From Citricoccus sp. SGAir0253 (lineage in GTDB: Bacteria > Actinomycetota > Actinomycetes > Actinomycetales > Micrococcaceae): 64,000 bases of DNA. The translations under genes and the position numbers were made by a program. The DNA is taken from NCBI RefSeq assembly GCF_005877055.1, contig NZ_CP039425.1, positions 62,001 through 126,000 of the forward strand, given 5' to 3'. The notes beneath the pieces were generated by a model, which searched no databases, was not told the origin of the DNA, and worked only from the letters and a program-made list of their open reading frames with translations. Positions 1 through 64,000 of the stretch are shown here, one piece after another. Numbering within the stretch: the stretch's first letter is position 1; the number at the start of each line of letters is the position of its first letter.

Positions 1-384
1 AGCCCCGAGTACGTGTTCAATCACCTCGCCGAAGAGGAAGACCGCCGCGTGCTGCTGGCGGGCATGCGGATCGCGCAGAAGATCGCCGCTGCCATGCCGG
101 CCGAGTTTGGGGTCAAGGAAATCGCCCCCGGTCCCGAGGGTGACTCGGACGCGGGCCTGATGGACTACATCCAAGACAACGGTGACACGGCGTTCCACTA
201 CGCCGGATCGGCCAGGATGGGCCAGGACGAATTGTCCGTGGTGGATCCCGAACTGCGCGTCCATGGGGTCCAGGGCCTGCGCGTGGTCGATGCCTCCGTG
301 ATGCCCGGTCAGATGACGGCGAACATCCACGCCGCCGTGCTGATGATCGGTGAACGGGGGGCGGAGTTCATCAAGAACTCCTAG
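1..384 (+). CDS. GMC-family oxidoreductase, C-terminal fragment
   Basis: The reading frame is open from base 1, so the gene begins outside the window; only the last 127 codons are present. The fragment carries the C-terminal signature of FAD-dependent glucose-methanol-choline oxidoreductases: an FHYAGSARMG block with the catalytic-region His, then VVDASVMPGQMTANIHAAVLMIGERGAEFI, which closes the FAD-binding fold. Family members oxidise alcohols such as choline or polyethylene glycol, and the substrate cannot be told from this end alone. The gene ends at a TAG and is followed 21 bases later by a perfect hairpin. The neighbouring carnitine genes make a choline-type dehydrogenase tempting, but that is inference. 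Confidence 0.85.
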   Translation, partial: SPEYVFNHLAEEEDRRVLLAGMRIAQKIAAAMPAEFGVKEIAPGPEGDSDAGLMDYIQDNGDTAFHYAGSARMGQDELSVVDPELRVHGVQGLRVVDASVMPGQMTANIHAAVLMIGERGAEFIKNS

Positions 385-405
385 AGCGCCCGGACGGTCA
401 GCAAG

Positions 406-439
406 GGGCGGACCGACGCCGCGCAGCGTCGGTCCGCCC
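406..439 (+). terminator. Hairpin after GMC oxidoreductase
   Basis: Perfect 14-bp inverted repeat (GGGCGGACCGACGC at 406-419 and its complement at 426-439) with a 6-nt loop, 21 bases after the GMC stop codon. There is no T tract, as is usual for high-GC actinobacteria. It lies between two convergent genes and could serve both strands. Confidence 0.7.
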
Positions 440-497
440 GTGGTCGCGGCAGGCATTGTTCCGCGTCTGATACCGCATCGGGGTTTTAGGCAAAGCC

Positions 498-1377
498 CTA
501 CCGTGAGGCTCGCTGTTCGTAGTAGTCCATGGAGGCGGTGACGTCCTGGCCGTAGGACTGGGTGCTGTAGTGCTGGAGCTCGACCAGGGCCGGGGGCAGC
601 CCGGACGTGGAGAGCACCGCCCGGCCCCGGGGCAGGGCGGCCAGGTCGTTGACGTCCAAGAGGCGTTCGCGCTGGATGGCGGTGGACACGGACCGGCCGC
701 CCTTCTGGGTGGAGGTGGTGCGGCGGGTGACGTCGTGGTCGCCGATGAGCTGGGACAAGAACGGCAGGAACGCCGAGTCGGAGAGTCCGGAGCCGGCGAC
801 GCGGATGTTCGCGGCACTCCAGAGTTTCTTCATGCCTTTCTCGCCGAAGGCTTCCAGGCCTTGGTCCCAGCCCTGGAAGAAGGAGGACAGCACGATCCCG
901 CGGGAGCCGTAGTGGGAGTACACGTCGGGCAGCTGCCGCCACCGGACGACGTTGGCGACCTCGTCGAGGACCCCGGTCATCGGTGGGGAGAGTCGGCCGC
1001 CGGGTTGGCGGGCGGCGATTTCCTCGGCCTCGGTGAGCACGGCCACGGCCAGGGCGCCGGCGATGGCGCGGGTGGACCCGGCGCCTTCCTTGGAGATCAG
1101 GTACAGGGTGTCCGTGGAGGTGGCGAAGCGCTTGGGGTCGAACTCGGCGCGGCCGAGGACCCCGGTGTCCCGCACCCAGGGCACCACCCGGTCGTAGGAC
1201 AGCACGTTGACCCAGGGGCGCATGGTCCCGTAGACGCCGTCACGCTGCTTCGGGGTCAGCTGCTGGATCTTGGCCAGGGACGCGGCCACCGCGTCCTGGC
1301 CGTGCTCGAGCAACAGGTCCCGGGGGGTCTTGTCCTCGGGGGCCTGGGCCCAGGCGAACACGTCCGTGATGGGCCGG
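498..1377 (-). pseudogene. 5'-truncated copy of conjugal coupling protein gene
   Basis: This is the C-terminal half of the VirD4/TraG-like ATPase encoded at 8294-10024, cut off at its 5' end. Bases 581-1377 appear identical to 8392-9188. The fragment keeps the Walker B region (GVLDEVANV) and the C-terminal ATPase motifs but lacks the membrane anchor and Walker A. The last 27 codons differ: this copy ends DVTASMDYYEQRASR, the other DVEASKDYYEQHAARNAAKA. The end therefore comes from a diverged allele and the copy is a recombinant. Sequence similarity stops abruptly at 1378, 17 bases from the stop of the lyase gene. It is unlikely to be functional alone, but recombination with the intact copy would rebuild a full gene. 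Confidence 0.85.
581..1377. repeat. Direct repeat, copy A (T4CP 3' half)
   Basis: About 797 bp identical by eye to 8392-9188 and in the same orientation, offset by 7,811 bp. Similarity continues with mismatches to about 515. The pair brackets the C5-dicarboxylate module. Confidence 0.9.
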
Positions 1378-1394
1378 TCAGCGAGAGTCGCTAT

Positions 1395-2258
1395 CTATAG
1401 CGTCCTGGTTCGTCGGAGCACGTTTTCAGCGTGGCGGATCAGTGGATCGTCGACCATGGTCCCGCGGAAGCTTGCTGCCCCACGTGATTCGTTGACTGCT
1501 GCAAGCAGCTCGCGTGCGTACCGTATCTCCTCCGGGGTGGGCGCGTATGCTTCCCGAACGATCTCGCACTGTGTCGGGTGGATACATGCTTTGAGGGTGA
1601 AGCCGCTGCCGGAAGCGTCGCGTGCTTCTTCGGCGAGGCCTACAGTGTCGGAATAGTTCGTATAGATCGAGTCGATGCTGGCCTTTCCGCAAGCAGCGGC
1701 ATGCAACAGGACTGTGCCTCGGGCCGCCCGCGCCACATCGCGATAGCGGCCGTCCGGCAAGCGGGACGATAAGCCGCCGATGGAGGCAAGGAGGTCTTCG
1801 GCGCCCCACATCATGGCCACAACGGCGGGATGACGTGCGATGTCTAAGGACCGGGCCACTCCGGCGGCCGACTCGCAGAGTGCGACGACCGCGACTTCAG
1901 GCAGCTCAGCGATAAGGCGGTCGACATCCTCCGGGGACTCGGTTTTTGGCAACATCACTGCCCGCACGGGCGTGGATCGGAGGGTCTCCATGTCGTCGAC
2001 GAAGAAATCACTCGATGGGGAGTTGACGCGCACGATGAAGCGCACCGGGTCTGTCGTCAGGATGGAGTGATTCCTCGGGTCCTCGCACCATTCGCGCAGG
2101 TGGTCGCGGGCCGCTTGCTTTTGTTCGGGGGTGACAGCGTCTTCGAGGTCGACAATCACCGAGTCGGCCCGTTCCAGTGCCTTGCGATAGCGGTCGGGTC
2201 GGTCGGCGGGGCAGAACAGAATGGCTGGGCCGGCGAGAGCGCTCTTCGAGGGGATCAC
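1395..2258 (-). CDS. HpcH/HpaI aldolase (CitE-like citramalyl-CoA lyase)
   Basis: A 287-residue TIM-barrel lyase of the CitE type, likely cleaving a 3-hydroxyacyl-CoA such as citramalyl-CoA to pyruvate and acetyl-CoA. Family landmarks are FCPADRPDRYRKAL near the N-terminus, VIVDLEDAV with a metal-region Asp/Glu, RVNSP, ALCESAAGV, MMWGAEDLLASIG and the C-terminal KACIHPTQ block. The GTG start at 2258 is chosen because it overlaps the upstream hydratase stop as GTGA; an in-frame ATG at 2354 would add 32 residues lying entirely inside the hydratase gene. The gene is last in a two-gene operon and ends 17 bases from the recombination junction. Malyl- or methylmalyl-CoA lyase are alternatives; the CaiB-type transferase and TRAP transporter nearby favour a C5-dicarboxylate route. 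Confidence 0.85.
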   Translation of the reverse strand: MIPSKSALAGPAILFCPADRPDRYRKALERADSVIVDLEDAVTPEQKQAARDHLREWCEDPRNHSILTTDPVRFIVRVNSPSSDFFVDDMETLRSTPVRAVMLPKTESPEDVDRLIAELPEVAVVALCESAAGVARSLDIARHPAVVAMMWGAEDLLASIGGLSSRLPDGRYRDVARAARGTVLLHAAACGKASIDSIYTNYSDTVGLAEEARDASGSGFTLKACIHPTQCEIVREAYAPTPEEIRYARELLAAVNESRGAASFRGTMVDDPLIRHAENVLRRTRTL

Positions 2259-2809
2259 GGGGTCGCCCCCAAGGATTCGTACTCTTGCCGGTCGGTCGGG
2301 CGGTTGGAAGCCGGCGCGTGGGTCGACTGCCACATGAGGGTGTTGCGTGTACACCGGGCCACGACAGTGCCGTCTTGATTCCTCATCGTGTGGGCAAAAG
2401 TGACGATGCCTTGACCTGGGCGGGATGCTGAGGGGCGCTTGCCCTTGATGAGAGTCTCAGCGTAGAGGGTGTCGCCTACGTATACCGGGGCGGGGAACTC
2501 GACGGTGTCAAACCCTAGGTTGGCAACGATTGTCCCTTGCGTCAGCTGGGCCACCGACAGTCCCACAAGGGTGGAGAGGGTCATCATCGAGTTGACCAGC
2601 GGTTGGCCGAACGACTGCGCTGAGGACCAGTGGGCGTCCAGGTGCAGGGACTGTGTATTCATGGTGGTGGTGGTGAACAGGATGTTGTCCGCCTCGGAGA
2701 TGGTTCGTCCGGGTGAGTGGTAATAGGTAGCTCCTACCTCGAACTCCTCCAGGTAGAGTCCTCGCTGCTCTAGCCTGTCGGCGCTTCTTGGCTCCAAGCG
2801 GTCATTCAT
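2255..2809 (-). CDS. MaoC-like hydratase, mesaconyl-CoA hydratase type
   Basis: A 184-residue single-hotdog MaoC-family protein. The block SEADNILFTTTTMNTQSLHLD holds the hydratase Asn and His-x-Asp arrangement and closely resembles mesaconyl-C4-CoA or itaconyl-CoA hydratases. In that pathway it would hydrate mesaconyl- or itaconyl-CoA to citramalyl-CoA, the substrate of the overlapping lyase gene. A good ribosome-binding site (AAGGGA) lies about 7 bases before the ATG. It is transcribed divergently from the TRAP transporter across a 124-base intergenic region. The exact acyl-CoA substrate is inferred from context. Confidence 0.82.
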   Translation of the reverse strand: MNDRLEPRSADRLEQRGLYLEEFEVGATYYHSPGRTISEADNILFTTTTMNTQSLHLDAHWSSAQSFGQPLVNSMMTLSTLVGLSVAQLTQGTIVANLGFDTVEFPAPVYVGDTLYAETLIKGKRPSASRPGQGIVTFAHTMRNQDGTVVARCTRNTLMWQSTHAPASNRPTDRQEYESLGATP

Positions 2810-2860
2810 TCTCGGTTCCCTTCCCTGCTGCTCTGCTGACGGACATGCTGCGAAACGTGG

Positions 2861-2920
2861 TTGACATCACAATCGCCTCGTCCATAGTGTTGCATATACG
2901 AACCCACTGACGCATATGCG
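2861..2920 (+). promoter_or_regulatory. Divergent control region of the C5-acid module
   Basis: TTGACA at 2861-2866 followed after 18 bases by TAGTGT makes a candidate promoter for the TRAP genes. Downstream lie two GCATAT boxes exactly 20 bases apart (2892 and 2912). The second is inside a perfect 10-bp palindrome, CGCATATGCG (2911-2920). The spacing of two helical turns suggests an operator, plausibly for the IclR protein at the module's end. Promoter strength and operator use are inferred. Confidence 0.4.
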
Positions 2921-2933
2921 GAAGCGAGACATT

Positions 2934-4022
2934 ATGGACAGCAGGTCCACGACGACTACGTCGAGAAGAATCCGCTCTCGGCCAGCGGCTGTGACCGGTC
3001 TCCTTGTGGGAGCGCTGGCGCTTACGGCCTGTGCTCCGGAAGGTGCCCTGGTCTCTCAGGAGGCCACGCGGGCGGATACATCCATCCGCTTGGCAGATTC
3101 CTACTCGACCGCTCATCCTTTCGCCCGGCATGGGGTGAGCGTGTTCCTGGAGGAGATGGAGGCTGCTGGCTTTGACGTCTCCTACTTCCCCTCCGGACAG
3201 ATGGGGAACGCTCAGGACTTGGCTGCGCTTGTCAAGACGGAGGTACTAGACATCGGGCCGGCGAGTGCGGCGTATTTAGAGGATCAGTTCCCGCTGTCCA
3301 GCGTGTCTGACCTGCCCAGCATGACTGATGATGCGTGCGTGGCGGCCAACGCCATGATGGATCTGCTCGGAGAAGGCGGCATCCTGTACGAGGCGGAGTA
3401 TAAGCGTCAGGATCTACGACCCTTGTGGGTCTCGATCATTCCCGGGTACGAGGTTATGACCGCCTCAACGCAGGTATCCACTCCTGATGACGTACACGGG
3501 CTGGTGATGCGCTCCTCGGGTGGAGCGTTCGACGTGACGATGGAGGCCATCGGGGCGACGGCGGTCAGCATGTCCGCCGGCGACACCTATGAGGCCATGA
3601 CCCGCGGCACGATCGATGGGACGCCCATGCCATATGTCAGCGTTGCGTCCTACAGCTTGGAAGAGGTCACCGGATACAGCACCGAGGGGCTGAATCTGGG
3701 TTCGGTGGGCATCCCCTATGTCATCTCCGAGGAAACCTGGGATGCATTATCACCAGAAGAGCAGGCGTCGGTTCGCCGAGCCAGCGCGACCGCCAATCAA
3801 TCACTGTGCGAGGGGCTGAATGAAGAGCGCGAGACCGCCCGGAAGCAGATGTCGGACGCCGGAGTCTCGTTCACCCGCATCGAGGGAAATGACGCCGATG
3901 CATGGGATGCCGTCTTGGCCGATGTCCGCGTCACTTGGGCTCGCAGCTTGGACAAAGTCGACCTGCCCGGCAGCCAGGTGCTGCGGGCCTACGAAGAGGC
4001 GGTGAAGCGCCATGAGCAGTGA
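2934..4022 (+). CDS. dctP: TRAP transporter solute-binding lipoprotein DctP
   Basis: A 362-residue extracytoplasmic solute-binding protein of the DctP family that delivers a carboxylate to the DctQM permease. The N-terminus has a basic segment, a hydrophobic stretch (VTGLLVGALALTAC) and a lipobox cysteine, so it should be lipid-anchored. Family features include the ADSYSTAHPFARHG ligand-lobe start, DALSPEEQASVRRA and the C-terminal DADAWDAVL helices. The ATG at 2934 is preferred over the one at 2916 because GGAAG precedes it at good distance and the earlier codon lies inside a palindromic operator candidate. The stop overlaps the dctQ start. C4- or C5-dicarboxylates are likely ligands given the adjacent CoA enzymes. 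Confidence 0.88.
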   Translation: MDSRSTTTTSRRIRSRPAAVTGLLVGALALTACAPEGALVSQEATRADTSIRLADSYSTAHPFARHGVSVFLEEMEAAGFDVSYFPSGQMGNAQDLAALVKTEVLDIGPASAAYLEDQFPLSSVSDLPSMTDDACVAANAMMDLLGEGGILYEAEYKRQDLRPLWVSIIPGYEVMTASTQVSTPDDVHGLVMRSSGGAFDVTMEAIGATAVSMSAGDTYEAMTRGTIDGTPMPYVSVASYSLEEVTGYSTEGLNLGSVGIPYVISEETWDALSPEEQASVRRASATANQSLCEGLNEERETARKQMSDAGVSFTRIEGNDADAWDAVLADVRVTWARSLDKVDLPGSQVLRAYEEAVKRHEQ

Positions 4023-4575
4023 AGCGTCCACCATGAGCAGGGAAGTGCTCTCCGAATCACCACGCCCCCGAGGGGTGCTGGATCGGATCTATGCCGGGGT
4101 CGCGAAGGGATCGCAGTATGTCGCCTTCGCGGCGCTCTTGGTCATGATGTTCGTGATGGTGGCTGAGGTGCTTATGCGGTACTTCGTGGGAGAGCCGCTC
4201 GGATGGAATATCTCCTTGATTGAAAAAATCCTGTTGCCGGGTCTGGTATTCCTCGGCTTGCCGTGGGCCTATTCCGTCGGGGCTCACGTGGCTGCCGAAC
4301 TGGTCTATGACCGGTTGCCGTCTGGGGTCCAGCGCGTCCTGGATTGGGCGGCCCGGGTCCTGCTGGTGGTGTGTGTGGTCGCTTTGGCCTATGCCGGAAT
4401 GCTGGCCGCCGCGGAGGCTTTCGCGCTTGGTAGTGCTCCCCCGCCGCTCTCATCACAAGTGCCCGTAGACACGTGGATTTGGCGCAGTTTCCTCCCCGTC
4501 GGCGCTGCACTGATGCTGGTGCTGGTCCTGATCGACGTGGCGCGCAGCAGTCCTACCTCAAGGAGCGAGTCATGA
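4012..4575 (+). CDS. dctQ: TRAP transporter small permease DctQ
   Basis: A 187-residue membrane protein with four predicted transmembrane segments, including VAFAALLVMMFVMVAEVLMRY, ILLPGLVFLGLPWAYSVG and VLLVVCVVALAYAGMLA. This is the usual topology of the small TRAP subunit, and the VAEVLMRYF and WAYSVGAHVAAELV blocks are typical. The ATG at 4012 lies within the last codons of dctP; a second ATG at 4033 is possible. Its stop overlaps dctM as ATGA. It forms the membrane complex with DctM and uses an ion gradient to drive uptake. Confidence 0.88.
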   Translation: MSSEASTMSREVLSESPRPRGVLDRIYAGVAKGSQYVAFAALLVMMFVMVAEVLMRYFVGEPLGWNISLIEKILLPGLVFLGLPWAYSVGAHVAAELVYDRLPSGVQRVLDWAARVLLVVCVVALAYAGMLAAAEAFALGSAPPPLSSQVPVDTWIWRSFLPVGAALMLVLVLIDVARSSPTSRSES

Positions 4576-5855
4576 TCGTCCTGCTCATCACCCTTCTGAT
4601 GCTCGCCTTGATTCTGGCGAGGGTCCCGGTGGCCTTCGCGATCCTGTCGACGGCCATTCTCGGGCTGCTGCTCCTCCTCGGTCCGGAAGCGACGCTCGGG
4701 GTCCTGCAGACCATCCCGCAAAGCGCGGTCAGTAAGAACTCATTGGCCGCCATCCCGCTGTTCATCCTGATGGCTCAGTTCATCATGCACAGTGGCGCCC
4801 TGAACGGATTGTTCGAATCAGCCCGCGTGCTCGTCGGCCGAATTCCTGGAGGCACAGCCCATGCCGCTGTTGGTGCTGGGGCCGTCTTTGCCTCCGTGTC
4901 GGGCTCATCCACGGCGGCGGCTGCAACCCTGGCGCACACTTCGACCGCCAAGCTGATTGAGCAAGGCTATGACCGCAAGCTGAGCGCCGGTGTGGTGGCA
5001 GCGGCCGGCACGCTGGCCGCCATGATCCCGCCGAGCGTCCTTCTGGTCTTTTACGCGATCACGGCGGAGACGGGAGTGGGCCCGACCCTTGTAGCGGGGT
5101 TCATTCCTGGCCTATTGGTCGCCGCTTCCCTCATCGTGGCCGTGGCCGTCATCATCAGTACCCGTGAAGGCGCTGCCCCTCGAGGCGAAGCGAGCACCTG
5201 GTCCGAGAAAGCACGGAGCCTGACAGCGCTGCTGCCCATTCTGGTCCTGTTCGTCGTGGTGGTGGGTCTGGTTTTCCTCGGTATCACCACGGCCACCGAA
5301 GCAGCTGCCATTGGAGCACTTGGTGGGCTGCTGCTGATGATCGTTCGCCGCAAGTTCACGGGTCAGAACATGAAAGAGGCGCTCTCTGAGTCCGTTTCGT
5401 CCTCCGTGATGATCTTGACCATTGTTCTGGCGGCACACGTCTTCGGGCATTTCATCGTGGAAAGCGGTATTACGCCACGACTCGTCGAGGGAATCTCGCA
5501 GCTGCCCATTCCCCCTTTGGCTATTGTCGGGGTGATCGCGTTGGGATACCTGATTCTCGGTTTCTTCATGGACCAGCTGGCCATCATCGCCCTGACGGTG
5601 CCGGTCACTCTGCCTGTCGTTGAGGCTCTCGGGTTCGACCCGATCTGGTTTGGCATAGTCGTGATCCTCCTGGCCGAGGTCGGCCTGATCACGCCTCCTT
5701 TGGGGCTGAACGTATTCGTCGTGGCCAGGGCGTCTCGGATGCCGATGGAAACGGTCTTCGCCGGATCCATACCCTTTGTGATCGCGATTCTTGCGGTTGG
5801 ACTGCTGTTGTTCTTCTTCCCCCAATTGGTCTTGTTCCTTCCGGAACTGATGTGA
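4572..5855 (+). CDS. dctM: TRAP transporter large permease DctM
   Basis: A 427-residue polytopic membrane protein with around twelve hydrophobic segments, the transport subunit of a tripartite ATP-independent transporter. The signature VFASVSGSSTAAAATLAHTSTAKLIEQGYD and the paired AAMIPPSVLLVFYA and EVGLITPPLGLNVFVV re-entrant motifs are diagnostic. The start is set at the ATG of the ATGA overlap with dctQ, preceded by AGGAG; an open frame extends upstream to 4473 but overlaps dctQ. Thirteen bases separate it from the CoA-transferase gene, so import and activation are probably co-transcribed. Confidence 0.9.
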   Translation: MIVLLITLLMLALILARVPVAFAILSTAILGLLLLLGPEATLGVLQTIPQSAVSKNSLAAIPLFILMAQFIMHSGALNGLFESARVLVGRIPGGTAHAAVGAGAVFASVSGSSTAAAATLAHTSTAKLIEQGYDRKLSAGVVAAAGTLAAMIPPSVLLVFYAITAETGVGPTLVAGFIPGLLVAASLIVAVAVIISTREGAAPRGEASTWSEKARSLTALLPILVLFVVVVGLVFLGITTATEAAAIGALGGLLLMIVRRKFTGQNMKEALSESVSSSVMILTIVLAAHVFGHFIVESGITPRLVEGISQLPIPPLAIVGVIALGYLILGFFMDQLAIIALTVPVTLPVVEALGFDPIWFGIVVILLAEVGLITPPLGLNVFVVARASRMPMETVFAGSIPFVIAILAVGLLLFFFPQLVLFLPELM

Positions 5856-5868
5856 GGTAGCAATCGAT

Positions 5869-7062
5869 ATGGATACCCGAAGAGAGATGCAGCAACACGG
5901 GCCTTTGGCCGGAGTAACCGTGCTGGAGGTTTCCAGCGTCGTCATGGCGCCGATGGCCGGTCGGATCATGGCCAAGCTCGGAGCTCAAGTCATCCGCGTC
6001 GAGCCACCCCAGGGGGACGTTATCCGTCGCACTGGTGCCGCGCGGCATGAGGGGATGACCGGAGCTGCTCTCGCGCTCGGCGATGGCAAGCTCAACATCG
6101 CGGTGGATCTGCGCACGGAGGCGGGACGCGCAGAACTGAGAGAGCTGATCGCGCGCAGTGACGTCGTCATCACCAACCATTTGCCGAAGCGGCGGCCTGG
6201 CTTCGGTCTTGACTGGGAGTCGGTGCGGGAAATAGATGAGACAACGATCCTGTGTACTGCTCAAGGCTATTCCAGCCTCTCCGAACGGGCAGACGTCCCC
6301 GCCTACGATGACACGGTGCAAGCGGCCGCCGGCACCTGCGACATTTACGCGAAATCCGATGGTGTGCCGCGCTACGCCCCGTATGTCATGGCTGACAAGA
6401 TCTGTGGTCTAACGATGGTCTACTCGGTCCTGGCGGCCCTGCATTATCGAGACCGAACTGGGCAAGGGCAATGGGTGGACGTGCCGATGGTGGATGTGAT
6501 GGCTGATTTCAACCTCATCGAGCAGCTCAATGACTACACCTTCGAACCTGCCTTGGGCGCCGCCGGATGGCATCGCACCTTGGCGCCGGCCAGGAAACCG
6601 CATCCCGCGCAGGACGGCTGGGTCTGCGTCCTTCCGTACACGGACCAGAACTGGAAAGACTTCCTGCATCTTGCCGGTGTCGTGACCACGAAGAACGACG
6701 CCGTCCCGTTTCCCACGAACAGGGATCGCAATGCACACACTGAAGCGGTTCAAGGAATCATCGCTGACTACGCGGCGACCAGATCAATAGAACAAATCGT
6801 CCGTGAATGCAGCGAAATTCGTGTCCCCGTCCAGCCGGTCAACACCATCGAGTCGCTGATGCGGGACCCGTATCTGAGATCCCGCGACACAGTAGAGCTC
6901 ATCGAGCATCCCTCCGAGGGAAGAATCTGGAGAAGCACCCCTAACATCGGCTTCAGCGCCAGTCCCTTAGGGTCCGTCCGGGTTGCTGGGAACATCGATC
7001 AGGACCGGGATGAGATCATCGAGACCCTGTTCGAATCCGCCACCAAGGAGAGCTATGTCTAA
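5869..7062 (+). CDS. CaiB/BaiF family CoA-transferase
   Basis: A 397-residue class III CoA-transferase, normal for the family. It begins with the classic GPLAGVTVLEVSSVVMAPMAGRIMAKLGAQVIRVEPPQGD block. It has AYDDTVQAAAG where the catalytic aspartate is expected, and the GLTMVYSVLAALHYRDRTGQGQWVDVPMVDVM segment. It would move CoA from a donor such as succinyl-CoA onto the imported acid, which makes it the activating step before the MaoC hydratase and CitE lyase. A second ATG at 5887 is possible; both have weak ribosome-binding sites. The TRAP gene lies just upstream and a cupin overlaps its 3' end. Confidence 0.85.
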   Translation: MDTRREMQQHGPLAGVTVLEVSSVVMAPMAGRIMAKLGAQVIRVEPPQGDVIRRTGAARHEGMTGAALALGDGKLNIAVDLRTEAGRAELRELIARSDVVITNHLPKRRPGFGLDWESVREIDETTILCTAQGYSSLSERADVPAYDDTVQAAAGTCDIYAKSDGVPRYAPYVMADKICGLTMVYSVLAALHYRDRTGQGQWVDVPMVDVMADFNLIEQLNDYTFEPALGAAGWHRTLAPARKPHPAQDGWVCVLPYTDQNWKDFLHLAGVVTTKNDAVPFPTNRDRNAHTEAVQGIIADYAATRSIEQIVRECSEIRVPVQPVNTIESLMRDPYLRSRDTVELIEHPSEGRIWRSTPNIGFSASPLGSVRVAGNIDQDRDEIIETLFESATKESYV

Positions 7063-7441
7063 TCAGGTATCAGAGAGTCAGCCCGTCATCATCCCGTGGA
7101 ATCGGTTGGAACCATATACCCCTCCCCGCCATACTGGCACCGTCAATCATCGCTTGCTGGAGGGGTCGGTCACTGAGGACGAGTTCAACATCGTTCACGG
7201 AGCCATCGAGTACGGCGGCGAGGCGGAAGCCCACTATCACAGCCGGAGCGTCCAGTTCCTTCACCTTCTGTCCGGAGCTTGTCGGGTAACGCTGGACGAC
7301 AGCACGGAGGAACTGGCGGCGGGAGACTCCGTGTACATTCCGATTGGTGTCCGTCATCGGGTGGAGGTCACTTCTCCCGAGGGGATCACACTCATCAACG
7401 TGTATCAGCCGGCGCTGGCTGCGGATGACATCCTGGCGTGA
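7055..7441 (+). CDS. Cupin-domain protein
   Basis: A 128-residue single-cupin protein. It carries the double motif: AEAHYHSRSVQFLHLLSG resembles cupin motif 1 with its His residues, and AAGDSVYIPIGVRHRVEV is motif 2 with PIGVRH. A strong ribosome-binding site (AAGGAGA) precedes the ATG at 7055, which overlaps the end of the CoA-transferase gene. Stand-alone cupins like this may bind a metal or a small acid and act as isomerases, sensors or detoxifiers. No specific function can be assigned. Its place between the transferase and the regulator suggests a role in handling or sensing the pathway substrate. Confidence 0.75.
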   Translation: MSNQVSESQPVIIPWNRLEPYTPPRHTGTVNHRLLEGSVTEDEFNIVHGAIEYGGEAEAHYHSRSVQFLHLLSGACRVTLDDSTEELAAGDSVYIPIGVRHRVEVTSPEGITLINVYQPALAADDILA

Positions 7442-7447
7442 GCACCG

Positions 7448-8182
7448 ATGACTGAGGGACACCGGACGGTCAGTAGGGTCGTACGCATACTTGAAGCGGT
7501 CGCGCGCCGTCACGACGGAGTCACCTTAATGGAACTGTGCCGGGAGCTGGATGCGCCGCGTTCATCGGTCCATGGCTTCGTCCGAGGCCTTGTGGCTGAG
7601 GGTTACTTAGAAGAGCGTGACGGAAGTGGGGGTTACGTGCTGGGTGTAGGCGCTCATACCCTCCTTGCAGCCTCCAGCACGTCGCTGCTTGAGATCGTGC
7701 GGCCAGTGATGCGCGAGCTCCGCGACCAACTCACCGAGACCGTCACCCTCTCGGTCCCTGTAGGTCGGGACATCGCGTACGTGAGCTCGCTCCAACCGGA
7801 CCATCCGATCACCTACTCGCCGCGCCTCCACACACGCCGCCACCCCTGGCCGACCAGCACGGGAAAAGTCTTCTTAGCCTTTGGTGCCTTCGGTGGCGAG
7901 TGGACAAACGCGGACATCCAGCGCGAACTCGGCCCCAACGCCGTGACCGAAGTTGCCCAAGTTCTTGAAGATGGCTTCGCCACGAACATAGGCGAATCCG
8001 TCACCGACGTCGCCGCAGTGGCCGTTGGCGTAGAGATCTCCGGTCGAATGGTTGCAGCTTTGTCGATGGGCGGCCCACGGGCTCGCATCGAACCTCGGCT
8101 AATGGACGCAGCCAGTTTGGCGAACGAGCTGTTGGTTCTGAAGGGTCTAAGTTCCCTGCCCCGCTCAACTCTAGCGCCCTAG
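7448..8182 (+). CDS. IclR-family transcriptional regulator
   Basis: A 244-residue IclR regulator. An N-terminal winged helix (residues about 7-60: SRVVRILEAVARRHDGVTLMELCRELDAPRSSVHGFVRGLVAEGYL) is followed by the effector-binding domain. The WPTSTGKVFLAFGA block and the VAAVAVGVEISGRMVAALSMGGP segment mark this domain. IclR proteins often control catabolism of small acids, and this one closes the module it probably regulates. The gene follows the cupin by 6 bases and ends about 110 bases from the intact coupling-protein gene. The operator may be the GCATAT pair near 2892-2917. Confidence 0.88.
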   Translation: MTEGHRTVSRVVRILEAVARRHDGVTLMELCRELDAPRSSVHGFVRGLVAEGYLEERDGSGGYVLGVGAHTLLAASSTSLLEIVRPVMRELRDQLTETVTLSVPVGRDIAYVSSLQPDHPITYSPRLHTRRHPWPTSTGKVFLAFGAFGGEWTNADIQRELGPNAVTEVAQVLEDGFATNIGESVTDVAAVAVGVEISGRMVAALSMGGPRARIEPRLMDAASLANELLVLKGLSSLPRSTLAP

Positions 8183-8293
8183 AGGAGCATTTCCGATGGT
8201 GGCAGTAGTAGCTCAGGCGAGGACGTGAGTGCAGCGGTCCCGTCCAGTTCTTTGACTACCTCTGCCATTCATGGAGTTCTCGGACAGGTCTAG

Positions 8294-10024
8294 TTACGCT
8301 TTGGCGGCGTTCCGGGCGGCGTGCTGCTCGTAGTAGTCCTTGGAGGCTTCGACGTCGTTGCCGTAGGACTGGGTGCTGTAGTGCTGGAGCTTGACCAGGG
8401 CCGGGGGCAGCCCGGACGTGGAGAGCACCGCCCGGCCCCGGGGCAGGGCGGCCAGGTCGTTGACGTCCAAGAGGCGTTCGCGCTGGATGGCGGTGGACAC
8501 GGACCGGCCGCCCTTCTGGGTGGAGGTGGTGCGGCGGGTGACGTCGTGGTCGCCGATGAGCTGGGACAAGAACGGCAGGAACGCCGAGTCGGAGAGTCCG
8601 GAGCCGGCGACGCGGATGTTCGCGGCACTCCAGAGTTTCTTCATGCCTTTCTCGCCGAAGGCTTCCAGGCCTTGGTCCCAGCCCTGGAAGAAGGAGGACA
8701 GCACGATCCCGCGGGAGCCGTAGTGGGAGTACACGTCGGGCAGCTGCCGCCACCGGACGACGTTGGCGACCTCGTCGAGGACCCCGGTCATCGGTGGGGA
8801 GAGTCGGCCGCCGGGTTGGCGGGCGGCGATTTCCTCGGCCTCGGTGAGCACGGCCACGGCCAGGGCGCCGGCGATGGCGCGGGTGGACCCGGCGCCTTCC
8901 TTGGAGATCAGGTACAGGGTGTCCGTGGAGGTGGCGAAGCGCTTGGGGTCGAACTCGGCGCGGCCGAGGACCCCGGTGTCCCGCACCCAGGGCACCACCC
9001 GGTCGTAGGACAGCACGTTGACCCAGGGGCGCATGGTCCCGTAGACGCCGTCACGCTGCTTCGGGGTCAGCTGCTGGATCTTGGCCAGGGACGCGGCCAC
9101 CGCGTCCTGGCCGTGCTCGAGCAACAGGTCCCGGGGGGTCTTGTCCTCGGGGGCCTGGGCCCAGGCGAACACGTCCGTGATGGGCCGGCCGGCGATGGCG
9201 GCGGCGTAGAACATCATCGACAGCAACCGGCGGCCGTCCGACTCGAAGTAGGCGTCCTGGGTGGCCCCGGCGCTGGTGGCCGAGGACACGAAGATGTCCG
9301 CGAGCATCTCGGCCCGCTCCATCGAGGTGACGAAGGACAGCGGGTTCCACCACCAGGTCGGTTCCTCCCCGATGATGCTCTGGACGTCGTGGACCCAGAC
9401 CACCCCGGTCCTCGACCGGGGACCCCGGGTGAGGTCCACCAGGTCGCGCTTGTTCGACGTCGCCACCACCGGGCCCTTGGTTTCCAGGACCTGAGGCACG
9501 CACACGGACGTGGTCTTGCCGGCCCTCGGGCCCATGAGCCAGATCTGCACCCATTCCCAGGAGGCGAACAGTCGCTTGCCGTTGTTGACCAGCTTGGCCA
9601 GCGGCACCCCCGGCCCCGCCCCGGTCGCCCGCAGACGTTCGGCGTCGGCGGTCATGGCCGGTTCGGTGAGGGCCTCGAACTCGCGGGCCTTGGCCATCTT
9701 CGGGGCCAGGTGGTCCACGCGGCTGCGCCGCTTGGTGGTGCGCAGGGCGACCACCACGAACGCGGCCCCGAGGCCGAGCAGCAGCAGCAGGCCCGTGCAG
9801 AACACGGCCAGCTGCACCCCGCCCACAGGGACCTGTCCGGTGGCCTGCGCGGCGAGCAGGTCCACCGGCCCGGTGTCGGTGTCGGTAGTCGGGTCGAGCC
9901 AGGCCCCCACGGTCCAGAGCACGACGACACCGATCAGGGCGGTCAGGGCCCCGGCGGCCAACACCCACCCGGTCTCGGCCGAGGCCGGCTGAGTACGCCT
10001 GCCGGGCCGGGGATCGGAGAACAT
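8294..10024 (-). CDS. Type IV coupling protein (VirD4/TraG-like)
   Basis: A 576-residue membrane-anchored ATPase that would link the transferred DNA complex to the secretion channel. Two N-terminal transmembrane segments (GWVLAAGALTALIGVVVLWTVG and LAVFCTGLLLLLGLGAAFVVVAL) precede the P-loop WLMGPRAGKTTSVCVPQVL. The Walker B-like GVLDEVANV is near residue 395 and SSFFQGWDQ resembles the coupling-protein sensor region. The ATG at 10024 overlaps the upstream stop as TGATG, with a GTG one codon earlier. It is the last gene of the minus-strand transfer operon and is bordered by the C5-acid module, whose other edge is a truncated copy of this gene. Confidence 0.88.
   Translation of the reverse strand: MFSDPRPGRRTQPASAETGWVLAAGALTALIGVVVLWTVGAWLDPTTDTDTGPVDLLAAQATGQVPVGGVQLAVFCTGLLLLLGLGAAFVVVALRTTKRRSRVDHLAPKMAKAREFEALTEPAMTADAERLRATGAGPGVPLAKLVNNGKRLFASWEWVQIWLMGPRAGKTTSVCVPQVLETKGPVVATSNKRDLVDLTRGPRSRTGVVWVHDVQSIIGEEPTWWWNPLSFVTSMERAEMLADIFVSSATSAGATQDAYFESDGRRLLSMMFYAAAIAGRPITDVFAWAQAPEDKTPRDLLLEHGQDAVAASLAKIQQLTPKQRDGVYGTMRPWVNVLSYDRVVPWVRDTGVLGRAEFDPKRFATSTDTLYLISKEGAGSTRAIAGALAVAVLTEAEEIAARQPGGRLSPPMTGVLDEVANVVRWRQLPDVYSHYGSRGIVLSSFFQGWDQGLEAFGEKGMKKLWSAANIRVAGSGLSDSAFLPFLSQLIGDHDVTRRTTSTQKGGRSVSTAIQRERLLDVNDLAALPRGRAVLSTSGLPPALVKLQHYSTQSYGNDVEASKDYYEQHAARNAAKA
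8392..9188. repeat. Direct repeat, copy B (T4CP 3' half)
   Basis: The segment of the intact coupling-protein gene that matches 581-1377 base for base as far as can be judged by eye. Homologous recombination between the copies would release a 7,811-bp circle carrying the C5-acid module. Confidence 0.9.
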
Positions 10025-11619
10025 CACTGCACCATGTCCCAGTCGCGGTTGGTGTTGGTGTTGTCGATCTCCAGGTCAGTCAGCTGAACGTGCAGGGGCA
10101 CCCCGGCGTCCTTGCCGGTCTTGAGCAGGAAGTTCCCGGCGCCCGGGCGCAGCCCGGCCTTGCCGGTCCAGGCGTCCACGGGGGCCTCGGCGATCCAGTC
10201 CGAGAGCTGGGAGACCTCGGCGCGGGACAGGCCGAAGACCTCGGAGAGGTTGCCCATCTCGCCCTCGGCCAGCCCGCCGAGGAACACCATGGCGGAGCGT
10301 TCCACGAACCCCCAGGCGGTGGCCGTCAGGTGCGGCTCGGCCAGTTTCAGGTCGTTCATGGTGTGGGTGACCATCACCTGGGCCATCATCCGGCCCCGGT
10401 TCAGCCGGGTGATCGCGTCGATGAAGTGCACCATGTCGGCCGAGGCCCGCAGGATCCGCCACAACTCGTCCATCACCAGCAGATAGGTCTTGCGCTTCCG
10501 GCCCTCGTCCGCGGCCAGGTACGCCTCCGCAGAGACGGTCGCGGAGCCGAGGTTCCAGCACAAGGACTGCACGGCGGCCATGAGCACGTGGTCGTTCTCG
10601 TTGACCCCGGAGATGTCGAACACGGCCGGCCGACCGACCTGAATGTGCTCCGAGGTCGGCTCGGAGAACATCGTCCCGTACATCCCCGACGGGCCCAGCG
10701 AGATCAACGCGTCGAGCACCTCCCGGACGCGCCCGTCGTAGGCGGCGTCGTCGTCGTTGGTCAGGGTCACCGCCCGCAGGCTGGCCGGCCGGGCGGTGAT
10801 GTGGGCGATGACCTCGTCCAGCAGCGGCGGGCTCGTCAGCTCGGGGTCCAGGTCGGCCAGGGAGGTGGCGAGCACGGAGCGCTCGTGCGGGGCGAGCTCG
10901 CGACCGAGCATCATGCCGACGACGCCGGCGATCAGGGACCGGCGCCGGGAGGCCATCTCCTCCAGGGCCTTGGCTCGCTCCTTGGGGTCGCGGATGCCGG
11001 CCAGCCGGCCCACGATGGGCCCCAAATCGAGGGGGTTGATGTGGCCCTGGCCCGGGGAGAAGCGGATGACCTGGCCGCCGAGGTCGGCGATGGTGTGCAC
11101 GTAGTCCGGGCGGGTGTCGGCCAGCACCAGGGGGATGACCCCCCAGTCGGCCAGCACGGTGATCCACCGGTGCACCAGGGAGGTCTTGCCCAGCCCGGGC
11201 TGGCCGAGGATGAACGCGCTGGGGTTGGAGATGATCCCGGCCCGGAACCACGAGACGGGGTCGGCGCACACCAGGGACCGGCGGCGCAGGTGGTAGCCCA
11301 GCGGGGAGCCGATCACCGGCAGCCCGGCCCCGGCCGAGAACGGGTAGAACCCGCACACCTGCACCGTGGTGCCCTGCACCTCGAAGGGGGCCTCGATGAC
11401 GTCCACCGGGCCGCCGGCGGCACGGTTCCAGCCGCGCGGGCCGGGCCGGTGCCGGGAGGCCTCCCGGGCCTCGGCCCACCGCTGGGACGCCTTCGGGCGG
11501 GCCCGGCGCTCGGCCCGCTGGCGCTTGGTGTCCTCGCGCTTGAGCCGGGCCAGGTCCTTCTTCGACAGGGTCAGGGACTCCCCCACCGTCGGGGCCGGGG
11601 GCGAGAAGAGGTCGGTCAT
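10024..11619 (-). CDS. VirB4/TraC-like conjugation ATPase
   Basis: A 531-residue ATPase that likely energises assembly of the mating channel. It shows the P-loop FILGQPGLGKTSLVHRW around residue 155, the Walker B-like KTYLLVMDELWRILRA near residue 400, and VMVTHTMNDLKLAEP followed by GFVERSAMVFLGGLA, typical of VirB4-type proteins. The basic N-terminus (KKDLARLKREDTKRQRAERRARPK) is unusually charged. The ATG at 11619 overlaps the upstream stop as TGATG, and its own stop overlaps the coupling-protein start the same way, so translation is probably coupled. Confidence 0.87.
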   Translation of the reverse strand: MTDLFSPPAPTVGESLTLSKKDLARLKREDTKRQRAERRARPKASQRWAEAREASRHRPGPRGWNRAAGGPVDVIEAPFEVQGTTVQVCGFYPFSAGAGLPVIGSPLGYHLRRRSLVCADPVSWFRAGIISNPSAFILGQPGLGKTSLVHRWITVLADWGVIPLVLADTRPDYVHTIADLGGQVIRFSPGQGHINPLDLGPIVGRLAGIRDPKERAKALEEMASRRRSLIAGVVGMMLGRELAPHERSVLATSLADLDPELTSPPLLDEVIAHITARPASLRAVTLTNDDDAAYDGRVREVLDALISLGPSGMYGTMFSEPTSEHIQVGRPAVFDISGVNENDHVLMAAVQSLCWNLGSATVSAEAYLAADEGRKRKTYLLVMDELWRILRASADMVHFIDAITRLNRGRMMAQVMVTHTMNDLKLAEPHLTATAWGFVERSAMVFLGGLAEGEMGNLSEVFGLSRAEVSQLSDWIAEAPVDAWTGKAGLRPGAGNFLLKTGKDAGVPLHVQLTDLEIDNTNTNRDWDMVQ

Positions 11620-13142
11620 CAGAAGAACTCCCGCAGGGTGTCGGGGATGAGCATGTGATCGGGCAGCACCAGCCCCAACGGCAGGCCGGCCTGGAAGGTC
11701 ACCGCCTGGTTCGCCAGCGCCGGGCGCACCCGCAGCCGGGCCGGGGCCACCAGCCCCGGGATGCGCTTGTCCCAGGGCTTGAGCTCGTCCTCGGAGGTAC
11801 CCGTGATGGTGACGATGAGCCCGAACCGGGTCAGCCCGGCCCCCTGGGCCTCCTCGGCCGCGGTCTTGGCCGCGGCGGCCTGGCGCAAGGCGGCCCGGGC
11901 GTTGCGCCGGGTCTGGGACCCGGCGAACGCCGCGTCGTTCTGTTCCTGCTGGACCAGGGCTGTGGTCCTCTCGGCCGGGATCGGCCGGTACAGCAGGGTC
12001 ACCCGCTTGCGCAGCAGCCCCGGGGAGGGCTCGAGGACGCGCTTGAGGGAGTTGGCGGTGAAGTTGCCCGCCGGACCCTGGTACATCGTCCACGACTTCG
12101 ACACCGCCCGGTCGTGCCGGTAGTGCTCGAAGGAGTCCTGGGCGAACGACGGGCCGGCGTCCTCCCAGCCCAGCCCGGTGCCCCCGGAGGCCTGCATCTC
12201 CTCCACGATCGAGGCCACCGTCGGGTCATAGGCCACCCGGGTGAAGTCGATGATCTGGGCGGCGGTGCACGCCTTGACCGACCCGGCCCCGGTGCCCTGC
12301 AGGCCCCCGACCAGGCCCGGCAGGCGGGTGCCGATCTCCTCGGCCATCTCCGCGAGCCCGCGGTCCCCGGCCTTGCCGTCGCGGCGGCGCCCGTCGAACG
12401 TCACGGCCACGCGGGCCACCAGCTGCGGAGCCCCACCCTGGTAGGTCTGCCCGATCCGCTCGGTGACCCCCCGGGCGTAGTCCGGGGACTCCTCGACCCG
12501 GTTGGCCTCGAGCAGCCCGGTCAGGCGCAGCCCGGAGTCCGGGGCGGACTCCACGGTCACCGAGGCCCCGCGGATGCCCTCGTCCAAGCCCCGCTGGGTC
12601 AGCCAGGCCCCCCACACCGCCACCCGGTGGTCGACCTGCTCGCGGTCCACGAGGGAGTCGCCGTCGGGGTGGGCCTCGATCACGACCGAGTAGTTGTAGA
12701 CCCCGGCCCCGGCCACTCGGATCAGCCCGAAGGGGTTGCCGTAGGAGTCGGTGAACTCGGCCAGTTCGGACTTGGCCATCAGTCCGGGCAGGCGGGTGGC
12801 CCCGTCCGGGGTGCCCTTGCCGGTGGGCCCGGCCAGGTACACGTCCCGGCCGGACTTCTCCTTGACGCGCTGTGCCAGTCGCAACGTGATCCTTCCGTAG
12901 ATACTGCGTCCTTGCCGGGTGGTCACCTTCAGCAGCAGCACCGCCACCGCGGCCAGCGCCACGATCCCGAAGGCAAGCACCCACCGGCCGGTGGCCAGGA
13001 ACAGGATGCCCAGCAGCACCACGGGGACCAGGGCCAGGCTCACCCCCATCGACAGCCCACCCAGCCCGGAGCGGCGGGGCACGGTCAGGTTGCCGAACAC
13101 CTGCGGCTCGATCCGGACGGACTCGGCGGACGTCGTGCTCAT
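11619..13142 (-). CDS. SCO6880-family conjugation protein
   Basis: A 507-residue protein with two N-terminal transmembrane helices (MGVSLALVPVVLLGILFLA and WVLAFGIVALAAVAVLLL) followed by a large soluble region. It resembles the SCO6880 family found beside VirB4 and VirB6 homologues in actinobacterial conjugation clusters. The membrane part looks like a VirB3/PrgI module. The soluble part (SYGNPFGLIRVAGAGVYNYSVVIEAHPDGDSL) resembles the N-terminal domain of VirB4-type ATPases but has no P-loop. Its partner ATPase is encoded next. The start is the ATG at 13142 (TGATG overlap), with a GTG one codon upstream. Confidence 0.82.
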   Translation of the reverse strand: MSTTSAESVRIEPQVFGNLTVPRRSGLGGLSMGVSLALVPVVLLGILFLATGRWVLAFGIVALAAVAVLLLKVTTRQGRSIYGRITLRLAQRVKEKSGRDVYLAGPTGKGTPDGATRLPGLMAKSELAEFTDSYGNPFGLIRVAGAGVYNYSVVIEAHPDGDSLVDREQVDHRVAVWGAWLTQRGLDEGIRGASVTVESAPDSGLRLTGLLEANRVEESPDYARGVTERIGQTYQGGAPQLVARVAVTFDGRRRDGKAGDRGLAEMAEEIGTRLPGLVGGLQGTGAGSVKACTAAQIIDFTRVAYDPTVASIVEEMQASGGTGLGWEDAGPSFAQDSFEHYRHDRAVSKSWTMYQGPAGNFTANSLKRVLEPSPGLLRKRVTLLYRPIPAERTTALVQQEQNDAAFAGSQTRRNARAALRQAAAAKTAAEEAQGAGLTRFGLIVTITGTSEDELKPWDKRIPGLVAPARLRVRPALANQAVTFQAGLPLGLVLPDHMLIPDTLREFF

Positions 13143-14749
13143 CACTGCTCTCCCTCGTCATCCAGGACCCGGTCCACCCGGGCCCTCTGCGCGGCCTGCG
13201 AGGCCCCCTGGCCGGCCTGGGCGGCCTGGTTGACCCGGTTGACGGCCGCCGCCCACCGGCCCCGGCCCTCGGCGGCGCCGCCACCCTGGGCCGGCGCCAC
13301 CGGGGCCCCACCGGCAGAACCCGAGGCGGGCTGGCCGGTCCCTGCCGACCCGGACGGCCGTCCGGCCGTCCCCGGGGCGGCACCCCGCGCGGCCGCCCCG
13401 CCCGCAGTGCTCCCTGCCGCAGCGGAGGAGCCCCCGGGGCCCGAGCTGTTTGAGGAGCTCGAGGTGGTCGAGGCGGTGGAGTCCGCGCCGCTTGCTCCAG
13501 TCGGAGCCGCCGCTGACGACGAGCCCGACGCTTCGGCCGCGCCGAAGGCACCCGTCCCCGCACCACCGACACTGTCCGTCCCGGCCGCTGGGGCGGCGCC
13601 CGACGCACTGCCGGCACTGTCCGAGCCACCGGCCGTCGCAGAAGCGCCCGGGGCAGTCGAGCCACCCGAGGGAGAGCCGCCCGGGGCCGCTCCCCCGCCA
13701 CCGCCCGCCGGGCGTCCTCCGCCCGCGCCACCGGACCCGGTGGAGGCAGCCGCAACCGCAGTGCCCATGCCACCCCTGCCTGCTCCCCCGGCCAGCGCCC
13801 CGGCGCTCATGCCACCGGCCAGCACGGACGCTCCCGCGGCCACGCCCGCGGCACCCGCCAGGGCGGCCCCGCCGGAGAAGCCTCCAGCCCCTGCGGCCGC
13901 GGCCGGGACGACGAACTTGATCAGCCCGGGCAGGGCGAAGGCGGCCAGCACCAGGATCAACAGGCCGGTCAGGGCCGAGACGAGTCCGGCCCCCAGATCG
14001 GAGTTCTGGGAGAAGTCGGTGTCATCGACCATCAGGCGGAACCCCAGCGCGTAGATCCCCGCCGCCACCGGCTTGAACAGCAGCAGGGCGACCAGCCACC
14101 CGTTGGCCTTGCGCCAGGCCTGGTTGCCCGCCTCCGTGCCGGAGGCTGCGGCCAGGACAGCGATGAAGGCCATGAGGATCACCAGCATGAGGTTCCGGAA
14201 GATCATGAACATGAAGTTCACGATCGCGCCCAGCAGCATCAGCAGGTAGACCACGAACGCGACCCCGAGGTTGCCGTTCAGGGCCACCGTGGACGGGATC
14301 AGGACCTCCATCGCGGCGCTGAGGTTGGGCGAGTCCAGGGACGAGTTCGCCTCGGTGGACCGGTCCAGCAGCCACCGGGCCGTCTCGTCACCCGCGGTGA
14401 GCAGGATGGGGACGGCCGCCATGTAGACGCTCGTGGCCAGCACGAGGTTGACGATCGGCTTAGCCAGCTGCACCGCACCGGACCGGACGTCCTCGGTCAT
14501 CACCAAGCGGATCAGGCCGAGGAAGAATCCGATCACGGCGAACACCCACACGAACCAGCTCAGGTCCTGTTGGAGCAGGCTCAACCCCACCGACTCCAGG
14601 TTCGGCGGTGGCACGGCCATCCACCAGGTGCCGATGATCTTGGCCATTTCCACGGCCCCGTCGTAGAGACCCTCGACCATGTCCGTGAAGGCGTCATTAG
14701 CAACTTCACCCGCAACGCATCCAAGGTCACCGAAAGTGCAGCCTGCCAT
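13142..14749 (-). CDS. VirB6/TrbL-like membrane protein
   Basis: A 535-residue protein likely to form the inner-membrane core of the transfer channel. The first 290 residues contain five or more hydrophobic segments, including WFVWVFAVIGFFLGLIRLV, LGVAFVVYLLMLLGAIVNFMFMIF and LVSALTGLLILVLAAFALPGLIKFVV. The remainder is a low-complexity Ala/Gly/Pro/Ser tail of about 240 residues, probably disordered. The GNQAWRKANGWLVALLLFKPVAAGIYALGF block is typical of actinobacterial VirB6-like proteins. It follows the next upstream gene by 9 bases and overlaps the SCO6880-like gene by TGATG. Confidence 0.8.
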   Translation of the reverse strand: MAGCTFGDLGCVAGEVANDAFTDMVEGLYDGAVEMAKIIGTWWMAVPPPNLESVGLSLLQQDLSWFVWVFAVIGFFLGLIRLVMTEDVRSGAVQLAKPIVNLVLATSVYMAAVPILLTAGDETARWLLDRSTEANSSLDSPNLSAAMEVLIPSTVALNGNLGVAFVVYLLMLLGAIVNFMFMIFRNLMLVILMAFIAVLAAASGTEAGNQAWRKANGWLVALLLFKPVAAGIYALGFRLMVDDTDFSQNSDLGAGLVSALTGLLILVLAAFALPGLIKFVVPAAAAGAGGFSGGAALAGAAGVAAGASVLAGGMSAGALAGGAGRGGMGTAVAAASTGSGGAGGGRPAGGGGGAAPGGSPSGGSTAPGASATAGGSDSAGSASGAAPAAGTDSVGGAGTGAFGAAEASGSSSAAAPTGASGADSTASTTSSSSNSSGPGGSSAAAGSTAGGAAARGAAPGTAGRPSGSAGTGQPASGSAGGAPVAPAQGGGAAEGRGRWAAAVNRVNQAAQAGQGASQAAQRARVDRVLDDEGEQ

Positions 14750-14758
14750 GACCTGCCA

Positions 14759-15481
14759 CTACCGCCAGGCGATGTAGTTGCTGGTGTCCTCAAGGACAGA
14801 GATCCGGGGGTGATCGCCGGCGCCTTCAAGGTTCAGGCGCCAGTCGCTGGCATCCTCGTCCCAGACCATTTCCATCACCACAGAAACATTGGTCCCAGCT
14901 GCCCTGACCCAGTAATCGATGGTTGCACTGCTTTTGTCAGCTGCGAGGACGCGGAAGCCTTCAAAGACGGCACGTTCATAGTCCGAGGAGCCTTCCGCCA
15001 CGCTCTCAATGGCGGCATCGCGGCCCGGTCCGGGCAGTGCTGCTTCTTCAACCCCTGCACTAACGGCCGCGAACAGATTAGGACCAGCGATGACAGCACC
15101 CGAAGGGGACTGTTCGAAGCAACTCCAGAAAGTCTCCTTCTGATTGGACGGCCCGTATTCAGTCGAGGTTGGAACCAGCCACTCATGTGGATGGGTCTTC
15201 CAGACGGTTTTCGGTGCCTCCGTGGGCAGCGCCTGGTCCGCGCCCTTGGTGTTGCAGGCGGCCGCCGTCTCGGCTGCTGGCTGCTCGCGTGCGTCCTCCG
15301 CGGTCGGCGTGGCCGGGGCGGTGGCGGTCGGGGTGGTGTTCGGGGCGGCAGTGGTGTCCTTGGGCCAGATGACCACGCCGACGATGACGCCCACGATGAT
15401 GACGACCAGCAGCCCGCCGGAGACCCACCAGCCCAAGTCCAGGGTGCCGCGGTCCGTTTCGGTGTTGTTGTTCTTGGCCAT
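14759..15481 (-). CDS. Single-pass membrane protein of the transfer operon
   Basis: A 240-residue protein with one transmembrane segment (WWVSGGLLVVIIVGVIVGVVIW, residues about 18-39), a Thr/Pro/Ala-rich linker, and an extracytoplasmic domain with two cysteines. Position and topology fit a VirB8-like component of the channel, and the C-terminal region (RAAGTNVSVVMEMVWDEDASDWRLNLEGAG) resembles the fold of such domains in actinobacterial clusters. I do not recognise a named family with certainty. A strong ribosome-binding site (GGAGGGGG) precedes the ATG. Base composition is slightly less GC-rich than its neighbours. Confidence 0.7.
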   Translation of the reverse strand: MAKNNNTETDRGTLDLGWWVSGGLLVVIIVGVIVGVVIWPKDTTAAPNTTPTATAPATPTAEDAREQPAAETAAACNTKGADQALPTEAPKTVWKTHPHEWLVPTSTEYGPSNQKETFWSCFEQSPSGAVIAGPNLFAAVSAGVEEAALPGPGRDAAIESVAEGSSDYERAVFEGFRVLAADKSSATIDYWVRAAGTNVSVVMEMVWDEDASDWRLNLEGAGDHPRISVLEDTSNYIAWR

Positions 15482-15517
15482 GTTGTTCCCCCTCCTTCGG
15501 TCGGTGTCGGATGGGCC

Positions 15518-15799
15518 TTAGACGAAGACGCGCATGATCGTCCCGGCGCCGGTGGCCAATCCGCAGACGATGATGGCGATGGCCAGGCCCTTCAGGCCCT
15601 GGACCTCGCGGCCGGTGAAGGCGGCGAAGACCAGGGAGCCGGCGGAGGCCAGGAAGCCGGCGACGCCGATGATGATGACGATCCAGCTGATCCAGTTCAG
15701 CAGGGTCGTGATCCCCTCGGTGCCAGGGGGCTGTTCGGGGGTCGGGTTGGGGATGACGCTGGAGATGGTGGCGGCGTTGGCCATGAGCTCCATCAGCAT
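15518..15799 (-). CDS. Small two-helix membrane protein (VirB2-like)
   Basis: A 93-residue protein with two hydrophobic helices (LLNWISWIVIIIGVAGFLASAGSLVFAAF and GLKGLAIAIIVCGLATGAGTIM) joined by a short charged loop. This is the size and topology of VirB2/TrbC pilins in type IV secretion clusters. AGGAG stands 8 bases before the ATG at 15799; internal ATGs at 15793 and 15784 are alternatives. It lies between the ParA-like and VirB8-like genes. A structural role in the mating channel is inferred from topology and position only. Confidence 0.65.
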   Translation of the reverse strand: MLMELMANAATISSVIPNPTPEQPPGTEGITTLLNWISWIVIIIGVAGFLASAGSLVFAAFTGREVQGLKGLAIAIIVCGLATGAGTIMRVFV

Positions 15800-15811
15800 G
15801 GGGGGTTCTCC

Positions 15812-16426
15812 TTATCGGTGGGTGCGGAAGGCGTGGATGATCTTGGTGATCCTGCGCGGCAGGCGATCGGGGTCCGGCTGCAGGTGCCGCCAGGCCTCCA
15901 TCCACGGCAGGTGAGCGCCGCGGGGGACCTTGCGCGCCAGCCTCTTGACGGCCTTCTTCTGGCCATCGGTCAGCACTGGGCCGTCATCGACGAGTACCAG
16001 CCCCAGCAAGCGGGAACTGGAGGGCAGGTGGCCGGCGCCCCACTGGTTCGTGAACGCCTCGGCCGCGGCCAGACCCGCATGGTGGGTGCGGGCCACGGCG
16101 AGCACGTCCAGAGTGGGCAGGGGGCGGGTCCACCCGCCGGGGACCGGCCAGCCGGTGCCGGCGTCCAGGGCGTCCTCTCCGAAGAGCGAGGCGAGGGTGG
16201 AGGTGCCGGCCCCGCCGTGCAGGCCGAACACGGTGACGGCCCGGAAGTCCGTCACAATCGTCTGCGGCCACCCGGTGGTGTCCTCGGGGAGGGCTACGGT
16301 GACGTGGGCCGGAGACGCGGGGCCGTGCTGGATGACGTCGTGGTCCAGCAGGTCCTCGAGGGTGTCCGCGGCGGGCCTCGGTCTGGTTTCGGGCGCGACG
16401 ACGAAAGGGTTTCCCCGTTGGGCCAT
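15812..16426 (-). CDS. Degenerate ParA-like P-loop protein of the tra operon
   Basis: A 204-residue soluble protein that starts the minus-strand transfer operon. The segment AVTVFGLHGGAGTSTLASLFG looks like a deviant Walker A loop of the ParA/MinD class. The protein is much shorter than a full ParA and resembles the DUF6668-type proteins that accompany actinobacterial conjugation genes. A ribosome-binding site (GGGGGAGAAAG) precedes the ATG. ATP binding and any role in positioning the transfer machinery are inferences. It is transcribed divergently from the HTH gene. Confidence 0.65.
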   Translation of the reverse strand: MAQRGNPFVVAPETRPRPAADTLEDLLDHDVIQHGPASPAHVTVALPEDTTGWPQTIVTDFRAVTVFGLHGGAGTSTLASLFGEDALDAGTGWPVPGGWTRPLPTLDVLAVARTHHAGLAAAEAFTNQWGAGHLPSSSRLLGLVLVDDGPVLTDGQKKAVKRLARKVPRGAHLPWMEAWRHLQPDPDRLPRRITKIIHAFRTHR

Positions 16427-16467
16427 GACAGCTTTCTCCCCCTAGCATGTGTACGGCCAATACAGCC

Positions 16468-16497
16468 AACATAAGCAACCGCAAGCACATGCGTCAA
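16468..16497 (-). promoter_or_regulatory. Candidate promoter of minus-strand tra operon
   Basis: On the minus strand, TTGACG (16492-16497) and TATGTT (16468-16473) are separated by 18 bases, and the -10 box lies 41 bases before the ATG of the first tra gene. On the plus strand TTGACG at 16531 may serve the divergent HTH gene, though its -10 box is weak. The 140-base region is AT-richer than the genes around it. Confidence 0.5.
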
Positions 16498-16572
16498 TCT
16501 CGTCCATTGAGCCTAATAGGTTTAAGTGGCTTGACGCGCTCCATGTGCCTGTGTGAACAATGGAGCGTGATG

Positions 16573-16791
16573 ATGAACGATCCGAAATCGGTCGATTCAC
16601 TTCTGGAGGGCCAGCCCGAGCTGCTGACCACCGACGAGATCGCGGAGTTGATGCGCGTCAGCCAGGGAACCGTGCTGCGGTGGATCAAGGACCAGGGGCT
16701 GCCGGTGATCTCGGTCGGTCCCCGGTTGCGCCGGGTGCAGCGCGGGCACTTCCGGGACTGGCTGCTGCAGGCAGACGAGATCAAGGACTGA
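16573..16791 (+). CDS. Excisionase-type helix-turn-helix protein
   Basis: A 72-residue DNA-binding protein of the excisionase/MerR-like HTH_17 type: LLTTDEIAELMRVSQGTVLRWIKDQGLPVISVGPRLRRVQRGHFRDWLLQ. GGAG stands 7 bases before the chosen ATG; another ATG one codon earlier is possible, and the open frame runs further upstream without a ribosome-binding site. It sits at the divergence point of the two transfer operons, so it probably regulates transfer genes, although proteins of this fold also act as recombination directionality factors. Confidence 0.8.
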   Translation: MNDPKSVDSLLEGQPELLTTDEIAELMRVSQGTVLRWIKDQGLPVISVGPRLRRVQRGHFRDWLLQADEIKD

Positions 16792-16811
16792 CGTTTCACC
16801 TCGGGGGGGTA

Positions 16812-18305
16812 GTGGACGAGAAGGCGAGCTTCGACGTCGAGTCGGTTCCGGCGTTCCCGCTCCTGACCCTGTGGTGGGACGAGGACGCTGGCCGCACCGA
16901 GCTCAACGGGGTGCCCGTGGAGGTCACCCCCGGCCAGGACGTGCGGCAGGCGGCCATCGGGGCCGTCGCGCGGCAGGTGGGTGAGCGGGCCCTGGACGCC
17001 GTCCGGGTCCGGGTGCTCTCTGCCACCGGGGAGGCGTGGGACATGGTGGTCACCGCCAGCGGAGGCGTCTACGACACCACCGCCGAGGAGTCGGAGCCGG
17101 CCCGGCCCGCCGCGGCCCAGCGCCGACGGTGGCTGCTCATCGGCGCCTGCGCCCTGGGCGGCCTCGCCCTAGGCGGGGTCGGGGCGGCCGTGGCCGTCTC
17201 CGTCGCCGGGGACGACGCCACCGAGCAGTGGGTGGTGCCCGGGGCGGACCAGCAGATCCCGATCGCCCTGCCCGAGCCGTTCTCCCCGCGCGCGGCCTGG
17301 TCGGTGCCCGTGGCGGAGGACTCCGACGTGGCCGTGCTCGACACCGGACACGTCCTGTCCGCCGATCCCGACGGCACCCTGACCGCCCGGGTCCCGGAGA
17401 CCGGCCAGCCGGCCTGGCGGGGCACGGGCGCCCCGGAGGACCTCACCACCGCCGTGTACACCGACTGGGCCGGCACGCCCTCCCTCGTCGCCCACGCCGG
17501 GACCGAACTGCGCGTGTGGGACCTGCGCACCCCTGCCGACGGGTCCACCGTCCCGGCCGCCTCGGTGCGGCTGGAGCATTCCTGGCGGGTCGAGGTCCGC
17601 GGGGCCCGACCCCTGGTGGACAAGGGTCACTGGACCGTGGGCCTGCCCGCTCCCGGGGCTCGCCTGCACGACGTCGTCATTCCTGCCGGCTCCCGGGCCT
17701 TGACCGCCACCGCCGAGGGCCACGTCATCACCGCCTCGGCCGCCACCTTGCACACCGTCACCGTCGAAGGCACCGTGACCGCCGAACGTCCCTTGGCGCC
17801 CCCGGCCGGGACCACCGGCGCCCCGGACGCCTCGTGGATGCTCGACGCCGAGACCGCCCTGCTCGGCTGGGACACCGACGCCGGGGACACCGTCATGGCC
17901 CTGGTGAACCTCGCCGACGCCACCACCCTGGCGACCGCCGAGGTCCCCCACGCCCCCGACCAGCGCCAGCAGCCCCTGGTCGACCCTGCCGGGCGCGCCG
18001 CGGCCTTCGACACCCTCGCCCTCACCTGGGGCGAGAAGCCGGTGCTGCGCCCGCTGGAGCGGTTCGAGACCGCCACCGTGGACGGGACCACCGCCTACGG
18101 GCTGGCCGACCGCACCGACCCGGCCAGCCTGGACCTGGCCTCCCTCGACTCCGCGCCGCAGCCGTGGTCGACGTACACCGATGAGGACCCCGCCCCGGAC
18201 CTCGTGGACGACGGGGCCGCCTACGTCGTCGCCGACACCTTCGAGTCCACCGTGCTCTACCGCTCCGAGCCCGATTCGACACCGGCCGACCCGCAGGAGA
18301 AGTGA
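16812..18305 (+). CDS. Membrane-anchored propeller-like protein of transfer cluster
   Basis: A 497-residue protein with a cytoplasmic N-terminal domain of about 100 residues, one transmembrane segment (WLLIGACALGGLALGGVGAAVAVSVAG), and a large extracytoplasmic part. The outer part is rich in short beta-type repeats ending in W/G/D motifs, reminiscent of a PQQ- or WD-like propeller. The GTG at 16812 directly after a G-rich stretch is the best available start but is uncertain. It lies 20 bases after the HTH gene, and its stop overlaps the next gene by TGATG. Its role is unknown; the arrangement suggests a scaffold linking a cytoplasmic ATPase to the envelope. Confidence 0.6.
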   Translation: MDEKASFDVESVPAFPLLTLWWDEDAGRTELNGVPVEVTPGQDVRQAAIGAVARQVGERALDAVRVRVLSATGEAWDMVVTASGGVYDTTAEESEPARPAAAQRRRWLLIGACALGGLALGGVGAAVAVSVAGDDATEQWVVPGADQQIPIALPEPFSPRAAWSVPVAEDSDVAVLDTGHVLSADPDGTLTARVPETGQPAWRGTGAPEDLTTAVYTDWAGTPSLVAHAGTELRVWDLRTPADGSTVPAASVRLEHSWRVEVRGARPLVDKGHWTVGLPAPGARLHDVVIPAGSRALTATAEGHVITASAATLHTVTVEGTVTAERPLAPPAGTTGAPDASWMLDAETALLGWDTDAGDTVMALVNLADATTLATAEVPHAPDQRQQPLVDPAGRAAAFDTLALTWGEKPVLRPLERFETATVDGTTAYGLADRTDPASLDLASLDSAPQPWSTYTDEDPAPDLVDDGAAYVVADTFESTVLYRSEPDSTPADPQEK

Positions 18306-19723
18306 TGATCCGCATCCAGATGGCCTCCCCCACCCGCGCCGTGCTCCACGACGGCGACCAGACCGCCGAGGTCACCTGCGCCGACGGCGGCCAGCTCATC
18401 GACGCCGTCATCGAGCACCTCGTGCGCCGGGCCCGCCGCGACGGCACCCGGCTGAGCGTGCAGACCGACGACACTCCGCCGGCCTGGCTGGCCGTGGACC
18501 CCTCCGGCACCGTCGAGCAACTCGACCACCAGCCCGACCAGCTCCCCACACCTCAAGAGGCATCCACTGCCCCCACATCGGGGGTGAAGGGTGCCCGCGA
18601 GGACGTGGTCGCGGTCGCCGCGCCGGCCGAGCCCGCACTGGCCGCGGTCACCACCGGTCCCGCCACGCGGCGCGCGAACTCCTTCACTCCCGCGCCCCCG
18701 CAGCCGGCGTCCGCTCCCGCTTCGGCGGCGGCTGAGGCCGTCGCCCCGGCCGGGGCCGTGGAGGCGCCCCGGCGCAGCCTGCGGGAGACCACGTTCCTGG
18801 TCCCGGACACCACCATCGAGCCGGCGGGGCAGGGCTGGCGGGCCGCCCTGAACCGGCTGGGGCTGCGCATCCCGCCCTCGGTCGCCGAGCTGGCCGAACG
18901 GGCGGACGTGGCCACCGTGTCCCAGCACTGGCCCGGGCCGCGCACCGTGGCCGTGGTCAACCGCAAGGGCGGGGCCAACAAGACCCCCACCGTCGCCCTG
19001 CTGGCCGCGGTGCTCGCCCGCTACGGCGGCGGACCCGTGCTGGCCTGGGACAACAACGAGTCCCAGGGCACCCTGGGCTGGCGCACCGAACAGGGACCGC
19101 ACACCGCCTCCGTGCTGGACCTGGTGGACTCCTCCACCCGGCTGCTCTCGCCCGAAACCTCCACGGCGGACCTGGCCCACTTCGTGCACCACCAGCCGGC
19201 CGACCGGTACGACGTGCTGCGCTCGGACGGCAACGACGAGGGCGACCACGAGGTCACCGCCGAGGAAGTCGACATCGCCCACAGCGTGGCCTCCCGGTTC
19301 TACCGGATGATCATCATGGACTCCGGCAACACCGCCCGCTCGGCGAACTGGCGGCGGATGATCCACCACACCGACCAGCTCGTCGTCCCGGTCACCGCCA
19401 TGGAGGACCGCGCCGAGGCCGCCCTGCTCACCCTCCAGACTCTCGAGGCCCGCGGCGGGCATGACGCCGAACTGGCCCGCAACGCGGTGGTCATCGTCTC
19501 GGAGTCCACCGACGCCGCCCGCGGCCTGGGCGGGGAGGCCCTGAAGCGAGCCCGCGCCGAGGCTGCCCGCATCGCCGAGGGGTTCACGCCGCTGGTCCGG
19601 GCCGTGGTCAGGGTCCCCTACGACCCGGCCCTGGTGCGCGGGGTGATCCGCTACGACAACCTGCGACCGGGCACCCAGCGGGCCTGGCTGGCCGCCGCCG
19701 CGGCCGTCGCCCAAGGCTTCTGA
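18305..19723 (+). CDS. ParA/MinD-like ATPase of transfer cluster
   Basis: A 472-residue protein. The first 180 residues hold a small conserved N-terminal domain and a Pro/Ala-rich linker. The C-terminal part is a ParA/MinD-type ATPase with the deviant Walker A NRKGGANKTPTVALLA, an unusual form in which the GVGKTT core is replaced by GANKTP. A Walker B-like RMIIMDSGNTARSANW and DQLVVPVTAMEDRAEAALLTL follow. It resembles the SCO5717-type proteins of actinobacterial mobile elements. The ATG at 18305 overlaps the upstream stop as TGATG, with a GTG one codon earlier. It probably positions or regulates the transfer machinery rather than partitions the replicon, which has its own ParA at 25301. Confidence 0.78.
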   Translation: MIRIQMASPTRAVLHDGDQTAEVTCADGGQLIDAVIEHLVRRARRDGTRLSVQTDDTPPAWLAVDPSGTVEQLDHQPDQLPTPQEASTAPTSGVKGAREDVVAVAAPAEPALAAVTTGPATRRANSFTPAPPQPASAPASAAAEAVAPAGAVEAPRRSLRETTFLVPDTTIEPAGQGWRAALNRLGLRIPPSVAELAERADVATVSQHWPGPRTVAVVNRKGGANKTPTVALLAAVLARYGGGPVLAWDNNESQGTLGWRTEQGPHTASVLDLVDSSTRLLSPETSTADLAHFVHHQPADRYDVLRSDGNDEGDHEVTAEEVDIAHSVASRFYRMIIMDSGNTARSANWRRMIHHTDQLVVPVTAMEDRAEAALLTLQTLEARGGHDAELARNAVVIVSESTDAARGLGGEALKRARAEAARIAEGFTPLVRAVVRVPYDPALVRGVIRYDNLRPGTQRAWLAAAAAVAQGF

Positions 19724-19735
19724 GGACGCACCGAC

Positions 19736-20809
19736 GTGGACACCTCCCGCTCCCTGCTGCCCGTCGGCGCCGCGGCCGCCGTCGTGGGCCTGCTGATCCT
19801 GCTGCCGGTGGTGCTGCTGACCCTGAACAACCAGGCCCAGCCCGCCCAGGCCGGGTGCGCCCCCGTTGGGGGCGCCACGGGTGGGGTCCCCGAGCAGTAC
19901 CGGGCTGCGGTGGATGCCGCCGCGGCCGAGGCGGGGGTGCCGGCCGCCCTGGTGGCCGCGCAGATCGAGGCCGAGTCCGGATGGAACCCCACCGCCGTCT
20001 CCCCTGCCGGGGCCCGCGGAATCGCCCAGTTCATGCCCGCCACTTGGGCCGACTACGGGGCCGGGGCCGACCCCTTCGACCCGGACGCCGGCATCGGCGC
20101 CCTGGGCCGGTACCTGAAGGACCTGCGCGGCCAGGTCGGACACCTGGCCCAGAGCGAGGCCCAGCGCCTCGAGCTGGTCCTGGCCGCCTACAACGCCGGC
20201 CCCGGAGCCGTGCTCCAACACCAGGGCGTCCCGCCCTACGCCGAGACCGCGAACTACGTGCAGAGGATCACCCGGGCCGCCCAGCTGGACTACTCCGCCG
20301 ACTGCATCCCCGTCGGCGGGCAGATCCTCGGGGACCTCGGCACCGGGCAGTGGACCCACCCGCTGCCCGGCGGCAGGCTCACCAGCACCTTCGGGGCCCG
20401 ACCCTGCCCGGCCGGGGTGCCCTCCTGCACCCAGTACGTCACCAACCACGCCGGCATCGACCTCGCCGGCGGGGGCACCGTCGTGGCCCCCACCGACCTG
20501 GTCATCCGTGCCGCCGGGGACTCCATGCCCGGGCACGAGTACATGGGCACCTTCGTATTGGCCACCATGACCGAGAACCCGGAGCTGAACTTCCAGTTCC
20601 ACCACTGCGCCCCCGGCACCCTGCGCGTGGCCACCGGGGACACCGTGGCCGTCGGCACGCCCCTGTGCACCGAAGGGGCCTCCGGCAACGCCTCCGGGAC
20701 CCACCTGCACTTCCAGATCACCACCCCGGCCGCCCCCGGGGACGTCCCCAGCCGGGAGCACGCCGTGGACCCGCGCCCGATCCTCGCCCAGAAGGGAATC
20801 ATCCTGTGA
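19736..20809 (+). CDS. Lytic transglycosylase plus M23 peptidase (VirB1-like)
   Basis: A 357-residue bifunctional cell-wall hydrolase. After an N-terminal membrane segment (AAAAVVGLLILLPVVLLTL) comes a soluble lytic transglycosylase domain (residues about 55-165) with the catalytic Glu in QIEAESGWNPTAVSPAGARGIAQFMP and the AAYNAGPGAV block. An M23/LytM-like domain (about 190-350) follows, with TNHAGIDLAGGG and the zinc-site GTHLHFQI. In conjugation systems such enzymes open the peptidoglycan for the mating channel. GTG start at 19736, 12 bases after the ParA-like gene; its stop overlaps the next gene by GTGA. Confidence 0.85.
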   Translation: MDTSRSLLPVGAAAAVVGLLILLPVVLLTLNNQAQPAQAGCAPVGGATGGVPEQYRAAVDAAAAEAGVPAALVAAQIEAESGWNPTAVSPAGARGIAQFMPATWADYGAGADPFDPDAGIGALGRYLKDLRGQVGHLAQSEAQRLELVLAAYNAGPGAVLQHQGVPPYAETANYVQRITRAAQLDYSADCIPVGGQILGDLGTGQWTHPLPGGRLTSTFGARPCPAGVPSCTQYVTNHAGIDLAGGGTVVAPTDLVIRAAGDSMPGHEYMGTFVLATMTENPELNFQFHHCAPGTLRVATGDTVAVGTPLCTEGASGNASGTHLHFQITTPAAPGDVPSREHAVDPRPILAQKGIIL

Positions 20810-21339
20810 GACGACCCTGGATCGCCCTGACCGCCACCGTGGCCGGCGGCGCCGCGGTCGGTGCCACCGCCGCGGCCCTCATCGTCCCTGCACTCGCCCC
20901 GGTGACCCCGGCCCCGACCGTGACCCCCTCCCCCGCAGCCGCCACCAGCGCCCCGGCCCTTACCGAGCGCGAAGGCCTCGCCCTCGAGGCCGCCCGCATC
21001 ATGACCACCTGGACCCCGGCCGAGGACCACAACCGCACCGCCGCCGAACAACGCGCCCGGCACCTGATGACCAGCCAACGCGCCAAGGCCGTCATCGCCC
21101 CCGAGCGGCCCGCCACCGGATCCGAATGGCTCGAGGCCGCCGAGCGCGGCGCCACCTCCAGTCCGACCGTGGAGCTCAACACCGCCACCGAGCTGAGCGA
21201 CACCGGGGTCTCCGTCACCGCCACGTGGACCTGGGACTCCCCCGACGGCAGCGAGATCCCCACGGACCCGGCCATCCAGCCGCGCATCTACTTCTTCGAG
21301 TTCACCGAGGACAACGAGATCCATGACTACACGTATTAA
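20806..21339 (+). CDS. Secreted or membrane-anchored transfer-cluster protein
   Basis: A 177-residue protein with an N-terminal hydrophobic segment (WIALTATVAGGAAVGATAAALIVPALAPV), a Pro/Thr-rich linker and a C-terminal domain (GVSVTATWTWDSPDGSEIPTDPAIQPRIYFFEF). The topology and C-terminal beta-rich sequence resemble other small exported components of actinobacterial conjugation clusters. The GTG start overlaps the hydrolase stop as GTGA. No named family is recognised. It is the last gene of the plus-strand transfer operon before the small DNA-binding gene. Confidence 0.65.
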   Translation: MRRPWIALTATVAGGAAVGATAAALIVPALAPVTPAPTVTPSPAAATSAPALTEREGLALEAARIMTTWTPAEDHNRTAAEQRARHLMTSQRAKAVIAPERPATGSEWLEAAERGATSSPTVELNTATELSDTGVSVTATWTWDSPDGSEIPTDPAIQPRIYFFEFTEDNEIHDYTY

Positions 21340-21397
21340 TTTTCCTCCGGCGTGTCATACGGAGCCAAGTGATTTCAGAAACCTTAGTGTGGTGTAC

Positions 21398-21628
21398 ATG
21401 ACTACACAGGTCCGTTCTCGCCGAGCCGGCCGCCCCTCCAAGGGCGAACGGCATGTCATGACTGCCCGCGTTCCCGTCGCCACCGCTGAGATCGTTTTTC
21501 GTCTTGCCGAGGCCCGGGGCATTCCCGCCAGCGAATTCATTGCCGAAGCAGTGCAGGAGAAACTGGCGCGCACCGACCTGTCCTTCGTCGAGACCCAGCA
21601 GGAGCTGCCGCTGCAGAAGAGCGCCTAG
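21398..21628 (+). CDS. Small ribbon-helix-helix-like DNA-binding protein
   Basis: A 76-residue protein. A basic start (RSRRAGRPSKGERHVMTARVPVATAEIVFRLAEARGIPASEFIAEAVQEKLA) looks like a ribbon-helix-helix repressor. The ATG at 21398 is preferred to an upstream in-frame ATG at 21323 inside the preceding gene. Both candidate starts lie in copies of the same 11-base direct repeat (CATGACTACAC at 21322 and 21397), so the repeat may be an autoregulatory operator. A clear terminator follows. It probably controls the transfer or rep genes around it. Confidence 0.65.
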   Translation: MTTQVRSRRAGRPSKGERHVMTARVPVATAEIVFRLAEARGIPASEFIAEAVQEKLARTDLSFVETQQELPLQKSA

Positions 21629-21637
21629 AAACAGCAG

Positions 21638-21661
21638 AAGGACCCGCGCCAACGGGTCCTT
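21638..21661 (+). terminator. Terminator between tra and rep genes
   Basis: Perfect 9-bp inverted repeat, AAGGACCCG and CGGGTCCTT, with a 6-nt loop, 9 bases after the small DNA-binding gene. AT-rich sequence follows. It separates the transfer cluster from the replication gene. Confidence 0.75.
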
Positions 21662-21764
21662 CCACAGAAATATTTGATTTGTCCGCCCATGACCTCGAGG
21701 GCTAGCAACCGATTAGGTCACGGGCTCTACCTTCTGCGTCCGCCAAGACGCTTCCGGAGGCTCG

Positions 21765-23744
21765 ATGCCTACTATAGCCGTACCCACCACTGCGCGAAAA
21801 GCGACCACGCCACAGCCGTGTCCCACCGCTGCCTGGTCCCTGACCCGTGCCCTGAGTCCGCGCCCCAGCGTGCGCGTGGCTGTGGCCGATGCCACCGGTG
21901 CTGTCCTGAACCAGTACGGCTCCCACCGGCGCACGAACGCCGCTGCCCCGGCCACCCCTTGGGCCGTCTACCTGGCCGGCACCGACCACCGGTACCGCCT
22001 CCTGGCCTTCGACCTCGACGCCAAGAACCCCGGCACCGCCGCACTGGCTGCCCGTGATGCCGAGACCATTGCCGGCCTGCTCCGCGACGCCGGTCTGTCC
22101 GCACTCGTCTGTGCCTCCGGTCCCTCCGGCGGCCGCCACGTCTGGACCGCCGTGGCCGACTCCGTCGAGGCCGACACCGTCGCCACCCTCGCCCGCCTGA
22201 CCCGGCACCTGTGCCCCACCCTGGACCTGGCCCCCCTGACCAACCCCGCCACCGGCTGTGTGCGCCCGCCGGGCACCCCTCACCGGGCTGGCGGTGCCTC
22301 TGCTGTCCTCGCCGGGGACCTGGACAGCCTGCTAAATCCCCCTGGCACCGCCGGCCACGTGCGGGGCCTGGTCGAGCACCTGGCCACCCTGGTCGGTGCG
22401 TCCGAGCCGGTGGGTCCGCTCGAGGCGCACCGGCCGGTGCCCCTGGACGACCACGGCCACCCCTACCTGCCCGGCCCGCGCCGTGAGCTGCCGGCCCCCA
22501 GCCGGGCCGCCCTCGCCGAGGACGCCTCCGCAGGGGATGCCTCCGCCGTTCTCTGGCGCGTGCTCATCGGGGCGGCCTTCGCCCGCTGGAAACACGCGGA
22601 CATCGCCGCCCTCGTCGAGACCAGCCCCGGGCTGGAACACCTGCGCACCTACCGGCACTCCACCGGCACCACCACCCACCGAGCGCGCCGCACTCCTCAG
22701 GACGCCGCCGCCACCCTGGCCCGCCAATGGGCCAAGGCCGTGACCCACGTGGCCACCAGCCCTCGGCAGATCGGCGAGGACCCCACCTTCGACGCCCGTG
22801 CCGACGCCATCGCCGCCCACGTCCGCGACCTCCAGGGCCGCGCCGATGCCGCCGCCGGACGCTGGACCCACGGCCGGGGCCCCGCCGACCGCCGCATCCT
22901 CGACGTCCTGTGCCTACTGGCCCTCCAAGCCCTCACCCCCGAGCTCGAGGCCGACACCCGCCGGCTGGCCCTGCTGGCCGGTCTCGGCCGCGAGACCGCC
23001 CGCACCGCCCTGCTGCGACTAGCCGCCGACGGGTGGATCACCCAGACCAAGGCAGCCGAGGGACCCCACGGGGCCCACTGGAGCATCCACCCCCACCGCG
23101 ATATCCACAGTCAGGACCTCATAGGTCGGTCACAAGCGGACCCGCGCCCCGCAGGGGCCGGGGTCGCAGAGAGACTCACGCTGCTCGCCACCCTCACCGA
23201 GCGCACCCGCGCGTGCGCTCACGACGTCTTCACGCTGGGACCTGGCCTCGGGCACCTGGCCGGGAACCTCTACGCGCGCACGACCACGGAATTCCTTAGC
23301 CTGGGCGACCTGACCGCCGCGATCGGCGGCACCCTGGCCCATACCGCTCGCATCCTCGACCGCCTTACCAGTGCCGGCCTGCTCATCCACTCCCCCACGG
23401 GGTGGCGACGCCACACCACCGACCACCGCCACTCCGCTGCCAAGCGCCTCGAGGTCGATGGTCGTCTGGCCGAACGGGCCGCCCGCTACCGCGTCGAGCG
23501 CGAGCTCTGGGCCTGGTGGCAGGCCGAACAGGCCTGGATGACCGCACCCCGCCGGACCGCGGCCAGCCGACGCGCCGGCCCTGGCCAGCTCACGCTCACC
23601 CCTGAGCTCGGCACCAACGCCTACGGTGCTCACCCCCGGCGCGCGGACGGTAAGGCCGACTACCGCCAGGCCCGGCGTCTGCTCAGTACTGGGAGGGCGC
23701 TTACCGGGCGCCGACGGCCGGAGCGCTCGGCCGCTGCAGCCTGA
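21765..23744 (+). CDS. Plasmid replication initiator with AEP primase domain
   Basis: A 659-residue protein. Its N-terminal part (residues about 30-200) shows the archaeo-eukaryotic primase layout: YRLLAFDLDAKN supplies the paired catalytic aspartates, CASGPSGGRHVWTAV the SGGRHV motif with its His, and NPATGCVRPPGTPHRAGG the later conserved block. The C-terminal half has two winged-helix-like segments (RLALLAGLGRETARTALLRLAADGWI and LTAAIGGTLAHTARILDRLTSAGLL), as expected for origin binding. Primase-type initiators of this kind are known from actinobacterial plasmids. It is followed by 1.5 kb of noncoding DNA with clustered repeats, the likely origin, and then the partition genes. Confidence 0.8.
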   Translation: MPTIAVPTTARKATTPQPCPTAAWSLTRALSPRPSVRVAVADATGAVLNQYGSHRRTNAAAPATPWAVYLAGTDHRYRLLAFDLDAKNPGTAALAARDAETIAGLLRDAGLSALVCASGPSGGRHVWTAVADSVEADTVATLARLTRHLCPTLDLAPLTNPATGCVRPPGTPHRAGGASAVLAGDLDSLLNPPGTAGHVRGLVEHLATLVGASEPVGPLEAHRPVPLDDHGHPYLPGPRRELPAPSRAALAEDASAGDASAVLWRVLIGAAFARWKHADIAALVETSPGLEHLRTYRHSTGTTTHRARRTPQDAAATLARQWAKAVTHVATSPRQIGEDPTFDARADAIAAHVRDLQGRADAAAGRWTHGRGPADRRILDVLCLLALQALTPELEADTRRLALLAGLGRETARTALLRLAADGWITQTKAAEGPHGAHWSIHPHRDIHSQDLIGRSQADPRPAGAGVAERLTLLATLTERTRACAHDVFTLGPGLGHLAGNLYARTTTEFLSLGDLTAAIGGTLAHTARILDRLTSAGLLIHSPTGWRRHTTDHRHSAAKRLEVDGRLAERAARYRVERELWAWWQAEQAWMTAPRRTAASRRAGPGQLTLTPELGTNAYGAHPRRADGKADYRQARRLLSTGRALTGRRRPERSAAAA

Positions 23745-25300
23745 ACGACCAGGCCGCAAGAACCAGTCCACCCCTCCCCCACCGACCGTCTACCCGTATC
23801 CCGGGCATGACGCTCCTTGAGATACCCCACTGCGGTCCTCTCGGGTTATGTCGAAGACTGGCTTCCAGAGCTCCTCCACGACAGAAGGGTGCAGAAGACC
23901 ACCGCGAAACCATGGGGCTGGGGATGGGGCACCATGGCGGGCCCCTCCCCCACCAGCGGACGGCCCAGTAAGGTCTGGAACGGACGGCGGGCGGCCGTTG
24001 GGAGACTCCGTCAGCACGCCACCGTGCGCGTGGCTCCCCGTCTCCCCGGCCTCATTCCGTGCCCCGTGTGTCCGGGCACCATTCGGACGGGCCGTCCTTC
24101 ACCGCCTCGACCAGGCGGCGGGGCGCAACCCCCAGACCTCCTTCGTGAGTAACAGACTCGCAGACTACGAGAGTCCGGTAGTTCGGGACTAACAGAGTTG
24201 TGGCCCTCCGCCGCCGACCTTGGGAGATAACGGCGTAGGCGAAGCAGCCACAGGGCTTGTACCGGCCGAGTCGATCATCCCCTTTCTAGCGTCCCCCCAG
24301 GGGCCTGGCGGTTTGAGCGCCGTCCCGCCTTTGCACTCCTGCCCTGCCGGAACCGCCCTCCCCTCTTCCCCGTGGCCACGGGGTGCCCCTGCATCAGGAT
24401 GTGGTCAGTAGGAGTCTGTCACGCCGGGAGTCTGTGAGTACGGGACTCTGGAGCCCCGGGAAAGCGCATGCCCCCTAGCGCCGACAGGAGAGGTAAACAC
24501 TCCACAGAGCCTCGAACGTGACTGACCCCGACCACTAGAGACCAGCCCCGTTCGCCTTCAGGTAGACGGGGCAAACTGCCGGCGCTCGACAACCACGCAA
24601 TGCCGGAGTCTGTTAGTAACAGAACCATGTACTGACGGATATGTGACGAGGGCTTGCATCCACGAGGAGGCCGCACGTGGCACGTCCTTCCCATCGTGCG
24701 CCCGTGTCAGGGTCCCCACCCGTTGCGTCAAGAACACCCGAAGTCTGGTACTGACAGAGTCCCGTACTGCGGGACCGACCCCAGACGACCCTTCCGGCTG
24801 CCAGCCGGTGATGTCACTGCCCCGGAGCCAGGGGGCGAAGGCGACTCGCTCGCCATGCTCGGCAACTAGCGAGGGGTCTCGAGAACGCGGAAGTAAGTCC
24901 TGCGAAGCGTGCATCTTTCGGCGCTTCTAATAACAGAGTCCCTGAATGACAGAGTTTGGGAGACAGGGTGCGCCGCCATCCGTGGACGAAGGGCACGCCC
25001 AACGTAGCCCTACTGGCGGAGCCGCTGGCATCCCTGCCGGGAGGGGGCTTGGTCGCGGGGAAGGAAGGGCTTTGGCCGCCCGGCCTCGCGACCAGGGTGG
25101 CCCGAACTGCTCGATGACTCACAGGCTCACTGAGTCTGTCAGTGACGGTGTCTGCGAGTGGCGGCGTGGCGGTCTCGCCTTCTCGTTCATCTTGCCTAGT
25201 CTCAAAGAAACAGACGGACAGACTCCAAGGGTCTGTCAGCCACAGAGTCTGTAAGTTCGAAGACCGTCGTCGGGCATCAATCCAGGAGAAGGGAACGCGG
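23745..25300. repeat. Noncoding origin/centromere region with 16-bp iterons
   Basis: No credible gene lies in these 1.55 kb. From 24148 it carries seven clusters of a degenerate 16-bp unit, ANTNACAGASTNCCGN, in head-to-tail pairs: 24148-24203, 24408-24453 (minus), 24602-24638, 24742-24773, 24929-24960, 25128-25156 and 25217-25256 (minus). Well-conserved units are ACTGACAGAGTCCCGT at 24750, AATAACAGAGTCCCTG at 24929 and the reverse unit CCGGGAGTCTGTGAGT at 24424. Clusters start 90-260 bases apart. The last is 45 bases before parA. The position between rep and parA fits oriV iterons, a parS centromere, or both. 23745-24147 shows no repeats. Confidence 0.8.
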
Positions 25301-25972
25301 ATGAGGATCGTCGCCGTAGTCAATGAGAAGGGCGGTGTCGGCAAGACCACCACCGTCATGGCCCTAGCGGCCCTCGCGGCCGAGACCGACCAGGTCCTCG
25401 TGGTTGACCTGGACCCTCAGGGGTCGGCCATGGACTGGGGGAGTGCTGCCGAAGCTGCCGGCAAGGAACTGGCGTTCCAGATCGTCACGGCGCGGAACCC
25501 TCAGGACCTGGGTCAGATGCGGGAGCTCGACTTCGACCTCATCATCGTGGACACCCCTGGTAACCTCCAGAACGCCGATCTGCTGCGGCAGATCGCCGAG
25601 TACTGCGACCATGTCATCCTGCCGACCGAGCCCACGGCGATGGCCGTCCGGCCCCTCGTGCGCACCTGGCAGGACGTGGTCGACCCCACCGGCACCCCCT
25701 ATTCCGTGCTATTGACCCGCACCGACCCCCGCGTCCCACGCGATGTGGAGGACACCCGGGAGCTGCTATCAGGCTTGAGCCTGACGGTGCTCGAACCCCA
25801 CGTGCGTTCCTATAAGGTCCACGAACGCGCCTCCATCGATGGGACGGTGGTCACCGGATACGAGAAGAATCGGATGAGCGAGAAGGCCGCCGGGGACTAC
25901 CGCGACGTGCTCACCGCCCTGCGCGAGCAGTGGGAGTCCGAGGACACCTCGGTCAAGGGTGGTGTCGCCTGA
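25301..25972 (+). CDS. parA: ParA partition ATPase
   Basis: A 223-residue Walker-type ParA, the small type Ib form. It opens directly with [25 protein letters not shown] (deviant Walker A with signature Lys), then [16 protein letters not shown] (A') and [13 protein letters not shown] (Walker B). The ATG at 25301 is preceded by AGGAGAAGG; an open frame upstream to 25142 runs through the iterons and is not coding. The gene overlaps its partner by TGATG. It moves or segregates the plasmid by binding nucleoid DNA in the ATP state. Confidence 0.9.
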
Positions 25973-26439
25973 TGGCCAAGGCCCGCATGACTGACCTGAG
26001 TGACCTCCTGACGACCAGGAAATCGTCGGCGCCCGCTGCTGATCCTGCGGTCCCTGCTGAGACGCCAGCTCCTGCTCCGCGCCAAGAAACAAAGAAGTTG
26101 GGCGAGGAGAGCGCGCGGACCTCCAGTGCTCGAGCGGGCAGGGCCAAGCCTGCCGCGCCCCAGGTGAGCGCGACGCCGGCGACCCCCGCAATCCCCGCGG
26201 GCCTGCCCCGCTACCTGACATTGATCCGCAAGGAGTCGCGGATCACCCAGGCTCAGGCGGACCAATTGAGCAGCCTCGTGCGGTCGCTCAACATGGCCCG
26301 TCGAGGGGAAGGAGAGCGGATCACCGACAACACCCTCATTCGGGTTGCGATCGGCCTGTTGCTGGAGAGGGCCGAGGAACTCCAAGGGACAACTGAGGCA
26401 GAGCTCTTTCACTCGATGGGACTCGACCCTATGGAGTGA
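25972..26439 (+). CDS. Centromere-binding partner of ParA (RHH type)
   Basis: A 155-residue protein. A flexible basic, Pro/Ala-rich N-terminal region (about 85 residues) precedes a compact C-terminal domain, ITDNTLIRVAIGLLLERAEEL, which looks like a ribbon-helix-helix fold. The layout matches small ParB-type partners of type Ib ParA proteins, where the flexible tail stimulates the ATPase and the folded part binds iterons. The TGATG overlap with parA supports coupled translation. Two iterons (26435-26466) overlap its stop codon, and the clusters upstream of parA are its probable binding sites. Confidence 0.78.
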   Translation: MAKARMTDLSDLLTTRKSSAPAADPAVPAETPAPAPRQETKKLGEESARTSSARAGRAKPAAPQVSATPATPAIPAGLPRYLTLIRKESRITQAQADQLSSLVRSLNMARRGEGERITDNTLIRVAIGLLLERAEELQGTTEAELFHSMGLDPME

Positions 26440-26466
26440 CAGACTTCCGAACTAACAGACTGCCGG
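26435..26466. repeat. Two tandem 16-bp iterons at the end of par operon
   Basis: AGTGACAGACTTCCGA (26435-26450) is followed directly by ACTAACAGACTGCCGG (26451-26466). They match the consensus of the 24.1-25.3 kb region and overlap the stop of the ParA partner gene. The next 250 bases hold no gene I can support; TTGACC at 26668 may be a -35 element for the following gene. Confidence 0.8.
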
Positions 26467-26720
26467 AGTTGAGGAGTGGCCTCCATAAGACAGGTGCACG
26501 GATGTCTTCCTGAAGCGGTGGGGGAAGGAGGAGGCGGCGGCAACGCCCACCCGTAGGTGATCAGCATAAGAGGAAGCGATATCTTCCCTGCGTTCTGAGG
26601 AATCGGGAGTTGATCATCGGCCGCCACTCATGGTGGGGGAGTGGTGCGTAAAGGGCGGGGACTGGCGTTGACCCGGCTCATCGGTAAGGTCAGACCTACA
26701 CCGAGCCTCCAGGAGAACCC

Positions 26721-27116
26721 ATGTCAGACGTCAGCCCGTACCCCGCGGGCGGGACCCCCCGGACGTTCATCCGTTTCCAGGACGCGGTCGACCAGATGGA
26801 CACGGACGAGATGGCGGCGATGCGTGCCATCCTGGGGCCGAACAAGCAGATCGTCGGGGCCGACTCCCAGGGCGGGACCGACCCCGACGCCTCCGACCGC
26901 ACCGCGGCCGATCTGTCCTCCCTGCCGAAGGGTGCCGTGTTCATCCAGTGCGACGCCGCTGGGCGCCCGCGCGGAGGCAAGGTGACCAAGCGAGCCGGGG
27001 ATGCATACGAGTTCGAGGCCCTGCCCGGCCGGCATCATGACACCGACTCGGCCGCCCAGTACGGCCCGTACCTGCTGGTCTCCGTCCCCAGTGAGCGGGC
27101 CGGCCGCTGGCGTTGA
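26721..27116 (+). CDS. Hypothetical plasmid protein
   Basis: A 131-residue acidic soluble protein with no signal peptide, membrane segment or recognisable domain. CAGGAGAA stands a few bases before the ATG. Conserved-looking parts are FIRFQDAVDQMDTDEMAAMRAILGPN and LPKGAVFIQCDAAGRPRGGKVTKRAGDAYEFEALPG. It follows the partition operon in the same direction and uses typical high-GC third positions, so it is probably a real gene. Function unknown. Confidence 0.6.
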   Translation: MSDVSPYPAGGTPRTFIRFQDAVDQMDTDEMAAMRAILGPNKQIVGADSQGGTDPDASDRTAADLSSLPKGAVFIQCDAAGRPRGGKVTKRAGDAYEFEALPGRHHDTDSAAQYGPYLLVSVPSERAGRWR

Positions 27117-27659
27117 GGCCGCGGCGGGAGTCGGGGGAGTGGTCCGCGCACATGCAGTCCATGAGCTTCCCGTTCTTGTTCCGGCCGCCGTATCGGCCCC
27201 CATCGGGCTCGGCTTGCGCGGCACGACCGACCTCCCCCGCAATGTAGTGCTTATTGTTCTAATCCAGCGGCGATGAGCGCTCGACGCAGGCTTCGCCAGC
27301 CCCTTCTAGGAACGCGGCTCGTTAGCCAGTAAGTGCCGATATGTCGCTCAGACGGAATGCAGGAGCGCCCCCGCGGTAGGTGAAGCATTCCCGGCGTCGG
27401 GAACGGCCCTTGGGTCGCTTTGTGGATGCCCTCCTGCCCTTTCACGAGTGCATCCTTTGCCGCGGTTGTCCTTATTCGACTGACTAGGCCGGACGACTGG
27501 ACACGGACCACTCATGAGGACTGGCTGGTCGCGCTGTGGGAAGCGGTTGGGCGCCGGTTATGGACCGGGCATATTCCCGGCTGGATGAGGGCAGACCTTC
27601 AGCGGCTGCATCACACGAGAATCTGCAAGAACGGATTAGCGCGCTTGCGCAGCCCTGCG
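27117..27659. other. Gene-poor junction between partition and carnitine regions
   Basis: No credible gene. Base composition drops relative to both sides, and short open frames on either strand lack ribosome-binding sites and recognisable motifs. It ends at the stop codon of the serine hydrolase gene. It looks like a recombination scar joining plasmid backbone to the catabolic island. Confidence 0.5.
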
Positions 27660-28838
27660 TTACGGAGAAGGCGAAAGGGTCACACGTGCGAGCTCGGCAA
27701 GAAGATCCTTTGCCCGCCGGTCCTGGTTCTCGGCGAGCATCTCGTTGGTCAGGAAAGAGAAGCCGATGTTCTTGTCGGGCCAGGCGCCATGTAATCCTCC
27801 GCCGGCCCCGGAGTGCCCGAAGGCCGGCGCGACGGGTCCATAGGTGCCGATGGGGTCAGCGAGTTCGTAACCGAGGCCGAAGCGCAGGGGGCGGTCGTTG
27901 ATGGCGTCCAGCCCCTCAGCCCACGTGGTCGTTGCGGCGGACAGGGCTTCGCCGCTGACGACCCCTCCTGCGGATTCGACCAGACGTGAGTAAAGGTTTG
28001 CCATGGCATCGGCAGTGGCGATGCCACCTCCGGCCGAGAGCTCGCCTCGGCGCATGCCAAGGCTGTTGAAGGGGTCCTTGTCCTCGGCTAGGAGGCTCCG
28101 GTACATACGCTCGACGATCTTGCGCCTCTCCGGGTCCTGCAGGAAGGTGCTGATGGCGTAGCTCTCCGAGCGGAAGATCGTCGCGACACGGTGGTCGAGT
28201 TCTTCGGGTAGACCTAGGTAGATCTCCAGTCCGAGAGGTTCGCGGATGAGCTCGCCGATCAATCGGCCCACCGGCTTGCCTGTGGCCCGGCGGAACACCT
28301 CGGTCATCAGGTATCCGTAGGTGGTCGCATGGTAGGCGACCTGCTGGCCGGGTTCCCAGAGGGGTGCTTGGGCGGCCAGTGACCGTGCATTGGCCTCGTT
28401 GTCGAGGTGGGCATCGTCGCCCTGCGGCTCGGGATCCACGTAGGGCAGCCCGACGGTGTGGCTCAGGACCTGAGCCACGGTTACGGACTCCTTGCCACCG
28501 GCGGCGAACTCCGGCCAGTAGTCAGCAACGGGCTTGCCAACGTCAAGCAGGCCGCGATCCGTCAGCATCGCGGCCAGTGTGGCGACCACGCCCTTGGTGC
28601 CGGAGAACATCACGGCCATCGTCTGCGCGGTCCAAGGACTCTCCACCTCCTCCGACGGTGCCGTGCGCTTGTCGGTGCTGCCGCCGTAGAACCGGACCAC
28701 CGGTTCACCGGCGCGGTAGACGCAGAACGCCATGCCACCGTGGGCCTCGGCCAGGTGCCGGGCGAAGACCCCCTGCAAAGCCGAGAAGTCCTGCGCAGGC
28801 AGTCCGCCGTCGTTATGGCTGGCGAATTCACACTTCAT
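27660..28838 (-). CDS. Serine hydrolase, beta-lactamase/EstB family
   Basis: A 392-residue protein of the class C beta-lactamase-like hydrolase family. It has the nucleophile motif SGTK (MFSGTKGVVATLAAML, near residue 79) and YHATTYGYL, matching the YxN-type element. HSGAGGGLHG near the C-terminus takes the place of KTG, which points to esterase rather than penicillin-binding activity. No signal peptide is seen, so it should act in the cytoplasm. AAGGAGAA precedes the ATG. As the last gene of a carnitine-type operon with a peptide-like importer, it may hydrolyse imported acyl-carnitines or other choline-type esters; that is inference. Confidence 0.8.
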   Translation of the reverse strand: MKCEFASHNDGGLPAQDFSALQGVFARHLAEAHGGMAFCVYRAGEPVVRFYGGSTDKRTAPSEEVESPWTAQTMAVMFSGTKGVVATLAAMLTDRGLLDVGKPVADYWPEFAAGGKESVTVAQVLSHTVGLPYVDPEPQGDDAHLDNEANARSLAAQAPLWEPGQQVAYHATTYGYLMTEVFRRATGKPVGRLIGELIREPLGLEIYLGLPEELDHRVATIFRSESYAISTFLQDPERRKIVERMYRSLLAEDKDPFNSLGMRRGELSAGGGIATADAMANLYSRLVESAGGVVSGEALSAATTTWAEGLDAINDRPLRFGLGYELADPIGTYGPVAPAFGHSGAGGGLHGAWPDKNIGFSFLTNEMLAENQDRRAKDLLAELARVTLSPSP

Positions 28839-28867
28839 GGTTCTCCTTCGGAAAGGGGGTGGGCAGG

Positions 28868-30574
28868 TCAGAGCGTCGGTACGTTCGCCAGCAGGGCCCT
28901 CGTGTAGTCGTGCTGTGGGTTCTCAAGGACCTCGTCCGTGCTTCCGCATTCGACGATCTTCCCGTTCTGCAGGATCGCGATGCGTTGGGAGATATGGCGG
29001 GCGAGGGTGATGTTGTGCGTGACGAAAAGCATTGACATCCTCGTCTCGTGCTGCAGCGTGCGCAGCAGGTCGATGATGGACGCCTGGACGGAGACGTCCA
29101 GGGCAGAGGTGACCTCATCGCAGACCAGCAGGGACGGCGCGTTCACCAGTGCCCGGGCAATGGCGGCGCGCTGGCGCTCACCACCGCTGAGGTCGCCCGG
29201 TCGGCGATTCAGGTACCCGCTGCCGAGGCGGACTTGGTCGAGGGCCTCCAGTACCCGGTCGCGGCGTTCCTTCCGGTCCATCGTGCCGGACATCTGCAGC
29301 GGCACCTCGATCGATTCACCGATGGTGCGCCGGGGGTTCAGGGAGGAGAACGGGCTCTGGAAGACGTACTGGATCCGCTGGCGCTGTTCACCAGTGCGAG
29401 CCCGGGTCCCGGCGGCCAAGGTGTCGCCGGACAGTTGGATCTGGCCGGAGTAGTTGTCGTTGAGTCCGGCGACGCAGCGGGAGAGGGTGGTCTTGCCCGA
29501 GCCCGACTCGCCGAGCAGCATCATGGACTCGCCCTCGGCCAGCGTGAAGTCGATGCCGGCCAGGATCTGGTTGCTGCCGTAGGCCAGCTCGAGGCCGGAC
29601 ACCTCCAAGAGAGGTGCCGTCGATCGCGCCAGGCCGGCGGAGCGTGGTGCGCCGGCGGGCAGGGTGCCGGGTTGCGGTCCGGTCGTCTCGGAAGGGCGGT
29701 CCACGACTTGCTGTTCGCCCGTGATGGTGGGGGTGCGGCCGAGGCGGCGCCTGCCGGCGAGATCGGGCACGGAGTCCAGCAGCTTGCGAGTGTAGTGGTG
29801 CTGCGGCTGGTAGAGCACCTGTGCCGTCGGTCCCTGTTCGACGACCTCGCCGGAGAGCATGACGACCACCTCGTCGGCGATCTTGGCCACGACCGCTAGG
29901 TCATGGGTGATGTAGAGTCCCGCGACGTGGTGCCGTTCGGCCAGTTGGGCGATGGTCTGCAGGACCAGGGCCTGGGTGGTGACGTCGAGGCCGGTGGTGG
30001 GTTCATCCATGACGATCACGCGAGGCCGGCAGGCGAAGGCCATGGCGATGCCGACGCGCTGTTGCTGTCCCCCGGAGAGCTGGTGCGGGTAGCGACGTTG
30101 GTAGGCCTCGTCGTTGGCAAGGCCCACTTCGGCCAGGGCTTCGCTCACCCGCTCCCGGCGTTCCGCGACCGAGCCGCCATAGCCTTGGACCTGGAGCGTT
30201 TCGAGGATCTGCTCACCGATGTGCATCGCGGGGTTCAGGGAGAGCGCCGGGTCCTGCGGTACGTAGGAGATGACCCCGCCACGCAACTTTCGGCGTTGCC
30301 CCTCGGGCAGGGCCAGGATGTCGGACGTCGGACCGGGCCCGGAGATCCGGATCTCACCGCCGGTGTGCTTCAGGCCCCGCCTGAAGTGCCCCAGGCATGC
30401 CAGTCCGGCGGTGGTCTTGCCGGAACCCGACTCTCCCACGAGGGCCAGGATCTTTCCGGGGTGCAGCTCGAAAGAGACGCCATGGAGGATCTCCGCCCCG
30501 GCGGTCGTGGTAATCCGCAGTCCGGAGGTACGAAGGACGGCGGTCCTGATGGGGTCTTGGAGGGACGTGCTCAT
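28868..30574 (-). CDS. Fused ABC importer ATPase (DppD-DppF type)
   Basis: A 568-residue protein with two complete ABC ATPase halves, as in fused DppDF/YejF-like proteins. The first half has the P-loop GESGSGKTTAGLA, signature HQLSGGQQQRVGIAMA and Walker B VIVMDEPTTGLD. The second has GESGSGKTTLSRC, LSGGERQRAAIARALV and LLVCDEVTSALD. It powers uptake through the two permeases encoded just upstream. The ATG at 30574 overlaps the permease stop as ATGA; the open frame extends upstream but inside the permease gene. Dpp-type specificity is by family, and the context suggests quaternary ammonium compounds or their conjugates. Confidence 0.9.
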   Translation of the reverse strand: MSTSLQDPIRTAVLRTSGLRITTTAGAEILHGVSFELHPGKILALVGESGSGKTTAGLACLGHFRRGLKHTGGEIRISGPGPTSDILALPEGQRRKLRGGVISYVPQDPALSLNPAMHIGEQILETLQVQGYGGSVAERRERVSEALAEVGLANDEAYQRRYPHQLSGGQQQRVGIAMAFACRPRVIVMDEPTTGLDVTTQALVLQTIAQLAERHHVAGLYITHDLAVVAKIADEVVVMLSGEVVEQGPTAQVLYQPQHHYTRKLLDSVPDLAGRRRLGRTPTITGEQQVVDRPSETTGPQPGTLPAGAPRSAGLARSTAPLLEVSGLELAYGSNQILAGIDFTLAEGESMMLLGESGSGKTTLSRCVAGLNDNYSGQIQLSGDTLAAGTRARTGEQRQRIQYVFQSPFSSLNPRRTIGESIEVPLQMSGTMDRKERRDRVLEALDQVRLGSGYLNRRPGDLSGGERQRAAIARALVNAPSLLVCDEVTSALDVSVQASIIDLLRTLQHETRMSMLFVTHNITLARHISQRIAILQNGKIVECGSTDEVLENPQHDYTRALLANVPTL

Positions 30575-31458
30575 GCGCTGGCTCCCACGGTCGTGTTCGC
30601 CGCCGCGCGGGCGAGCGAATCGGTGATCAGGTTGATGCCCACGGTCAGGACGGCGATGGCCAGAACGGGCAGGATCACGCCCCAAGGCTGGATGACCAGC
30701 GCGATCCGGTTCTCGTTGATCATCAGCCCCCAGTCGGCGGTGGGCGGCTGCATGCCTAGGCCGAGGAAAGACAGGGACGCCACGGCACCGATGGAGTAGG
30801 TCATGCGCAGGCCCAGCTCGACCATCAATGGACCGGTGATGTTCGGCAGCACGTCCTGCACCAGAATCTTCCACCGCGGCACGGCGTACATCTCGGCCGC
30901 CCGGATGAAGTCCTCGGTGATGACGTCCACCGTGGCGGAGCGGGTCACCCGGGCGATCCGTGGTGCGTGGGTGATGCCGATCACGACCACCAGGACCCAG
31001 CCCTGCGGTCCCAGGACCGTGATGGCCAGCAACGCGAACACCAGCGAGGGCAACGCCAGCAGGACATCATTGCTGCGCATGATCACGCTGTCCACACGAC
31101 CGCCCTGGTATGCCGCGGTCATCCCCGCCAGCACACCGAGGACCATGCCCAGCAGTGTGGCCAAGGCGGAGTAGGCCAACAGGCGCAACCCGCCGTCGAG
31201 GAAGCGGCTGAGCACGTCCCGCCCGAGGTTGTCGGTGCCGAACAGCCCGTCGGGCTGGAACGGCCGACCGGTGAACTCGGTGCTGGTGACGCCGGTGACC
31301 AGCGGCATCAGCACTGGGCCCAGCAGGGCCAGGAGCACGACCGTCCCGGCCAGGCCGATACCGATCTTCGCCTGGCGCTGTGCCACCAGTCGGTGGAGCA
31401 GGCCGGGGGGTGCCTTGGTCTCCCGGGTGATGATCTGGGGCGAGTCGATAGCGGTCAT
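30571..31458 (-). CDS. ABC importer permease, DppC type
   Basis: A 295-residue inner-membrane permease with about six transmembrane segments. An N-terminal segment (IGIGLAGTVVLLALLGPVLMPLV) precedes the FGTDNLGRDVLSRFLDGGLR motif diagnostic of DppC/OppC. The EAA-loop region is RAAEMYAVPRWKILVQDVLPN. The start is the ATG of the ATGA overlap with the DppB-type gene. It pairs with that permease and the fused ATPase in a complete importer. Confidence 0.9.
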   Translation of the reverse strand: MTAIDSPQIITRETKAPPGLLHRLVAQRQAKIGIGLAGTVVLLALLGPVLMPLVTGVTSTEFTGRPFQPDGLFGTDNLGRDVLSRFLDGGLRLLAYSALATLLGMVLGVLAGMTAAYQGGRVDSVIMRSNDVLLALPSLVFALLAITVLGPQGWVLVVVIGITHAPRIARVTRSATVDVITEDFIRAAEMYAVPRWKILVQDVLPNITGPLMVELGLRMTYSIGAVASLSFLGLGMQPPTADWGLMINENRIALVIQPWGVILPVLAIAVLTVGINLITDSLARAAANTTVGASA

Positions 31459-32411
31459 CGGGCACCTCCGGTGCGCAACTTCGGATTGGTGACGATGCCG
31501 ACGACGTCGGCCAGCAGGTTCACCACGATGTAGACGGCGGCGATGAGGAGGGCGAGCACCTGGACCACCTGCACGTCCCGGTTCGTCACCGCGTCCACGA
31601 GGGCTTGGCCGATGCCGGGGTAGCGGAAGAGGAACTCGACGACGACCACGCCGCCGGCCATCCACGCCAGCTGGATGGCGACCACTTGGGCGACGGGGGA
31701 GAGGGCATGCGGCAGGGCGTGCTTGAGGATGACCTGCCGTTCAGGCACGCCCTTGAGCCGGGCCATCTCCACGTACCCGGACTCGAGGACCTCCAGCATC
31801 GTGGCCCGCATCATCCGGATGATGTACGGAGTGACCACGAGGACCAGGGTCAGCGTCGGCAGGATGAGCTGCAGCGGGTAGTTCCACACCGGCTCCCCCG
31901 GGGGGGCCATGGTGACCGAGGGCAGGAGGGTGAAGACGGTCGTCGAGAAGAGGGTGACCAGGGCGATGCCGATGACGAACTCCGGCAGGGCGGCCAACAC
32001 CAGGCTGGTACCCGTGGCGATGTGGTCGCCGGCCCGGCCTCGGCGCAGGGCGCTGTAGGTGCCCACCAGCAGGCCCACGGGGATGCTGATGATGCCGGCC
32101 GCGAGCAGCAGGACCAGGGAGGCCCCGATCCGCTCTCCCAGCAGGGCGCTGACCGGGCCGCCGGAGGCCGCGGAGACGCCGAGGTCCCCGGTGAGCAGGC
32201 CCCCCAGCCACATCAGGTAGCGCTGCCAGACGGGGTCGTTGAGGTTCATCTGCTCGCGGAGGGCGGCCAGCCGTTCCGGCGTGGCCTGCTGGCCCAGGAT
32301 GGCCTGTGCCGGATCGCCGGGCAGCAGCAGGGTGGCGACGAAGACCAGCACGGACACGGCCAGCAGGATCAGCACGCTGGTGGCGAGCCTGCGCAGGATG
32401 ATGGGCGTCAT
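31455..32411 (-). CDS. ABC importer permease, DppB type
   Basis: A 318-residue permease beginning MTPIILRRLATSVLILLAVSVLVFVATLLLPGDPA, the conserved N-terminal arrangement of DppB/OppB proteins. Further transmembrane segments follow, with the EAA-type loop EMARLKGVPERQVILKHALPHALSP. ATGA overlaps join it to the binding-protein gene before and the DppC-type gene after, so the importer genes form one translationally coupled unit. Confidence 0.9.
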   Translation of the reverse strand: MTPIILRRLATSVLILLAVSVLVFVATLLLPGDPAQAILGQQATPERLAALREQMNLNDPVWQRYLMWLGGLLTGDLGVSAASGGPVSALLGERIGASLVLLLAAGIISIPVGLLVGTYSALRRGRAGDHIATGTSLVLAALPEFVIGIALVTLFSTTVFTLLPSVTMAPPGEPVWNYPLQLILPTLTLVLVVTPYIIRMMRATMLEVLESGYVEMARLKGVPERQVILKHALPHALSPVAQVVAIQLAWMAGGVVVVEFLFRYPGIGQALVDAVTNRDVQVVQVLALLIAAVYIVVNLLADVVGIVTNPKLRTGGAR

Positions 32412-34015
32412 GATGCGACTCCTAGCCAGACGCGGCGGAATTCGAAGCCGGACAGGGCCAGCCCGGTGCGGCTGGGGACGAGCCCGGCCACATATTGCTG
32501 GTAGGCGTCCGCCTGGTTGGCGTGCCCCCAGATGATGTAGCCGCCCTCCTCGTACTCAATCTGCATGGCTTTGGCGATCAACGCGTTGCGCTCCTCTTCA
32601 TCCAGGGTCGCGGTCGCCTTCTTCACCAACGCGGTGAACTCGGGGTGGTCCCAGTGCGTCTCGTTGAACGGCGAGGTGGGCAGGGTGCTCGCGTTGACCT
32701 GCGGCAGGTAGTTGCGGGTGTAGTAGAAGTCTTGGGCGAAGTCCCACTGCAGGTAGCCGTCTCCGAAGAACGTGGTGGTGTCCACCTGCCGGATCTTGAC
32801 CGTGATCCCAGCGGCGGCTGCCTGCTGGGCGAAGACCTGTGCCGCCTCCACGGCCCCGGACTGGATCGGCGCGGTGACCAGTTCCACGGTGAGCCCGTCC
32901 GGGTAGCCGGCCGCGGCCAGCAGTTCCTTGGCCCGGGCGATGTCCTGCTCACGCTGGGGGAGGTGCTTGGGGTAGCCCGGGTCGAAGGGCGAGTACATGT
33001 CGTTGCCGAGGCTGCCGTTGCCACTGAGGACCTGCTCGATCATCTGCTCGCGGTCCACGACCAGACGGAAGGCCTGGCGGACGCGGTTGTCGTCGAACGG
33101 GGGTCGGTCCACGCGCATCGTGAACGGCATCCAGGCGCCGGTCTCCGCGTTGAGGATGCTGATGCGCGGGTCCGCATCGATGACCTCGAGCAGCGTCAAC
33201 GGGATCTGGCCGATGGCATCGACCTGGGTCGAGAGCAGCGCGTTGATCAGCGCGTCGTCGTCACTGAAATTCAGGATCTCGAGCTCGTCCAGGTACGGTT
33301 CGGCCTCGCGCCAGTAGCGGTCGTTGCGGACGAAGACGCTATTGCGTCCGGGAGCGAACGACCGGTACTTGAAGGGGCCGGTGCCGACCGGACGAGCCGG
33401 GTCGTAGTCGGCGGGCACGATGCCCAGGGTGTACTGCCCCAGGGAGTCGTCGAAGGTCGCGCTGGGACTGTTCAGCCGGAACTCCACCCGGTAGTCGTCC
33501 ACCACGGCCACCTCGTCCAGGATCGCCAGCGCGGCGGCGCCGCTCTTGGGATCGTCGGGGTTGGTGATCCGGGCGAAGCTGGCGGCGACGTCCTTGCCGG
33601 TCACGGGGCGGCCATCGTGGAACAGCACGTCGCGTCGCAGGTCCACGGTCCAGACCCGCGCGTCGTCCGAGGCTGTGACCTGGGCCGCCAGGAGCGGCTG
33701 CAGGTCGTAGTTCTCGTCCCGGTACAGCAGGGGCTCGTACAGGTTGATCACCCGCGCGATGTCGGTGGTGCTCACGGAGGAATGGGCATCCAGGCTGTCG
33801 GCTGCGCCGCCTCCTGCCAGACCCACCCGCAACCGGCCGCCACGCTGGGGCGCGCCGCCCGGGGCGGACAGCACCGCGGCGGGGCCGGCCCCGCATGCGG
33901 TCAGGAACCCGCCCAGCCCCAGGGCCAGGCCCATCCCGAGCACGTGGCGACGGGTCGGGGTCGCGGACGACGACCTGGCGGGAGGTTGTCCATGAAGAAC
34001 AGGAGACGTTTCCAC
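32408..34015 (-). CDS. ABC importer substrate-binding lipoprotein, DppA type
   Basis: A 535-residue SBP_bac_5 family protein. A twin-Arg-like start (TRRHVLGMGLALGLGGFLTAC) ends in a lipobox Cys near residue 41, so it should be lipid-anchored, possibly exported by Tat. Typical blocks are INLYEPLLYRDENYDLQPLLAAQVT, WTVDLRRDVLFHDGRPVTGKDVAASFARI and RQAFRLVVDREQMIEQVLSG. The GTG at 34015 has AGAAAGAAGGA just before it. It follows the thioesterase by 26 bases in the carnitine operon and probably binds carnitine conjugates or another betaine-like ligand rather than peptides, by context. Confidence 0.87.
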   Translation of the reverse strand: METSPVLHGQPPARSSSATPTRRHVLGMGLALGLGGFLTACGAGPAAVLSAPGGAPQRGGRLRVGLAGGGAADSLDAHSSVSTTDIARVINLYEPLLYRDENYDLQPLLAAQVTASDDARVWTVDLRRDVLFHDGRPVTGKDVAASFARITNPDDPKSGAAALAILDEVAVVDDYRVEFRLNSPSATFDDSLGQYTLGIVPADYDPARPVGTGPFKYRSFAPGRNSVFVRNDRYWREAEPYLDELEILNFSDDDALINALLSTQVDAIGQIPLTLLEVIDADPRISILNAETGAWMPFTMRVDRPPFDDNRVRQAFRLVVDREQMIEQVLSGNGSLGNDMYSPFDPGYPKHLPQREQDIARAKELLAAAGYPDGLTVELVTAPIQSGAVEAAQVFAQQAAAAGITVKIRQVDTTTFFGDGYLQWDFAQDFYYTRNYLPQVNASTLPTSPFNETHWDHPEFTALVKKATATLDEEERNALIAKAMQIEYEEGGYIIWGHANQADAYQQYVAGLVPSRTGLALSGFEFRRVWLGVAS

Positions 34016-34041
34016 TGGTCCTTCTTTCTGACGGTGGGCGG

Positions 34042-34512
34042 CTAGGACCGGACGGCCCGGCCCGTCCAGTCCGGGGCCGGCTCGCCCGGACCCGGGATGA
34101 GCGACGTGATGGCGTCGACGACGGAAGGGGGGAACGGGGCGCTGCGCCCCGACTGCTGGTCAACGTGCAGTGCCAGCAGTTCCTCGGTGGAGATCAGCGT
34201 GTCGCCGGCGTGCATCTCGTGGGCCAGGTGCAGTTTCTTCGGCCCGGCGCCGACGAGGCGGGAGGTGATCGTGAGCTCGGTGTCGAGGCTGGTCTCGGCC
34301 AGGTAGCGGATGTGCGCCTCGACCGTGTAGAGCGAGTGCCCGGTGGATTGCCGGTACTCCTCGTCCAAGCCGATTTGGTCCATGACCTGGTCCGTGGCGT
34401 GGCCGAAGACCAGGACGTAGAAGGCCTCGGACATGTGGCCGTTGTAGTCGATCCACGCCGGCTGCACTCGGCACCGGTACTCGCGCAACGTCCCGGAGGC
34501 CAGGCCGCTCAT
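34042..34512 (-). CDS. Hotdog thioesterase (betainyl-CoA thioesterase-like)
   Basis: A 156-residue hotdog-fold protein of the 4-hydroxybenzoyl-CoA thioesterase type. The motif WIDYNGHMSEAFYVLVFGHATD contains the catalytic Asp/His region. In known aerobic carnitine catabolism, cleavage of dehydrocarnitine gives betainyl-CoA, which such a thioesterase hydrolyses to glycine betaine. The gene overlaps the carnitine dehydrogenase stop by ATGA, in the same order as in characterised carnitine loci. The assignment rests on this context. Confidence 0.82.
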   Translation of the reverse strand: MSGLASGTLREYRCRVQPAWIDYNGHMSEAFYVLVFGHATDQVMDQIGLDEEYRQSTGHSLYTVEAHIRYLAETSLDTELTITSRLVGAGPKKLHLAHEMHAGDTLISTEELLALHVDQQSGRSAPFPPSVVDAITSLIPGPGEPAPDWTGRAVRS

Positions 34513-35477
34513 GCGGTGCCACCCTTGACCTCGGCGATGGCGTTGCGGATGGCGATGATCGCCTCATCGCGCTCGGCCACGAGTTCGACGACGGACCGTC
34601 CGGCCGCCTCTTCATCACAGCCGGCAATGACCGCGTTGCGCAGTTCGGGTGTCAGCTCGGGGGCCTGCAGCCGGGTCCACGGGGACAGCAGGGAGGGTCC
34701 GAAGTGGTCGAGCATGTGGGCCATTCCGCCCTCGCCACCGGCGAGATGGAACGTCAGCATCGGTCCCTGCAGCGGCCAGCGCAGGCCCGGCCCGTCGGTG
34801 ATGGCCAGGTCGATCTGCTCCACCGTGGCCTCTCCGTTGTCCACCATGTGCAGCGCCTCACGCCACAGCGCCTCCTGCAGACGGTTGGCGATGAACCCCG
34901 GCACCTCACGGTCCATGGTGATGACGGACTTGCCGATCATCTCGTACCAGGCGGCGGCCCACCGCACGGCGGTCGCCGAGGTCTGCTCGCCGCCCACCAC
35001 CTCGACCAGCGGGATGAGGTACGGGGGATTGAACGGGTGCCCCACCACCAGGCGGGACGGGTTCCGTGCCTCGGTGGCCATCTCCGTCATGCCATACCCG
35101 GAGGTGGAGGAGGCGATGACGACGTCGGGATCCGTCACCGCGTCGACCTGGGCCAGGAGCGACCGCTTCAGTTCCAGGACCTCCGGGGCGCTCTCCTGCA
35201 CGAAGCCGGCACCAGTGACGGCCTCGGCGAGGTCGGTATGGACGGTGATGTTGTCCTTCGACGCGTTCGGGGCCAGGCCCAGCCGGGTCAGGGCCGGCCA
35301 CGCGGCGTCGATGAGCCGGCGAAGTCGGGGCTCGGCGTCCGGTGAGGGATCCCAGGCCTTCACGCGGTAGCCGCGGGCCAGGAAGTACGCCGCCCACCCC
35401 CCGCCGATGGTGCCGATGCCCACACAGGCGATCGTGTCGACGTCGTTGATGTCCCGCGGGGTGAAATCTTCGGTCAT
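34509..35477 (-). CDS. L-carnitine dehydrogenase
   Basis: A 322-residue NAD-dependent dehydrogenase of the 3-hydroxyacyl-CoA dehydrogenase family. The Rossmann motif IACVGIGTIGGGWAAYFLARGY lies at the N-terminus. SSTSGYGMTEMATEARNPSRLVVGHPFNPPYLIPLVEVV with its catalytic His and the EVPGFIANRLQEALWREALHMV block match carnitine 3-dehydrogenases. It would oxidise L-carnitine to 3-dehydrocarnitine. The ATG at 35477 is 2 bases from the BKACE stop. BKACE and thioesterase neighbours make the assignment strong, although other beta-hydroxy acid substrates remain possible. Confidence 0.88.
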   Translation of the reverse strand: MTEDFTPRDINDVDTIACVGIGTIGGGWAAYFLARGYRVKAWDPSPDAEPRLRRLIDAAWPALTRLGLAPNASKDNITVHTDLAEAVTGAGFVQESAPEVLELKRSLLAQVDAVTDPDVVIASSTSGYGMTEMATEARNPSRLVVGHPFNPPYLIPLVEVVGGEQTSATAVRWAAAWYEMIGKSVITMDREVPGFIANRLQEALWREALHMVDNGEATVEQIDLAITDGPGLRWPLQGPMLTFHLAGGEGGMAHMLDHFGPSLLSPWTRLQAPELTPELRNAVIAGCDEEAAGRSVVELVAERDEAIIAIRNAIAEVKGGTA

Positions 35478-35479
35478 GG

Positions 35480-36367
35480 TCAGGCCTTCTTCTCGAGCTG
35501 GAGGATGTCGCGGGCCTCGTCCGGAGTGGCGACGGAGGATCCCAGGTCGTGCACGATCTGGATGGCACGCTCGGTGAGCTGGGCGTTGGTCGCCTTGACG
35601 CCCTTGCTGAGGTAGAGGTTGTCCTCCAGGCCCACCCGGACGTGCCCGCCGAGCAACACCGACTGGGCCACCCACGGCAACTGGTTCCGGCCGATCGCAA
35701 AGGAGGTCCACTCGGCGCCCGCGGGCAGCATGTTGACCATGGCCTGCAACAGGCCCGCATCGACCGGGGCGCCATAGGGGATGCCCATGCACAGCTGATA
35801 GAGCGGGGGAGGAGCGATGAGGCGCTCCTCGACCATGATGTTCGCGAACCACAGGTTGCCGGTGTCGAAGATCTCCATCTCCGGCTTGACGCCAAGCTCC
35901 TTGATGCATGCGGCGCCCTCGCGCAACATGTCCGGAGTGCTGATGTAGACCTGGCTGCCCTCCCCGAAGTTCAAGGATCCGCAGTCGATGGTGCAGATCT
36001 CCGGGCGCAGCTCTTCCACGTGGACCAGCCGTTCCCGGGCGCTGACCAAGTCGGTCCCCGGCAGCTGGGCAGTGGGGTGGTCGGGATCCAGGACGAGGTC
36101 ACCGCCCATGCCCGCCGTGAGGTTGATGACCGGGTCCACGTCGCTCTCGCGGACCAGCCGGACCACGTCCCGGTACAGGGACACATCACGGGAGCCCTGG
36201 CCGCTGTGGATGTCGCGAACATGGATGTGGACCACGGAGGCGCCGGCGCGGGCGGCGGCAATCGCGTCGTCGGCTATCTGCTCCGGGGTGACCGGCACAT
36301 GCTCACTCTTGCTCGTGGTGTCTCCGGAGCCGGTGAGGGCACAGGTGACGATGACCTTGCGGTTCAT
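35480..36367 (-). CDS. BKACE (DUF849) dehydrocarnitine cleavage enzyme
   Basis: A 295-residue TIM-barrel zinc enzyme of the beta-keto acid cleavage family. Features are KVIVTCALTGSGDTTSKSEHVPVTPEQIADDAIAAA, the metal-binding SVVHIHVRD, INLTAGMGG, and GHVRVGLEDNLYLSKGVKATNAQLTERA near the C-terminus. BKACE enzymes swap the CoA of acetyl-CoA onto a cleaved beta-keto acid. With carnitine dehydrogenase the products would be acetoacetate and betainyl-CoA. The gene overlaps the regulator stop by ATGA and leads into the dehydrogenase. Confidence 0.9.
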   Translation of the reverse strand: MNRKVIVTCALTGSGDTTSKSEHVPVTPEQIADDAIAAARAGASVVHIHVRDIHSGQGSRDVSLYRDVVRLVRESDVDPVINLTAGMGGDLVLDPDHPTAQLPGTDLVSARERLVHVEELRPEICTIDCGSLNFGEGSQVYISTPDMLREGAACIKELGVKPEMEIFDTGNLWFANIMVEERLIAPPPLYQLCMGIPYGAPVDAGLLQAMVNMLPAGAEWTSFAIGRNQLPWVAQSVLLGGHVRVGLEDNLYLSKGVKATNAQLTERAIQIVHDLGSSVATPDEARDILQLEKKA

Positions 36368-37233
36368 GCAGCACTCCCTTGCGATAGGACGATGTGGCGG
36401 TCGATGTAGCTCTCGACCTGGTGGTGCATCTGATCGGAAGTCAGCAGGCCGGTCAGGACCTTGATGCCCAAGCCGTCGATCAAGCTGGTGAGCTCCATGG
36501 CGAGGTCTGCCGGGGATGCCGGTGCGAACCCGCTGGCCTCCTGGCACTGGCGGATCGCGTCCTCGACCGTCCGGAGCCAGCGGCCGTAGCCCTGAGCGTG
36601 GTTCTCCCTACCGGAGTCATCGACGGCGACGTCAGCCCAGGTCTGCAGCCAGATGGAGAACTCCGCCCGGCCGCGTTCACCGGCAGGCAGCTGCAGTTCG
36701 ACCAGGCGCCTGAGCCGGAGCACAGGGTCGGGGATGGAGTGCAGCTCGGCGATCTGGCGGTCGAAGGCGAGCTTGACCGAATAACGCAATGTCTCGGCGA
36801 AGATCTCGCGCTTACTCGGGAAGTAGTAATGGATCGCGGCGGTGCTCATGCCACAGGCGTAGGCGATGTCCGCGACGCGCACCGCTGAGTAGCCGCGGCG
36901 GGCGAACAGGCGCCATGCCGCCTCGATGATGGCCCGTCTCTTTTGCGCGTGTTCGTTGTTCTCCGGGTGACGCGTGGGCAGCACCATCGCCGGTGGGGGA
37001 ACCGACGGGCCCTCCGCCGCGTCAGAACCCGAAAGCAACCAATTAACGGTGACGCCAGTGACATCGGCCAAGGTGGTCAATTCCTCGGGATGGAAGCGGC
37101 GCGCCCCGTTCAGGGCCTTGGACAACTTCGTCTCGTCCAACCCCATGTGGCGGGCGACTTCGCGCTGTGCCATCCCCGAGTTGCGAATGGACGCCCGCAC
37201 CCGCTCTGTGATCTGCGTCTCATTGCTGGCCAT
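36364..37233 (-). CDS. XRE-TetR fusion regulator of the carnitine operon
   Basis: A 289-residue regulator with two DNA-binding modules. Residues about 8-68 form a Cro/C1-type helix-turn-helix (VRASIRNSGMAQREVARHMGLDETKLSKALNGARRFHPEELTTLADVTGV). Residues about 98-150 form a TetR helix-turn-helix (RAIIEAAWRLFARRGYSAVRVADIAYACGMSTAAIHYYFPSKREIFAETL). A ligand domain of about 130 residues follows. It is first in the operon it probably controls and overlaps the BKACE gene by ATGA. The promoter -10 box lies only 6 bases before the ATG, so the mRNA may be leaderless. The fused architecture is unusual for TetR proteins. Confidence 0.85.
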   Translation of the reverse strand: MASNETQITERVRASIRNSGMAQREVARHMGLDETKLSKALNGARRFHPEELTTLADVTGVTVNWLLSGSDAAEGPSVPPPAMVLPTRHPENNEHAQKRRAIIEAAWRLFARRGYSAVRVADIAYACGMSTAAIHYYFPSKREIFAETLRYSVKLAFDRQIAELHSIPDPVLRLRRLVELQLPAGERGRAEFSIWLQTWADVAVDDSGRENHAQGYGRWLRTVEDAIRQCQEASGFAPASPADLAMELTSLIDGLGIKVLTGLLTSDQMHHQVESYIDRHIVLSQGSAA

Positions 37234-37239
37234 GGGCCG

Positions 37240-37268
37240 AAACTATCCTGAGCTTGCGATTACGGCAA
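37240..37268 (-). promoter_or_regulatory. Candidate leaderless promoter of carnitine operon
   Basis: On the minus strand, TTGCCG (37263-37268) is followed after 17 bases by TAGTTT (37240-37245). The ATG of the regulator gene begins 6 bases after the -10 box, so transcription would start at or next to the start codon. No ribosome-binding site is visible, in keeping with a leaderless mRNA. Confidence 0.5.
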
Positions 37269-38244
37269 GGGGTGCTGGTGAAGAATCAGATGATTGCGAT
37301 GCGGTTCGGCTAAGTGCCACCGAGCATGACCGAGGGGACGGGGCTCTCGTCGAGCGCAAGAAGTTGGTCGTAGCTGCAGAAGTCATTGCCGATCCACGGA
37401 CTCTCGCCTCCAGGATCCGACGCCCCGCGGGTCGCTTGAAGCGGGAGTCGACGCTGTGCTTTCCCGGCGTCAGAATCACCGGGGGCATGCGTTCCCGCGG
37501 TGCGGCAACTGCCATAAATCAAGCGCCGATAAGTTACCTTATGTCAACTTGAGCATGGCATGTTCGCGGTATCTGCAAATTCGTCAGTGTGCACGACTCC
37601 CCGTGATGGCGGCCGTCCGGTCGGCTTTTGGAAGAGATCTCGGGCGTCCATGTCGGGGCGGTGTCCAGACGGTGGGCATCAAACCGGGATCTGACCTGAA
37701 GCTTGTACAAGTCTTGACCGGTATTCGCATGATGCACGAAGCGTTCGCACATTATGCGAACGACTCAGCCGTAGTCGGCGGCCCCTGACCAGCCCCACAA
37801 GCGGAAAACCAGCCAAATACGCCGGTCCTGAATACGCAAGGCCAGCACTTGACGATTCACCATGTGCAGTTCCCGCACATCGTGAGGATCCGGCTGACGC
37901 GATGGTCCCTTCCCTGAGTGAAGTCTGACCGGCACGTCTGTTGCCTCGCCGTCGGTCCGTGGAGGGCCGGGCAGGGTGACGGGGATCCGCCATGCACCAG
38001 TCCGGCCCAGGGCTCACCCGCGTGCTTTCGTGGCACACGATGCCAGCCGTACATCGCTTGACGTGCCGGCTTCCTCGGGCGTCACCGGTGGACGACAAGG
38101 CATGTCTGGCACCGGAGCTAGTGCCTCAGGACTTGCTACGCGGCCTGACGGCACTGCCGCAGGCACCAAGGTCACCGGGTTGGCGGTTCCGGTAGAGCGG
38201 TGGCGGCTGACCGGCGGGAAGCCACCTGCCGCCCTCGGCGGAGG
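37269..38244. other. Gene-poor region with a 21-bp palindrome
   Basis: Nearly 1 kb without a gene I can support; short open frames lack ribosome-binding sites and family motifs. The one notable element is CGTTCGCA-CATTA-TGCGAACG at 37742-37762, a palindrome with perfect 8-bp arms that looks like a repressor or recombinase site. The region separates the carnitine operon from the small secreted protein gene. Confidence 0.5.
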
Positions 38245-38529
38245 TCACCTGTAGCCGTAGACGATTCCGTAGGAGTAGCCGTAGGTGATCGTGCCGATGC
38301 TGGACACGTGCTTGCTGCGATAGCAGGGCTTGGAGTCGATGACCCAGGTGGTGGGACCGGCGTTGATCGAGGCCACCATGTTCTTCCGCGCCGTTTCGCA
38401 CGCCGAGTAGGTGTTGCCGCCGTAGTTGATGATTTTCCTGACGTAATAGGCCTCGGCGGGGGCTGCGGCGCCCGCCACCAATGCCCCGGCGAATGCCAGG
38501 GACGCGATCGTCCTCATAGTGCGCTTCAT
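38245..38529 (-). CDS. Small secreted protein
   Basis: A 94-residue precursor with a clear signal peptide (MKRTMRTIASLAFAGALVAGAAAPAEA) and a mature part of about 67 residues rich in Tyr and Gly with two cysteines (SACETARKN and SKPCYRSK) that could form a disulfide. GGGGAG precedes the ATG at 38529; an upstream in-frame ATG would place charged residues before the signal. No named family is recognised, although Cys-containing small secreted proteins of this type are common in actinobacteria. Confidence 0.7.
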   Translation of the reverse strand: MKRTMRTIASLAFAGALVAGAAAPAEAYYVRKIINYGGNTYSACETARKNMVASINAGPTTWVIDSKPCYRSKHVSSIGTITYGYSYGIVYGYR

Positions 38530-38749
38530 GATCGGCTCCCCTTCACCCGTCCACGACTGACTGCCCACCGGCATCATAGGGCCCGTGGATTACACTGGGC
38601 ACCCCTGCCTGGGCGATACGGCGATGGTCAGCAACTAGGCGTGGGGTACTGGTGAGAGCCGGGAATCGGCCCACGCCCAGTCCCGCGGCCGGACATGCAG
38701 GGGCTGCTGGGAGGGATCGTCATGTCGTCGGAGAAGGTTCCCTCTACCT

Positions 38750-39046
38750 CTATCCTGCCTTGTTGTAGGCCTCGATGATGTCCTGGTGGATGCGGCCGCG
38801 GGCGGAGACCGCGTATCCGTTGTCCTTGGCCCACTGCCGAATAGCCGCAGCCTGTTGGCGCTGGGCCGGCGGCGCTGTGGCGCGGGCCCTTCGGACGTAG
38901 GCCCTCAACTGGCTGCGCAGTTGCTTGGCATTGGCCGCGGAAAGGTCGATTTCGTAGTGTCGGCCATCCAAACCGAACGGGATGGTTTCCTTTGCCGGGG
39001 ATCCGTCCAGGTCGTCGATCAGGACTACCTCTGCCTTCTGGGCCAT
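38750..39046 (-). CDS. lsr2: Lsr2-like nucleoid-associated protein
   Basis: A 98-residue Lsr2 homologue. The N-terminal dimerisation domain (KAEVVLIDDLDGSPAKETIPFGLDGRHYEIDLSAANAKQLRSQLRAYVRRAR) and the C-terminal DNA-binding domain (AIRQWAKDNGYAVSARGRIHQDIIEAYNKA) with the RGR minor-groove hook are both complete. Lsr2 proteins bridge AT-rich DNA and silence foreign genes. A plasmid-borne copy could silence the plasmid's own genes to lower fitness cost, or act on the host genome. The ATG at 39046 is chosen over an upstream ATG at 39115 by alignment with the family. Confidence 0.9.
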   Translation of the reverse strand: MAQKAEVVLIDDLDGSPAKETIPFGLDGRHYEIDLSAANAKQLRSQLRAYVRRARATAPPAQRQQAAAIRQWAKDNGYAVSARGRIHQDIIEAYNKAG

Positions 39047-39277
39047 GGGTTCCTCAGTTCGTGGTCTCGTGGGGTCGGCGCTGCTTGGCGCGCCGGTCGA
39101 CAGGATATCCGGCACTCGCCTTGTCAGAGACCCTTATCGAGGCATTCGGTGTTGCCCGCGGCCCCGCTTTGCTGGGACCTTGGTCTGCTTAAACTCCGCG
39201 GGGGTCGGCTCGAGTTCCCCGGCCCCTCCAACCCACGGTTCCCAGAATCTGTTCGGCGTTCGACACATTTCGTGCAC

Positions 39278-39460
39278 CTACGATCCTGCTCGTGGGGCGC
39301 GGCGAGATTCACTTCCGCTGGACCCGTCCATGTCGCCCGGGGTCAGCGGGTCACGGGAGTGAACGTGAGCGTAGATTTGGGCGACCGTGCCGACCATGTT
39401 CCCCTTGACGTCGTAGACGGCGGCGTCACGCTCACGGTCGGTGAGGGGGAAATCCTCCAT
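39278..39460 (-). CDS. Short PRC-barrel-like ORF, probably truncated
   Basis: A 60-residue frame. Residues 14-32 (AVYDVKGNMVGTVAQIYAH) match the first strands of a PRC-barrel/DUF2171-type domain, which normally runs 80 or more residues. The remainder (SRDPLTPGDMDGSSGSESRRAPRAGS) is unlike the family, so the gene is probably cut short. AGGAGAA lies about 9 bases before the ATG. It may be a decayed stress-related protein. Neighbours are Lsr2 and the end of the hydroxyproline operon. Confidence 0.5.
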   Translation of the reverse strand: MEDFPLTDRERDAAVYDVKGNMVGTVAQIYAHVHSRDPLTPGDMDGSSGSESRRAPRAGS

Positions 39461-39550
39461 CGTGCTGTTCTCCTATCTGGGCGTCGTTGGCGGAGGTGGC
39501 CAGCGCGGACAGCACCTCGAGGCCCCCACGGAGGTGGTCCTTAAGATGAT

Positions 39551-39588
39551 CAGGTTCCCGCGGCGATGCCTATTGCCGCGGGAACCTG
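39551..39588 (-). terminator. Terminator of hydroxyproline operon
   Basis: Perfect 14-bp inverted repeat, CAGGTTCCCGCGGC and its complement, with a 10-nt loop, 13 bases after the stop of the semialdehyde dehydrogenase gene. The minus-strand side continues into ATCATCTTAAG. Confidence 0.8.
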
Positions 39589-39601
39589 TTCGAGGTGTGC
39601 C

Positions 39602-41074
39602 CTAGGCGGGCCGGCCATTGACCATCCGGGGCAAGCCCAGGGGGTTGTCATCGCGCAGGGCTTCGGGCAGCTGGTGCTGGGGGAACCCTTGGTAGGCCAC
39701 GGGCCGCAGCCAGCGATCGATGGCGGCGGTGCCCACGGAGGTCGAGCCGGCGGCGGTGGTCGCCGGGTAGGGGCCGCCGTGCTGCTGGGCGTAGGTGACG
39801 GAGACGCCGGTGGGCCACTGCCCCCACAGCACCCGGCCGGCCTTGCGCGCCAGGATCTCCACGAGGGCGGACACATCCTCGTCCGGATCGGCGAACACGG
39901 TGGCCGTGAGCTGGCCCTCAAAGGTCTCGGCCAGGGCCACGAGCTGGGATGCGTCCGTGTACTCGACCACGACGGCGGCCGGTCCAAAGCACTCCCGCTG
40001 CAGGGCCTGGGGGTCGGCGAGCATGGCCGCGGCGGTAGTGCGCAGTAGCGTCGGGCTGGGGGCCTCGGCCAGCGGATCCGATCCTTGGGCCAGGACCTGG
40101 ATGTCGGGATGGCTGTCGAGCTCGCCCAGCACCTCCTGGTATCCATCCACGATCCGGTCGTTGAGCAGCGGGGCTGCAGGGGCTAGCTCGGCATCGCGCA
40201 GCTGGTCGATGATGGCCGACCCGGCCGGAACGATGAGGGTGCCGGGCTTGGTGCAGAACTGGCCCGCCCCGGCCGTGAAGGAACCGAGGAAACCGTCCAC
40301 GATCGCCTGGTCCTGGGTGGCGGCAGCTTCGGGGGTGACGAACACGGGGTTGTTGCTGCCCAGCTCCCCGTAGAACGGGATCGGATCCGGGCGTGAGGTC
40401 GCCAGATCGAACAGGGCGCGGCCGCCGGGGATGGACCCGGTGAACCCACCGGCCTTGACCCGGTGGTCCTGGAGGGCGGCGGTGCCGGCTTCGCGGCCGA
40501 AGATCACGGCGAACAGTCCCTCCGGGGCGCCGGCGGCAGTCAGGGCCTCGGCGAGGACCTGGCCGGTCCGCCGGGAAAGTTCGGCGTGGCCTGGGTGGGC
40601 CTTGAGGATCACGGCGTTGCCGGCGGCCAGGGCCGAGGCAGTGTCACCTCCGGCCACGGAGAAGGCGAAGGGGAAGTTGCTGGCGGCAAAGACCACCACC
40701 GGGCCCAGGGCCTCTTTCCATCGGCGCAGGTCCGGCCGTGGGGCGCCCATCGGCCATTCCGCATTGGCCGGGTCGATGCGGACGTCGAGGTAGCCGCCGT
40801 CGCGCAGCACCTCGCCGAACAGCCGCAGCTGGAAGGTGGTGCGCTTGAGTTCCCCGCGCAACCGCGGCTCGGGCAGGTGGGTCTCGGCCATGGCCAGAGG
40901 CACCAGTTCGTCCGCCGCGGCGTCCAAGGCGGCCGCCGCGGCGTCGAGCACGGTGGCACGGATGGCCGGTCGGGTGTCCGCCCAGGCGTGCGAGGCCTGC
41001 TCGGCGCCGGCCAACACGGGCTCGAGCTCCTCCAGGGTGGTCGGCTGCGGGGCGGTCTTCAGGTCAGTGGTCAT
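39602..41074 (-). CDS. Alpha-ketoglutarate semialdehyde dehydrogenase
   Basis: A 490-residue aldehyde dehydrogenase of the ketoglutarate-semialdehyde type, the last step of hydroxyproline breakdown, giving 2-oxoglutarate. Motifs are VVVFAASNFPFAFSVAGGDTASALAAGNAVILKAHPGH for the cofactor, the catalytic Glu in FYGELGSNNP and the catalytic Cys in GAGQFCTKPG. The SNFPFAFSVAGGDTASAL block is typical of this subfamily rather than of betaine or succinate semialdehyde enzymes. AGGAG precedes the ATG at 41074. It ends the operon, 52 bases after the FAD/NAD oxidoreductase gene. Confidence 0.88.
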   Translation of the reverse strand: MTTDLKTAPQPTTLEELEPVLAGAEQASHAWADTRPAIRATVLDAAAAALDAAADELVPLAMAETHLPEPRLRGELKRTTFQLRLFGEVLRDGGYLDVRIDPANAEWPMGAPRPDLRRWKEALGPVVVFAASNFPFAFSVAGGDTASALAAGNAVILKAHPGHAELSRRTGQVLAEALTAAGAPEGLFAVIFGREAGTAALQDHRVKAGGFTGSIPGGRALFDLATSRPDPIPFYGELGSNNPVFVTPEAAATQDQAIVDGFLGSFTAGAGQFCTKPGTLIVPAGSAIIDQLRDAELAPAAPLLNDRIVDGYQEVLGELDSHPDIQVLAQGSDPLAEAPSPTLLRTTAAAMLADPQALQRECFGPAAVVVEYTDASQLVALAETFEGQLTATVFADPDEDVSALVEILARKAGRVLWGQWPTGVSVTYAQQHGGPYPATTAAGSTSVGTAAIDRWLRPVAYQGFPQHQLPEALRDDNPLGLPRMVNGRPA

Positions 41075-41126
41075 CGTGGATCTCCTGGTGGTACGGGGTG
41101 GTCGGTCCTCAAGGAGCGAGGAGGGG

Positions 41127-42575
41127 TCAGTCTGCGGTGTCCAGGGCGGCCAGGTCGGACAGGGCGACGGGGTGGGCGACGGGCCGCTTGGCCACCGAAC
41201 GCAGCGAGTCCTGCGTGGCCTGGGCGCCACTGGCGATGCAGGACGCGGCGAACCCGCAGACCCGGCCCTGGCACCAGCCCATGCCGGCGCGGGTCATGGA
41301 CTTCACGGTGCGGGCATCCTCGGCGCCCAGCTCGTCCCGGGCGGCGGTGATGTCCCCGGCGGTGACCTCTTCACACCGGCAGACGATGGTGTCCTCCTCT
41401 AACCAGTCCTGCCAGTGCTGGGGCACCGGGTGGGCGGTGTGCATGGCTTGGGCGAAGGCCCGGTGCGCTGTCACGGTCCGCCTGAGGCGGGCGCCGCCGT
41501 CGGACTCGGCGCCGGAGGCGGCGCGTCCGGCGATCTCGCCCTCGGCGACGGCCAGGACCGCTCCCCCGACGCCGGTCACCTCCCCGGCCAGGTACAGGCC
41601 CGGCACCGTGGACTGCTGGCGGTCGTCGACCACACAGACCAGTGAGCCGTCAGTGTCGATCCGGGTCTGGGCGCCCAGGGACACCGGCAGCTCCACCTGG
41701 GGGGTGAAGCCCCAGCCGAAGCCGACCGTGTCCACACCCTCGAGGGTTTGCTCGGTGCCGGGCACCGGCCGACCCTGGGCGTCGAGGCGGGCGAGTTGGA
41801 CGGCCTCGACGTGCTGGTCCCCCAGCACGGCGATGACACCGGTGCGCAGCCGGTACGGTATCCGGTTCCTCAGGAACAAGGCGGCGTACTCGGCACCCTC
41901 GAGCCCCTTGGCGGGCACCCGGGCAGCAGCGCCCAGCCCCGCGGCCCACCCGGTGAGGTTCGTGGACTCGCACACGGCCAGCACCCGACCCCCGGCCTGG
42001 ACCACGTTCGCCGCCACGGGCAGCAGGAACGGGCCGGTGCCGGCGATCACGACGTTCTTCCCGGGGGCCTGGTGGTTGGTCTTGATGAAGCCCTGGATGC
42101 CGCCGGCGGCCATGACGCCGGGCAGGTCCCAACCCGGTACCGGCAGCTGGCGGTCATAGCCACCGGCGGCGATGACGAGGCGGCGGGCCCGGACGGTGAG
42201 CCCGTCGCGGGCGTCGGTGTCGTGGCTCGGGGTGGTGCGCAGGATGAACCCGTCCTCGACGCGCTGGACCATCCAGACCTGCTGACCGGGACGGAACCCG
42301 ATCCGGCCTGCAGTGATGCCAGCGTCGAACCGACGGCGCAAGTCCTGGTAGGTGGCCCAGCCGTGGTGGCCGGTGCCGTCCTGTTCTGGGTGGACGTCCT
42401 CGGCGGCATGGCGCCAGAACTGCCCGCCGGGCTGGTCGTTGGCGTCCAAGCACACCACGGACGCCCCCGCCTCGGCCGCGGCGGTCGAGGCGGCCAGGCC
42501 AGCAGGCCCGGCTCCGATGACGGCCACATCGGCTATGGGCGCGACGGGGTCAGAGGATCCCGGGAGGGTGCTCAT
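41127..42575 (-). CDS. D-hydroxyproline dehydrogenase, FAD/NAD subunit (HcnB-like)
   Basis: A 482-residue flavoprotein resembling the HcnB/OoxA-type subunit of heteromeric D-hydroxyproline dehydrogenases. An N-terminal FAD site (VAVIGAGPAGLAASTAAAEAG), a second nucleotide-binding region (KNVVIAGTGPFLLPVAANVVQAGG) and a C-terminal BFD-like iron-sulfur region (DTIVCRCEEVTAGDI with GMGWCQGRVC) are present. It would pass electrons from the substrate-oxidising subunit onward. The ATG overlaps the ferredoxin-like gene by ATGA. Confidence 0.85.
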   Translation of the reverse strand: MSTLPGSSDPVAPIADVAVIGAGPAGLAASTAAAEAGASVVCLDANDQPGGQFWRHAAEDVHPEQDGTGHHGWATYQDLRRRFDAGITAGRIGFRPGQQVWMVQRVEDGFILRTTPSHDTDARDGLTVRARRLVIAAGGYDRQLPVPGWDLPGVMAAGGIQGFIKTNHQAPGKNVVIAGTGPFLLPVAANVVQAGGRVLAVCESTNLTGWAAGLGAAARVPAKGLEGAEYAALFLRNRIPYRLRTGVIAVLGDQHVEAVQLARLDAQGRPVPGTEQTLEGVDTVGFGWGFTPQVELPVSLGAQTRIDTDGSLVCVVDDRQQSTVPGLYLAGEVTGVGGAVLAVAEGEIAGRAASGAESDGGARLRRTVTAHRAFAQAMHTAHPVPQHWQDWLEEDTIVCRCEEVTAGDITAARDELGAEDARTVKSMTRAGMGWCQGRVCGFAASCIASGAQATQDSLRSVAKRPVAHPVALSDLAALDTAD

Positions 42576-42904
42576 GCGCTCTCACCGGCCTTTGCGGTCG
42601 GGGTATCGGGGCCGTCCTGGCCGGGGGCGCAGGTGGTGGGGGCAGTACCGTTGATGGCCATCCCCGGGCGCAGGGTGACCATGCAGGCGCGTTGGTTGGG
42701 GGCACCGTCGACCTCGACGAGACAGTCGAAGCAGACCCCGATCCCGCAGAACAGTCCGCGGGGCCGGTCATGGGCGCGCGTGCTGCGCCAGGACCGGATG
42801 CCGTTGGTGACCAGGGCGGCACCCACGGTCGAACCGGCGGCGGCGGTCAGGGCGGCGCCGTTGAAGGTGGCCGTGACCATGCCGGGGGGCTGGGGCTGGT
42901 CCAT
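42572..42904 (-). CDS. D-hydroxyproline dehydrogenase, 2Fe-2S subunit (HcnA-like)
   Basis: A 110-residue protein with a [2Fe-2S] plant-type ferredoxin fold. The cluster-binding cysteines lie in RGLFCGIGVCFDCLVEVDGAPNQRACMVTL. The TVGAALVTNGIRSWRSTRAHDRPRGLFCGIG segment is characteristic of HcnA-type small subunits. The ATG at 42904 overlaps the upstream oxidase stop as TGATG, and the stop overlaps the next subunit as ATGA, so the three subunits should be made in proportion. Confidence 0.87.
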   Translation of the reverse strand: MDQPQPPGMVTATFNGAALTAAAGSTVGAALVTNGIRSWRSTRAHDRPRGLFCGIGVCFDCLVEVDGAPNQRACMVTLRPGMAINGTAPTTCAPGQDGPDTPTAKAGESA

Positions 42905-44094
42905 CACTTCGCCTCCTCGAGGTGGACGGGGTGGGGAATGCTCTCGCCGAACCGGTGGGGAGCGAAGGCATCCAGGGACAGGTCCGGGTCCCGGCCGGCC
43001 AGGGCCTGGGCCATCAGCTTGCCGGTGCCCACGGACAGGCCGATGCCGGCTCCCTCGTGGCCGGCGGCGTGCCAGAGCCCGGGGGCCCGGTCGTCGTGGC
43101 CGATGACGGGCAGGTGGTCCGGGCAGTAGGGGCGGAAGCCGTGGTAGTGCCGCAGGACCTTGACCTCGCGCAGGAAGGGGAACAGCTCCATGGCGTTGCG
43201 GGCGATCGTGGACAGGGCCGGCAGGCTCACCGTGCGGTCGAAGCCGACGCGTTCGCGACTGGAGCCGATGAGGATGGTGCCCGCCGGGGTTCCCTCCACG
43301 ACGGGTGATCCCTGCAGTCCGGCATCGGAGCTGCCGACGTTGTCCACGTACTCGGCCGCGTACACCTTGTGGTGGACCATGGGCGGCAACGGCTCGGTGA
43401 CCATGACGAAGCCCCGGCGCGGCCGGACGGGTACGTCCACGCCGGCGTGGGCGGCCAGGTCGGCGGCCCAGGTGCCGGTGGCGTTGACCACGGCCGGGGC
43501 GTGGAACGTCCCGGCGACGGTGTGCACCCCGGTGACCTGGTCGCCGGCGCGCACGAACCCGGTGACCGGTGCCCCGGTGGTCACCTCGGCACCGTGGGCG
43601 CGGGCCATCCGCAGCAGGTGGGCGGCCACCAGCATGGGCTGGACCTGGCTGTCCTGCGGGTAGTACGCCGCGCCGAGGGCGTCCGGGGAGATGTTCGGCT
43701 CCAGGTCCCGCAGCTGGTCGATGGACAGGTCCTGGGCGTCGATGCCGAAGCCGCGCTGGGTGGCGGTCAGCCGGTTCAGGGAGGCCAGGCTGGAGGGCCG
43801 GGAGGCCACGATGATCCCGCCCTTGCTCTCGAACTCCCACAGTCCGGCGTGCTCGGCGAGGTCTTCCTTCCACACGCCCAGGGAGTACTTGGTGAGCTCG
43901 AGTTCGGGACCCAGTTCCTTGTCGGAGACGAGGATGTTGCCCTCGCAAGCCGAGGAGGTGCCGTTGGCCGGCAAGTCTCGCTCCACGACGGTGACCCGGA
44001 GCCCCTCGAGGGTGGCGAAGTAGGCGATGGCCGCGCCGATGACGCCGGCGCCGATCACCACGACGTCGCTGGTCGTACCCATGGTGCCGATCAC
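42904..44094 (-). CDS. D-hydroxyproline dehydrogenase, catalytic FAD subunit (HcnC-like)
   Basis: A 396-residue D-amino acid oxidase (DAO) family flavoprotein that would oxidise cis-4-hydroxy-D-proline to pyrroline-4-hydroxy-2-carboxylate. The N-terminal dinucleotide site is VVVIGAGVIGAAIAYFATLEGLRVTVVERD. The C-terminal HYHGFRPYCPDHLPVIG and HAAGHEGAGIGLSVGTGKLMAQALAG blocks are typical of the family. The product is the substrate of the DHDPS-type deaminase encoded upstream. The ATG at 44094 overlaps the GntR stop as ATGA. Confidence 0.87.
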   Translation of the reverse strand: MIGTMGTTSDVVVIGAGVIGAAIAYFATLEGLRVTVVERDLPANGTSSACEGNILVSDKELGPELELTKYSLGVWKEDLAEHAGLWEFESKGGIIVASRPSSLASLNRLTATQRGFGIDAQDLSIDQLRDLEPNISPDALGAAYYPQDSQVQPMLVAAHLLRMARAHGAEVTTGAPVTGFVRAGDQVTGVHTVAGTFHAPAVVNATGTWAADLAAHAGVDVPVRPRRGFVMVTEPLPPMVHHKVYAAEYVDNVGSSDAGLQGSPVVEGTPAGTILIGSSRERVGFDRTVSLPALSTIARNAMELFPFLREVKVLRHYHGFRPYCPDHLPVIGHDDRAPGLWHAAGHEGAGIGLSVGTGKLMAQALAGRDPDLSLDAFAPHRFGESIPHPVHLEEAK

Positions 44095-44813
44095 CGGTCC
44101 TTTCCGGGGTCGCAGGCGCCGGCCCAGATGCCCCGGGCGTGGCTGATGTGCCGGGCCATCAGCTCGCGGCAGCCGAGGGCGTCGCCGGAGCGCATCAGGT
44201 CCAGCAACTGGTGGTGTTCGCGGGCCGAGTCGGCCAGCTTGCCCTGGCGGACCAGGGCGTGCAGGCCGTACATGCGGGTGCGTCGGCGCAGGGAGGTCGA
44301 GAGCTCGGTGAGGTGGGCGTTACCCGCGTGGTCCAGGATCGCCGCGTGGAATTGGCGGTCGGCGGTGAGGAACCCGCTCAGGTCCTGGGCCTGGGCGGCG
44401 GCCAGGCACTGGTCTGCCAGCCGGTCCAGGACAACCAGACCGTCCACCGGCACGGAGCCGACCACGCTGGCCACAGTGGGCGGTTCCAGCAGCAGCCGGA
44501 TCTCGGTCAGCTCGTCCAGTTCCCGGTCCGTGACGGTGGTGACCCGAAAGCCCTTGTTCTTGACGGTCTCCACCAGCCCGTCGCGGGCCAGGTCCATCAT
44601 GGCCTCGCGCACCGGGGTCGCGGAGACACCGAGCTGTTGGCCCAGCGCCGGCGCGGACACCACCTGGCCCTCGGCGATCTCACCGGTGACGATGGCGGCG
44701 CGGAGCCGTTCCGTGACCGACTCGCGCAGGCTGGTGGAGCGGACCACCGGGTCGAAAGCGGCAGCGGTGGCCGTCCCGGGCGGGGACGCCGGCGCACCGG
44801 CAGTGAGGCTCAT
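44091..44813 (-). CDS. GntR/FadR-family regulator, operon-internal copy
   Basis: A 240-residue regulator. The winged helix covers residues about 25-90 (LRESVTERLRAAIVTGEIAEGQVVSAPALGQQLGVSATPVREAMMDLARDGLVE) and is followed by an FCD-type helical effector domain (HAAILDHAGNAHL with metal-binding His candidates). The ATG at 44813 overlaps the reductase stop and has AGGAG 8 bases before it; an ATG at 44822 is an alternative. It is a clear paralogue of the GntR protein at 49727, sharing SATPVREA, NKGFRV and ELDEL-EIR-LEPP blocks. Confidence 0.87.
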   Translation of the reverse strand: MSLTAGAPASPPGTATAAAFDPVVRSTSLRESVTERLRAAIVTGEIAEGQVVSAPALGQQLGVSATPVREAMMDLARDGLVETVKNKGFRVTTVTDRELDELTEIRLLLEPPTVASVVGSVPVDGLVVLDRLADQCLAAAQAQDLSGFLTADRQFHAAILDHAGNAHLTELSTSLRRRTRMYGLHALVRQGKLADSAREHHQLLDLMRSGDALGCRELMARHISHARGIWAGACDPGKDR

Positions 44814-45769
44814 GAGGTGCACTCCTCATACACGACGCCGGCCAGGGTCAGGTCCTCCCAGGACATGCCCACGCCCGTGAACAGGCAGCAGGTCTGCGGG
44901 GTCCGGCGCAGCCGGCCGCCCACGAGGTCCTTGAGGTTGGGCAGGTCCATCGCCTGCCATTCCTCGGTGCTGCGGGCCGGGATCAGGTCTCCGCTCTCAC
45001 GCCAGGACGAGGCACGTCCCTCCACGACGACATCGCTGCGCCGGACCAGGGTGGCATCAACCTCGCGAGCATCCAGCCCATGCTGGCCGACGGAGGCGAT
45101 GATGGCCCCGTCTCGGGGCAGGGACCCGTCGAACAGGGGCACCGGGGAGGTGCTCACGCACACGATGATGTCCGCTTCCCGGACCGCGGCACTGGGGTCC
45201 CCGGTCACCGGGGTGACTGGGATGCCCTCGGCGGCCAGGGTGGCCACGAGGTCGGCCAGGCGCTGCGGGTTGCGGCCGACGACCTGGACGGTGGCGTCCG
45301 GGAAGACCGCCCGGGCGGCTCGGACGTGGTTCAGGCCCTGCACGCCGGCGCCGAACACCAGGATGCGGGGGTCCGCGCCGAGGGCCTCCCCCTCTGGGGC
45401 GGCGGCGGCAATGTGCTTGACGGCAGTCAGGGTGGTCGCCGGGGTGCGGATGGCGGTGAGCGTGGCCCCCTCCATGGTGGCCAGCGGGGCCAGGGTGTCG
45501 GCGTCGAACAGGGCGTAGACACCCTGGATCTTGTCCAGCCCGCGGGCTGGGTTGCCCGGGGCGATGGTCGCCACCTTCACCCCGGTGTACCGGGATCCGC
45601 CCTCGGTGGGCATCAGCAGGAACTCGCCCTCGGGGGCCGGGCTGAACAGGCGCGGGCTGTCGCGTTCGGGATCCACTTCGCCCCGCAAGCCATCCTCCAG
45701 GGCCTGGATGGCACGCTCGAACGGCAGGACCCGGCGGATGGTGTCGGCGTCGAAGTAGGGCAGCGTCAC
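44810..45769 (-). CDS. Ornithine cyclodeaminase/mu-crystallin family reductase
   Basis: A 319-residue NAD(P)-dependent enzyme. The nucleotide site is RILVFGAGVQGLNHVRAARAVFPDATVQVVGRN, and GVKVATIAPGNPARGLDKIQGVYALFDADTLAPLATMEGATLTAIRTPA carries the substrate region. In hydroxyproline clusters such genes usually encode pyrroline-2-carboxylate reductase, which makes L-proline from trans-3-hydroxyproline or D-proline products. The GTG at 45769 overlaps the epimerase stop as GTGA, which is preferred to an ATG at 45835 within that gene. Confidence 0.82.
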   Translation of the reverse strand: MTLPYFDADTIRRVLPFERAIQALEDGLRGEVDPERDSPRLFSPAPEGEFLLMPTEGGSRYTGVKVATIAPGNPARGLDKIQGVYALFDADTLAPLATMEGATLTAIRTPATTLTAVKHIAAAAPEGEALGADPRILVFGAGVQGLNHVRAARAVFPDATVQVVGRNPQRLADLVATLAAEGIPVTPVTGDPSAAVREADIIVCVSTSPVPLFDGSLPRDGAIIASVGQHGLDAREVDATLVRRSDVVVEGRASSWRESGDLIPARSTEEWQAMDLPNLKDLVGGRLRRTPQTCCLFTGVGMSWEDLTLAGVVYEECTS

Positions 45770-46767
45770 AGCAGGAATCCTTCCGGGTACGGGTCGGTGG
45801 GATCGAGGAAGTACTGGGCGGTGCCCGTCAGCCAAGCCCGTCCGGTGATGGTCGGCAGCACGGCGGGCCGGCCGCCAACCGTGGTCTGGCCGGTGAGTCG
45901 GCCGATGAACCGGGAGCCGATGTAGGACTCATTGACGAAGTCGGTGTCCAGGGCGAGCTCCCCGCGGGCGTGCAGCTGAGCCATGCGCGCGCTGGTGCCG
46001 GTGCCGCAGGGAGAGCGGTCGAACCAGCCCGGGTGGATGGCCATGGCGTGCCGGGAATGGGCCGACGTGGACCCCGGGGCCTTGAGGTAGACGTGATGAC
46101 AGCCCCGGATGTCGTCGCGCTCGAGGTGGACGGGCTCCTCGGTGGCGTTGATCGCCTCCATGATCGCCAGCCCGGCGGCGAGCAGGTCGTCCTTGCGGTC
46201 CCGCTCGAACGGCAGCCCCAGCTGCTCCAGGTCGACGATGGCGTAGAAGTTGCCGCCGAACGCCAGGTCGTAGCAGACCGGCCCGAACCCCGGGACATCC
46301 ACGACCGCGTCCAGCCGGTCCACGTAGGAGGGCACGTTGCGGATGGTCACGGCCACGGCCTGGCCGTCCTCGACTGCGACGTCCGCGACGACCAGACCCG
46401 CAGGAGTGTCCAGGCGGACCGTGGTTACCGGCTCCACGACGGGCACCATCCCGGTCTCCACCAGTACGGTCACCACCCCGATGGTGCCGTGTCCGCACAT
46501 CGGCAGCAGGCCGGAGACCTCGATGAAGAGCACGCCGAAGTCGGCATCGTCACGGGTGGGCGGCTGTAGGATGGCCCCGCTCATGGAGGCATGGCCGCGC
46601 GGCTCGGTCATCAGCAAGGTGCGGATGCCGTCCAGGTGCTCCATGAAGTACAGCCGGCGTTCGGCCATGGTGGTCCCGGGGATGGTGCCGATCCCGCCGG
46701 TGATCACCCGGGTGGGCATGCCCTCCGTGTGGGAATCCACGGCGTGGAAGATACGGCTCGTCCTCAT
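45766..46767 (-). CDS. 4-hydroxyproline 2-epimerase (proline racemase family)
   Basis: A 333-residue proline racemase-fold enzyme with both catalytic cysteines: LPMCGHGTIG and SPCGTGTSARMA. The second Cys distinguishes epimerases and racemases from the dehydratases, which carry Thr there. The start FHAVDSHTEGMPTRVITGG is typical. It would convert trans-4-hydroxy-L-proline to cis-4-hydroxy-D-proline, the substrate of the three-subunit dehydrogenase downstream. A strong hairpin lies between it and the upstream deaminase gene. Racemisation of proline is possible but less likely in this setting. Confidence 0.9.
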   Translation of the reverse strand: MRTSRIFHAVDSHTEGMPTRVITGGIGTIPGTTMAERRLYFMEHLDGIRTLLMTEPRGHASMSGAILQPPTRDDADFGVLFIEVSGLLPMCGHGTIGVVTVLVETGMVPVVEPVTTVRLDTPAGLVVADVAVEDGQAVAVTIRNVPSYVDRLDAVVDVPGFGPVCYDLAFGGNFYAIVDLEQLGLPFERDRKDDLLAAGLAIMEAINATEEPVHLERDDIRGCHHVYLKAPGSTSAHSRHAMAIHPGWFDRSPCGTGTSARMAQLHARGELALDTDFVNESYIGSRFIGRLTGQTTVGGRPAVLPTITGRAWLTGTAQYFLDPTDPYPEGFLL

Positions 46768-46832
46768 GCTGGCGTCTCCGTTGGTCGATGAGGGGCCCTC
46801 CCATGGTGAAGGGCCCGCAGGGATGGTGGGTG

Positions 46833-46876
46833 CGGGTGCGGGCGGGGCGGCATCGGAGGCGCCCCGCCCGCACCCG
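46833..46876 (-). terminator. Strong hairpin inside the hydroxyproline operon
   Basis: Perfect 17-bp inverted repeat (CGGGTGCGGGCGGGGCG and its complement) with a 10-nt loop, 10 bases after the deaminase stop and 65 bases before the epimerase ATG. No T tract follows. It could end a share of transcripts or stabilise the upstream mRNA, making the deaminase more abundant than downstream enzymes. Confidence 0.7.
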
Positions 46877-46886
46877 GGCTGCAGGC

Positions 46887-47825
46887 TTAGTTGTAGCCCT
46901 TGGCCAGCACTTCCTGGGTGTCGGCGATGACCTGCTCGCGGACCGCCGCGGACAGCGGGCCGCGCGGCGGACGGCAGGCGCCGCCCTTGAGGCCGATCAC
47001 GTCCATGGAGAGCTTGATGGACTGCACGAACTCCGTCTTGGTGTCCCAGCGCAGCAGCTTGTGCAGGTCACGGTAGAGGACCTTGGCCCGGTCCAGGTCC
47101 TCGGACTTGCCCGAGGTGGACAGGCGGTAGAGCTCCACCGTGGACTGGGGGATGGCGTTCGGGTAACCGGCCACCCAGCCCACGGCCCCGGCCATGCCCA
47201 TCTCCAGGACCGTGTCATCGGTGCCGATGAGCAGGTCCATCTCCGGGGCCAGCTCCTTGATCTCGTAGGCCCGGCGCGGATCACCGGTGAACTCCTTGAC
47301 GCCCACGATGTATCCCTCCCCGTGCAGCCGGGCGATGATCCGCGGGGTGAGGTCGACCTTCGTGTCGATGGGGTTGTTGTAGCCCACGACCGGCAGGCCG
47401 ACGGAGGCAACACGGCGGAAGTGGTCCACGACCTCCTCCTCGGTGGCCCGATAGCTGTTCGGGGGAAGCAGCATGATCGCCTGCGCCCCGGCCTCGGCGG
47501 CCTGCTCGGCCCAGCGCTGGGACTCCATCCCGCCGTAGGCACCGGCCCCGGCCATCACGGTGAACCCCTCCGGGGCGGCCTCGACCGCGGTGGTGATCAC
47601 CCGGGCGCGCTCCTCGGCGGTCAGGGTCTGGTACTCGCCCAGGGAGCCGTTCGGGGCGATGCCGTCACAGCCGTTCTCGGCCAGGAAGCGCACGTGCTCG
47701 GCGAAGGCATCGAAGTCAACGCTGAGGTCGTCCTTGAAGGGCAGCGAGGAGGCCACCAGCACGCCGTGCCAGGGCTTCTTCTCGGCGGTGGTCGCCAAGT
47801 CGGGGGCGGTTGCGGTTGCGGTCAT
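46887..47825 (-). CDS. DHDPS-family pyrroline-hydroxycarboxylate deaminase
   Basis: A 312-residue TIM-barrel enzyme of the dihydrodipicolinate synthase family. The Schiff-base Lys lies in YIVGVKEFTGD, with the catalytic-region Tyr in VVGYNNPIDTK and the substrate loop GIAPNGSLGEYQTLT. In hydroxyproline pathways this family deaminates 1-pyrroline-4-hydroxy-2-carboxylate to alpha-ketoglutarate semialdehyde, the substrate of the dehydrogenase at 39602. AAGGA stands before the ATG at 47825. It is the first gene of the catabolic operon, behind a GntR-type operator. Confidence 0.87.
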   Translation of the reverse strand: MTATATAPDLATTAEKKPWHGVLVASSLPFKDDLSVDFDAFAEHVRFLAENGCDGIAPNGSLGEYQTLTAEERARVITTAVEAAPEGFTVMAGAGAYGGMESQRWAEQAAEAGAQAIMLLPPNSYRATEEEVVDHFRRVASVGLPVVGYNNPIDTKVDLTPRIIARLHGEGYIVGVKEFTGDPRRAYEIKELAPEMDLLIGTDDTVLEMGMAGAVGWVAGYPNAIPQSTVELYRLSTSGKSEDLDRAKVLYRDLHKLLRWDTKTEFVQSIKLSMDVIGLKGGACRPPRGPLSAAVREQVIADTQEVLAKGYN

Positions 47826-47896
47826 CGGTTTCGTCCTTTCGAACGTCAGGAAGGGGTGAGGTGAAGAAAAGGGGGAAAGCGTGGCCCTCGTCACCC

Positions 47897-47925
47897 ATAG
47901 TACTATGTGACATTTTACTGTGCAA
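47897..47925 (-). promoter_or_regulatory. Promoter with GntR operator, hydroxyproline operon
   Basis: On the minus strand, TTGCAC (47920-47925) and TACTAT (47897-47902) are spaced by 17 bases. The palindrome ATGTGACAT (47905-47913) lies inside the spacer, where a bound repressor would block RNA polymerase. The same box recurs at 49587 and 50542. Confidence 0.6.
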
Positions 47926-47948
47926 GTGTGGGCCCCACGTGGCGGCGG

Positions 47949-49466
47949 TCAGTCCCTGGGGGCCTTGCCCGCGACCCGGGTGTACGAGCCTGGTTCGGCG
48001 CCGCCGTGGGCGGCATCGGTGTCGACGCGGTCGCCGGCCGGGTGGTCCTGAACCCAGAAGTCGGCGCCCGTGATGCCCAGGGCGGTGGGGTCGAAGACGG
48101 GGTCGAGCCCGTCCGTCCGCTGGCGGTCGTAGTCCCGGATGACCTTGTAGACCACCGGGGAGAGCAGCAGGAGGCACACCATGTTGATCCAGCCCAGGGA
48201 GGCATAGCCGATGTCCCCCACGGTCCACATCACGTCGGCCGACTCCACGGCACCGTAGAAGGTGATGGCGAGCATGCCCAGCTTCAGGGCCAGGTTGAGG
48301 ATCGGGCCCGGTTCCCGGCCCACGAGGAAGACCAGATTGGTGTGGGCGATGTAGTAGAAGGCCACCAGGGTGGTGAAGGCGAAGAAGAACAGGGCGATGG
48401 CCACGAATCCCGGCCCGAACCCGGGCAGGGCCGAGTTCACCGCTTCCTGCGTGTAGGCCGAGCCGGCCTCGATGCCCTCGAGGTTGGTGACGACGGGATC
48501 GCCGCTGTCCCGGAACACGTTGTAGGACCCAGTCATGACGATCATGATGCCGGTGGCGAAGCAGACCACCACGGTGTCGATGAAGATGGAGAAGGACTGG
48601 ACCAGGCCCTGCTTGGCCGGGTGGGTCACGGAGGCCGCGGCCGAGCCGTAGGTGCCCTCGCCGACGCCGGCGACGTTGGAGAACACGGCACGGCGCACGC
48701 CCCAGGCGATGGCGTATCCGGCCATGCCGGCGAACACCTCATTGGCGCCGAAGGCGCTGGAGATGATCAGGCCCAGCGTGGGCAGCAGGTCCTCGAGGTT
48801 GATGATGACGATGATGAAGGCCACCAGGATGTACCCGACGGCCATGAGCGGGACCATGAACTGAGCGGCATGGACGATGCGGCGGGTCCCGCCGAGGATC
48901 ACGAAGCCCAGCAGGGCGGTGACGGCGATGGCGGACACCCACACCGGCAGGCCGAAGGCGTGTTCCAGAGACCCGGCGATGTTGTTGGACTGCACGCCCG
49001 GGAACAGGAACCCGTACCCGAGCATGGTCATCACGGCCAGGACGGCCGCCAACCACTTGATCCTCAGGCCGTGCTTCACGTAGAAGGGCATGCCGCCTCG
49101 GTGCTCCCCGTTGATCTTGCGCTTGAAGACTTGGGCCAAGGAGGACTCGGCGAAGGAGCTGGCCGATCCCAGCAGGGCGCAGACGACCATCCACAACAGG
49201 GCGCCGGGCCCGCCGGCGGCCACGGCGGTGCCGACGCCCGCGATATTGCCCACTCCCACCCGGCTGGAGATGGTCAGTAGCAGGGCCTGCAACGGGGAGA
49301 TCCCGCCGCCATGATCCGCCTTGGGCTTGAGGATTTGGCGCAGCGTGTCGCCGATCAGGCGGAACTGGGCCGCCCGGGTCACGACGGTGAAGAACAGTCC
49401 CACGGCCAGCGCGAAGTACGCCATGGGGTTCCAGAGGTTGTCGCTTATTGCGGTGAGAAGGTCCAT
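47949..49466 (-). CDS. Sodium:alanine symporter (AGCS) family transporter
   Basis: A 505-residue membrane protein with about ten transmembrane segments. AGCS-family blocks are present: ISSRVGVGNIAGVGTAVAAGGPGALLWMVVCALLGSASSFAESSLAQVFK, GVRRAVFSNVAGVGEGTYGSAAASVTHPAKQGLVQSFSIFIDTVVVC and MTGSYNVF. These carriers import small neutral amino acids with Na+. Its promoter carries the shared ATGTSACAY box, so it probably imports hydroxyproline or proline. GAGGAAA precedes the ATG. Confidence 0.9.
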   Translation of the reverse strand: MDLLTAISDNLWNPMAYFALAVGLFFTVVTRAAQFRLIGDTLRQILKPKADHGGGISPLQALLLTISSRVGVGNIAGVGTAVAAGGPGALLWMVVCALLGSASSFAESSLAQVFKRKINGEHRGGMPFYVKHGLRIKWLAAVLAVMTMLGYGFLFPGVQSNNIAGSLEHAFGLPVWVSAIAVTALLGFVILGGTRRIVHAAQFMVPLMAVGYILVAFIIVIINLEDLLPTLGLIISSAFGANEVFAGMAGYAIAWGVRRAVFSNVAGVGEGTYGSAAASVTHPAKQGLVQSFSIFIDTVVVCFATGIMIVMTGSYNVFRDSGDPVVTNLEGIEAGSAYTQEAVNSALPGFGPGFVAIALFFFAFTTLVAFYYIAHTNLVFLVGREPGPILNLALKLGMLAITFYGAVESADVMWTVGDIGYASLGWINMVCLLLLSPVVYKVIRDYDRQRTDGLDPVFDPTALGITGADFWVQDHPAGDRVDTDAAHGGAEPGSYTRVAGKAPRD

Positions 49467-49579
49467 CGTTTCCTCGGGGGTCGGGAAGAGGTGCAGGAGT
49501 ACCCGCGACGGGGCATCGACCCAGCTCCAGTCGAGAGGACTCGCGAGCCATCAGGGTGGGCCAGATCACAACGAGTGAA

Positions 49580-49607
49580 ATATTACATGTCACACAGCAT
49601 GAGGCAA
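49580..49607 (-). promoter_or_regulatory. Promoter/operator between symporter and GntR genes
   Basis: On the minus strand, TTGCCT (49602-49607) and TAATAT (49580-49585) lie 16 bases apart as a candidate promoter for the symporter. The operator box ATGTCACAC (plus strand 49587-49595) overlaps the spacer next to the -10 element. The site could also control the divergent GntR gene at 49727. Confidence 0.55.
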
Positions 49608-49726
49608 GGCACCTGGTGGACTCGACACTGCTCCACCACTGGGCCGGCCTGGAGCGGTGGCGCCGGGCCCGAGGGGGCCGCTCTAGAGTTGAGGCTGCGG
49701 CTGGAACCCACGAAGGGAATGCACGG

Positions 49727-50422
49727 ATGGACACCGAGGGACTCAACCTGCCCGGCCTGGTCGGGCGGCTCAACCTGCGCGAGGAGGTCACGGCGGCGAT
49801 CCGGGCCGCACTGGTCACGGGCCAGATGCAGCCCGGACAACTGTATTCAGCCCCCAAGCTTGCGGAGCAATTCGGGGTCTCCGCCACCCCGGTGCGCGAG
49901 GCCCTGCTGGACCTGGTGACCGAGGGGCACTTCGAGGTGGCCCGCAACAAGGGCTTCCGCGTCCGTCGCCTGAACGCCTCCGAGCTCGACGAACTCGCCG
50001 AGATCCGCCTGTACCTTGAGCCTCCGGCGATGGCGGCCGTCGCGCAGGCCGCGGCCTCCACCCCGGAGGTCGCCTCCACGATCACCGCACTGCGCCCATT
50101 GGCCGAGGAGATCGTCCGCTTCGCCCAGACCGGGGACCTGCTCGCCTACATCGAGGCGGACACGCAGTTCCACGCGGAGTTCCTCACGATCCACGGCAAC
50201 GCCCAGCTCGTGGAACTCGTCCGAGACCTGCGCACCCGGTCGCGCCTGTTCGGCCTCGAGAGCCTCTTCGCCTCCGGGGCGCTGTCGACGCTGGCCGAGG
50301 AGCACGTCCGCATGGTGGAGCTCGGCGCGCAGGGCCACGCCGAGGAACTCGCCGCCCTCACCCGGCAGCACATCGGCCACGTCCGCGAGGAATGGGCCGG
50401 CGACGCTGGAGAGCCGGGGTAG
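49727..50422 (+). CDS. GntR/FadR-family regulator, divergent copy
   Basis: A 231-residue FadR-type regulator: winged helix at residues about 13-80 (LREEVTAAIRAALVTGQMQPGQLYSAPKLAEQFGVSATPVREALLDLVTEGHFEVARNKGFRV), then an all-helical effector domain with FHAEFLTIHGNAQLVELVRDLR. It is a paralogue of the operon-internal GntR protein at 44091. GAAGGGA lies 8 bases before the ATG. Both flanking intergenic regions carry an ATGTCACAC box, which makes it the best candidate for the repressor of transport and catabolic genes in this cluster. Confidence 0.88.
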   Translation: MDTEGLNLPGLVGRLNLREEVTAAIRAALVTGQMQPGQLYSAPKLAEQFGVSATPVREALLDLVTEGHFEVARNKGFRVRRLNASELDELAEIRLYLEPPAMAAVAQAAASTPEVASTITALRPLAEEIVRFAQTGDLLAYIEADTQFHAEFLTIHGNAQLVELVRDLRTRSRLFGLESLFASGALSTLAEEHVRMVELGAQGHAEELAALTRQHIGHVREEWAGDAGEPG

Positions 50423-50514
50423 AGATCGGGGTGTCGGACCCAAAACCTTTCTGCAGGGAACGAGGGTGCACCGGCACAGGGTGGAGAGCGGCCGGAAGGT
50501 AACCGGCTAATCCG

Positions 50515-50550
50515 TGGACCGGCCCCATGGTGATATGTAATATGTCACAC
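50515..50550 (+). promoter_or_regulatory. Promoter with GntR operator for MFS gene
   Basis: TGGACC (50515-50520) and TAATAT (50538-50543) are spaced by 17 bases, and ATGTCACAC (50542-50550) overlaps the -10 end. Transcription from here would leave a leader of about 245 bases, containing a hairpin GCCCTTC-GAAGGGC at 50564-50587. Nothing else is recognisable between the GntR stop and the MFS start. Confidence 0.55.
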
Positions 50551-50796
50551 ACCGCATGAGTCGGCCCTTCTCCATCTTCGGAAGGGCTCTCCGCTGCCGC
50601 AGGCCGCCACGAGCGGTCGGCACGGGCGTGCTTCCGGGACCCTGCTTCCGAGGTGCTTTTCGCGTCAGGGCTCCGGCCATCCCCGCCCGCCCGGCAAGGA
50701 GGAAGCATCCGGGCCCGGGACTGGCCTGTGGTCAGCGCGCCTCGGCCGGCACCCAGCAGCTCAAGCTCGACAGTCCATCCCGCCTGAAAGGTCCCC

Positions 50797-52185
50797 ATGT
50801 CTGCCATCAGCCCCCCTGCTGAGCGAGAGAAGTCTCGCCGCGTCCGTAAGGTGATGTCGGCCTCCGCAATCGGTCACTTCGTCGAGTGGTTCGACTTCGC
50901 GGTCTACGCCTATGCCGCGCCCGTGATCGCCCGGCAATTCTTCCCGGAGTTCGACACGACCGCGGCGTTGCTCTCCACTTTCGCCGTCTACTCCGTCGGC
51001 TTCATCGCCCGCCCCGTGGGCGCCTTCCTGCTGGGCGGTCTCGGTGACCGCTACGGACGCAAGAAGATCCTGGCCGCGGTCATCCTGCTCATGGGCGTGG
51101 CCACCACTCTCATCGGCCTGCTCCCCACCTACGCTGCCATCGGCGTCGCGGCACCGATCCTGCTGGTCGTCCTGCGCATGATTCAGGGACTCTCGGCGGC
51201 CGGGGAGACTATCGGATCCAACTCCTTTGTCGCCGAGCACTCCCCCATCGCCACCCGCGGACGGAACGTGGGCATCGTCTACACCGCCTCCAACCTCCCG
51301 CCGGTTATCGCCGCCCTGCTGGTCCTCGGACTCACGACCGTCCTCTCCGGGGAAGACTACGAGTCCTGGGGATGGCGAATTCCCTTCCTGCTCGGTGCCC
51401 CGCTGGCGATCGTGGGACTGTACATCCGGACCCGCGTCGAGGAATCCCCGGCGTTCCTGGAGATGCGCGAGACCCGCCAGGTTGAATCCGCCCCCATCCG
51501 CACCGTCTTCTCCGAGCAGTGGCGTGCCATGCTCTTCGTCTTCGCCATGGCCGCCGTGGCCAGCCTCGGTTACTACTCGCTCACCGGGTACTTCTACTCC
51601 TACATGACCGTGACGATCGGACTGTCCTCACAGGACGCCCTGCTGTCCAACAGCATCGCCCTGCTCGTCACCTTCGTTACCGTTCCACTCGTCGCGGCCA
51701 TTTCCGACCGCGTTGGACGCCGCCGAACCCTGCTGACCGCCATGGCCTTCAGCGCGCTGGTCGCCATCCCGGCCTACCTCTTGGTCAGCACCGGCACCCT
51801 CGGTGCCGCCATCGGGGCCCAAGCATTGCTCGGGCTGGCCCTCGGCGCAGTGTTCGGGCCTGCCGGGCCGGCCTATGTCGAGATGTTCCCGGCACGGGTG
51901 CGCTACACCGGGGCCTCCATCAGCTACAACATGGCCTTCACCATCTTCGGGGGCACCGCGCCCCTGCTGGCCACCTCCCTGATCGCCTGGTCTGGCTCCT
52001 CCATCGCCCCCGCCTGGTACATCGTCACCGTCACGGTGCTCGCCTTCGCGGTGCTGTGGACCATGCCGGAAACCAGCCACCGGTCGATGCAGGACGCCGC
52101 CCCCGCCCCGGATAAGGACCGTGACGACCAGAGACGGCAGGACGAACTGCGGGACATCGCTGCCGGAACACCCACCGGTCACTGA
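50797..52185 (+). CDS. MFS transporter, metabolite:H+ symporter (ProP-like)
   Basis: A 462-residue MFS protein of the MHS subfamily. It has twelve predicted transmembrane segments, the GHFVEWFDFAVYAYAA start, the GGLGDRYGRKKIL loop between helices 2 and 3, and ISDRVGRRRTLL in the second half. MHS carriers include proline/betaine (ProP) and dicarboxylate transporters. The shared ATGTCACAC operator upstream makes hydroxyproline or a related betaine the likely substrate. The C-terminal tail is short and charged (DKDRDDQRRQDELRD) but not a long coiled coil as in osmosensing ProP. Confidence 0.87.
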   Translation: MSAISPPAEREKSRRVRKVMSASAIGHFVEWFDFAVYAYAAPVIARQFFPEFDTTAALLSTFAVYSVGFIARPVGAFLLGGLGDRYGRKKILAAVILLMGVATTLIGLLPTYAAIGVAAPILLVVLRMIQGLSAAGETIGSNSFVAEHSPIATRGRNVGIVYTASNLPPVIAALLVLGLTTVLSGEDYESWGWRIPFLLGAPLAIVGLYIRTRVEESPAFLEMRETRQVESAPIRTVFSEQWRAMLFVFAMAAVASLGYYSLTGYFYSYMTVTIGLSSQDALLSNSIALLVTFVTVPLVAAISDRVGRRRTLLTAMAFSALVAIPAYLLVSTGTLGAAIGAQALLGLALGAVFGPAGPAYVEMFPARVRYTGASISYNMAFTIFGGTAPLLATSLIAWSGSSIAPAWYIVTVTVLAFAVLWTMPETSHRSMQDAAPAPDKDRDDQRRQDELRDIAAGTPTGH

Positions 52186-52301
52186 GACGGTCTCTCCCAA
52201 CCCAGGCAACGGCCTGCACCAGGTGCGTCCTGCCAGCCATGCCCCCCGAGGACCCCGGGAGAGTCGTGGCCGGAGGCGTCGGCACACTTGATCCCGGCCG
52301 C

Positions 52302-52337
52302 CGACGGCGCCCCTGCCGCGATGCAGGGGCGCCGTCG
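52302..52337. terminator. Terminator after MFS gene
   Basis: Perfect 15-bp inverted repeat, CGACGGCGCCCCTGC and its complement, with a 6-nt loop, 117 bases after the MFS stop. It lies between convergent genes, so it may act in both directions. Confidence 0.75.
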
Positions 52338-52523
52338 ACCTGTCTAGGGCAACGGGATCCACGTTTCCGCTGAGGCAGGAGGCCTCTTTATTCAGGCGTA
52401 TGCCGGCGGTCGTCGCGGACGGTCTCCCGTCGCTGCCGGGTCATCTCCTCCAAGGGCATGCCCTCCGACCGCGCCAAAGACTCGGATGCCGCTCGCTTTC
52501 CCGGCGCAGCGTTGAAGTCCAAT

Positions 52524-52555
52524 GGCAGGCTCTGTCAGCCTGTTGCTCTGTCAGT
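52524..52555. repeat. Distant pair of 16-bp iterons
   Basis: Two reverse-oriented units in tandem: GGCAGGCTCTGTCAGC (52524-52539) and CTGTTGCTCTGTCAGT (52540-52555). Both match the consensus and 16-bp period of the 24.1-25.3 kb repeat region. They abut the stop codon of the DUF1016 gene, 26 kb from the main array. Confidence 0.65.
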
Positions 52556-53588
52556 CTGTGGTTCCGGAGTCGCCGGGAAGGGCATCGAGGGCCGCTGTGA
52601 TCTGGTCCTCCGCGGGCACAAGTTCCTGGTCGGCCGGAGGGAGCTGATCGTAGGTGTAGGCGGCGACCGCCATCGGTGAGGTGGCTCGGCCTAGGGAGTA
52701 CCGCACCGTGTGGTCGTTCTTGGATCCACAGATCAGAATCCCCACGGTGTCGTGATGGAAGGACCGACGTAACTGGTCGTCGACCACGGCCACGTAGAAG
52801 TTCAGCTTCCCGGCGTACTCGGGCTGGAACTTGCCCGTCTTGAGCTCGATGACGTAGTAGCGCAGCTGCTCGACGTGGAAGAACAACAGGTCCAGGTAGA
52901 AGTCATCGCCCTCGACCTCCAGGTGCACCTGCCGGTCCACGAACGCGAACCCGGGGCCCAGCTCCCGCAGGGTCTCCACGATTTGGTCGGTCAGCCGCTG
53001 CTCCAGGTCCCTCTCGGCGATCTCCCCGGTGAGCCCGAGGAACTCGAAATTGTAGGGATCCTTCGCGGCCTGCTGGACCAGCTCCGAACTCGGGGCCGGC
53101 AGTAGTTCGGTGAAGTTTGACGGGGCCGACCCGGTGCGCTCCATTGCCTGTCCGGAAATCATGTTCGCCAGCACGTTGCGGGACCACCCGTGCTCGACCG
53201 CGGCCGCGGCGTACCAGTCCCGGGACCGGGTGCTTTGAAGCCTGTCCAGTAGGACTCGGATGTGGCCCCAAGGCAGTTGTCCCACAGCTTGTGGGACATT
53301 TGGGTCCCAACCAGGCCAGCTGGCGGCGAAGGCGCGCATGTAGAACAGGTTGCTGCGGGACAGGCCCTTCATCTGCGGGAACTCCGCCCGCAGATCTTCG
53401 GCCAGCCGGTGCACCACCCCGGCGCCCCAGCCCTGCCGGTCCTGCCGGGCCAGGATCTCGGATCCGATCGACCAGTACAGGCCGATCAGCTCGGTATTGA
53501 CCGTACGCCGTGCCGTCGCCTGCGCCCGCCGCACCCGGTCTTTCAAGGACTCCAGCAGCTCGGTGTAGTCATCGGGCAACGGGGCCAT
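52551..53588 (-). CDS. DUF1016 (YhcG-type) PD-(D/E)XK nuclease
   Basis: A 345-residue protein. An N-terminal DUF1016_N helical domain (LPDDYTELLESLKDRVRRAQATARRTVNTELIGLYWSIGSEILARQDRQGWGAGVVHRLAEDLRAEFP) is followed by a C-terminal PD-(D/E)XK-type nuclease domain with DDFYLDLLFFHVEQLRYYVIELKTGKFQPEYAGKLNFYV, giving D...ExK. Family members are linked to recombination, restriction and mobile DNA. The ATG at 53588 fits the family start; a GTG at 53603 lies 7 bases after TAGGGT and could give a leaderless start. No partner gene is visible. Confidence 0.85.
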   Translation of the reverse strand: MAPLPDDYTELLESLKDRVRRAQATARRTVNTELIGLYWSIGSEILARQDRQGWGAGVVHRLAEDLRAEFPQMKGLSRSNLFYMRAFAASWPGWDPNVPQAVGQLPWGHIRVLLDRLQSTRSRDWYAAAAVEHGWSRNVLANMISGQAMERTGSAPSNFTELLPAPSSELVQQAAKDPYNFEFLGLTGEIAERDLEQRLTDQIVETLRELGPGFAFVDRQVHLEVEGDDFYLDLLFFHVEQLRYYVIELKTGKFQPEYAGKLNFYVAVVDDQLRRSFHHDTVGILICGSKNDHTVRYSLGRATSPMAVAAYTYDQLPPADQELVPAEDQITAALDALPGDSGTTD

Positions 53589-53833
53589 GGGCGTCGGGTT
53601 CACGGACCAGACCCTAGCCGAGCCGCCGGACGTGGCCCGAGCTGGGGTGCCCACGCCCCTCTCCCCCGCCGGAACCTCGTCCGCTCCTCACCGAGGGCCG
53701 GTCAGGGGGGCGTTCTCTCGGGTCTGGAGGGCTTCCCCGTCCGGTATTGGAGGCCTGGCCGATGCCCTGGAAGCGTCGGCGGCGCGGCGGTCCGGACGAA
53801 AGTGCCCCGGTGTATGAGCGCGCCGGGCATGAC

Positions 53834-53866
53834 GAAGGCCCCAGCCGAGGGGAGGCTGGGGCCTTC
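53834..53866. terminator. Orphan strong hairpin
   Basis: Perfect 13-bp inverted repeat, GAAGGCCCCAGCC and its complement, with a 7-nt loop. No plus-strand gene ends nearby, and the nearest minus-strand gene ends 320 bases away. Bases 53589-54187 otherwise hold no supported gene; a minus-strand frame at 53875-54249 lacks family motifs and a ribosome-binding site. Confidence 0.6.
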
Positions 53867-54114
53867 TGTCGCCATCACTCGCACCTTGATGAGGTGTGAT
53901 CCACCATAGGCAGCCACCCTGAGGACCGGCTGGGCGCCGAGTGGGATATTGCCCAGCGGCGAGTGATCTCGAGAGACAGGGGGAGCAGTCGGCAGTGTCC
54001 CGGGGTGCCGCTTCCTACCGTGCGGTGTACATCGGTGAACCTGATGAACTCAGGCCCCCGTTCCTCACTGCTCCTCCCCCGGGCCCGCCCCGGCAATGAC
54101 GGCCGGAGTCTGGC

Positions 54115-54130
54115 AGTCACAGACTTCCGG
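54115..54130 (+). repeat. Single distant 16-bp iteron
   Basis: AGTCACAGACTTCCGG matches the ANTNACAGASTNCCGN unit in full and is preceded by the half unit AGTCTGGC at 54107. It lies 58 bases beyond the stop of the helicase-associated-domain gene. Confidence 0.65.
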
Positions 54131-54187
54131 AAACCCGGGGTGCTCGAAGCGGTCCTCAGGTTCCGCCTTCCAGTCGAGCGGACCCCG

Positions 54188-54817
54188 TCAGCTGCCGGGA
54201 TGTCGCCATCCTGGCAGTTGGCCGTCCAGCCAGTGGGCTCGCTCCGCACTTAACTCTCCGGCTTGGTGGTCCACGCGCTGGTTGCGCAGCCAGGTCGCGA
54301 GGGCCTGCTCACGGGCCTCCACTCCCCGGGTGCCTACCGGAAGCCGGCCGTGCTCTTGGTGGAAGCGCAGCACCTCGACCAGGGTGAGCCGCCACTTCGC
54401 CTCGTTCTCGATGGCCCGGTCATCGACCCGCCAAGAGGGCAGCACCCGGTCCAGGGCGTTCACCCGGTGCGCCAGCAACTTCCCTGCGCTGTGCTTGGAG
54501 CGCTGGGTGGTGAGCCAGTGGGCCAGCGCCCACTCCGAGCCCGGGCCCCGACGGGTCTCGTTCCGCGGTGAGTGCGGGCGGCGGTGGTGCTCAGCCAGGA
54601 ACGCCTCGAGCTGGGCCAGCCGGGCCCGCCACCGCCGGTCCGTGTCCGCGTAGCCGGCCGGCCGGGGCACCGGCCGGTCATGCACCCACAGAGGCACTGG
54701 GGCCGGCCCGCCACGGATCACCTCGCCGCGGCGGCGCACGTAATCACGCACGTACTTGGCGTCCGTGTCATTCAGCCGGGCAATGACCGCGTACGGCACT
54801 CCGGCATCGGCCATCAT
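54188..54817 (-). CDS. Helicase-associated domain protein
   Basis: A 209-residue basic protein with two helicase-associated (HA) type repeats. One is RARLAQLEAFLAEHHRRPHSPRNETRRGPGSEWALAHWLTTQRSKHSAGKLLAHRVNALDRVLPSW, the other WRLTLVEVLRFHQEHGRLPVGTRGVEAREQALATWLRNQRVDHQAGELSAERAHWLDGQLPGW. The first 60 residues contain an HTH-like stretch (AGVPYAVIARLNDTDAKYVRDYVRRRG). Helicase-free HA proteins are common in actinobacteria and probably bind DNA. GGAG stands 6 bases before the ATG at 54817; the longer open frame upstream is not supported. Confidence 0.75.
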   Translation of the reverse strand: MMADAGVPYAVIARLNDTDAKYVRDYVRRRGEVIRGGPAPVPLWVHDRPVPRPAGYADTDRRWRARLAQLEAFLAEHHRRPHSPRNETRRGPGSEWALAHWLTTQRSKHSAGKLLAHRVNALDRVLPSWRVDDRAIENEAKWRLTLVEVLRFHQEHGRLPVGTRGVEAREQALATWLRNQRVDHQAGELSAERAHWLDGQLPGWRHPGS

Positions 54818-55282
54818 CACCCACTCCGGATGCGCCCGCGGTGTCCTGCCCACCCTCGAGAGGCTACCCGGCAGCACATGCCGCGCTGACCGGGACGGCC
54901 CGGCCTGTGGAGAACCACGGTGGGGGTCCTCGCCTGCTCGGACCCCCACACGCGGACGGCCGTGACCGGCCGGCTCTCCGCCCTGGGACGGCGGGACGAC
55001 GCCGTCCCCGGCCCCGGCCCTGACGGGCCGGTACATACCCGTTTTTTGCTGCTGTCCTGGCGGATGATACGTCCCGGCTCCGCCCGGACAAGCCCCTGCG
55101 CTACCGCTCCGGAGCCGGGCCCGGGGACAACTCCGGCTCGGCGCTCCCTCGTGCCTCGGTCCCTTATTTCCTCCCCGAACTTCTCCCCGGGCCCGCCCTG
55201 ACGGGTTGCTCCGGGCTGCGTCCGGGACCAGCGAGCGAGCTCGCCAGCAGGCAAAAGACACGAGGGAGAGGACCAACCCACC
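54818..55282. other. Intergenic region, divergent small plasmid genes
   Basis: 465 bases without a supported gene. It is GC-rich with several short inverted repeats and ends in GAGGGAGAGGA, the ribosome-binding site of the next gene. Promoters for the divergent genes must lie here but no clear hexamers stand out. Confidence 0.4.
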
Positions 55283-55603
55283 ATGAACACCCTGGACGAC
55301 TACTGGGCCGCTTGCGAGGCCGAGATGGCCGCACTCACCCACGCCCGGCCGACCACCGCCGCCGAGGTCATCACCATCCTGCGGGACTACGACCCCATGG
55401 GCCCGGCCGGGGCCAGCGGGGATGGGTTCTTCAGCCCCGCCAACGCCGGACACACCCTCTACGGGCCCCTGCTGCCCGCCGGGTGGACCTTCGACTGGAT
55501 CACCGCCGACTACCACTGGCAACTCACCCACCCCCACACCGGCGACACCCTCACCTATTGCGAAGGCGACGTCTACGCCAACACCCCCCAACCCACACCC
55601 TGA
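55283..55603 (+). CDS. Small conserved plasmid-type protein
   Basis: A 106-residue soluble acidic protein: MNTLDDYWAACEAEMAALTHARPTTAAEVITILRDYDPMG, then FFSPANAGHTLYGPLLPAGWTFDWITADYHWQLTHPHTGDTLTYCEGDVYA. The aromatic, Thr-rich second half suggests a compact beta fold. A good ribosome-binding site precedes the ATG. No known domain is recognised. It heads a run of short genes with similar codon use typical of actinobacterial plasmid accessory DNA. Confidence 0.65.
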   Translation: MNTLDDYWAACEAEMAALTHARPTTAAEVITILRDYDPMGPAGASGDGFFSPANAGHTLYGPLLPAGWTFDWITADYHWQLTHPHTGDTLTYCEGDVYANTPQPTP

Positions 55604-55772
55604 CCCCCGCCGGACACCACCCACCACCGAGCGCAGCGCCTCGAGGCCGGGGCCGCCGAACCCACCGAGGGGACGGTGGCCCCGGCCCCAAAGGGTCCGC
55701 ACTTCACAGCCAAGCCCACCGCCCTAGAACACGTACGGCCGCCACCGACCACGCCCCGAAGGAGTCCCCGCC

Positions 55773-56033
55773 ATGAGCCGGCACGCGATCTACGACAGCC
55801 TCCACGACAACAGCGCCGACATCCTCACCCCGCCCTGCCCCTTCTGCGGCCAGCAAGGGTGGATCACCATCCCCCAGACCGGAGCCGACGCCCTGGCCGA
55901 GGGCCACCTGGTCCAGGACGCCCTGCCCGGGCTCGAGGCGCGGCTGCGTGAGCAGATCATCAGCGGCACCCACCCCCGCTGCGCCCCCGGCGCCCAGTTC
56001 GGCGACGGCATCGACCCCGCCCTGTTCCGCTAA
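55773..56033 (+). CDS. Small Cys-containing plasmid protein
   Basis: An 86-residue protein with CPFCGQQGWITIP, a CxxC pair that could hold half of a zinc ribbon, and a further cysteine in HPRCAPGAQFGDGIDPALFR. GAAGGAG stands before the ATG. No family is recognised. It lies between the 106-residue protein and the glutaredoxin-like gene in the same direction. Confidence 0.65.
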   Translation: MSRHAIYDSLHDNSADILTPPCPFCGQQGWITIPQTGADALAEGHLVQDALPGLEARLREQIISGTHPRCAPGAQFGDGIDPALFR

Positions 56034-56109
56034 CCGCCCGACCCGACCGACCGTGTCCACCCGGAGTGATACCCCGGAGGGGACGACGGAGCGAAGGAGA
56101 CAAGCCCCG

Positions 56110-56364
56110 ATGACCACCCTCACCGTCTACACCACCGGCCCGGCCTGCATGCAATGCCGGCTCACCAAGAACGCCCTGGCCACCGCAGGAGTGCCCTTCG
56201 AGGAGGTCGACGTCCGCCGCACCCCAGCAGCCCTCGACTACATCCAAACTGAGCTCGGCTACACCCAGGCTCCCGTCGTCGTGGTCACCGACGACGACCA
56301 CTGGTCAGGGTTCCAGCCTGACCAGATCCACCGCATCACCACCACCCTGGCGCGGCGCCCCTGA
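56110..56364 (+). CDS. NrdH-like glutaredoxin
   Basis: An 84-residue thioredoxin-fold redoxin: LTVYTTGPACMQCRLTKNALATAGVPFEEVDVRRTPAALDYI, with the CMQC active site and the cis-Pro segment YTQAPVVVV. Size and sequence fit NrdH redoxins, which reduce class Ib ribonucleotide reductase using thioredoxin reductase. No nrdEF genes are nearby. GAAGGAGA precedes the ATG at 56110. Plasmid-borne NrdH-like genes are common in actinobacteria, and the partner here is unknown. Confidence 0.85.
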   Translation: MTTLTVYTTGPACMQCRLTKNALATAGVPFEEVDVRRTPAALDYIQTELGYTQAPVVVVTDDDHWSGFQPDQIHRITTTLARRP

Positions 56365-56642
56365 CCGCCCCTCCCAGGGTGGGAGCACTCGCCGCGGCCC
56401 CTCGGTGCCACGCACGCCAGCTTGCTAGCAAGCAAGCGTGCAAGCTCAGGGTCGGTTCTTCCCGAGTCGACCCAGCGCGGCGTTGGGCGCACGTCACGGC
56501 CGGCGCGGGCGGGCCCTCCGGCCGCGCCGGCCGTGACGGCCTAGGGCCTCTCCCCAAGCTGAACGGCGAGCTTGGACCTCGCCGCGTGCTGGGCCGGACG
56601 GATCAGTGCTGCTACCGAGGTCGGCAGACGTATCCTCGAGCG

Positions 56643-56987
56643 GTGGCATGGGCAAAACGAGCCGGCGGGACCGGCACCGGAACCTACGGGAGCGGGACGA
56701 CCGCGGAGGGCGCGGGCACCCCGGTTGTTGACCCACCGGCCTTCTCGGCCACGAACCCCGCCGTCCGCGCTCCGTACCGGCGCGAGCCCTACGTCCGGGC
56801 CCAGTTGCCCGACCGCGGAGCCGTGGACGCCAAGGCCCTGTTCTGGTCTGGCACCCATGTGCTGATCCACTGGCAGGTCGACCACGGCGTCGAGGTCCAC
56901 AACGCCTGGATTCCCGCCTCTTGGGTCACCAGGATCCGTCCCGAGGACTCCTCCTGGCAGGACCCCTACGACCAGCCTGGCCCCTAG
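56643..56987 (+). CDS. Hypothetical protein with candidate leaderless start
   Basis: A 114-residue protein with a Gly/Thr-rich N-terminal part and a conserved-looking C-terminal part, DRGAVDAKALFWSGTHVLIHWQVDHGVEVHNAWIPASWVTRIRPEDSSWQDPYD. The GTG at 56643 is chosen because TATCCT, a good -10 element, ends 6 bases before it and no ribosome-binding site is present, which is the typical pattern of a leaderless mRNA. The frame is open further upstream to 56379. Function unknown. Confidence 0.55.
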   Translation: MAWAKRAGGTGTGTYGSGTTAEGAGTPVVDPPAFSATNPAVRAPYRREPYVRAQLPDRGAVDAKALFWSGTHVLIHWQVDHGVEVHNAWIPASWVTRIRPEDSSWQDPYDQPGP

Positions 56988-57304
56988 CGGAGCACCCCTC
57001 GAACTCCGGACGCTGGCCCCGATGCCGGGCCGTCGCCACGTCCCCCGGTCGTGGCTGGAGAAGTGAAGCCAGAGGGGGCGTCCTCGCAGCGGGCCGTTTC
57101 CGACTAACCGTGTCCGGCAGGCCGCCTACCATGGCCGGACAGCCATCATCCCTAGTCCGCCGGGAGTAGTACACAACCGGCGGGAGGGCTCAGTTCCGGT
57201 GCGGCGCACCCCGCGCCGGAATGGGGCTGTGCCGGCTGCCGCCCGTGCCCGGGGAGGGCGGCGTCGGGACTGTTGGCCTCGGGCAGCACTGAGGGGACAT
57301 CGCC
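56988..57304. other. Intergenic region before secreted nuclease
   Basis: 317 bases with no supported gene. Contains the ribosome-binding site GAGGGG of the next gene and a few GC-rich inverted repeats, including GGTGCGGCGCACC (57199-57211). No clear promoter seen. Confidence 0.4.
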
Positions 57305-58477
57305 ATGAGGCTCATCCGTTCGATCACCATCCCGGCCGCGGCCCTCGCCGTGGCCCTGGCTGCCACCGGCTGCACCGGCACCGACACCACCACGTCCACG
57401 AGTCCGACCACCGCCGCCTCCACGACGGCCGCGGCGCCGAGCACGCCGTCGGCGGCTGCAGCGTCCTCCTTCCCCACTGAGACCGCCAGTGAAACCGCGT
57501 CGGCCTCCGCCTCGGCCACTCCGGCCCGCACGGCCAGTCCCAAGGCGGCGACCTCCTCCGCGGCCGCGGCCACCCCGTCGGTCCAGGAGACCATGAAGGC
57601 GCCGGCAGGCACCGCCCTGGCCGCGTTGGAGGAGTTGGCGGTGAAGGGTAGGGCCCCGAAGACCGGGTACGACCGGGAGCAGTTCGGTCCGGCCTGGGCG
57701 GACACCGACCGCAACGGCTGCGACACCCGCAACGACATGCTCGCCCGCGACCTGGCCGGTGAGACGTTCAAGCCCGGCACGCACGACTGCGTGGTGCTCA
57801 CCGGGGTGCTGGATGACCCGTACACGGCCACCGAGATCCACTTCGTGCGCGGCCAGGACACCTCCAATGACGTGCAGATCGACCACGTGGTATCCCTGTC
57901 CGACGCCTGGCAGAAGGGCGCCCAGCAGCTTTCGACCTCGGAGCGGACGGCGTTCGCCAATGACCCGCTGAACCTGCTTGCCGTGGACGGGCCGGCCAAT
58001 GCGCAGAAGTCCGACGCCGACGCCGCGTCCTGGCTGCCGGCCAACAAGTCCTTCCGCTGCGAGTTCGTGGCCCGGCAGATCGCGGTCAAGGCCGAGTACG
58101 CCCTGTGGGTCACCTCCGCGGAGAAGGACGCCATGACCCGGGTCCTGTCGGACTGCCCCGAGCAGGCCCTGCCCACCGACGCCACCGCGGCCCAGCCCTA
58201 CTCCATCACGACCCGTTCCACCCACTCCCCCGCACCCACGCCGACACCCACGACCGCCGCACCCGCTCCGTCGAAGACGTACACGCCGGCCCCGATGAAG
58301 ACCTACACGCCCGCCCCGGTGCCCACCACCCAGGCCGCCGAGGCGGCTGGCACGGACCCGCGGTTCAGCAGCTGCGCCAAGGCCAAGGCCGCCGGCTACG
58401 GCCCGTACGTGGTCGGTACCGACCCCGAGTACCACTGGTACCGCGACGGCGACAGCGACGGCATCAACTGCGAGTGA
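57305..58477 (+). CDS. Secreted lipoprotein nuclease (DUF1524 HNH plus Excalibur)
   Basis: A 390-residue exported protein. The signal ends in a lipobox (ALAVALAATGC), followed by a Ser/Thr/Ala-rich linker. A DUF1524/HNH-type nuclease domain spans residues about 100-275, with NGCDTRNDMLARDL, the catalytic-region IDHVVSLSDAWQKGAQ and DPLNLLAVDGPANAQKSDADAASWLP. After a Pro/Thr linker comes a C-terminal Excalibur calcium-binding domain, RFSSCAKAKAAGYGPYVVG...WYRDGDSDGINCE. It probably degrades DNA at the cell surface. The stop lies 11 bases from the left end of the IS256 element. Confidence 0.87.
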   Translation: MRLIRSITIPAAALAVALAATGCTGTDTTTSTSPTTAASTTAAAPSTPSAAAASSFPTETASETASASASATPARTASPKAATSSAAAATPSVQETMKAPAGTALAALEELAVKGRAPKTGYDREQFGPAWADTDRNGCDTRNDMLARDLAGETFKPGTHDCVVLTGVLDDPYTATEIHFVRGQDTSNDVQIDHVVSLSDAWQKGAQQLSTSERTAFANDPLNLLAVDGPANAQKSDADAASWLPANKSFRCEFVARQIAVKAEYALWVTSAEKDAMTRVLSDCPEQALPTDATAAQPYSITTRSTHSPAPTPTPTTAAPAPSKTYTPAPMKTYTPAPVPTTQAAEAAGTDPRFSSCAKAKAAGYGPYVVGTDPEYHWYRDGDSDGINCE

Positions 58478-58488
58478 CGCCCCCCGCG

Positions 58489-59866
58489 GGGACTGTAAGA
58501 AAAACGGTGTGTGAGGGTCCGGCCTGATCCGAAAGGAGACGGCCGTGACTGACACGACCGAGGCAACAGAGGCGATGATCGATCCCGTGACCGGAGAGAT
58601 CATCGATCAGAAACAACTCGCCGAACAACTGCTCGCCCAGGCCAAGGAGCAAGGCGTGAGCCTGGTCGGCCCCGGCGGGCTGCTCAACCAGCTGACGAAG
58701 AACGTGCTGGAAACGGCGCTCGAGGCGGAGCTGACTGAGCACCTCGGCCACGAGCATGGTGAGGTGCCGATCGCGGAGAATATGCGCAACGGCACGAGAT
58801 CGAAGACGGTGTTGACCGAGATCGGCCCCGTGCAGATCGAGGTGCCGCGGGATCGGGAGGGGTCCTTCGAGCCGGTGATCGTGCCCAAGCGCAAACGGCG
58901 CCTGGACGGGATCGACCAGATCGTGCTGTCCCTCTCGGCTCGGGGTTTGACGACCGGGGAGATCGCCGCGCACTTCGAGGAGGTCTACGGAGCCACCGTC
59001 TCCAAGGACACCATCTCCAGGATCACCGAGAAGGTCGCCGGGGAACTCGCGGAGTGGTCCGCCCGGCCGCTGGACTCGCTCTACCCGGTGATCTTCGTCG
59101 ACGCCATTGTGGTCAAGGTCCGGGACGGTCAGGTGCGCAACACCCCGTTCTACGTGGTCATGGGCGTCACCACCAATGGAGAACGCGACATCCTCGGGAT
59201 CTGGGCCGGTGACGGCGCCGAGGGCGCCCGGTTCTGGCTGCAGGTCTTCTCCGAACTGAAGAACCGGGGCGTGGAGGATGTGCTCATCGCCGTGTGCGAT
59301 GGGCTCAAGGGCCTGCCGGAGGCGATCACGACCACCTGGGAGCGGACGGTGGTCCAGCAGTGCATCGTGCATCTGATCCGCAACAGCTTCCGCTACGCCG
59401 GCCGACAGCACCGCGACGGGATCGTCAAGGCCCTCAAGCCGGTCTACACCGCCCCGAGCGAGCAAGCGGCGAAGGACCGCTTCGCCGAGTTCAGGGACGA
59501 GTGGGGTCAGCGGTATCCGGCGATCGTGCAGCTCTGGGAGTCCTCGTGGGCGGAGTTCGTGCCGTTCCTGGAGTACGACGTGGAGATCCGCCGGGTGATC
59601 TGCACGACCAACGCGATCGAGTCGATCAACGCCCGCTACCGCCGGGCGGTCCGCGCCCGGGGCCACTTCCCGAACGAGGCAGCCGCCCTGAAGTGTCTGT
59701 ATCTCGTCACCCGGTCCCTTGATCCCACCGGCGGCGGGAGGGCACGCTGGGTGATGAGGTGGAAGCCGGCGCTCAACGCCTTCGCGATCACCTTCGCCGG
59801 ACGGTTCGAGAGAACCACTCACTGATGAAAACCGCCGGACCCCACACACCCTTTATCGGACAGTCC
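58489..59866 (+). mobile_element. IS256-family insertion sequence, complete
   Basis: A 1,378-bp element with one transposase gene and imperfect terminal inverted repeats of about 35 bp. The left end reads GGGACTGTAAGAAAAACGG and continues GTGTGTGAGGGTCCGG. The right end, read inward, is GGGACTGTCCGATAAAGGG and continues TGTGTGGGGTCCGG. No matching 8-9-bp target duplication is visible in the flanks (CCCCCGCG and GTCCCTAG), so the element may have been involved in a rearrangement after insertion. Confidence 0.85.
58545..59825 (+). CDS. IS256-family transposase
   Basis: A 426-residue Mutator-type transposase, full length for the family. The DDE residues fall in VIFVDAIVVKVRDG, IAVCDGLKGLPEAI and TTNAIESINARYRR, with the CIVHLIRNSFRY block between the second and third. 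No frameshift or stop is present, so it should be active. The ATG at 58545 has AAAGGAG before it, 56 bases inside the left inverted repeat. Confidence 0.95.
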   Translation: MTDTTEATEAMIDPVTGEIIDQKQLAEQLLAQAKEQGVSLVGPGGLLNQLTKNVLETALEAELTEHLGHEHGEVPIAENMRNGTRSKTVLTEIGPVQIEVPRDREGSFEPVIVPKRKRRLDGIDQIVLSLSARGLTTGEIAAHFEEVYGATVSKDTISRITEKVAGELAEWSARPLDSLYPVIFVDAIVVKVRDGQVRNTPFYVVMGVTTNGERDILGIWAGDGAEGARFWLQVFSELKNRGVEDVLIAVCDGLKGLPEAITTTWERTVVQQCIVHLIRNSFRYAGRQHRDGIVKALKPVYTAPSEQAAKDRFAEFRDEWGQRYPAIVQLWESSWAEFVPFLEYDVEIRRVICTTNAIESINARYRRAVRARGHFPNEAAALKCLYLVTRSLDPTGGGRARWVMRWKPALNAFAITFAGRFERTTH

Positions 59867-59895
59867 CGTCCCTAGCGCTCTAATCCTTCGTGGGG

Positions 59896-60003
59896 TCAGG
59901 CGCTGAGGCCGAGGGTGAGTTCGGTGTCGGTGTCCACTTCGTCTCCGGTGTTGCTCACGGTGGTGCGGCGGCAGCGCGGCAGGAAATCGAGGTGGCCATA
60001 CGG
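59896..60003 (-). pseudogene. C-terminal fragment of an unidentified gene
   Basis: On the minus strand the frame running into the TGA at 59896-59898 reads YGHLDFLPRCRRTTVSNTGDEVDTDTELTLGLSA and has no start codon. It is probably the tail of a gene whose body was removed when the neighbouring Lrp-type gene region was joined to the IS-flanked DNA. The parent family cannot be named. Confidence 0.35.
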
Positions 60004-60038
60004 GCTGTGTCTCGATCCGAAATGCCTCGGGTAGGGGT

Positions 60039-61061
60039 TTATGCGGCGTGCGGCATGCCGGTAACTACTTCGCCGGTCGCCCTGGAGTCCTCGCGCAACA
60101 GCCAGCCCATTCTCTTATGGGTGCGGACTCCCACGTCGGACTCCACTACTTGTGCCCCCGGTGCTGCCGCCTGGAGGCCGGCCTCGACGTCGGCGATATC
60201 CGCCGGTGCGCGTAGCCACAGGAAGAAGGTCAGGTTGGCGTCTCCGGTCGTGGAGGCGCACAACCGCAGTGTGCGGCGGGAGCGCAGATACTGTACGGCC
60301 GCGTCGAGCTGGGCCGGGGGTATCCGCACGTACCACTGGCAGGCGACCGGGTATCCGGAGTGTTCCTGCGCCAATTCGCAGCGCAGGGCCACCACGCCGC
60401 TTTCTAATGCCTCGCGCAATTGACGGGCGGCCGTCGTCGGATGTGTGCCGGTAGCCGCCGCGATGTCCGCAGCGGTCGCGCGCCCGTCGCGGGCCAGCAC
60501 GGCCAAGGTCTTCTCGAGATGTGGGGGCGTCGCGCCGGCGGGACGGACCACGTCAACGTGGAGGGCGGTGACACGGCGTTGTTGCTCGGGGGAGAGGACA
60601 TCCAACCGCCAGTTGCCGCCGGTGGAGAAGAGCCTGGTCGCCACGGTCATTTGTGTGCGCGTGACATCGGGGTCCGCCCGGACCTTGGGCAACACCTGGC
60701 GGGTGAGGGACTGCCAGTTTCGCGCGACGACGGTCAGGCGCGCGTCCCAGGCTCGGGCTGCCTCTTCCACGGTGTCGATTTCCGGTGCCGCGCATAGTCG
60801 CTCGAGCACCTCCACCCTGCTTCCCGGGCGGCACTCCACGTTGATGAAGGCCACGTGTCCGTGCACGCCGGCGGCGCCCAGGTGGCCGGTGATCCAGGCC
60901 CGGCCGTCAGCAGTGAGACGGCTCCAGCGGGCAGCGAGCGTCGCCGGGTGCCGCCGCAGCGCGGTGCCGAGTTGGGCCCAGGAGGCCCGGGGGGCGATTT
61001 GGAGAGCGTGGACCAGTTCGAGGTCATCGGGAGGCAACTCCATGCAGGAATCTTCGGTCAA
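60039..61061 (-). CDS. Lrp/AsnC-family regulator with tandem domains
   Basis: A 340-residue regulator made of two AsnC-like halves: an N-terminal HTH (DDLELVHALQIAPRASWAQLGTALRRHPATLAARWSRLTADG) with a RAM-like domain, and a second HTH (LAVLARDGRATAADIAAATGTHPTTAARQLREALESG) with another RAM-like domain. Single-domain Lrp proteins are about 150 residues, so this is the double form. It is divergent from the amidohydrolase gene across 94 bases and probably controls it and the transporter. An ATG at 61043 is an alternative start. Confidence 0.82.
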   Translation of the reverse strand: MTEDSCMELPPDDLELVHALQIAPRASWAQLGTALRRHPATLAARWSRLTADGRAWITGHLGAAGVHGHVAFINVECRPGSRVEVLERLCAAPEIDTVEEAARAWDARLTVVARNWQSLTRQVLPKVRADPDVTRTQMTVATRLFSTGGNWRLDVLSPEQQRRVTALHVDVVRPAGATPPHLEKTLAVLARDGRATAADIAAATGTHPTTAARQLREALESGVVALRCELAQEHSGYPVACQWYVRIPPAQLDAAVQYLRSRRTLRLCASTTGDANLTFFLWLRAPADIADVEAGLQAAAPGAQVVESDVGVRTHKRMGWLLREDSRATGEVVTGMPHAA

Positions 61062-61155
61062 CCGAGCGATTCATGCAACTTTCCTACTGTACGGATAGAA
61101 CGTGATGCGCGTCGCCTCATCCTCATGTATTAGCCCGTCACCGAAAGGACATCCC

Positions 61156-62424
61156 GTGGCCATCTCCATTTCCTCCGCCGACCGCGCCGCCTCACTGCTC
61201 GAAGACTCCGGTGCCCTCGCCGATGACGTCGCCGAACTGCGGCACCGGCTCCACGCAGAACCCGAGATCGGACTTGACCTGCCGCGCACCCAGGAGAAAG
61301 TACTCGACGCCCTGGACGGACTGGGATACGAAATCTCGACCGGTACTGAGACCACTTCCGTGACTGCCGTGCTGCGCGGCACCGCGGCGACTGCAGACGA
61401 CGGCCGCGACGGTCGCGACGGTCGCCCTACCGTGTTGCTGCGCGCCGACATGGATGCCCTGCCGGTGCAGGAGAAAGCGAATGTTCCCTACGCATCGCGT
61501 ACCGACGGCGTGATGCACGCCTGCGGGCATGACCTGCACACGGCCATGCTGGCCGGTGCGGCGCGGCTCCTCTCGGCCCGTCGTGACCAGCTGGCCGGGG
61601 ACGTGGTGCTCATGTTCCAGCCCGGGGAGGAGGGCCACGACGGTGCAGCCGTCATGATCCGCGAGGGAGTCCTAGACGCGGCCGGCCGCCGCCCGGACGC
61701 CGCCTATGGAATGCACGTCATGAGCGGCAAACTCGCCGCCGGCGGCACTTTCCTCTCTCGCCCCGGTTCCACCATGAGCTCATCCGATGGCCTGGTCGTG
61801 ACGGTCCATGGCGCTGGCGGCCACGGGTCGGCCCCGTTCTTGGCCAAGGACCCGGTGACCGTCGCCGCGGAGATGGTGCTTGCCCTCCAAGCCATGGTGA
61901 CCCGCCAGTTCGACGTCTTCGACCCCGTGGTGCTCACGGTCGGGTTACTCCACGCCGGGACGCAGCGCAACGTCATTCCGGACACTGCCCGCTTCGAAGC
62001 TACGATCCGCTCCTTCTCATCGCAGGCCAAGGCGCGCTTGAAGTCCTCCCTGCCCCGTCTGCTCGAGTCGATCGCAGCGGCTCACGGACTGGAGGTCACG
62101 GTGGACTACATCGAGGAATACCCGTTGACCGTCGCCGATGCCGCCGAAACGCGCTTCGCCCGTAGCGCCGTCGAAGAACTCTTCGGCCCCGGCCGTTACC
62201 AGGAGCTTCCGAACCCGCTGGCGGGATCCGAGGACTTTTCCCGGATCCTGGCCGAGGTGCCGGGCTCCTTCCTGTTCCTCTCGGCCGTGCCGAATGGCGC
62301 GGACCACGAGGGGGCCCCCTACAACCATTCCCCGTATGCCGTGTTCGACGATTCCGTCCTCGCCGACGGGACCGCTCTGTACGCGCGCCTCGCCCTTGAC
62401 CGGCTCGCTAGCGCGACCTGCTAG
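61156..62424 (+). CDS. M20-family amidohydrolase
   Basis: A 422-residue metallopeptidase-fold hydrolase of the M20D type (HipO/IAA-amino acid hydrolase-like), which removes acyl groups from N-acyl amino acids. Metal-site motifs are LRADMDALPVQE, MHACGHDLHTAML and QPGEEGHDGA. The dimerisation domain follows (VVTVHGAGGHGSAPFLAKDPV), and NPLAGSEDFSRIL holds a late metal residue. The GTG at 61156 has AAAGGA just before it; earlier ATGs lack a ribosome-binding site. Divergence from an Lrp-type gene and a following MHS carrier suggest use of an acylated amino acid. Confidence 0.88.
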   Translation: MAISISSADRAASLLEDSGALADDVAELRHRLHAEPEIGLDLPRTQEKVLDALDGLGYEISTGTETTSVTAVLRGTAATADDGRDGRDGRPTVLLRADMDALPVQEKANVPYASRTDGVMHACGHDLHTAMLAGAARLLSARRDQLAGDVVLMFQPGEEGHDGAAVMIREGVLDAAGRRPDAAYGMHVMSGKLAAGGTFLSRPGSTMSSSDGLVVTVHGAGGHGSAPFLAKDPVTVAAEMVLALQAMVTRQFDVFDPVVLTVGLLHAGTQRNVIPDTARFEATIRSFSSQAKARLKSSLPRLLESIAAAHGLEVTVDYIEEYPLTVADAAETRFARSAVEELFGPGRYQELPNPLAGSEDFSRILAEVPGSFLFLSAVPNGADHEGAPYNHSPYAVFDDSVLADGTALYARLALDRLASATC

Positions 62425-62488
62425 GACCGCCGCCGTCATCCTCTCTCTTCTCTTCCCATCTTCCCCTCGAACCACCCAGGAGACACCT

Positions 62489-63937
62489 GTGCCAACCACC
62501 AGCATCCCCGCCGCGAAGCCGCGGGCCAGCGTCGTCAGGACGCTTCTCGGCACGGGCGCCGGGAACGCCGTCGAATGGTTCGACTGGGCCATCTACGCCA
62601 CGTTCGCTTCCTTCATCTCCACGCAGCTGTTCAGCAAGTCCGACCCTTCCAGTGCGTTCCTGTCCACGCTGGCGATCTTCGCGGTCGGCTTTGTCGCCCG
62701 TCCCTTCGGCGGGTTCTTGTTCGGATGGATCGGCGACCGAGTCGGGCGCAAGGCGTCGATGACCCTCTGCGTGGGACTGGCTTCCCTGGGGTCGCTGGCG
62801 ATCGGCCTGACACCCACCTATGAGTCGATCGGGGCCGGAGCATCCCTGATGCTGCTCATCGCCCGACTGGTCCAGGGCCTGGCCCACGGTGGCGAACTGC
62901 CCAGCGCCCAGACCTACCTCTCGGAGATGGCCCCTGCAGCGCGGCGCGGCTACTGGGCCTCCCTGATCTACGTCTCCGGAACCGTCGGCATCCTCTTCGG
63001 CACGCTGCTCGGCGCCGTCCTCTCGACCGCTCTCACCGACCCCCAGATGCAGGTCTTCGGCTGGCGCATCCCCTTCCTCCTCGGTGCACTGTTCGGACTG
63101 GTGGCACTCGTGATGCGTTACCGCATGGAGGAGTCTGAGGTCTACACCACGGAGAAGAAGGCAGCCGTGAGCGGCACGGTTGAGCCCGTTGGAGCGGACG
63201 CGGCTGATACCGCACCCTCCGGCAGCACCTCGACCGGCGGGTTGCTCGCCGATCTGGGCCGTCACTGGCGAGAGGCCCTCCAAGTGATCGGCCTGACCGT
63301 GGGGTTGACCGTGACCTACTACGTGTGGGGTGTGTCCACTCCCGCCTACGCCATCAACGTGCTCGGCATTGACCCGGCCGGGGCGCTGTGGGCCGGAGTG
63401 GGCGCCAACGTCGTGTTCATCGTGGCACTGCCCCTCTGGGGACGACTCTCCGACACGGTCGGGCGCAGGCCCGTCCTACTGGCCAGCACCCTCGGCTCAG
63501 CACTGGTCTTCTTCCCGGCCACCTGGTTCGTCCGGGACGCAGCATGGCAGCTGGGCCTCGCCATGGCAGCAGTCCTGGTGTTTATCGCCGGATCGGCCGC
63601 CATCATGCCGGCGGTCTACTCCGAGCTGTTCCCCACGTCCGTCCGAACACTTGGTATCGCGGTCCCCTACGCACTGTGCGTCGCCGCGTTCGGCGGATCT
63701 GCTGCGTACCTCCAAGCAGGGTTCAGTACCTGGTTCGGAGAGAACGGTGCGGTGCTCTTCGGCGTCTACACGGTCCTACTGCTCATTGTCAGCGCCGTCA
63801 CGACCTGGGGCCTGCGGGAGTCCCGGGGCGCTGACCTGCACGCCGAAGGGCGGCGACAGGACCGTAGCGCCCACCCGTCAGGCACCACGGGAGGAAAGTC
63901 TGCAGTCATCCTGAGCGTGAGGCCGGACCAGGACTGA
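62489..63937 (+). CDS. MFS transporter, metabolite:H+ symporter type
   Basis: A 482-residue twelve-helix MFS protein of the MHS group: GTGAGNAVEWFDWAIYATFASFIS, FGWIGDRVGRKASMTL, RLVQGLAHGGELPSAQTYLSEMAP and WGRLSDTVGRRPVLL. A longer central loop (KKAAVSGTVEPVGADAADTAPSGSTSTGG) separates the halves. CAGGAG precedes the GTG start at 62489, 64 bases after the amidohydrolase. It probably imports that enzyme's substrate. It is distinct in sequence from the MHS carrier at 50797. Confidence 0.87.
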   Translation: MPTTSIPAAKPRASVVRTLLGTGAGNAVEWFDWAIYATFASFISTQLFSKSDPSSAFLSTLAIFAVGFVARPFGGFLFGWIGDRVGRKASMTLCVGLASLGSLAIGLTPTYESIGAGASLMLLIARLVQGLAHGGELPSAQTYLSEMAPAARRGYWASLIYVSGTVGILFGTLLGAVLSTALTDPQMQVFGWRIPFLLGALFGLVALVMRYRMEESEVYTTEKKAAVSGTVEPVGADAADTAPSGSTSTGGLLADLGRHWREALQVIGLTVGLTVTYYVWGVSTPAYAINVLGIDPAGALWAGVGANVVFIVALPLWGRLSDTVGRRPVLLASTLGSALVFFPATWFVRDAAWQLGLAMAAVLVFIAGSAAIMPAVYSELFPTSVRTLGIAVPYALCVAAFGGSAAYLQAGFSTWFGENGAVLFGVYTVLLLIVSAVTTWGLRESRGADLHAEGRRQDRSAHPSGTTGGKSAVILSVRPDQD

Positions 63938-63943
63938 TGAGGT

Positions 63944-63959
63944 ACTGACAGGTTCCCGC
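63944..63959 (+). repeat. Possible degenerate 16-bp iteron
   Basis: ACTGACAGGTTCCCGC matches the best unit of the main array (at 24750) at 13 of 16 positions. It lies 6 bases after the transporter stop. A single degenerate unit could be chance. Confidence 0.35.
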
Positions 63960-64000
63960 GACCGAGGGCTCAAAGGAGGAGCTGGACGGACGGGCCGCGC

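Follow-up and report, generated by a model that had tools for sequence, protein, structure and literature searches.

The minus-strand gene at 36364-37233 of the 64,000-nucleotide stretch of Citricoccus DNA analysed here (the window) encodes a 289-residue regulator, taken from its ATG in the list of open reading frames and its translation, which is a real and conserved two-headed variant of the TetR family. This two-headed architecture, an XRE (Cro/C1) helix-turn-helix joined to a TetR protein, is unusual for that family. The regulator probably works as a dimer that represses the carnitine-catabolism operon it belongs to, and a ligand would release it. Comparison at the sequence level supports this reading through the domains, their conservation, the promoter boxes, the leaderless layout and the linkage to the operon, and from these we infer the assignment of boxes to heads, repression, dimerisation and the class of ligand. 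The genes and promoter elements described below for the window lie on the same strand.

Domain architecture and structural relatives

The first-pass annotation described an XRE-like helix-turn-helix ahead of a complete TetR protein, and this is borne out by three Pfam domains that all score above their curated cut-offs: HTH_31 at residues 14-62 (37048-37194; 40 bits, cut-off 27), TetR_N, the TetR-family helix-turn-helix, at residues 102-147 (36793-36930; 63.7 bits, cut-off 24) and the BetI-type ligand and dimerisation domain TetR_C_6 at residues 173-281 (36391-36717; 80.3 bits, cut-off 27). HTH_3 also matches the XRE part (residues 19-66, 23.5 bits, cut-off 23). The two halves are connected by a linker (residues 72-92, 36958-37020) that is likely flexible, with pLDDT below 50 in the full-length AlphaFold2 model. 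The best NCBIfam match of the regulator is the BetI equivalog TIGR03384, with 66.8 bits, below its cut-off of 201.3.

Structure prediction of the N-terminus agrees with the XRE assignment. In the best AlphaFold2 model, residues 1-76 are predicted to form the five helices of an XRE fold (2-19, 23-30, 34-41, 49-59 and 63-68) with a mean pLDDT of 79.3, the other four models reaching 53-64. The best PDB matches of this model in Foldseek are the DNA-binding domains of SinR, P22 c2 and 434 repressor, with TM scores of 0.65-0.75 by query and E values of about 1.5e-3 to 3e-3, none being below 1e-3. The full-length model (mean pLDDT 69.9, the other four 53-58) matches 4jnn and 4ich with E values of 2.7e-10 to 9.7e-10. 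The closest solved sequence is 4ich, a putative TetR family regulator from Saccharomonospora viridis, which aligns to residues 4-282 of the window protein, XRE part included (E 3.2e-73). However, its modelled chains hold 193 of 311 residues, approximately the length of the TetR-only sister entries in the Foldseek listing; judging from this chain length, the XRE head of 4ich seems to be unmodelled. Sister PDB entries carry ligand names in their titles: choline for 4kwa, benzamidine for 4jnn and an N,N-dimethylmet... compound for 4nel.

Among known systems, BetI, the choline-responsive TetR repressor described by TIGR03384, shares TetR_N and the BetI-type TetR_C_6 with the regulator, which differs in having an additional XRE head and a BKACE (beta-keto acid cleavage enzyme) operon in place of choline genes. 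BetI belongs to a quaternary-amine pathway. The XRE repressors SinR, P22 c2 and 434 share the five-helix fold and a short palindromic operator (predicted for the regulator), whereas the regulator has a TetR protein behind its XRE domain, where those repressors have their usual C-terminal part. Mce3R (9b7y), which we take to be a double-TetR protein, likewise carries two DNA-binding units on one chain; however, these are of the same kind, while the heads of the regulator belong to two unlike helix-turn-helix families. No paper on an XRE-TetR fusion, on a regulator of a BKACE operon or on 4ich was among the matches listed in literature searches, which covered titles and the beginnings of abstracts, with most subscription journals outside coverage; the accessible part of PMC12565409 gave no matches to fusion, carnitine or TTGC.

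Distribution of the fusion and its genomic context

The fusion is present beyond the Citricoccus genome of the window, and its architecture is already found in the PDB deposit 4ich. A pattern-based scan of 84,980 species genomes retrieved 15 relatives (L008-L022) in Arthrobacter, Pseudarthrobacter and Cryobacterium. Searches of whole genomes (E 1e-35), in which only some candidates were scored per genome so that all counts are lower bounds, gave matches in at least 24 of the 394 genomes from the class (19 of them fusions, including that of the window, and five TetR-only proteins), at least 22 of 297 genomes of the order (the window's own included) and at least 16 of 150 genomes of family f24. 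We regard f24 as Pseudonocardiaceae-like and a further family, f26, as Streptomyces-like. The fusion is conserved, with 64 other fusion loci available for comparison. The resulting sample comprises 65 fusion loci, or 43 non-redundant ones once proteins at least 85% identical were removed; two duplicates, L023 (the same place in the sequence as L017) and L024 (the window's own locus), were removed, alignment A2 omits L020, and L022, whose reading frame is broken, was excluded from the protein alignments and the tree and retained in the DNA counts. In L022 (Pseudarthrobacter sp. Fe7) the regulator frame is disrupted after about 200 codons and the promoter boxes are kept.

In the window the regulator is followed by genes for a BKACE (35480-36367), the start of which overlaps the regulator stop codon (ATGA), a 3HCDH-family protein, likely carnitine dehydrogenase (34509-35477), a 4HBT_2 thioesterase, likely betainyl-CoA thioesterase (34042-34512), an SBP_bac_5 solute-binding protein (SBP; 32408-34015) and a permease, all classified by Pfam; the functions of the dehydrogenase and the thioesterase, as well as the proposed role of the operon in carnitine catabolism, come from family knowledge. 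The regulator had been placed in this operon from the outset, and the linkage is backed by a BKACE gene within the fetched stretch of 62 of the 64 other fusion loci, the exceptions being L048 (dehydrogenase only) and L078 (SBP only). The transporter of the operon (28868-34015) is a peptide-type ABC system, with SBP_bac_5 and permease recognised by Pfam and the ATPases by eye, and not of the BCCT or OpuC type. Further away, minus-strand genes at 39602-46767 have, by eye from their translations, the look of a hydroxyproline-type catabolic cluster, with aldehyde dehydrogenase, FAD/NAD oxidoreductases, a GntR regulator and ornithine-cyclodeaminase-like and proline-racemase-like proteins.

Five relatives that lack the XRE domain, from three families, constitute the whole XRE-less comparison set. 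BKACE, dehydrogenase, thioesterase and SBP genes are absent in all five within about 1.5 kb on either side. In the tree of the TetR part these five rows sit on long branches next to the Streptomyces-like fusions (86/75 support), and they may either have lost the XRE domain or never had it, the latter implying a late gain in the fusions.

Leaderless promoter

Reading and alignment of the region ahead of the regulator identify a -35 element TTGCCG (37263-37268), 17 bp before a -10 element TAGTTT (37240-37245) whose last base is 6 nt from the ATG. Speaking against this promoter, a simple scan for sigma-70 promoters across 36350-38300 came up empty, because these hexamers match the sigma-70 consensus poorly. 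The leaderless start proposed from the single sequence is supported by comparison: of the 65 fusion loci, 61 (39 of the 43 non-redundant ones) have TANNNT at a distance of 4-9 nt upstream of an in-frame start codon that itself precedes the XRE domain. The same spacing is seen for 5 of 918 start-like codons within these genes. The four loci without it are L022, L058, L059 and L078, and of these L022 has TANNNT in the aligned DNA. Words resembling a Shine-Dalgarno sequence were found in three of the 61 TANNNT loci, the window included, and lie at or just before the -10. That translation might begin downstream of the XRE domain, an option which would have undone the two-headed reading, is disfavoured, since TANNNT precedes the starts that lie ahead of that domain.

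In nine aligned Arthrobacter-type promoters the invariant positions are a distal TCGCAA, a proximal TTGC and TCGCAA, the TA..T of the -10 and the ATG, besides a few single columns, three of which fall at the position of the TetR word described below. In the long gap before the regulator lies an inverted repeat with 7-bp arms, GTTCGCAcattaTGCGAAC (37743-37761), immediately preceded by the related TTCGCATGATGCACGAA (37724-37740); the GTTCGCAcattaTGCGAAC repeat is perhaps the operator of some other regulator.

Two candidate operator words

The commonest 6-mer upstream of the regulator genes is TCGCAA/TTGCGA, present in 35 of 43 loci and in 2 of 43 in a coding stretch, and it forms a palindrome, TTGCGATNATCGCAA, at the -35 region. 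With the Streptomyces-like rows tallied separately, this palindrome scores at least 11 of 14 in 30 of 37 non-redundant loci (the other seven below 11), a level reached by 1 of 148 coding windows and by 0.68% of shuffles; since both consensus boxes come from these very promoters, finding them there is partly circular. Of the 29 loci listed, 24 have a box starting 35-38 nt ahead of the start codon, and no box was found within the fetched stretch of L058 and L059. In the window, box scoring, genome scan and alignment place it at 37254-37268 as TTGCCGTAATCGCAA, which has 12 of 14 positions of TTGCGATNATCGCAA and overlaps the -35; the corresponding window pattern, TTGCNNTNATCGCAA, has a single 0-mismatch site in the 3.56 Mb genome, that being the window's box. 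A distal half-site, TCGCAA (37294-37299), lies 25 bp before the proximal TTGC. In 22 of 65 loci, the window among them, a TCGCAA-like half-site precedes the proximal TTGC or TTGT by 24-27 bp, the pair bracketing the TetR position, compared with none of 350 control windows. In L014-L020 (Arthrobacter H14/castelli-type and Cryobacterium-type) an additional ATCGCAA half-site overlaps the first codons of the regulator gene.

The palindrome is missing from all five XRE-less relatives, in which the best score within -200 to +10 is 8-9 of 14, one relative reaching 10 further out; for this reason we assign it to the XRE head, of which TTGCGATNATCGCAA is the predicted operator. The XRE helix of seven Streptomyces-like loci terminates in KLSR, compared with KLSK elsewhere, and the best matches there reach 10-12 of 14 to TTGAGATNATCTCAA and likewise 10-12 to the general box TTGCGATNATCGCAA; by eye the left arm is TTGAG or TTGCG and the right arm mostly CTCAA. 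The coincidence of KLSR with a lean towards TTGAG..CTCAA would lend weak support to reading of the box by the XRE head, since it comes from one clade with overlapping scores and only two positions distinguish the consensuses.

The second word, TGACT(n)AGTCA, is present with at most one mismatch and a gap of 0-11 bp in 20 of 43 non-redundant fusions and absent in 23 of 43; the controls gave it in 105 of 2150 shuffles and in 4 of 129 coding windows. Gaps of 8 and 4 occur most often, followed by 3 and 0. Boxes of this type are common to four of the five XRE-less relatives: L042 carries TGACTGATGCATCAGTCA, as Streptomyces-like fusions do, and L043, L044 and L046 carry TGACGCGTCAGTCA, while L045 has the box in a 2-mismatch form only. 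Because it is kept where the XRE domain is missing, the word is assigned to the TetR head as its predicted operator. An extended TetR pattern with one mismatch is present in 10 of 14 genomes, all matches listed being at the regulator locus. The window contains no TetR box at up to two mismatches; the corresponding position in the alignment, CTGATTCTTCACCAG (37275-37289), lies between the XRE half-sites and is degenerate, so that the case in the window is carried mainly by the XRE word, and the box is clear in the relatives L008-L010. The opposite assignment, with the TetR head on TTGCGA and the XRE head on TGACT, was ruled out by the TGAC-type boxes kept in four of the five XRE-less relatives and by the absence of TTGCGA from all five.

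Use of the two words at different promoters

On balance we lean towards a family of regulators that reads two words with two unlike heads, separately or together: both of them at the regulator's promoter, the TetR word accompanied by XRE half-sites beside a divergent BCCT gene, and the XRE word by itself at a distant ABC transporter gene. In 13 of the 18 non-redundant fusions with a TetR box, an XRE half-site (TTGCG or CGCAA) lies within 13 bp of it, on both sides in six, compared with none of four XRE-less relatives and 2.9% of random positions. The words adjoin each other in Arthrobacter-type loci and in some others from the same order; elsewhere they are wider apart. The first-pass annotation had suggested that two heads could bind composite operators or bridge two sites. 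Two distinct words are supported; bridging is not, as the helical phasing of XRE and TetR boxes is insignificant (n = 9 mid-range distances, p = 0.18 at 10.5 bp) and unstable over periods (p = 0.037 with two adjacent loci added and 0.053 with two further mid-range loci). Four loci, namely L025, L029 and L030 from one genus of f24 and L048 from another genus, have a divergent open reading frame whose start is 235-300 bp away from that of the regulator; Pfam identifies the one in L029 as a BCCT transporter, and the other three look alike by sequence. In these loci the TetR word lies on the side of the divergent gene, at -179 to -191, and the XRE word at the -35 of the regulator.

Among the 150 genomes of f24, 16 carry the fusion, and 13 of these contain TTGCGATWATCGC, as do 9 of the 134 non-carriers (Fisher p 1.3e-10), the carrier count being partly circular. 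Nine carriers from four genera have a further XRE box away from the regulator, and in eight of them it precedes a homologue (47-55% identity) of the SBP gene of the window; in the ninth (G488) the distant site is 272 bp from the end of the fetched contig. None of the nine XRE sites of non-carriers precedes an SBP homologue (8/9 versus 0/9, p 4e-4). The link was first noticed in four of the nine carriers; among the five added afterwards, four agree with it and the fifth, G488, allows no judgement. Of the tests of the XRE word, those on the SBP sites and on the counts in non-carriers are the least affected by circularity. The box lies about 240-290 bp before the SBP gene if the N-terminus is as long as in the window, nearer with longer reading frames, and is away from any recognised -35, so its role there may differ. 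No TetR word was seen between -400 and +300 around the four SBP sites checked. In L098-L101, where the XRE box stands at distant SBP genes, a stretch like GCATCAATTGGATCACGA recurs, by eye, about 80-100 bp ahead of the box. The looser pattern TTGCGATNNTCGC gives 37 sites in 16 genomes; of the eight examined, one is at the regulator, four precede SBP genes and three (L103-L105) are without genes of the operon. A look for distant targets in eight genomes (seven Streptomyces-like, one XRE-less) returned two sites off the regulator, one of them inside an open reading frame and both by unrelated-looking genes.

Proposed mechanism and alternative explanations

We propose that the N-terminal XRE domains bind TTGCGATNATCGCAA, the left arm of which covers the -35 of the leaderless promoter, together with nearby half-sites, and that the TetR domains, which would dimerise the protein, read TGACT(n3, n4 or n8)AGTCA, often near XRE half-sites. 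The TetR part may sense a trimethylammonium compound of the pathway, in line with the choline and N,N-dimethylmet... compounds named for its PDB relatives 4kwa and 4nel. With the ligand absent both heads would occupy the promoter and the operon would be off; with the ligand bound the TetR part would be freed, avidity would drop and the operon would be expressed. It is highly improbable that the XRE domain is a structural leftover and that the TetR part does all the DNA reading, the TTGCGA box included. TetR proteins can bind DNA alone, and the 193 of 311 residues modelled in 4ich might mean that the XRE part is loose or cleaved; however, Q23, R24, D33-K39 (DETKLSK), G43 and R45-F47 of this part are invariant in a 15-row alignment, and the TTGCGA box is absent in all five XRE-less relatives, four of which retain a TGAC-type palindrome. 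The KLSR helix and the TTGAG..CTCAA-leaning box of the seven Streptomyces-like loci point the same way, with the reservation that they represent one clade and that the consensuses discriminate weakly.

The overlap of the left arm of the palindrome with the -35 could also mean that TTGCGA is a promoter element, or the site of another regulator, which stands at these genes by chance. This is very unlikely given that the right arm and the distal half-site, which are not promoter elements, are invariant in the nine aligned promoters, that the window pattern with its one 0-mismatch site in the genome speaks against a global regulator, and that TTGCGATWATCGC follows the fusion among f24 genomes, subject to the circularity of the carrier count mentioned above. 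An activator, or a dual regulator that turns the transporter gene on from the XRE box upstream of it, would account for the boxes at SBP genes lying well upstream of the inferred start and off any recognised -35. This too is unlikely, as the box at the regulator's own gene covers the -35 region, in the usual position of a repressor operator, and as BetI-type TetR proteins are mostly repressors. The regulator is thus best regarded as a probable repressor of its own operon.

Significance

TetR regulators form a very large bacterial family that is widely built into sensors, and they are usually treated as one head with one operator. The domain fusion itself is already deposited as 4ich, and the new element here is the two operator words. 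A natural two-headed TetR protein with both words predicted would lend itself to studying what an additional DNA-binding domain does to specificity. If the family does read the words separately as well as together, they would let one sensor impose different control at different promoters. For the use of carnitine by soil actinobacteria, the analysis provides a predicted operator, target genes and a ligand class, and marks an ABC transporter of the peptide class (SBP_bac_5) as a likely carnitine importer.
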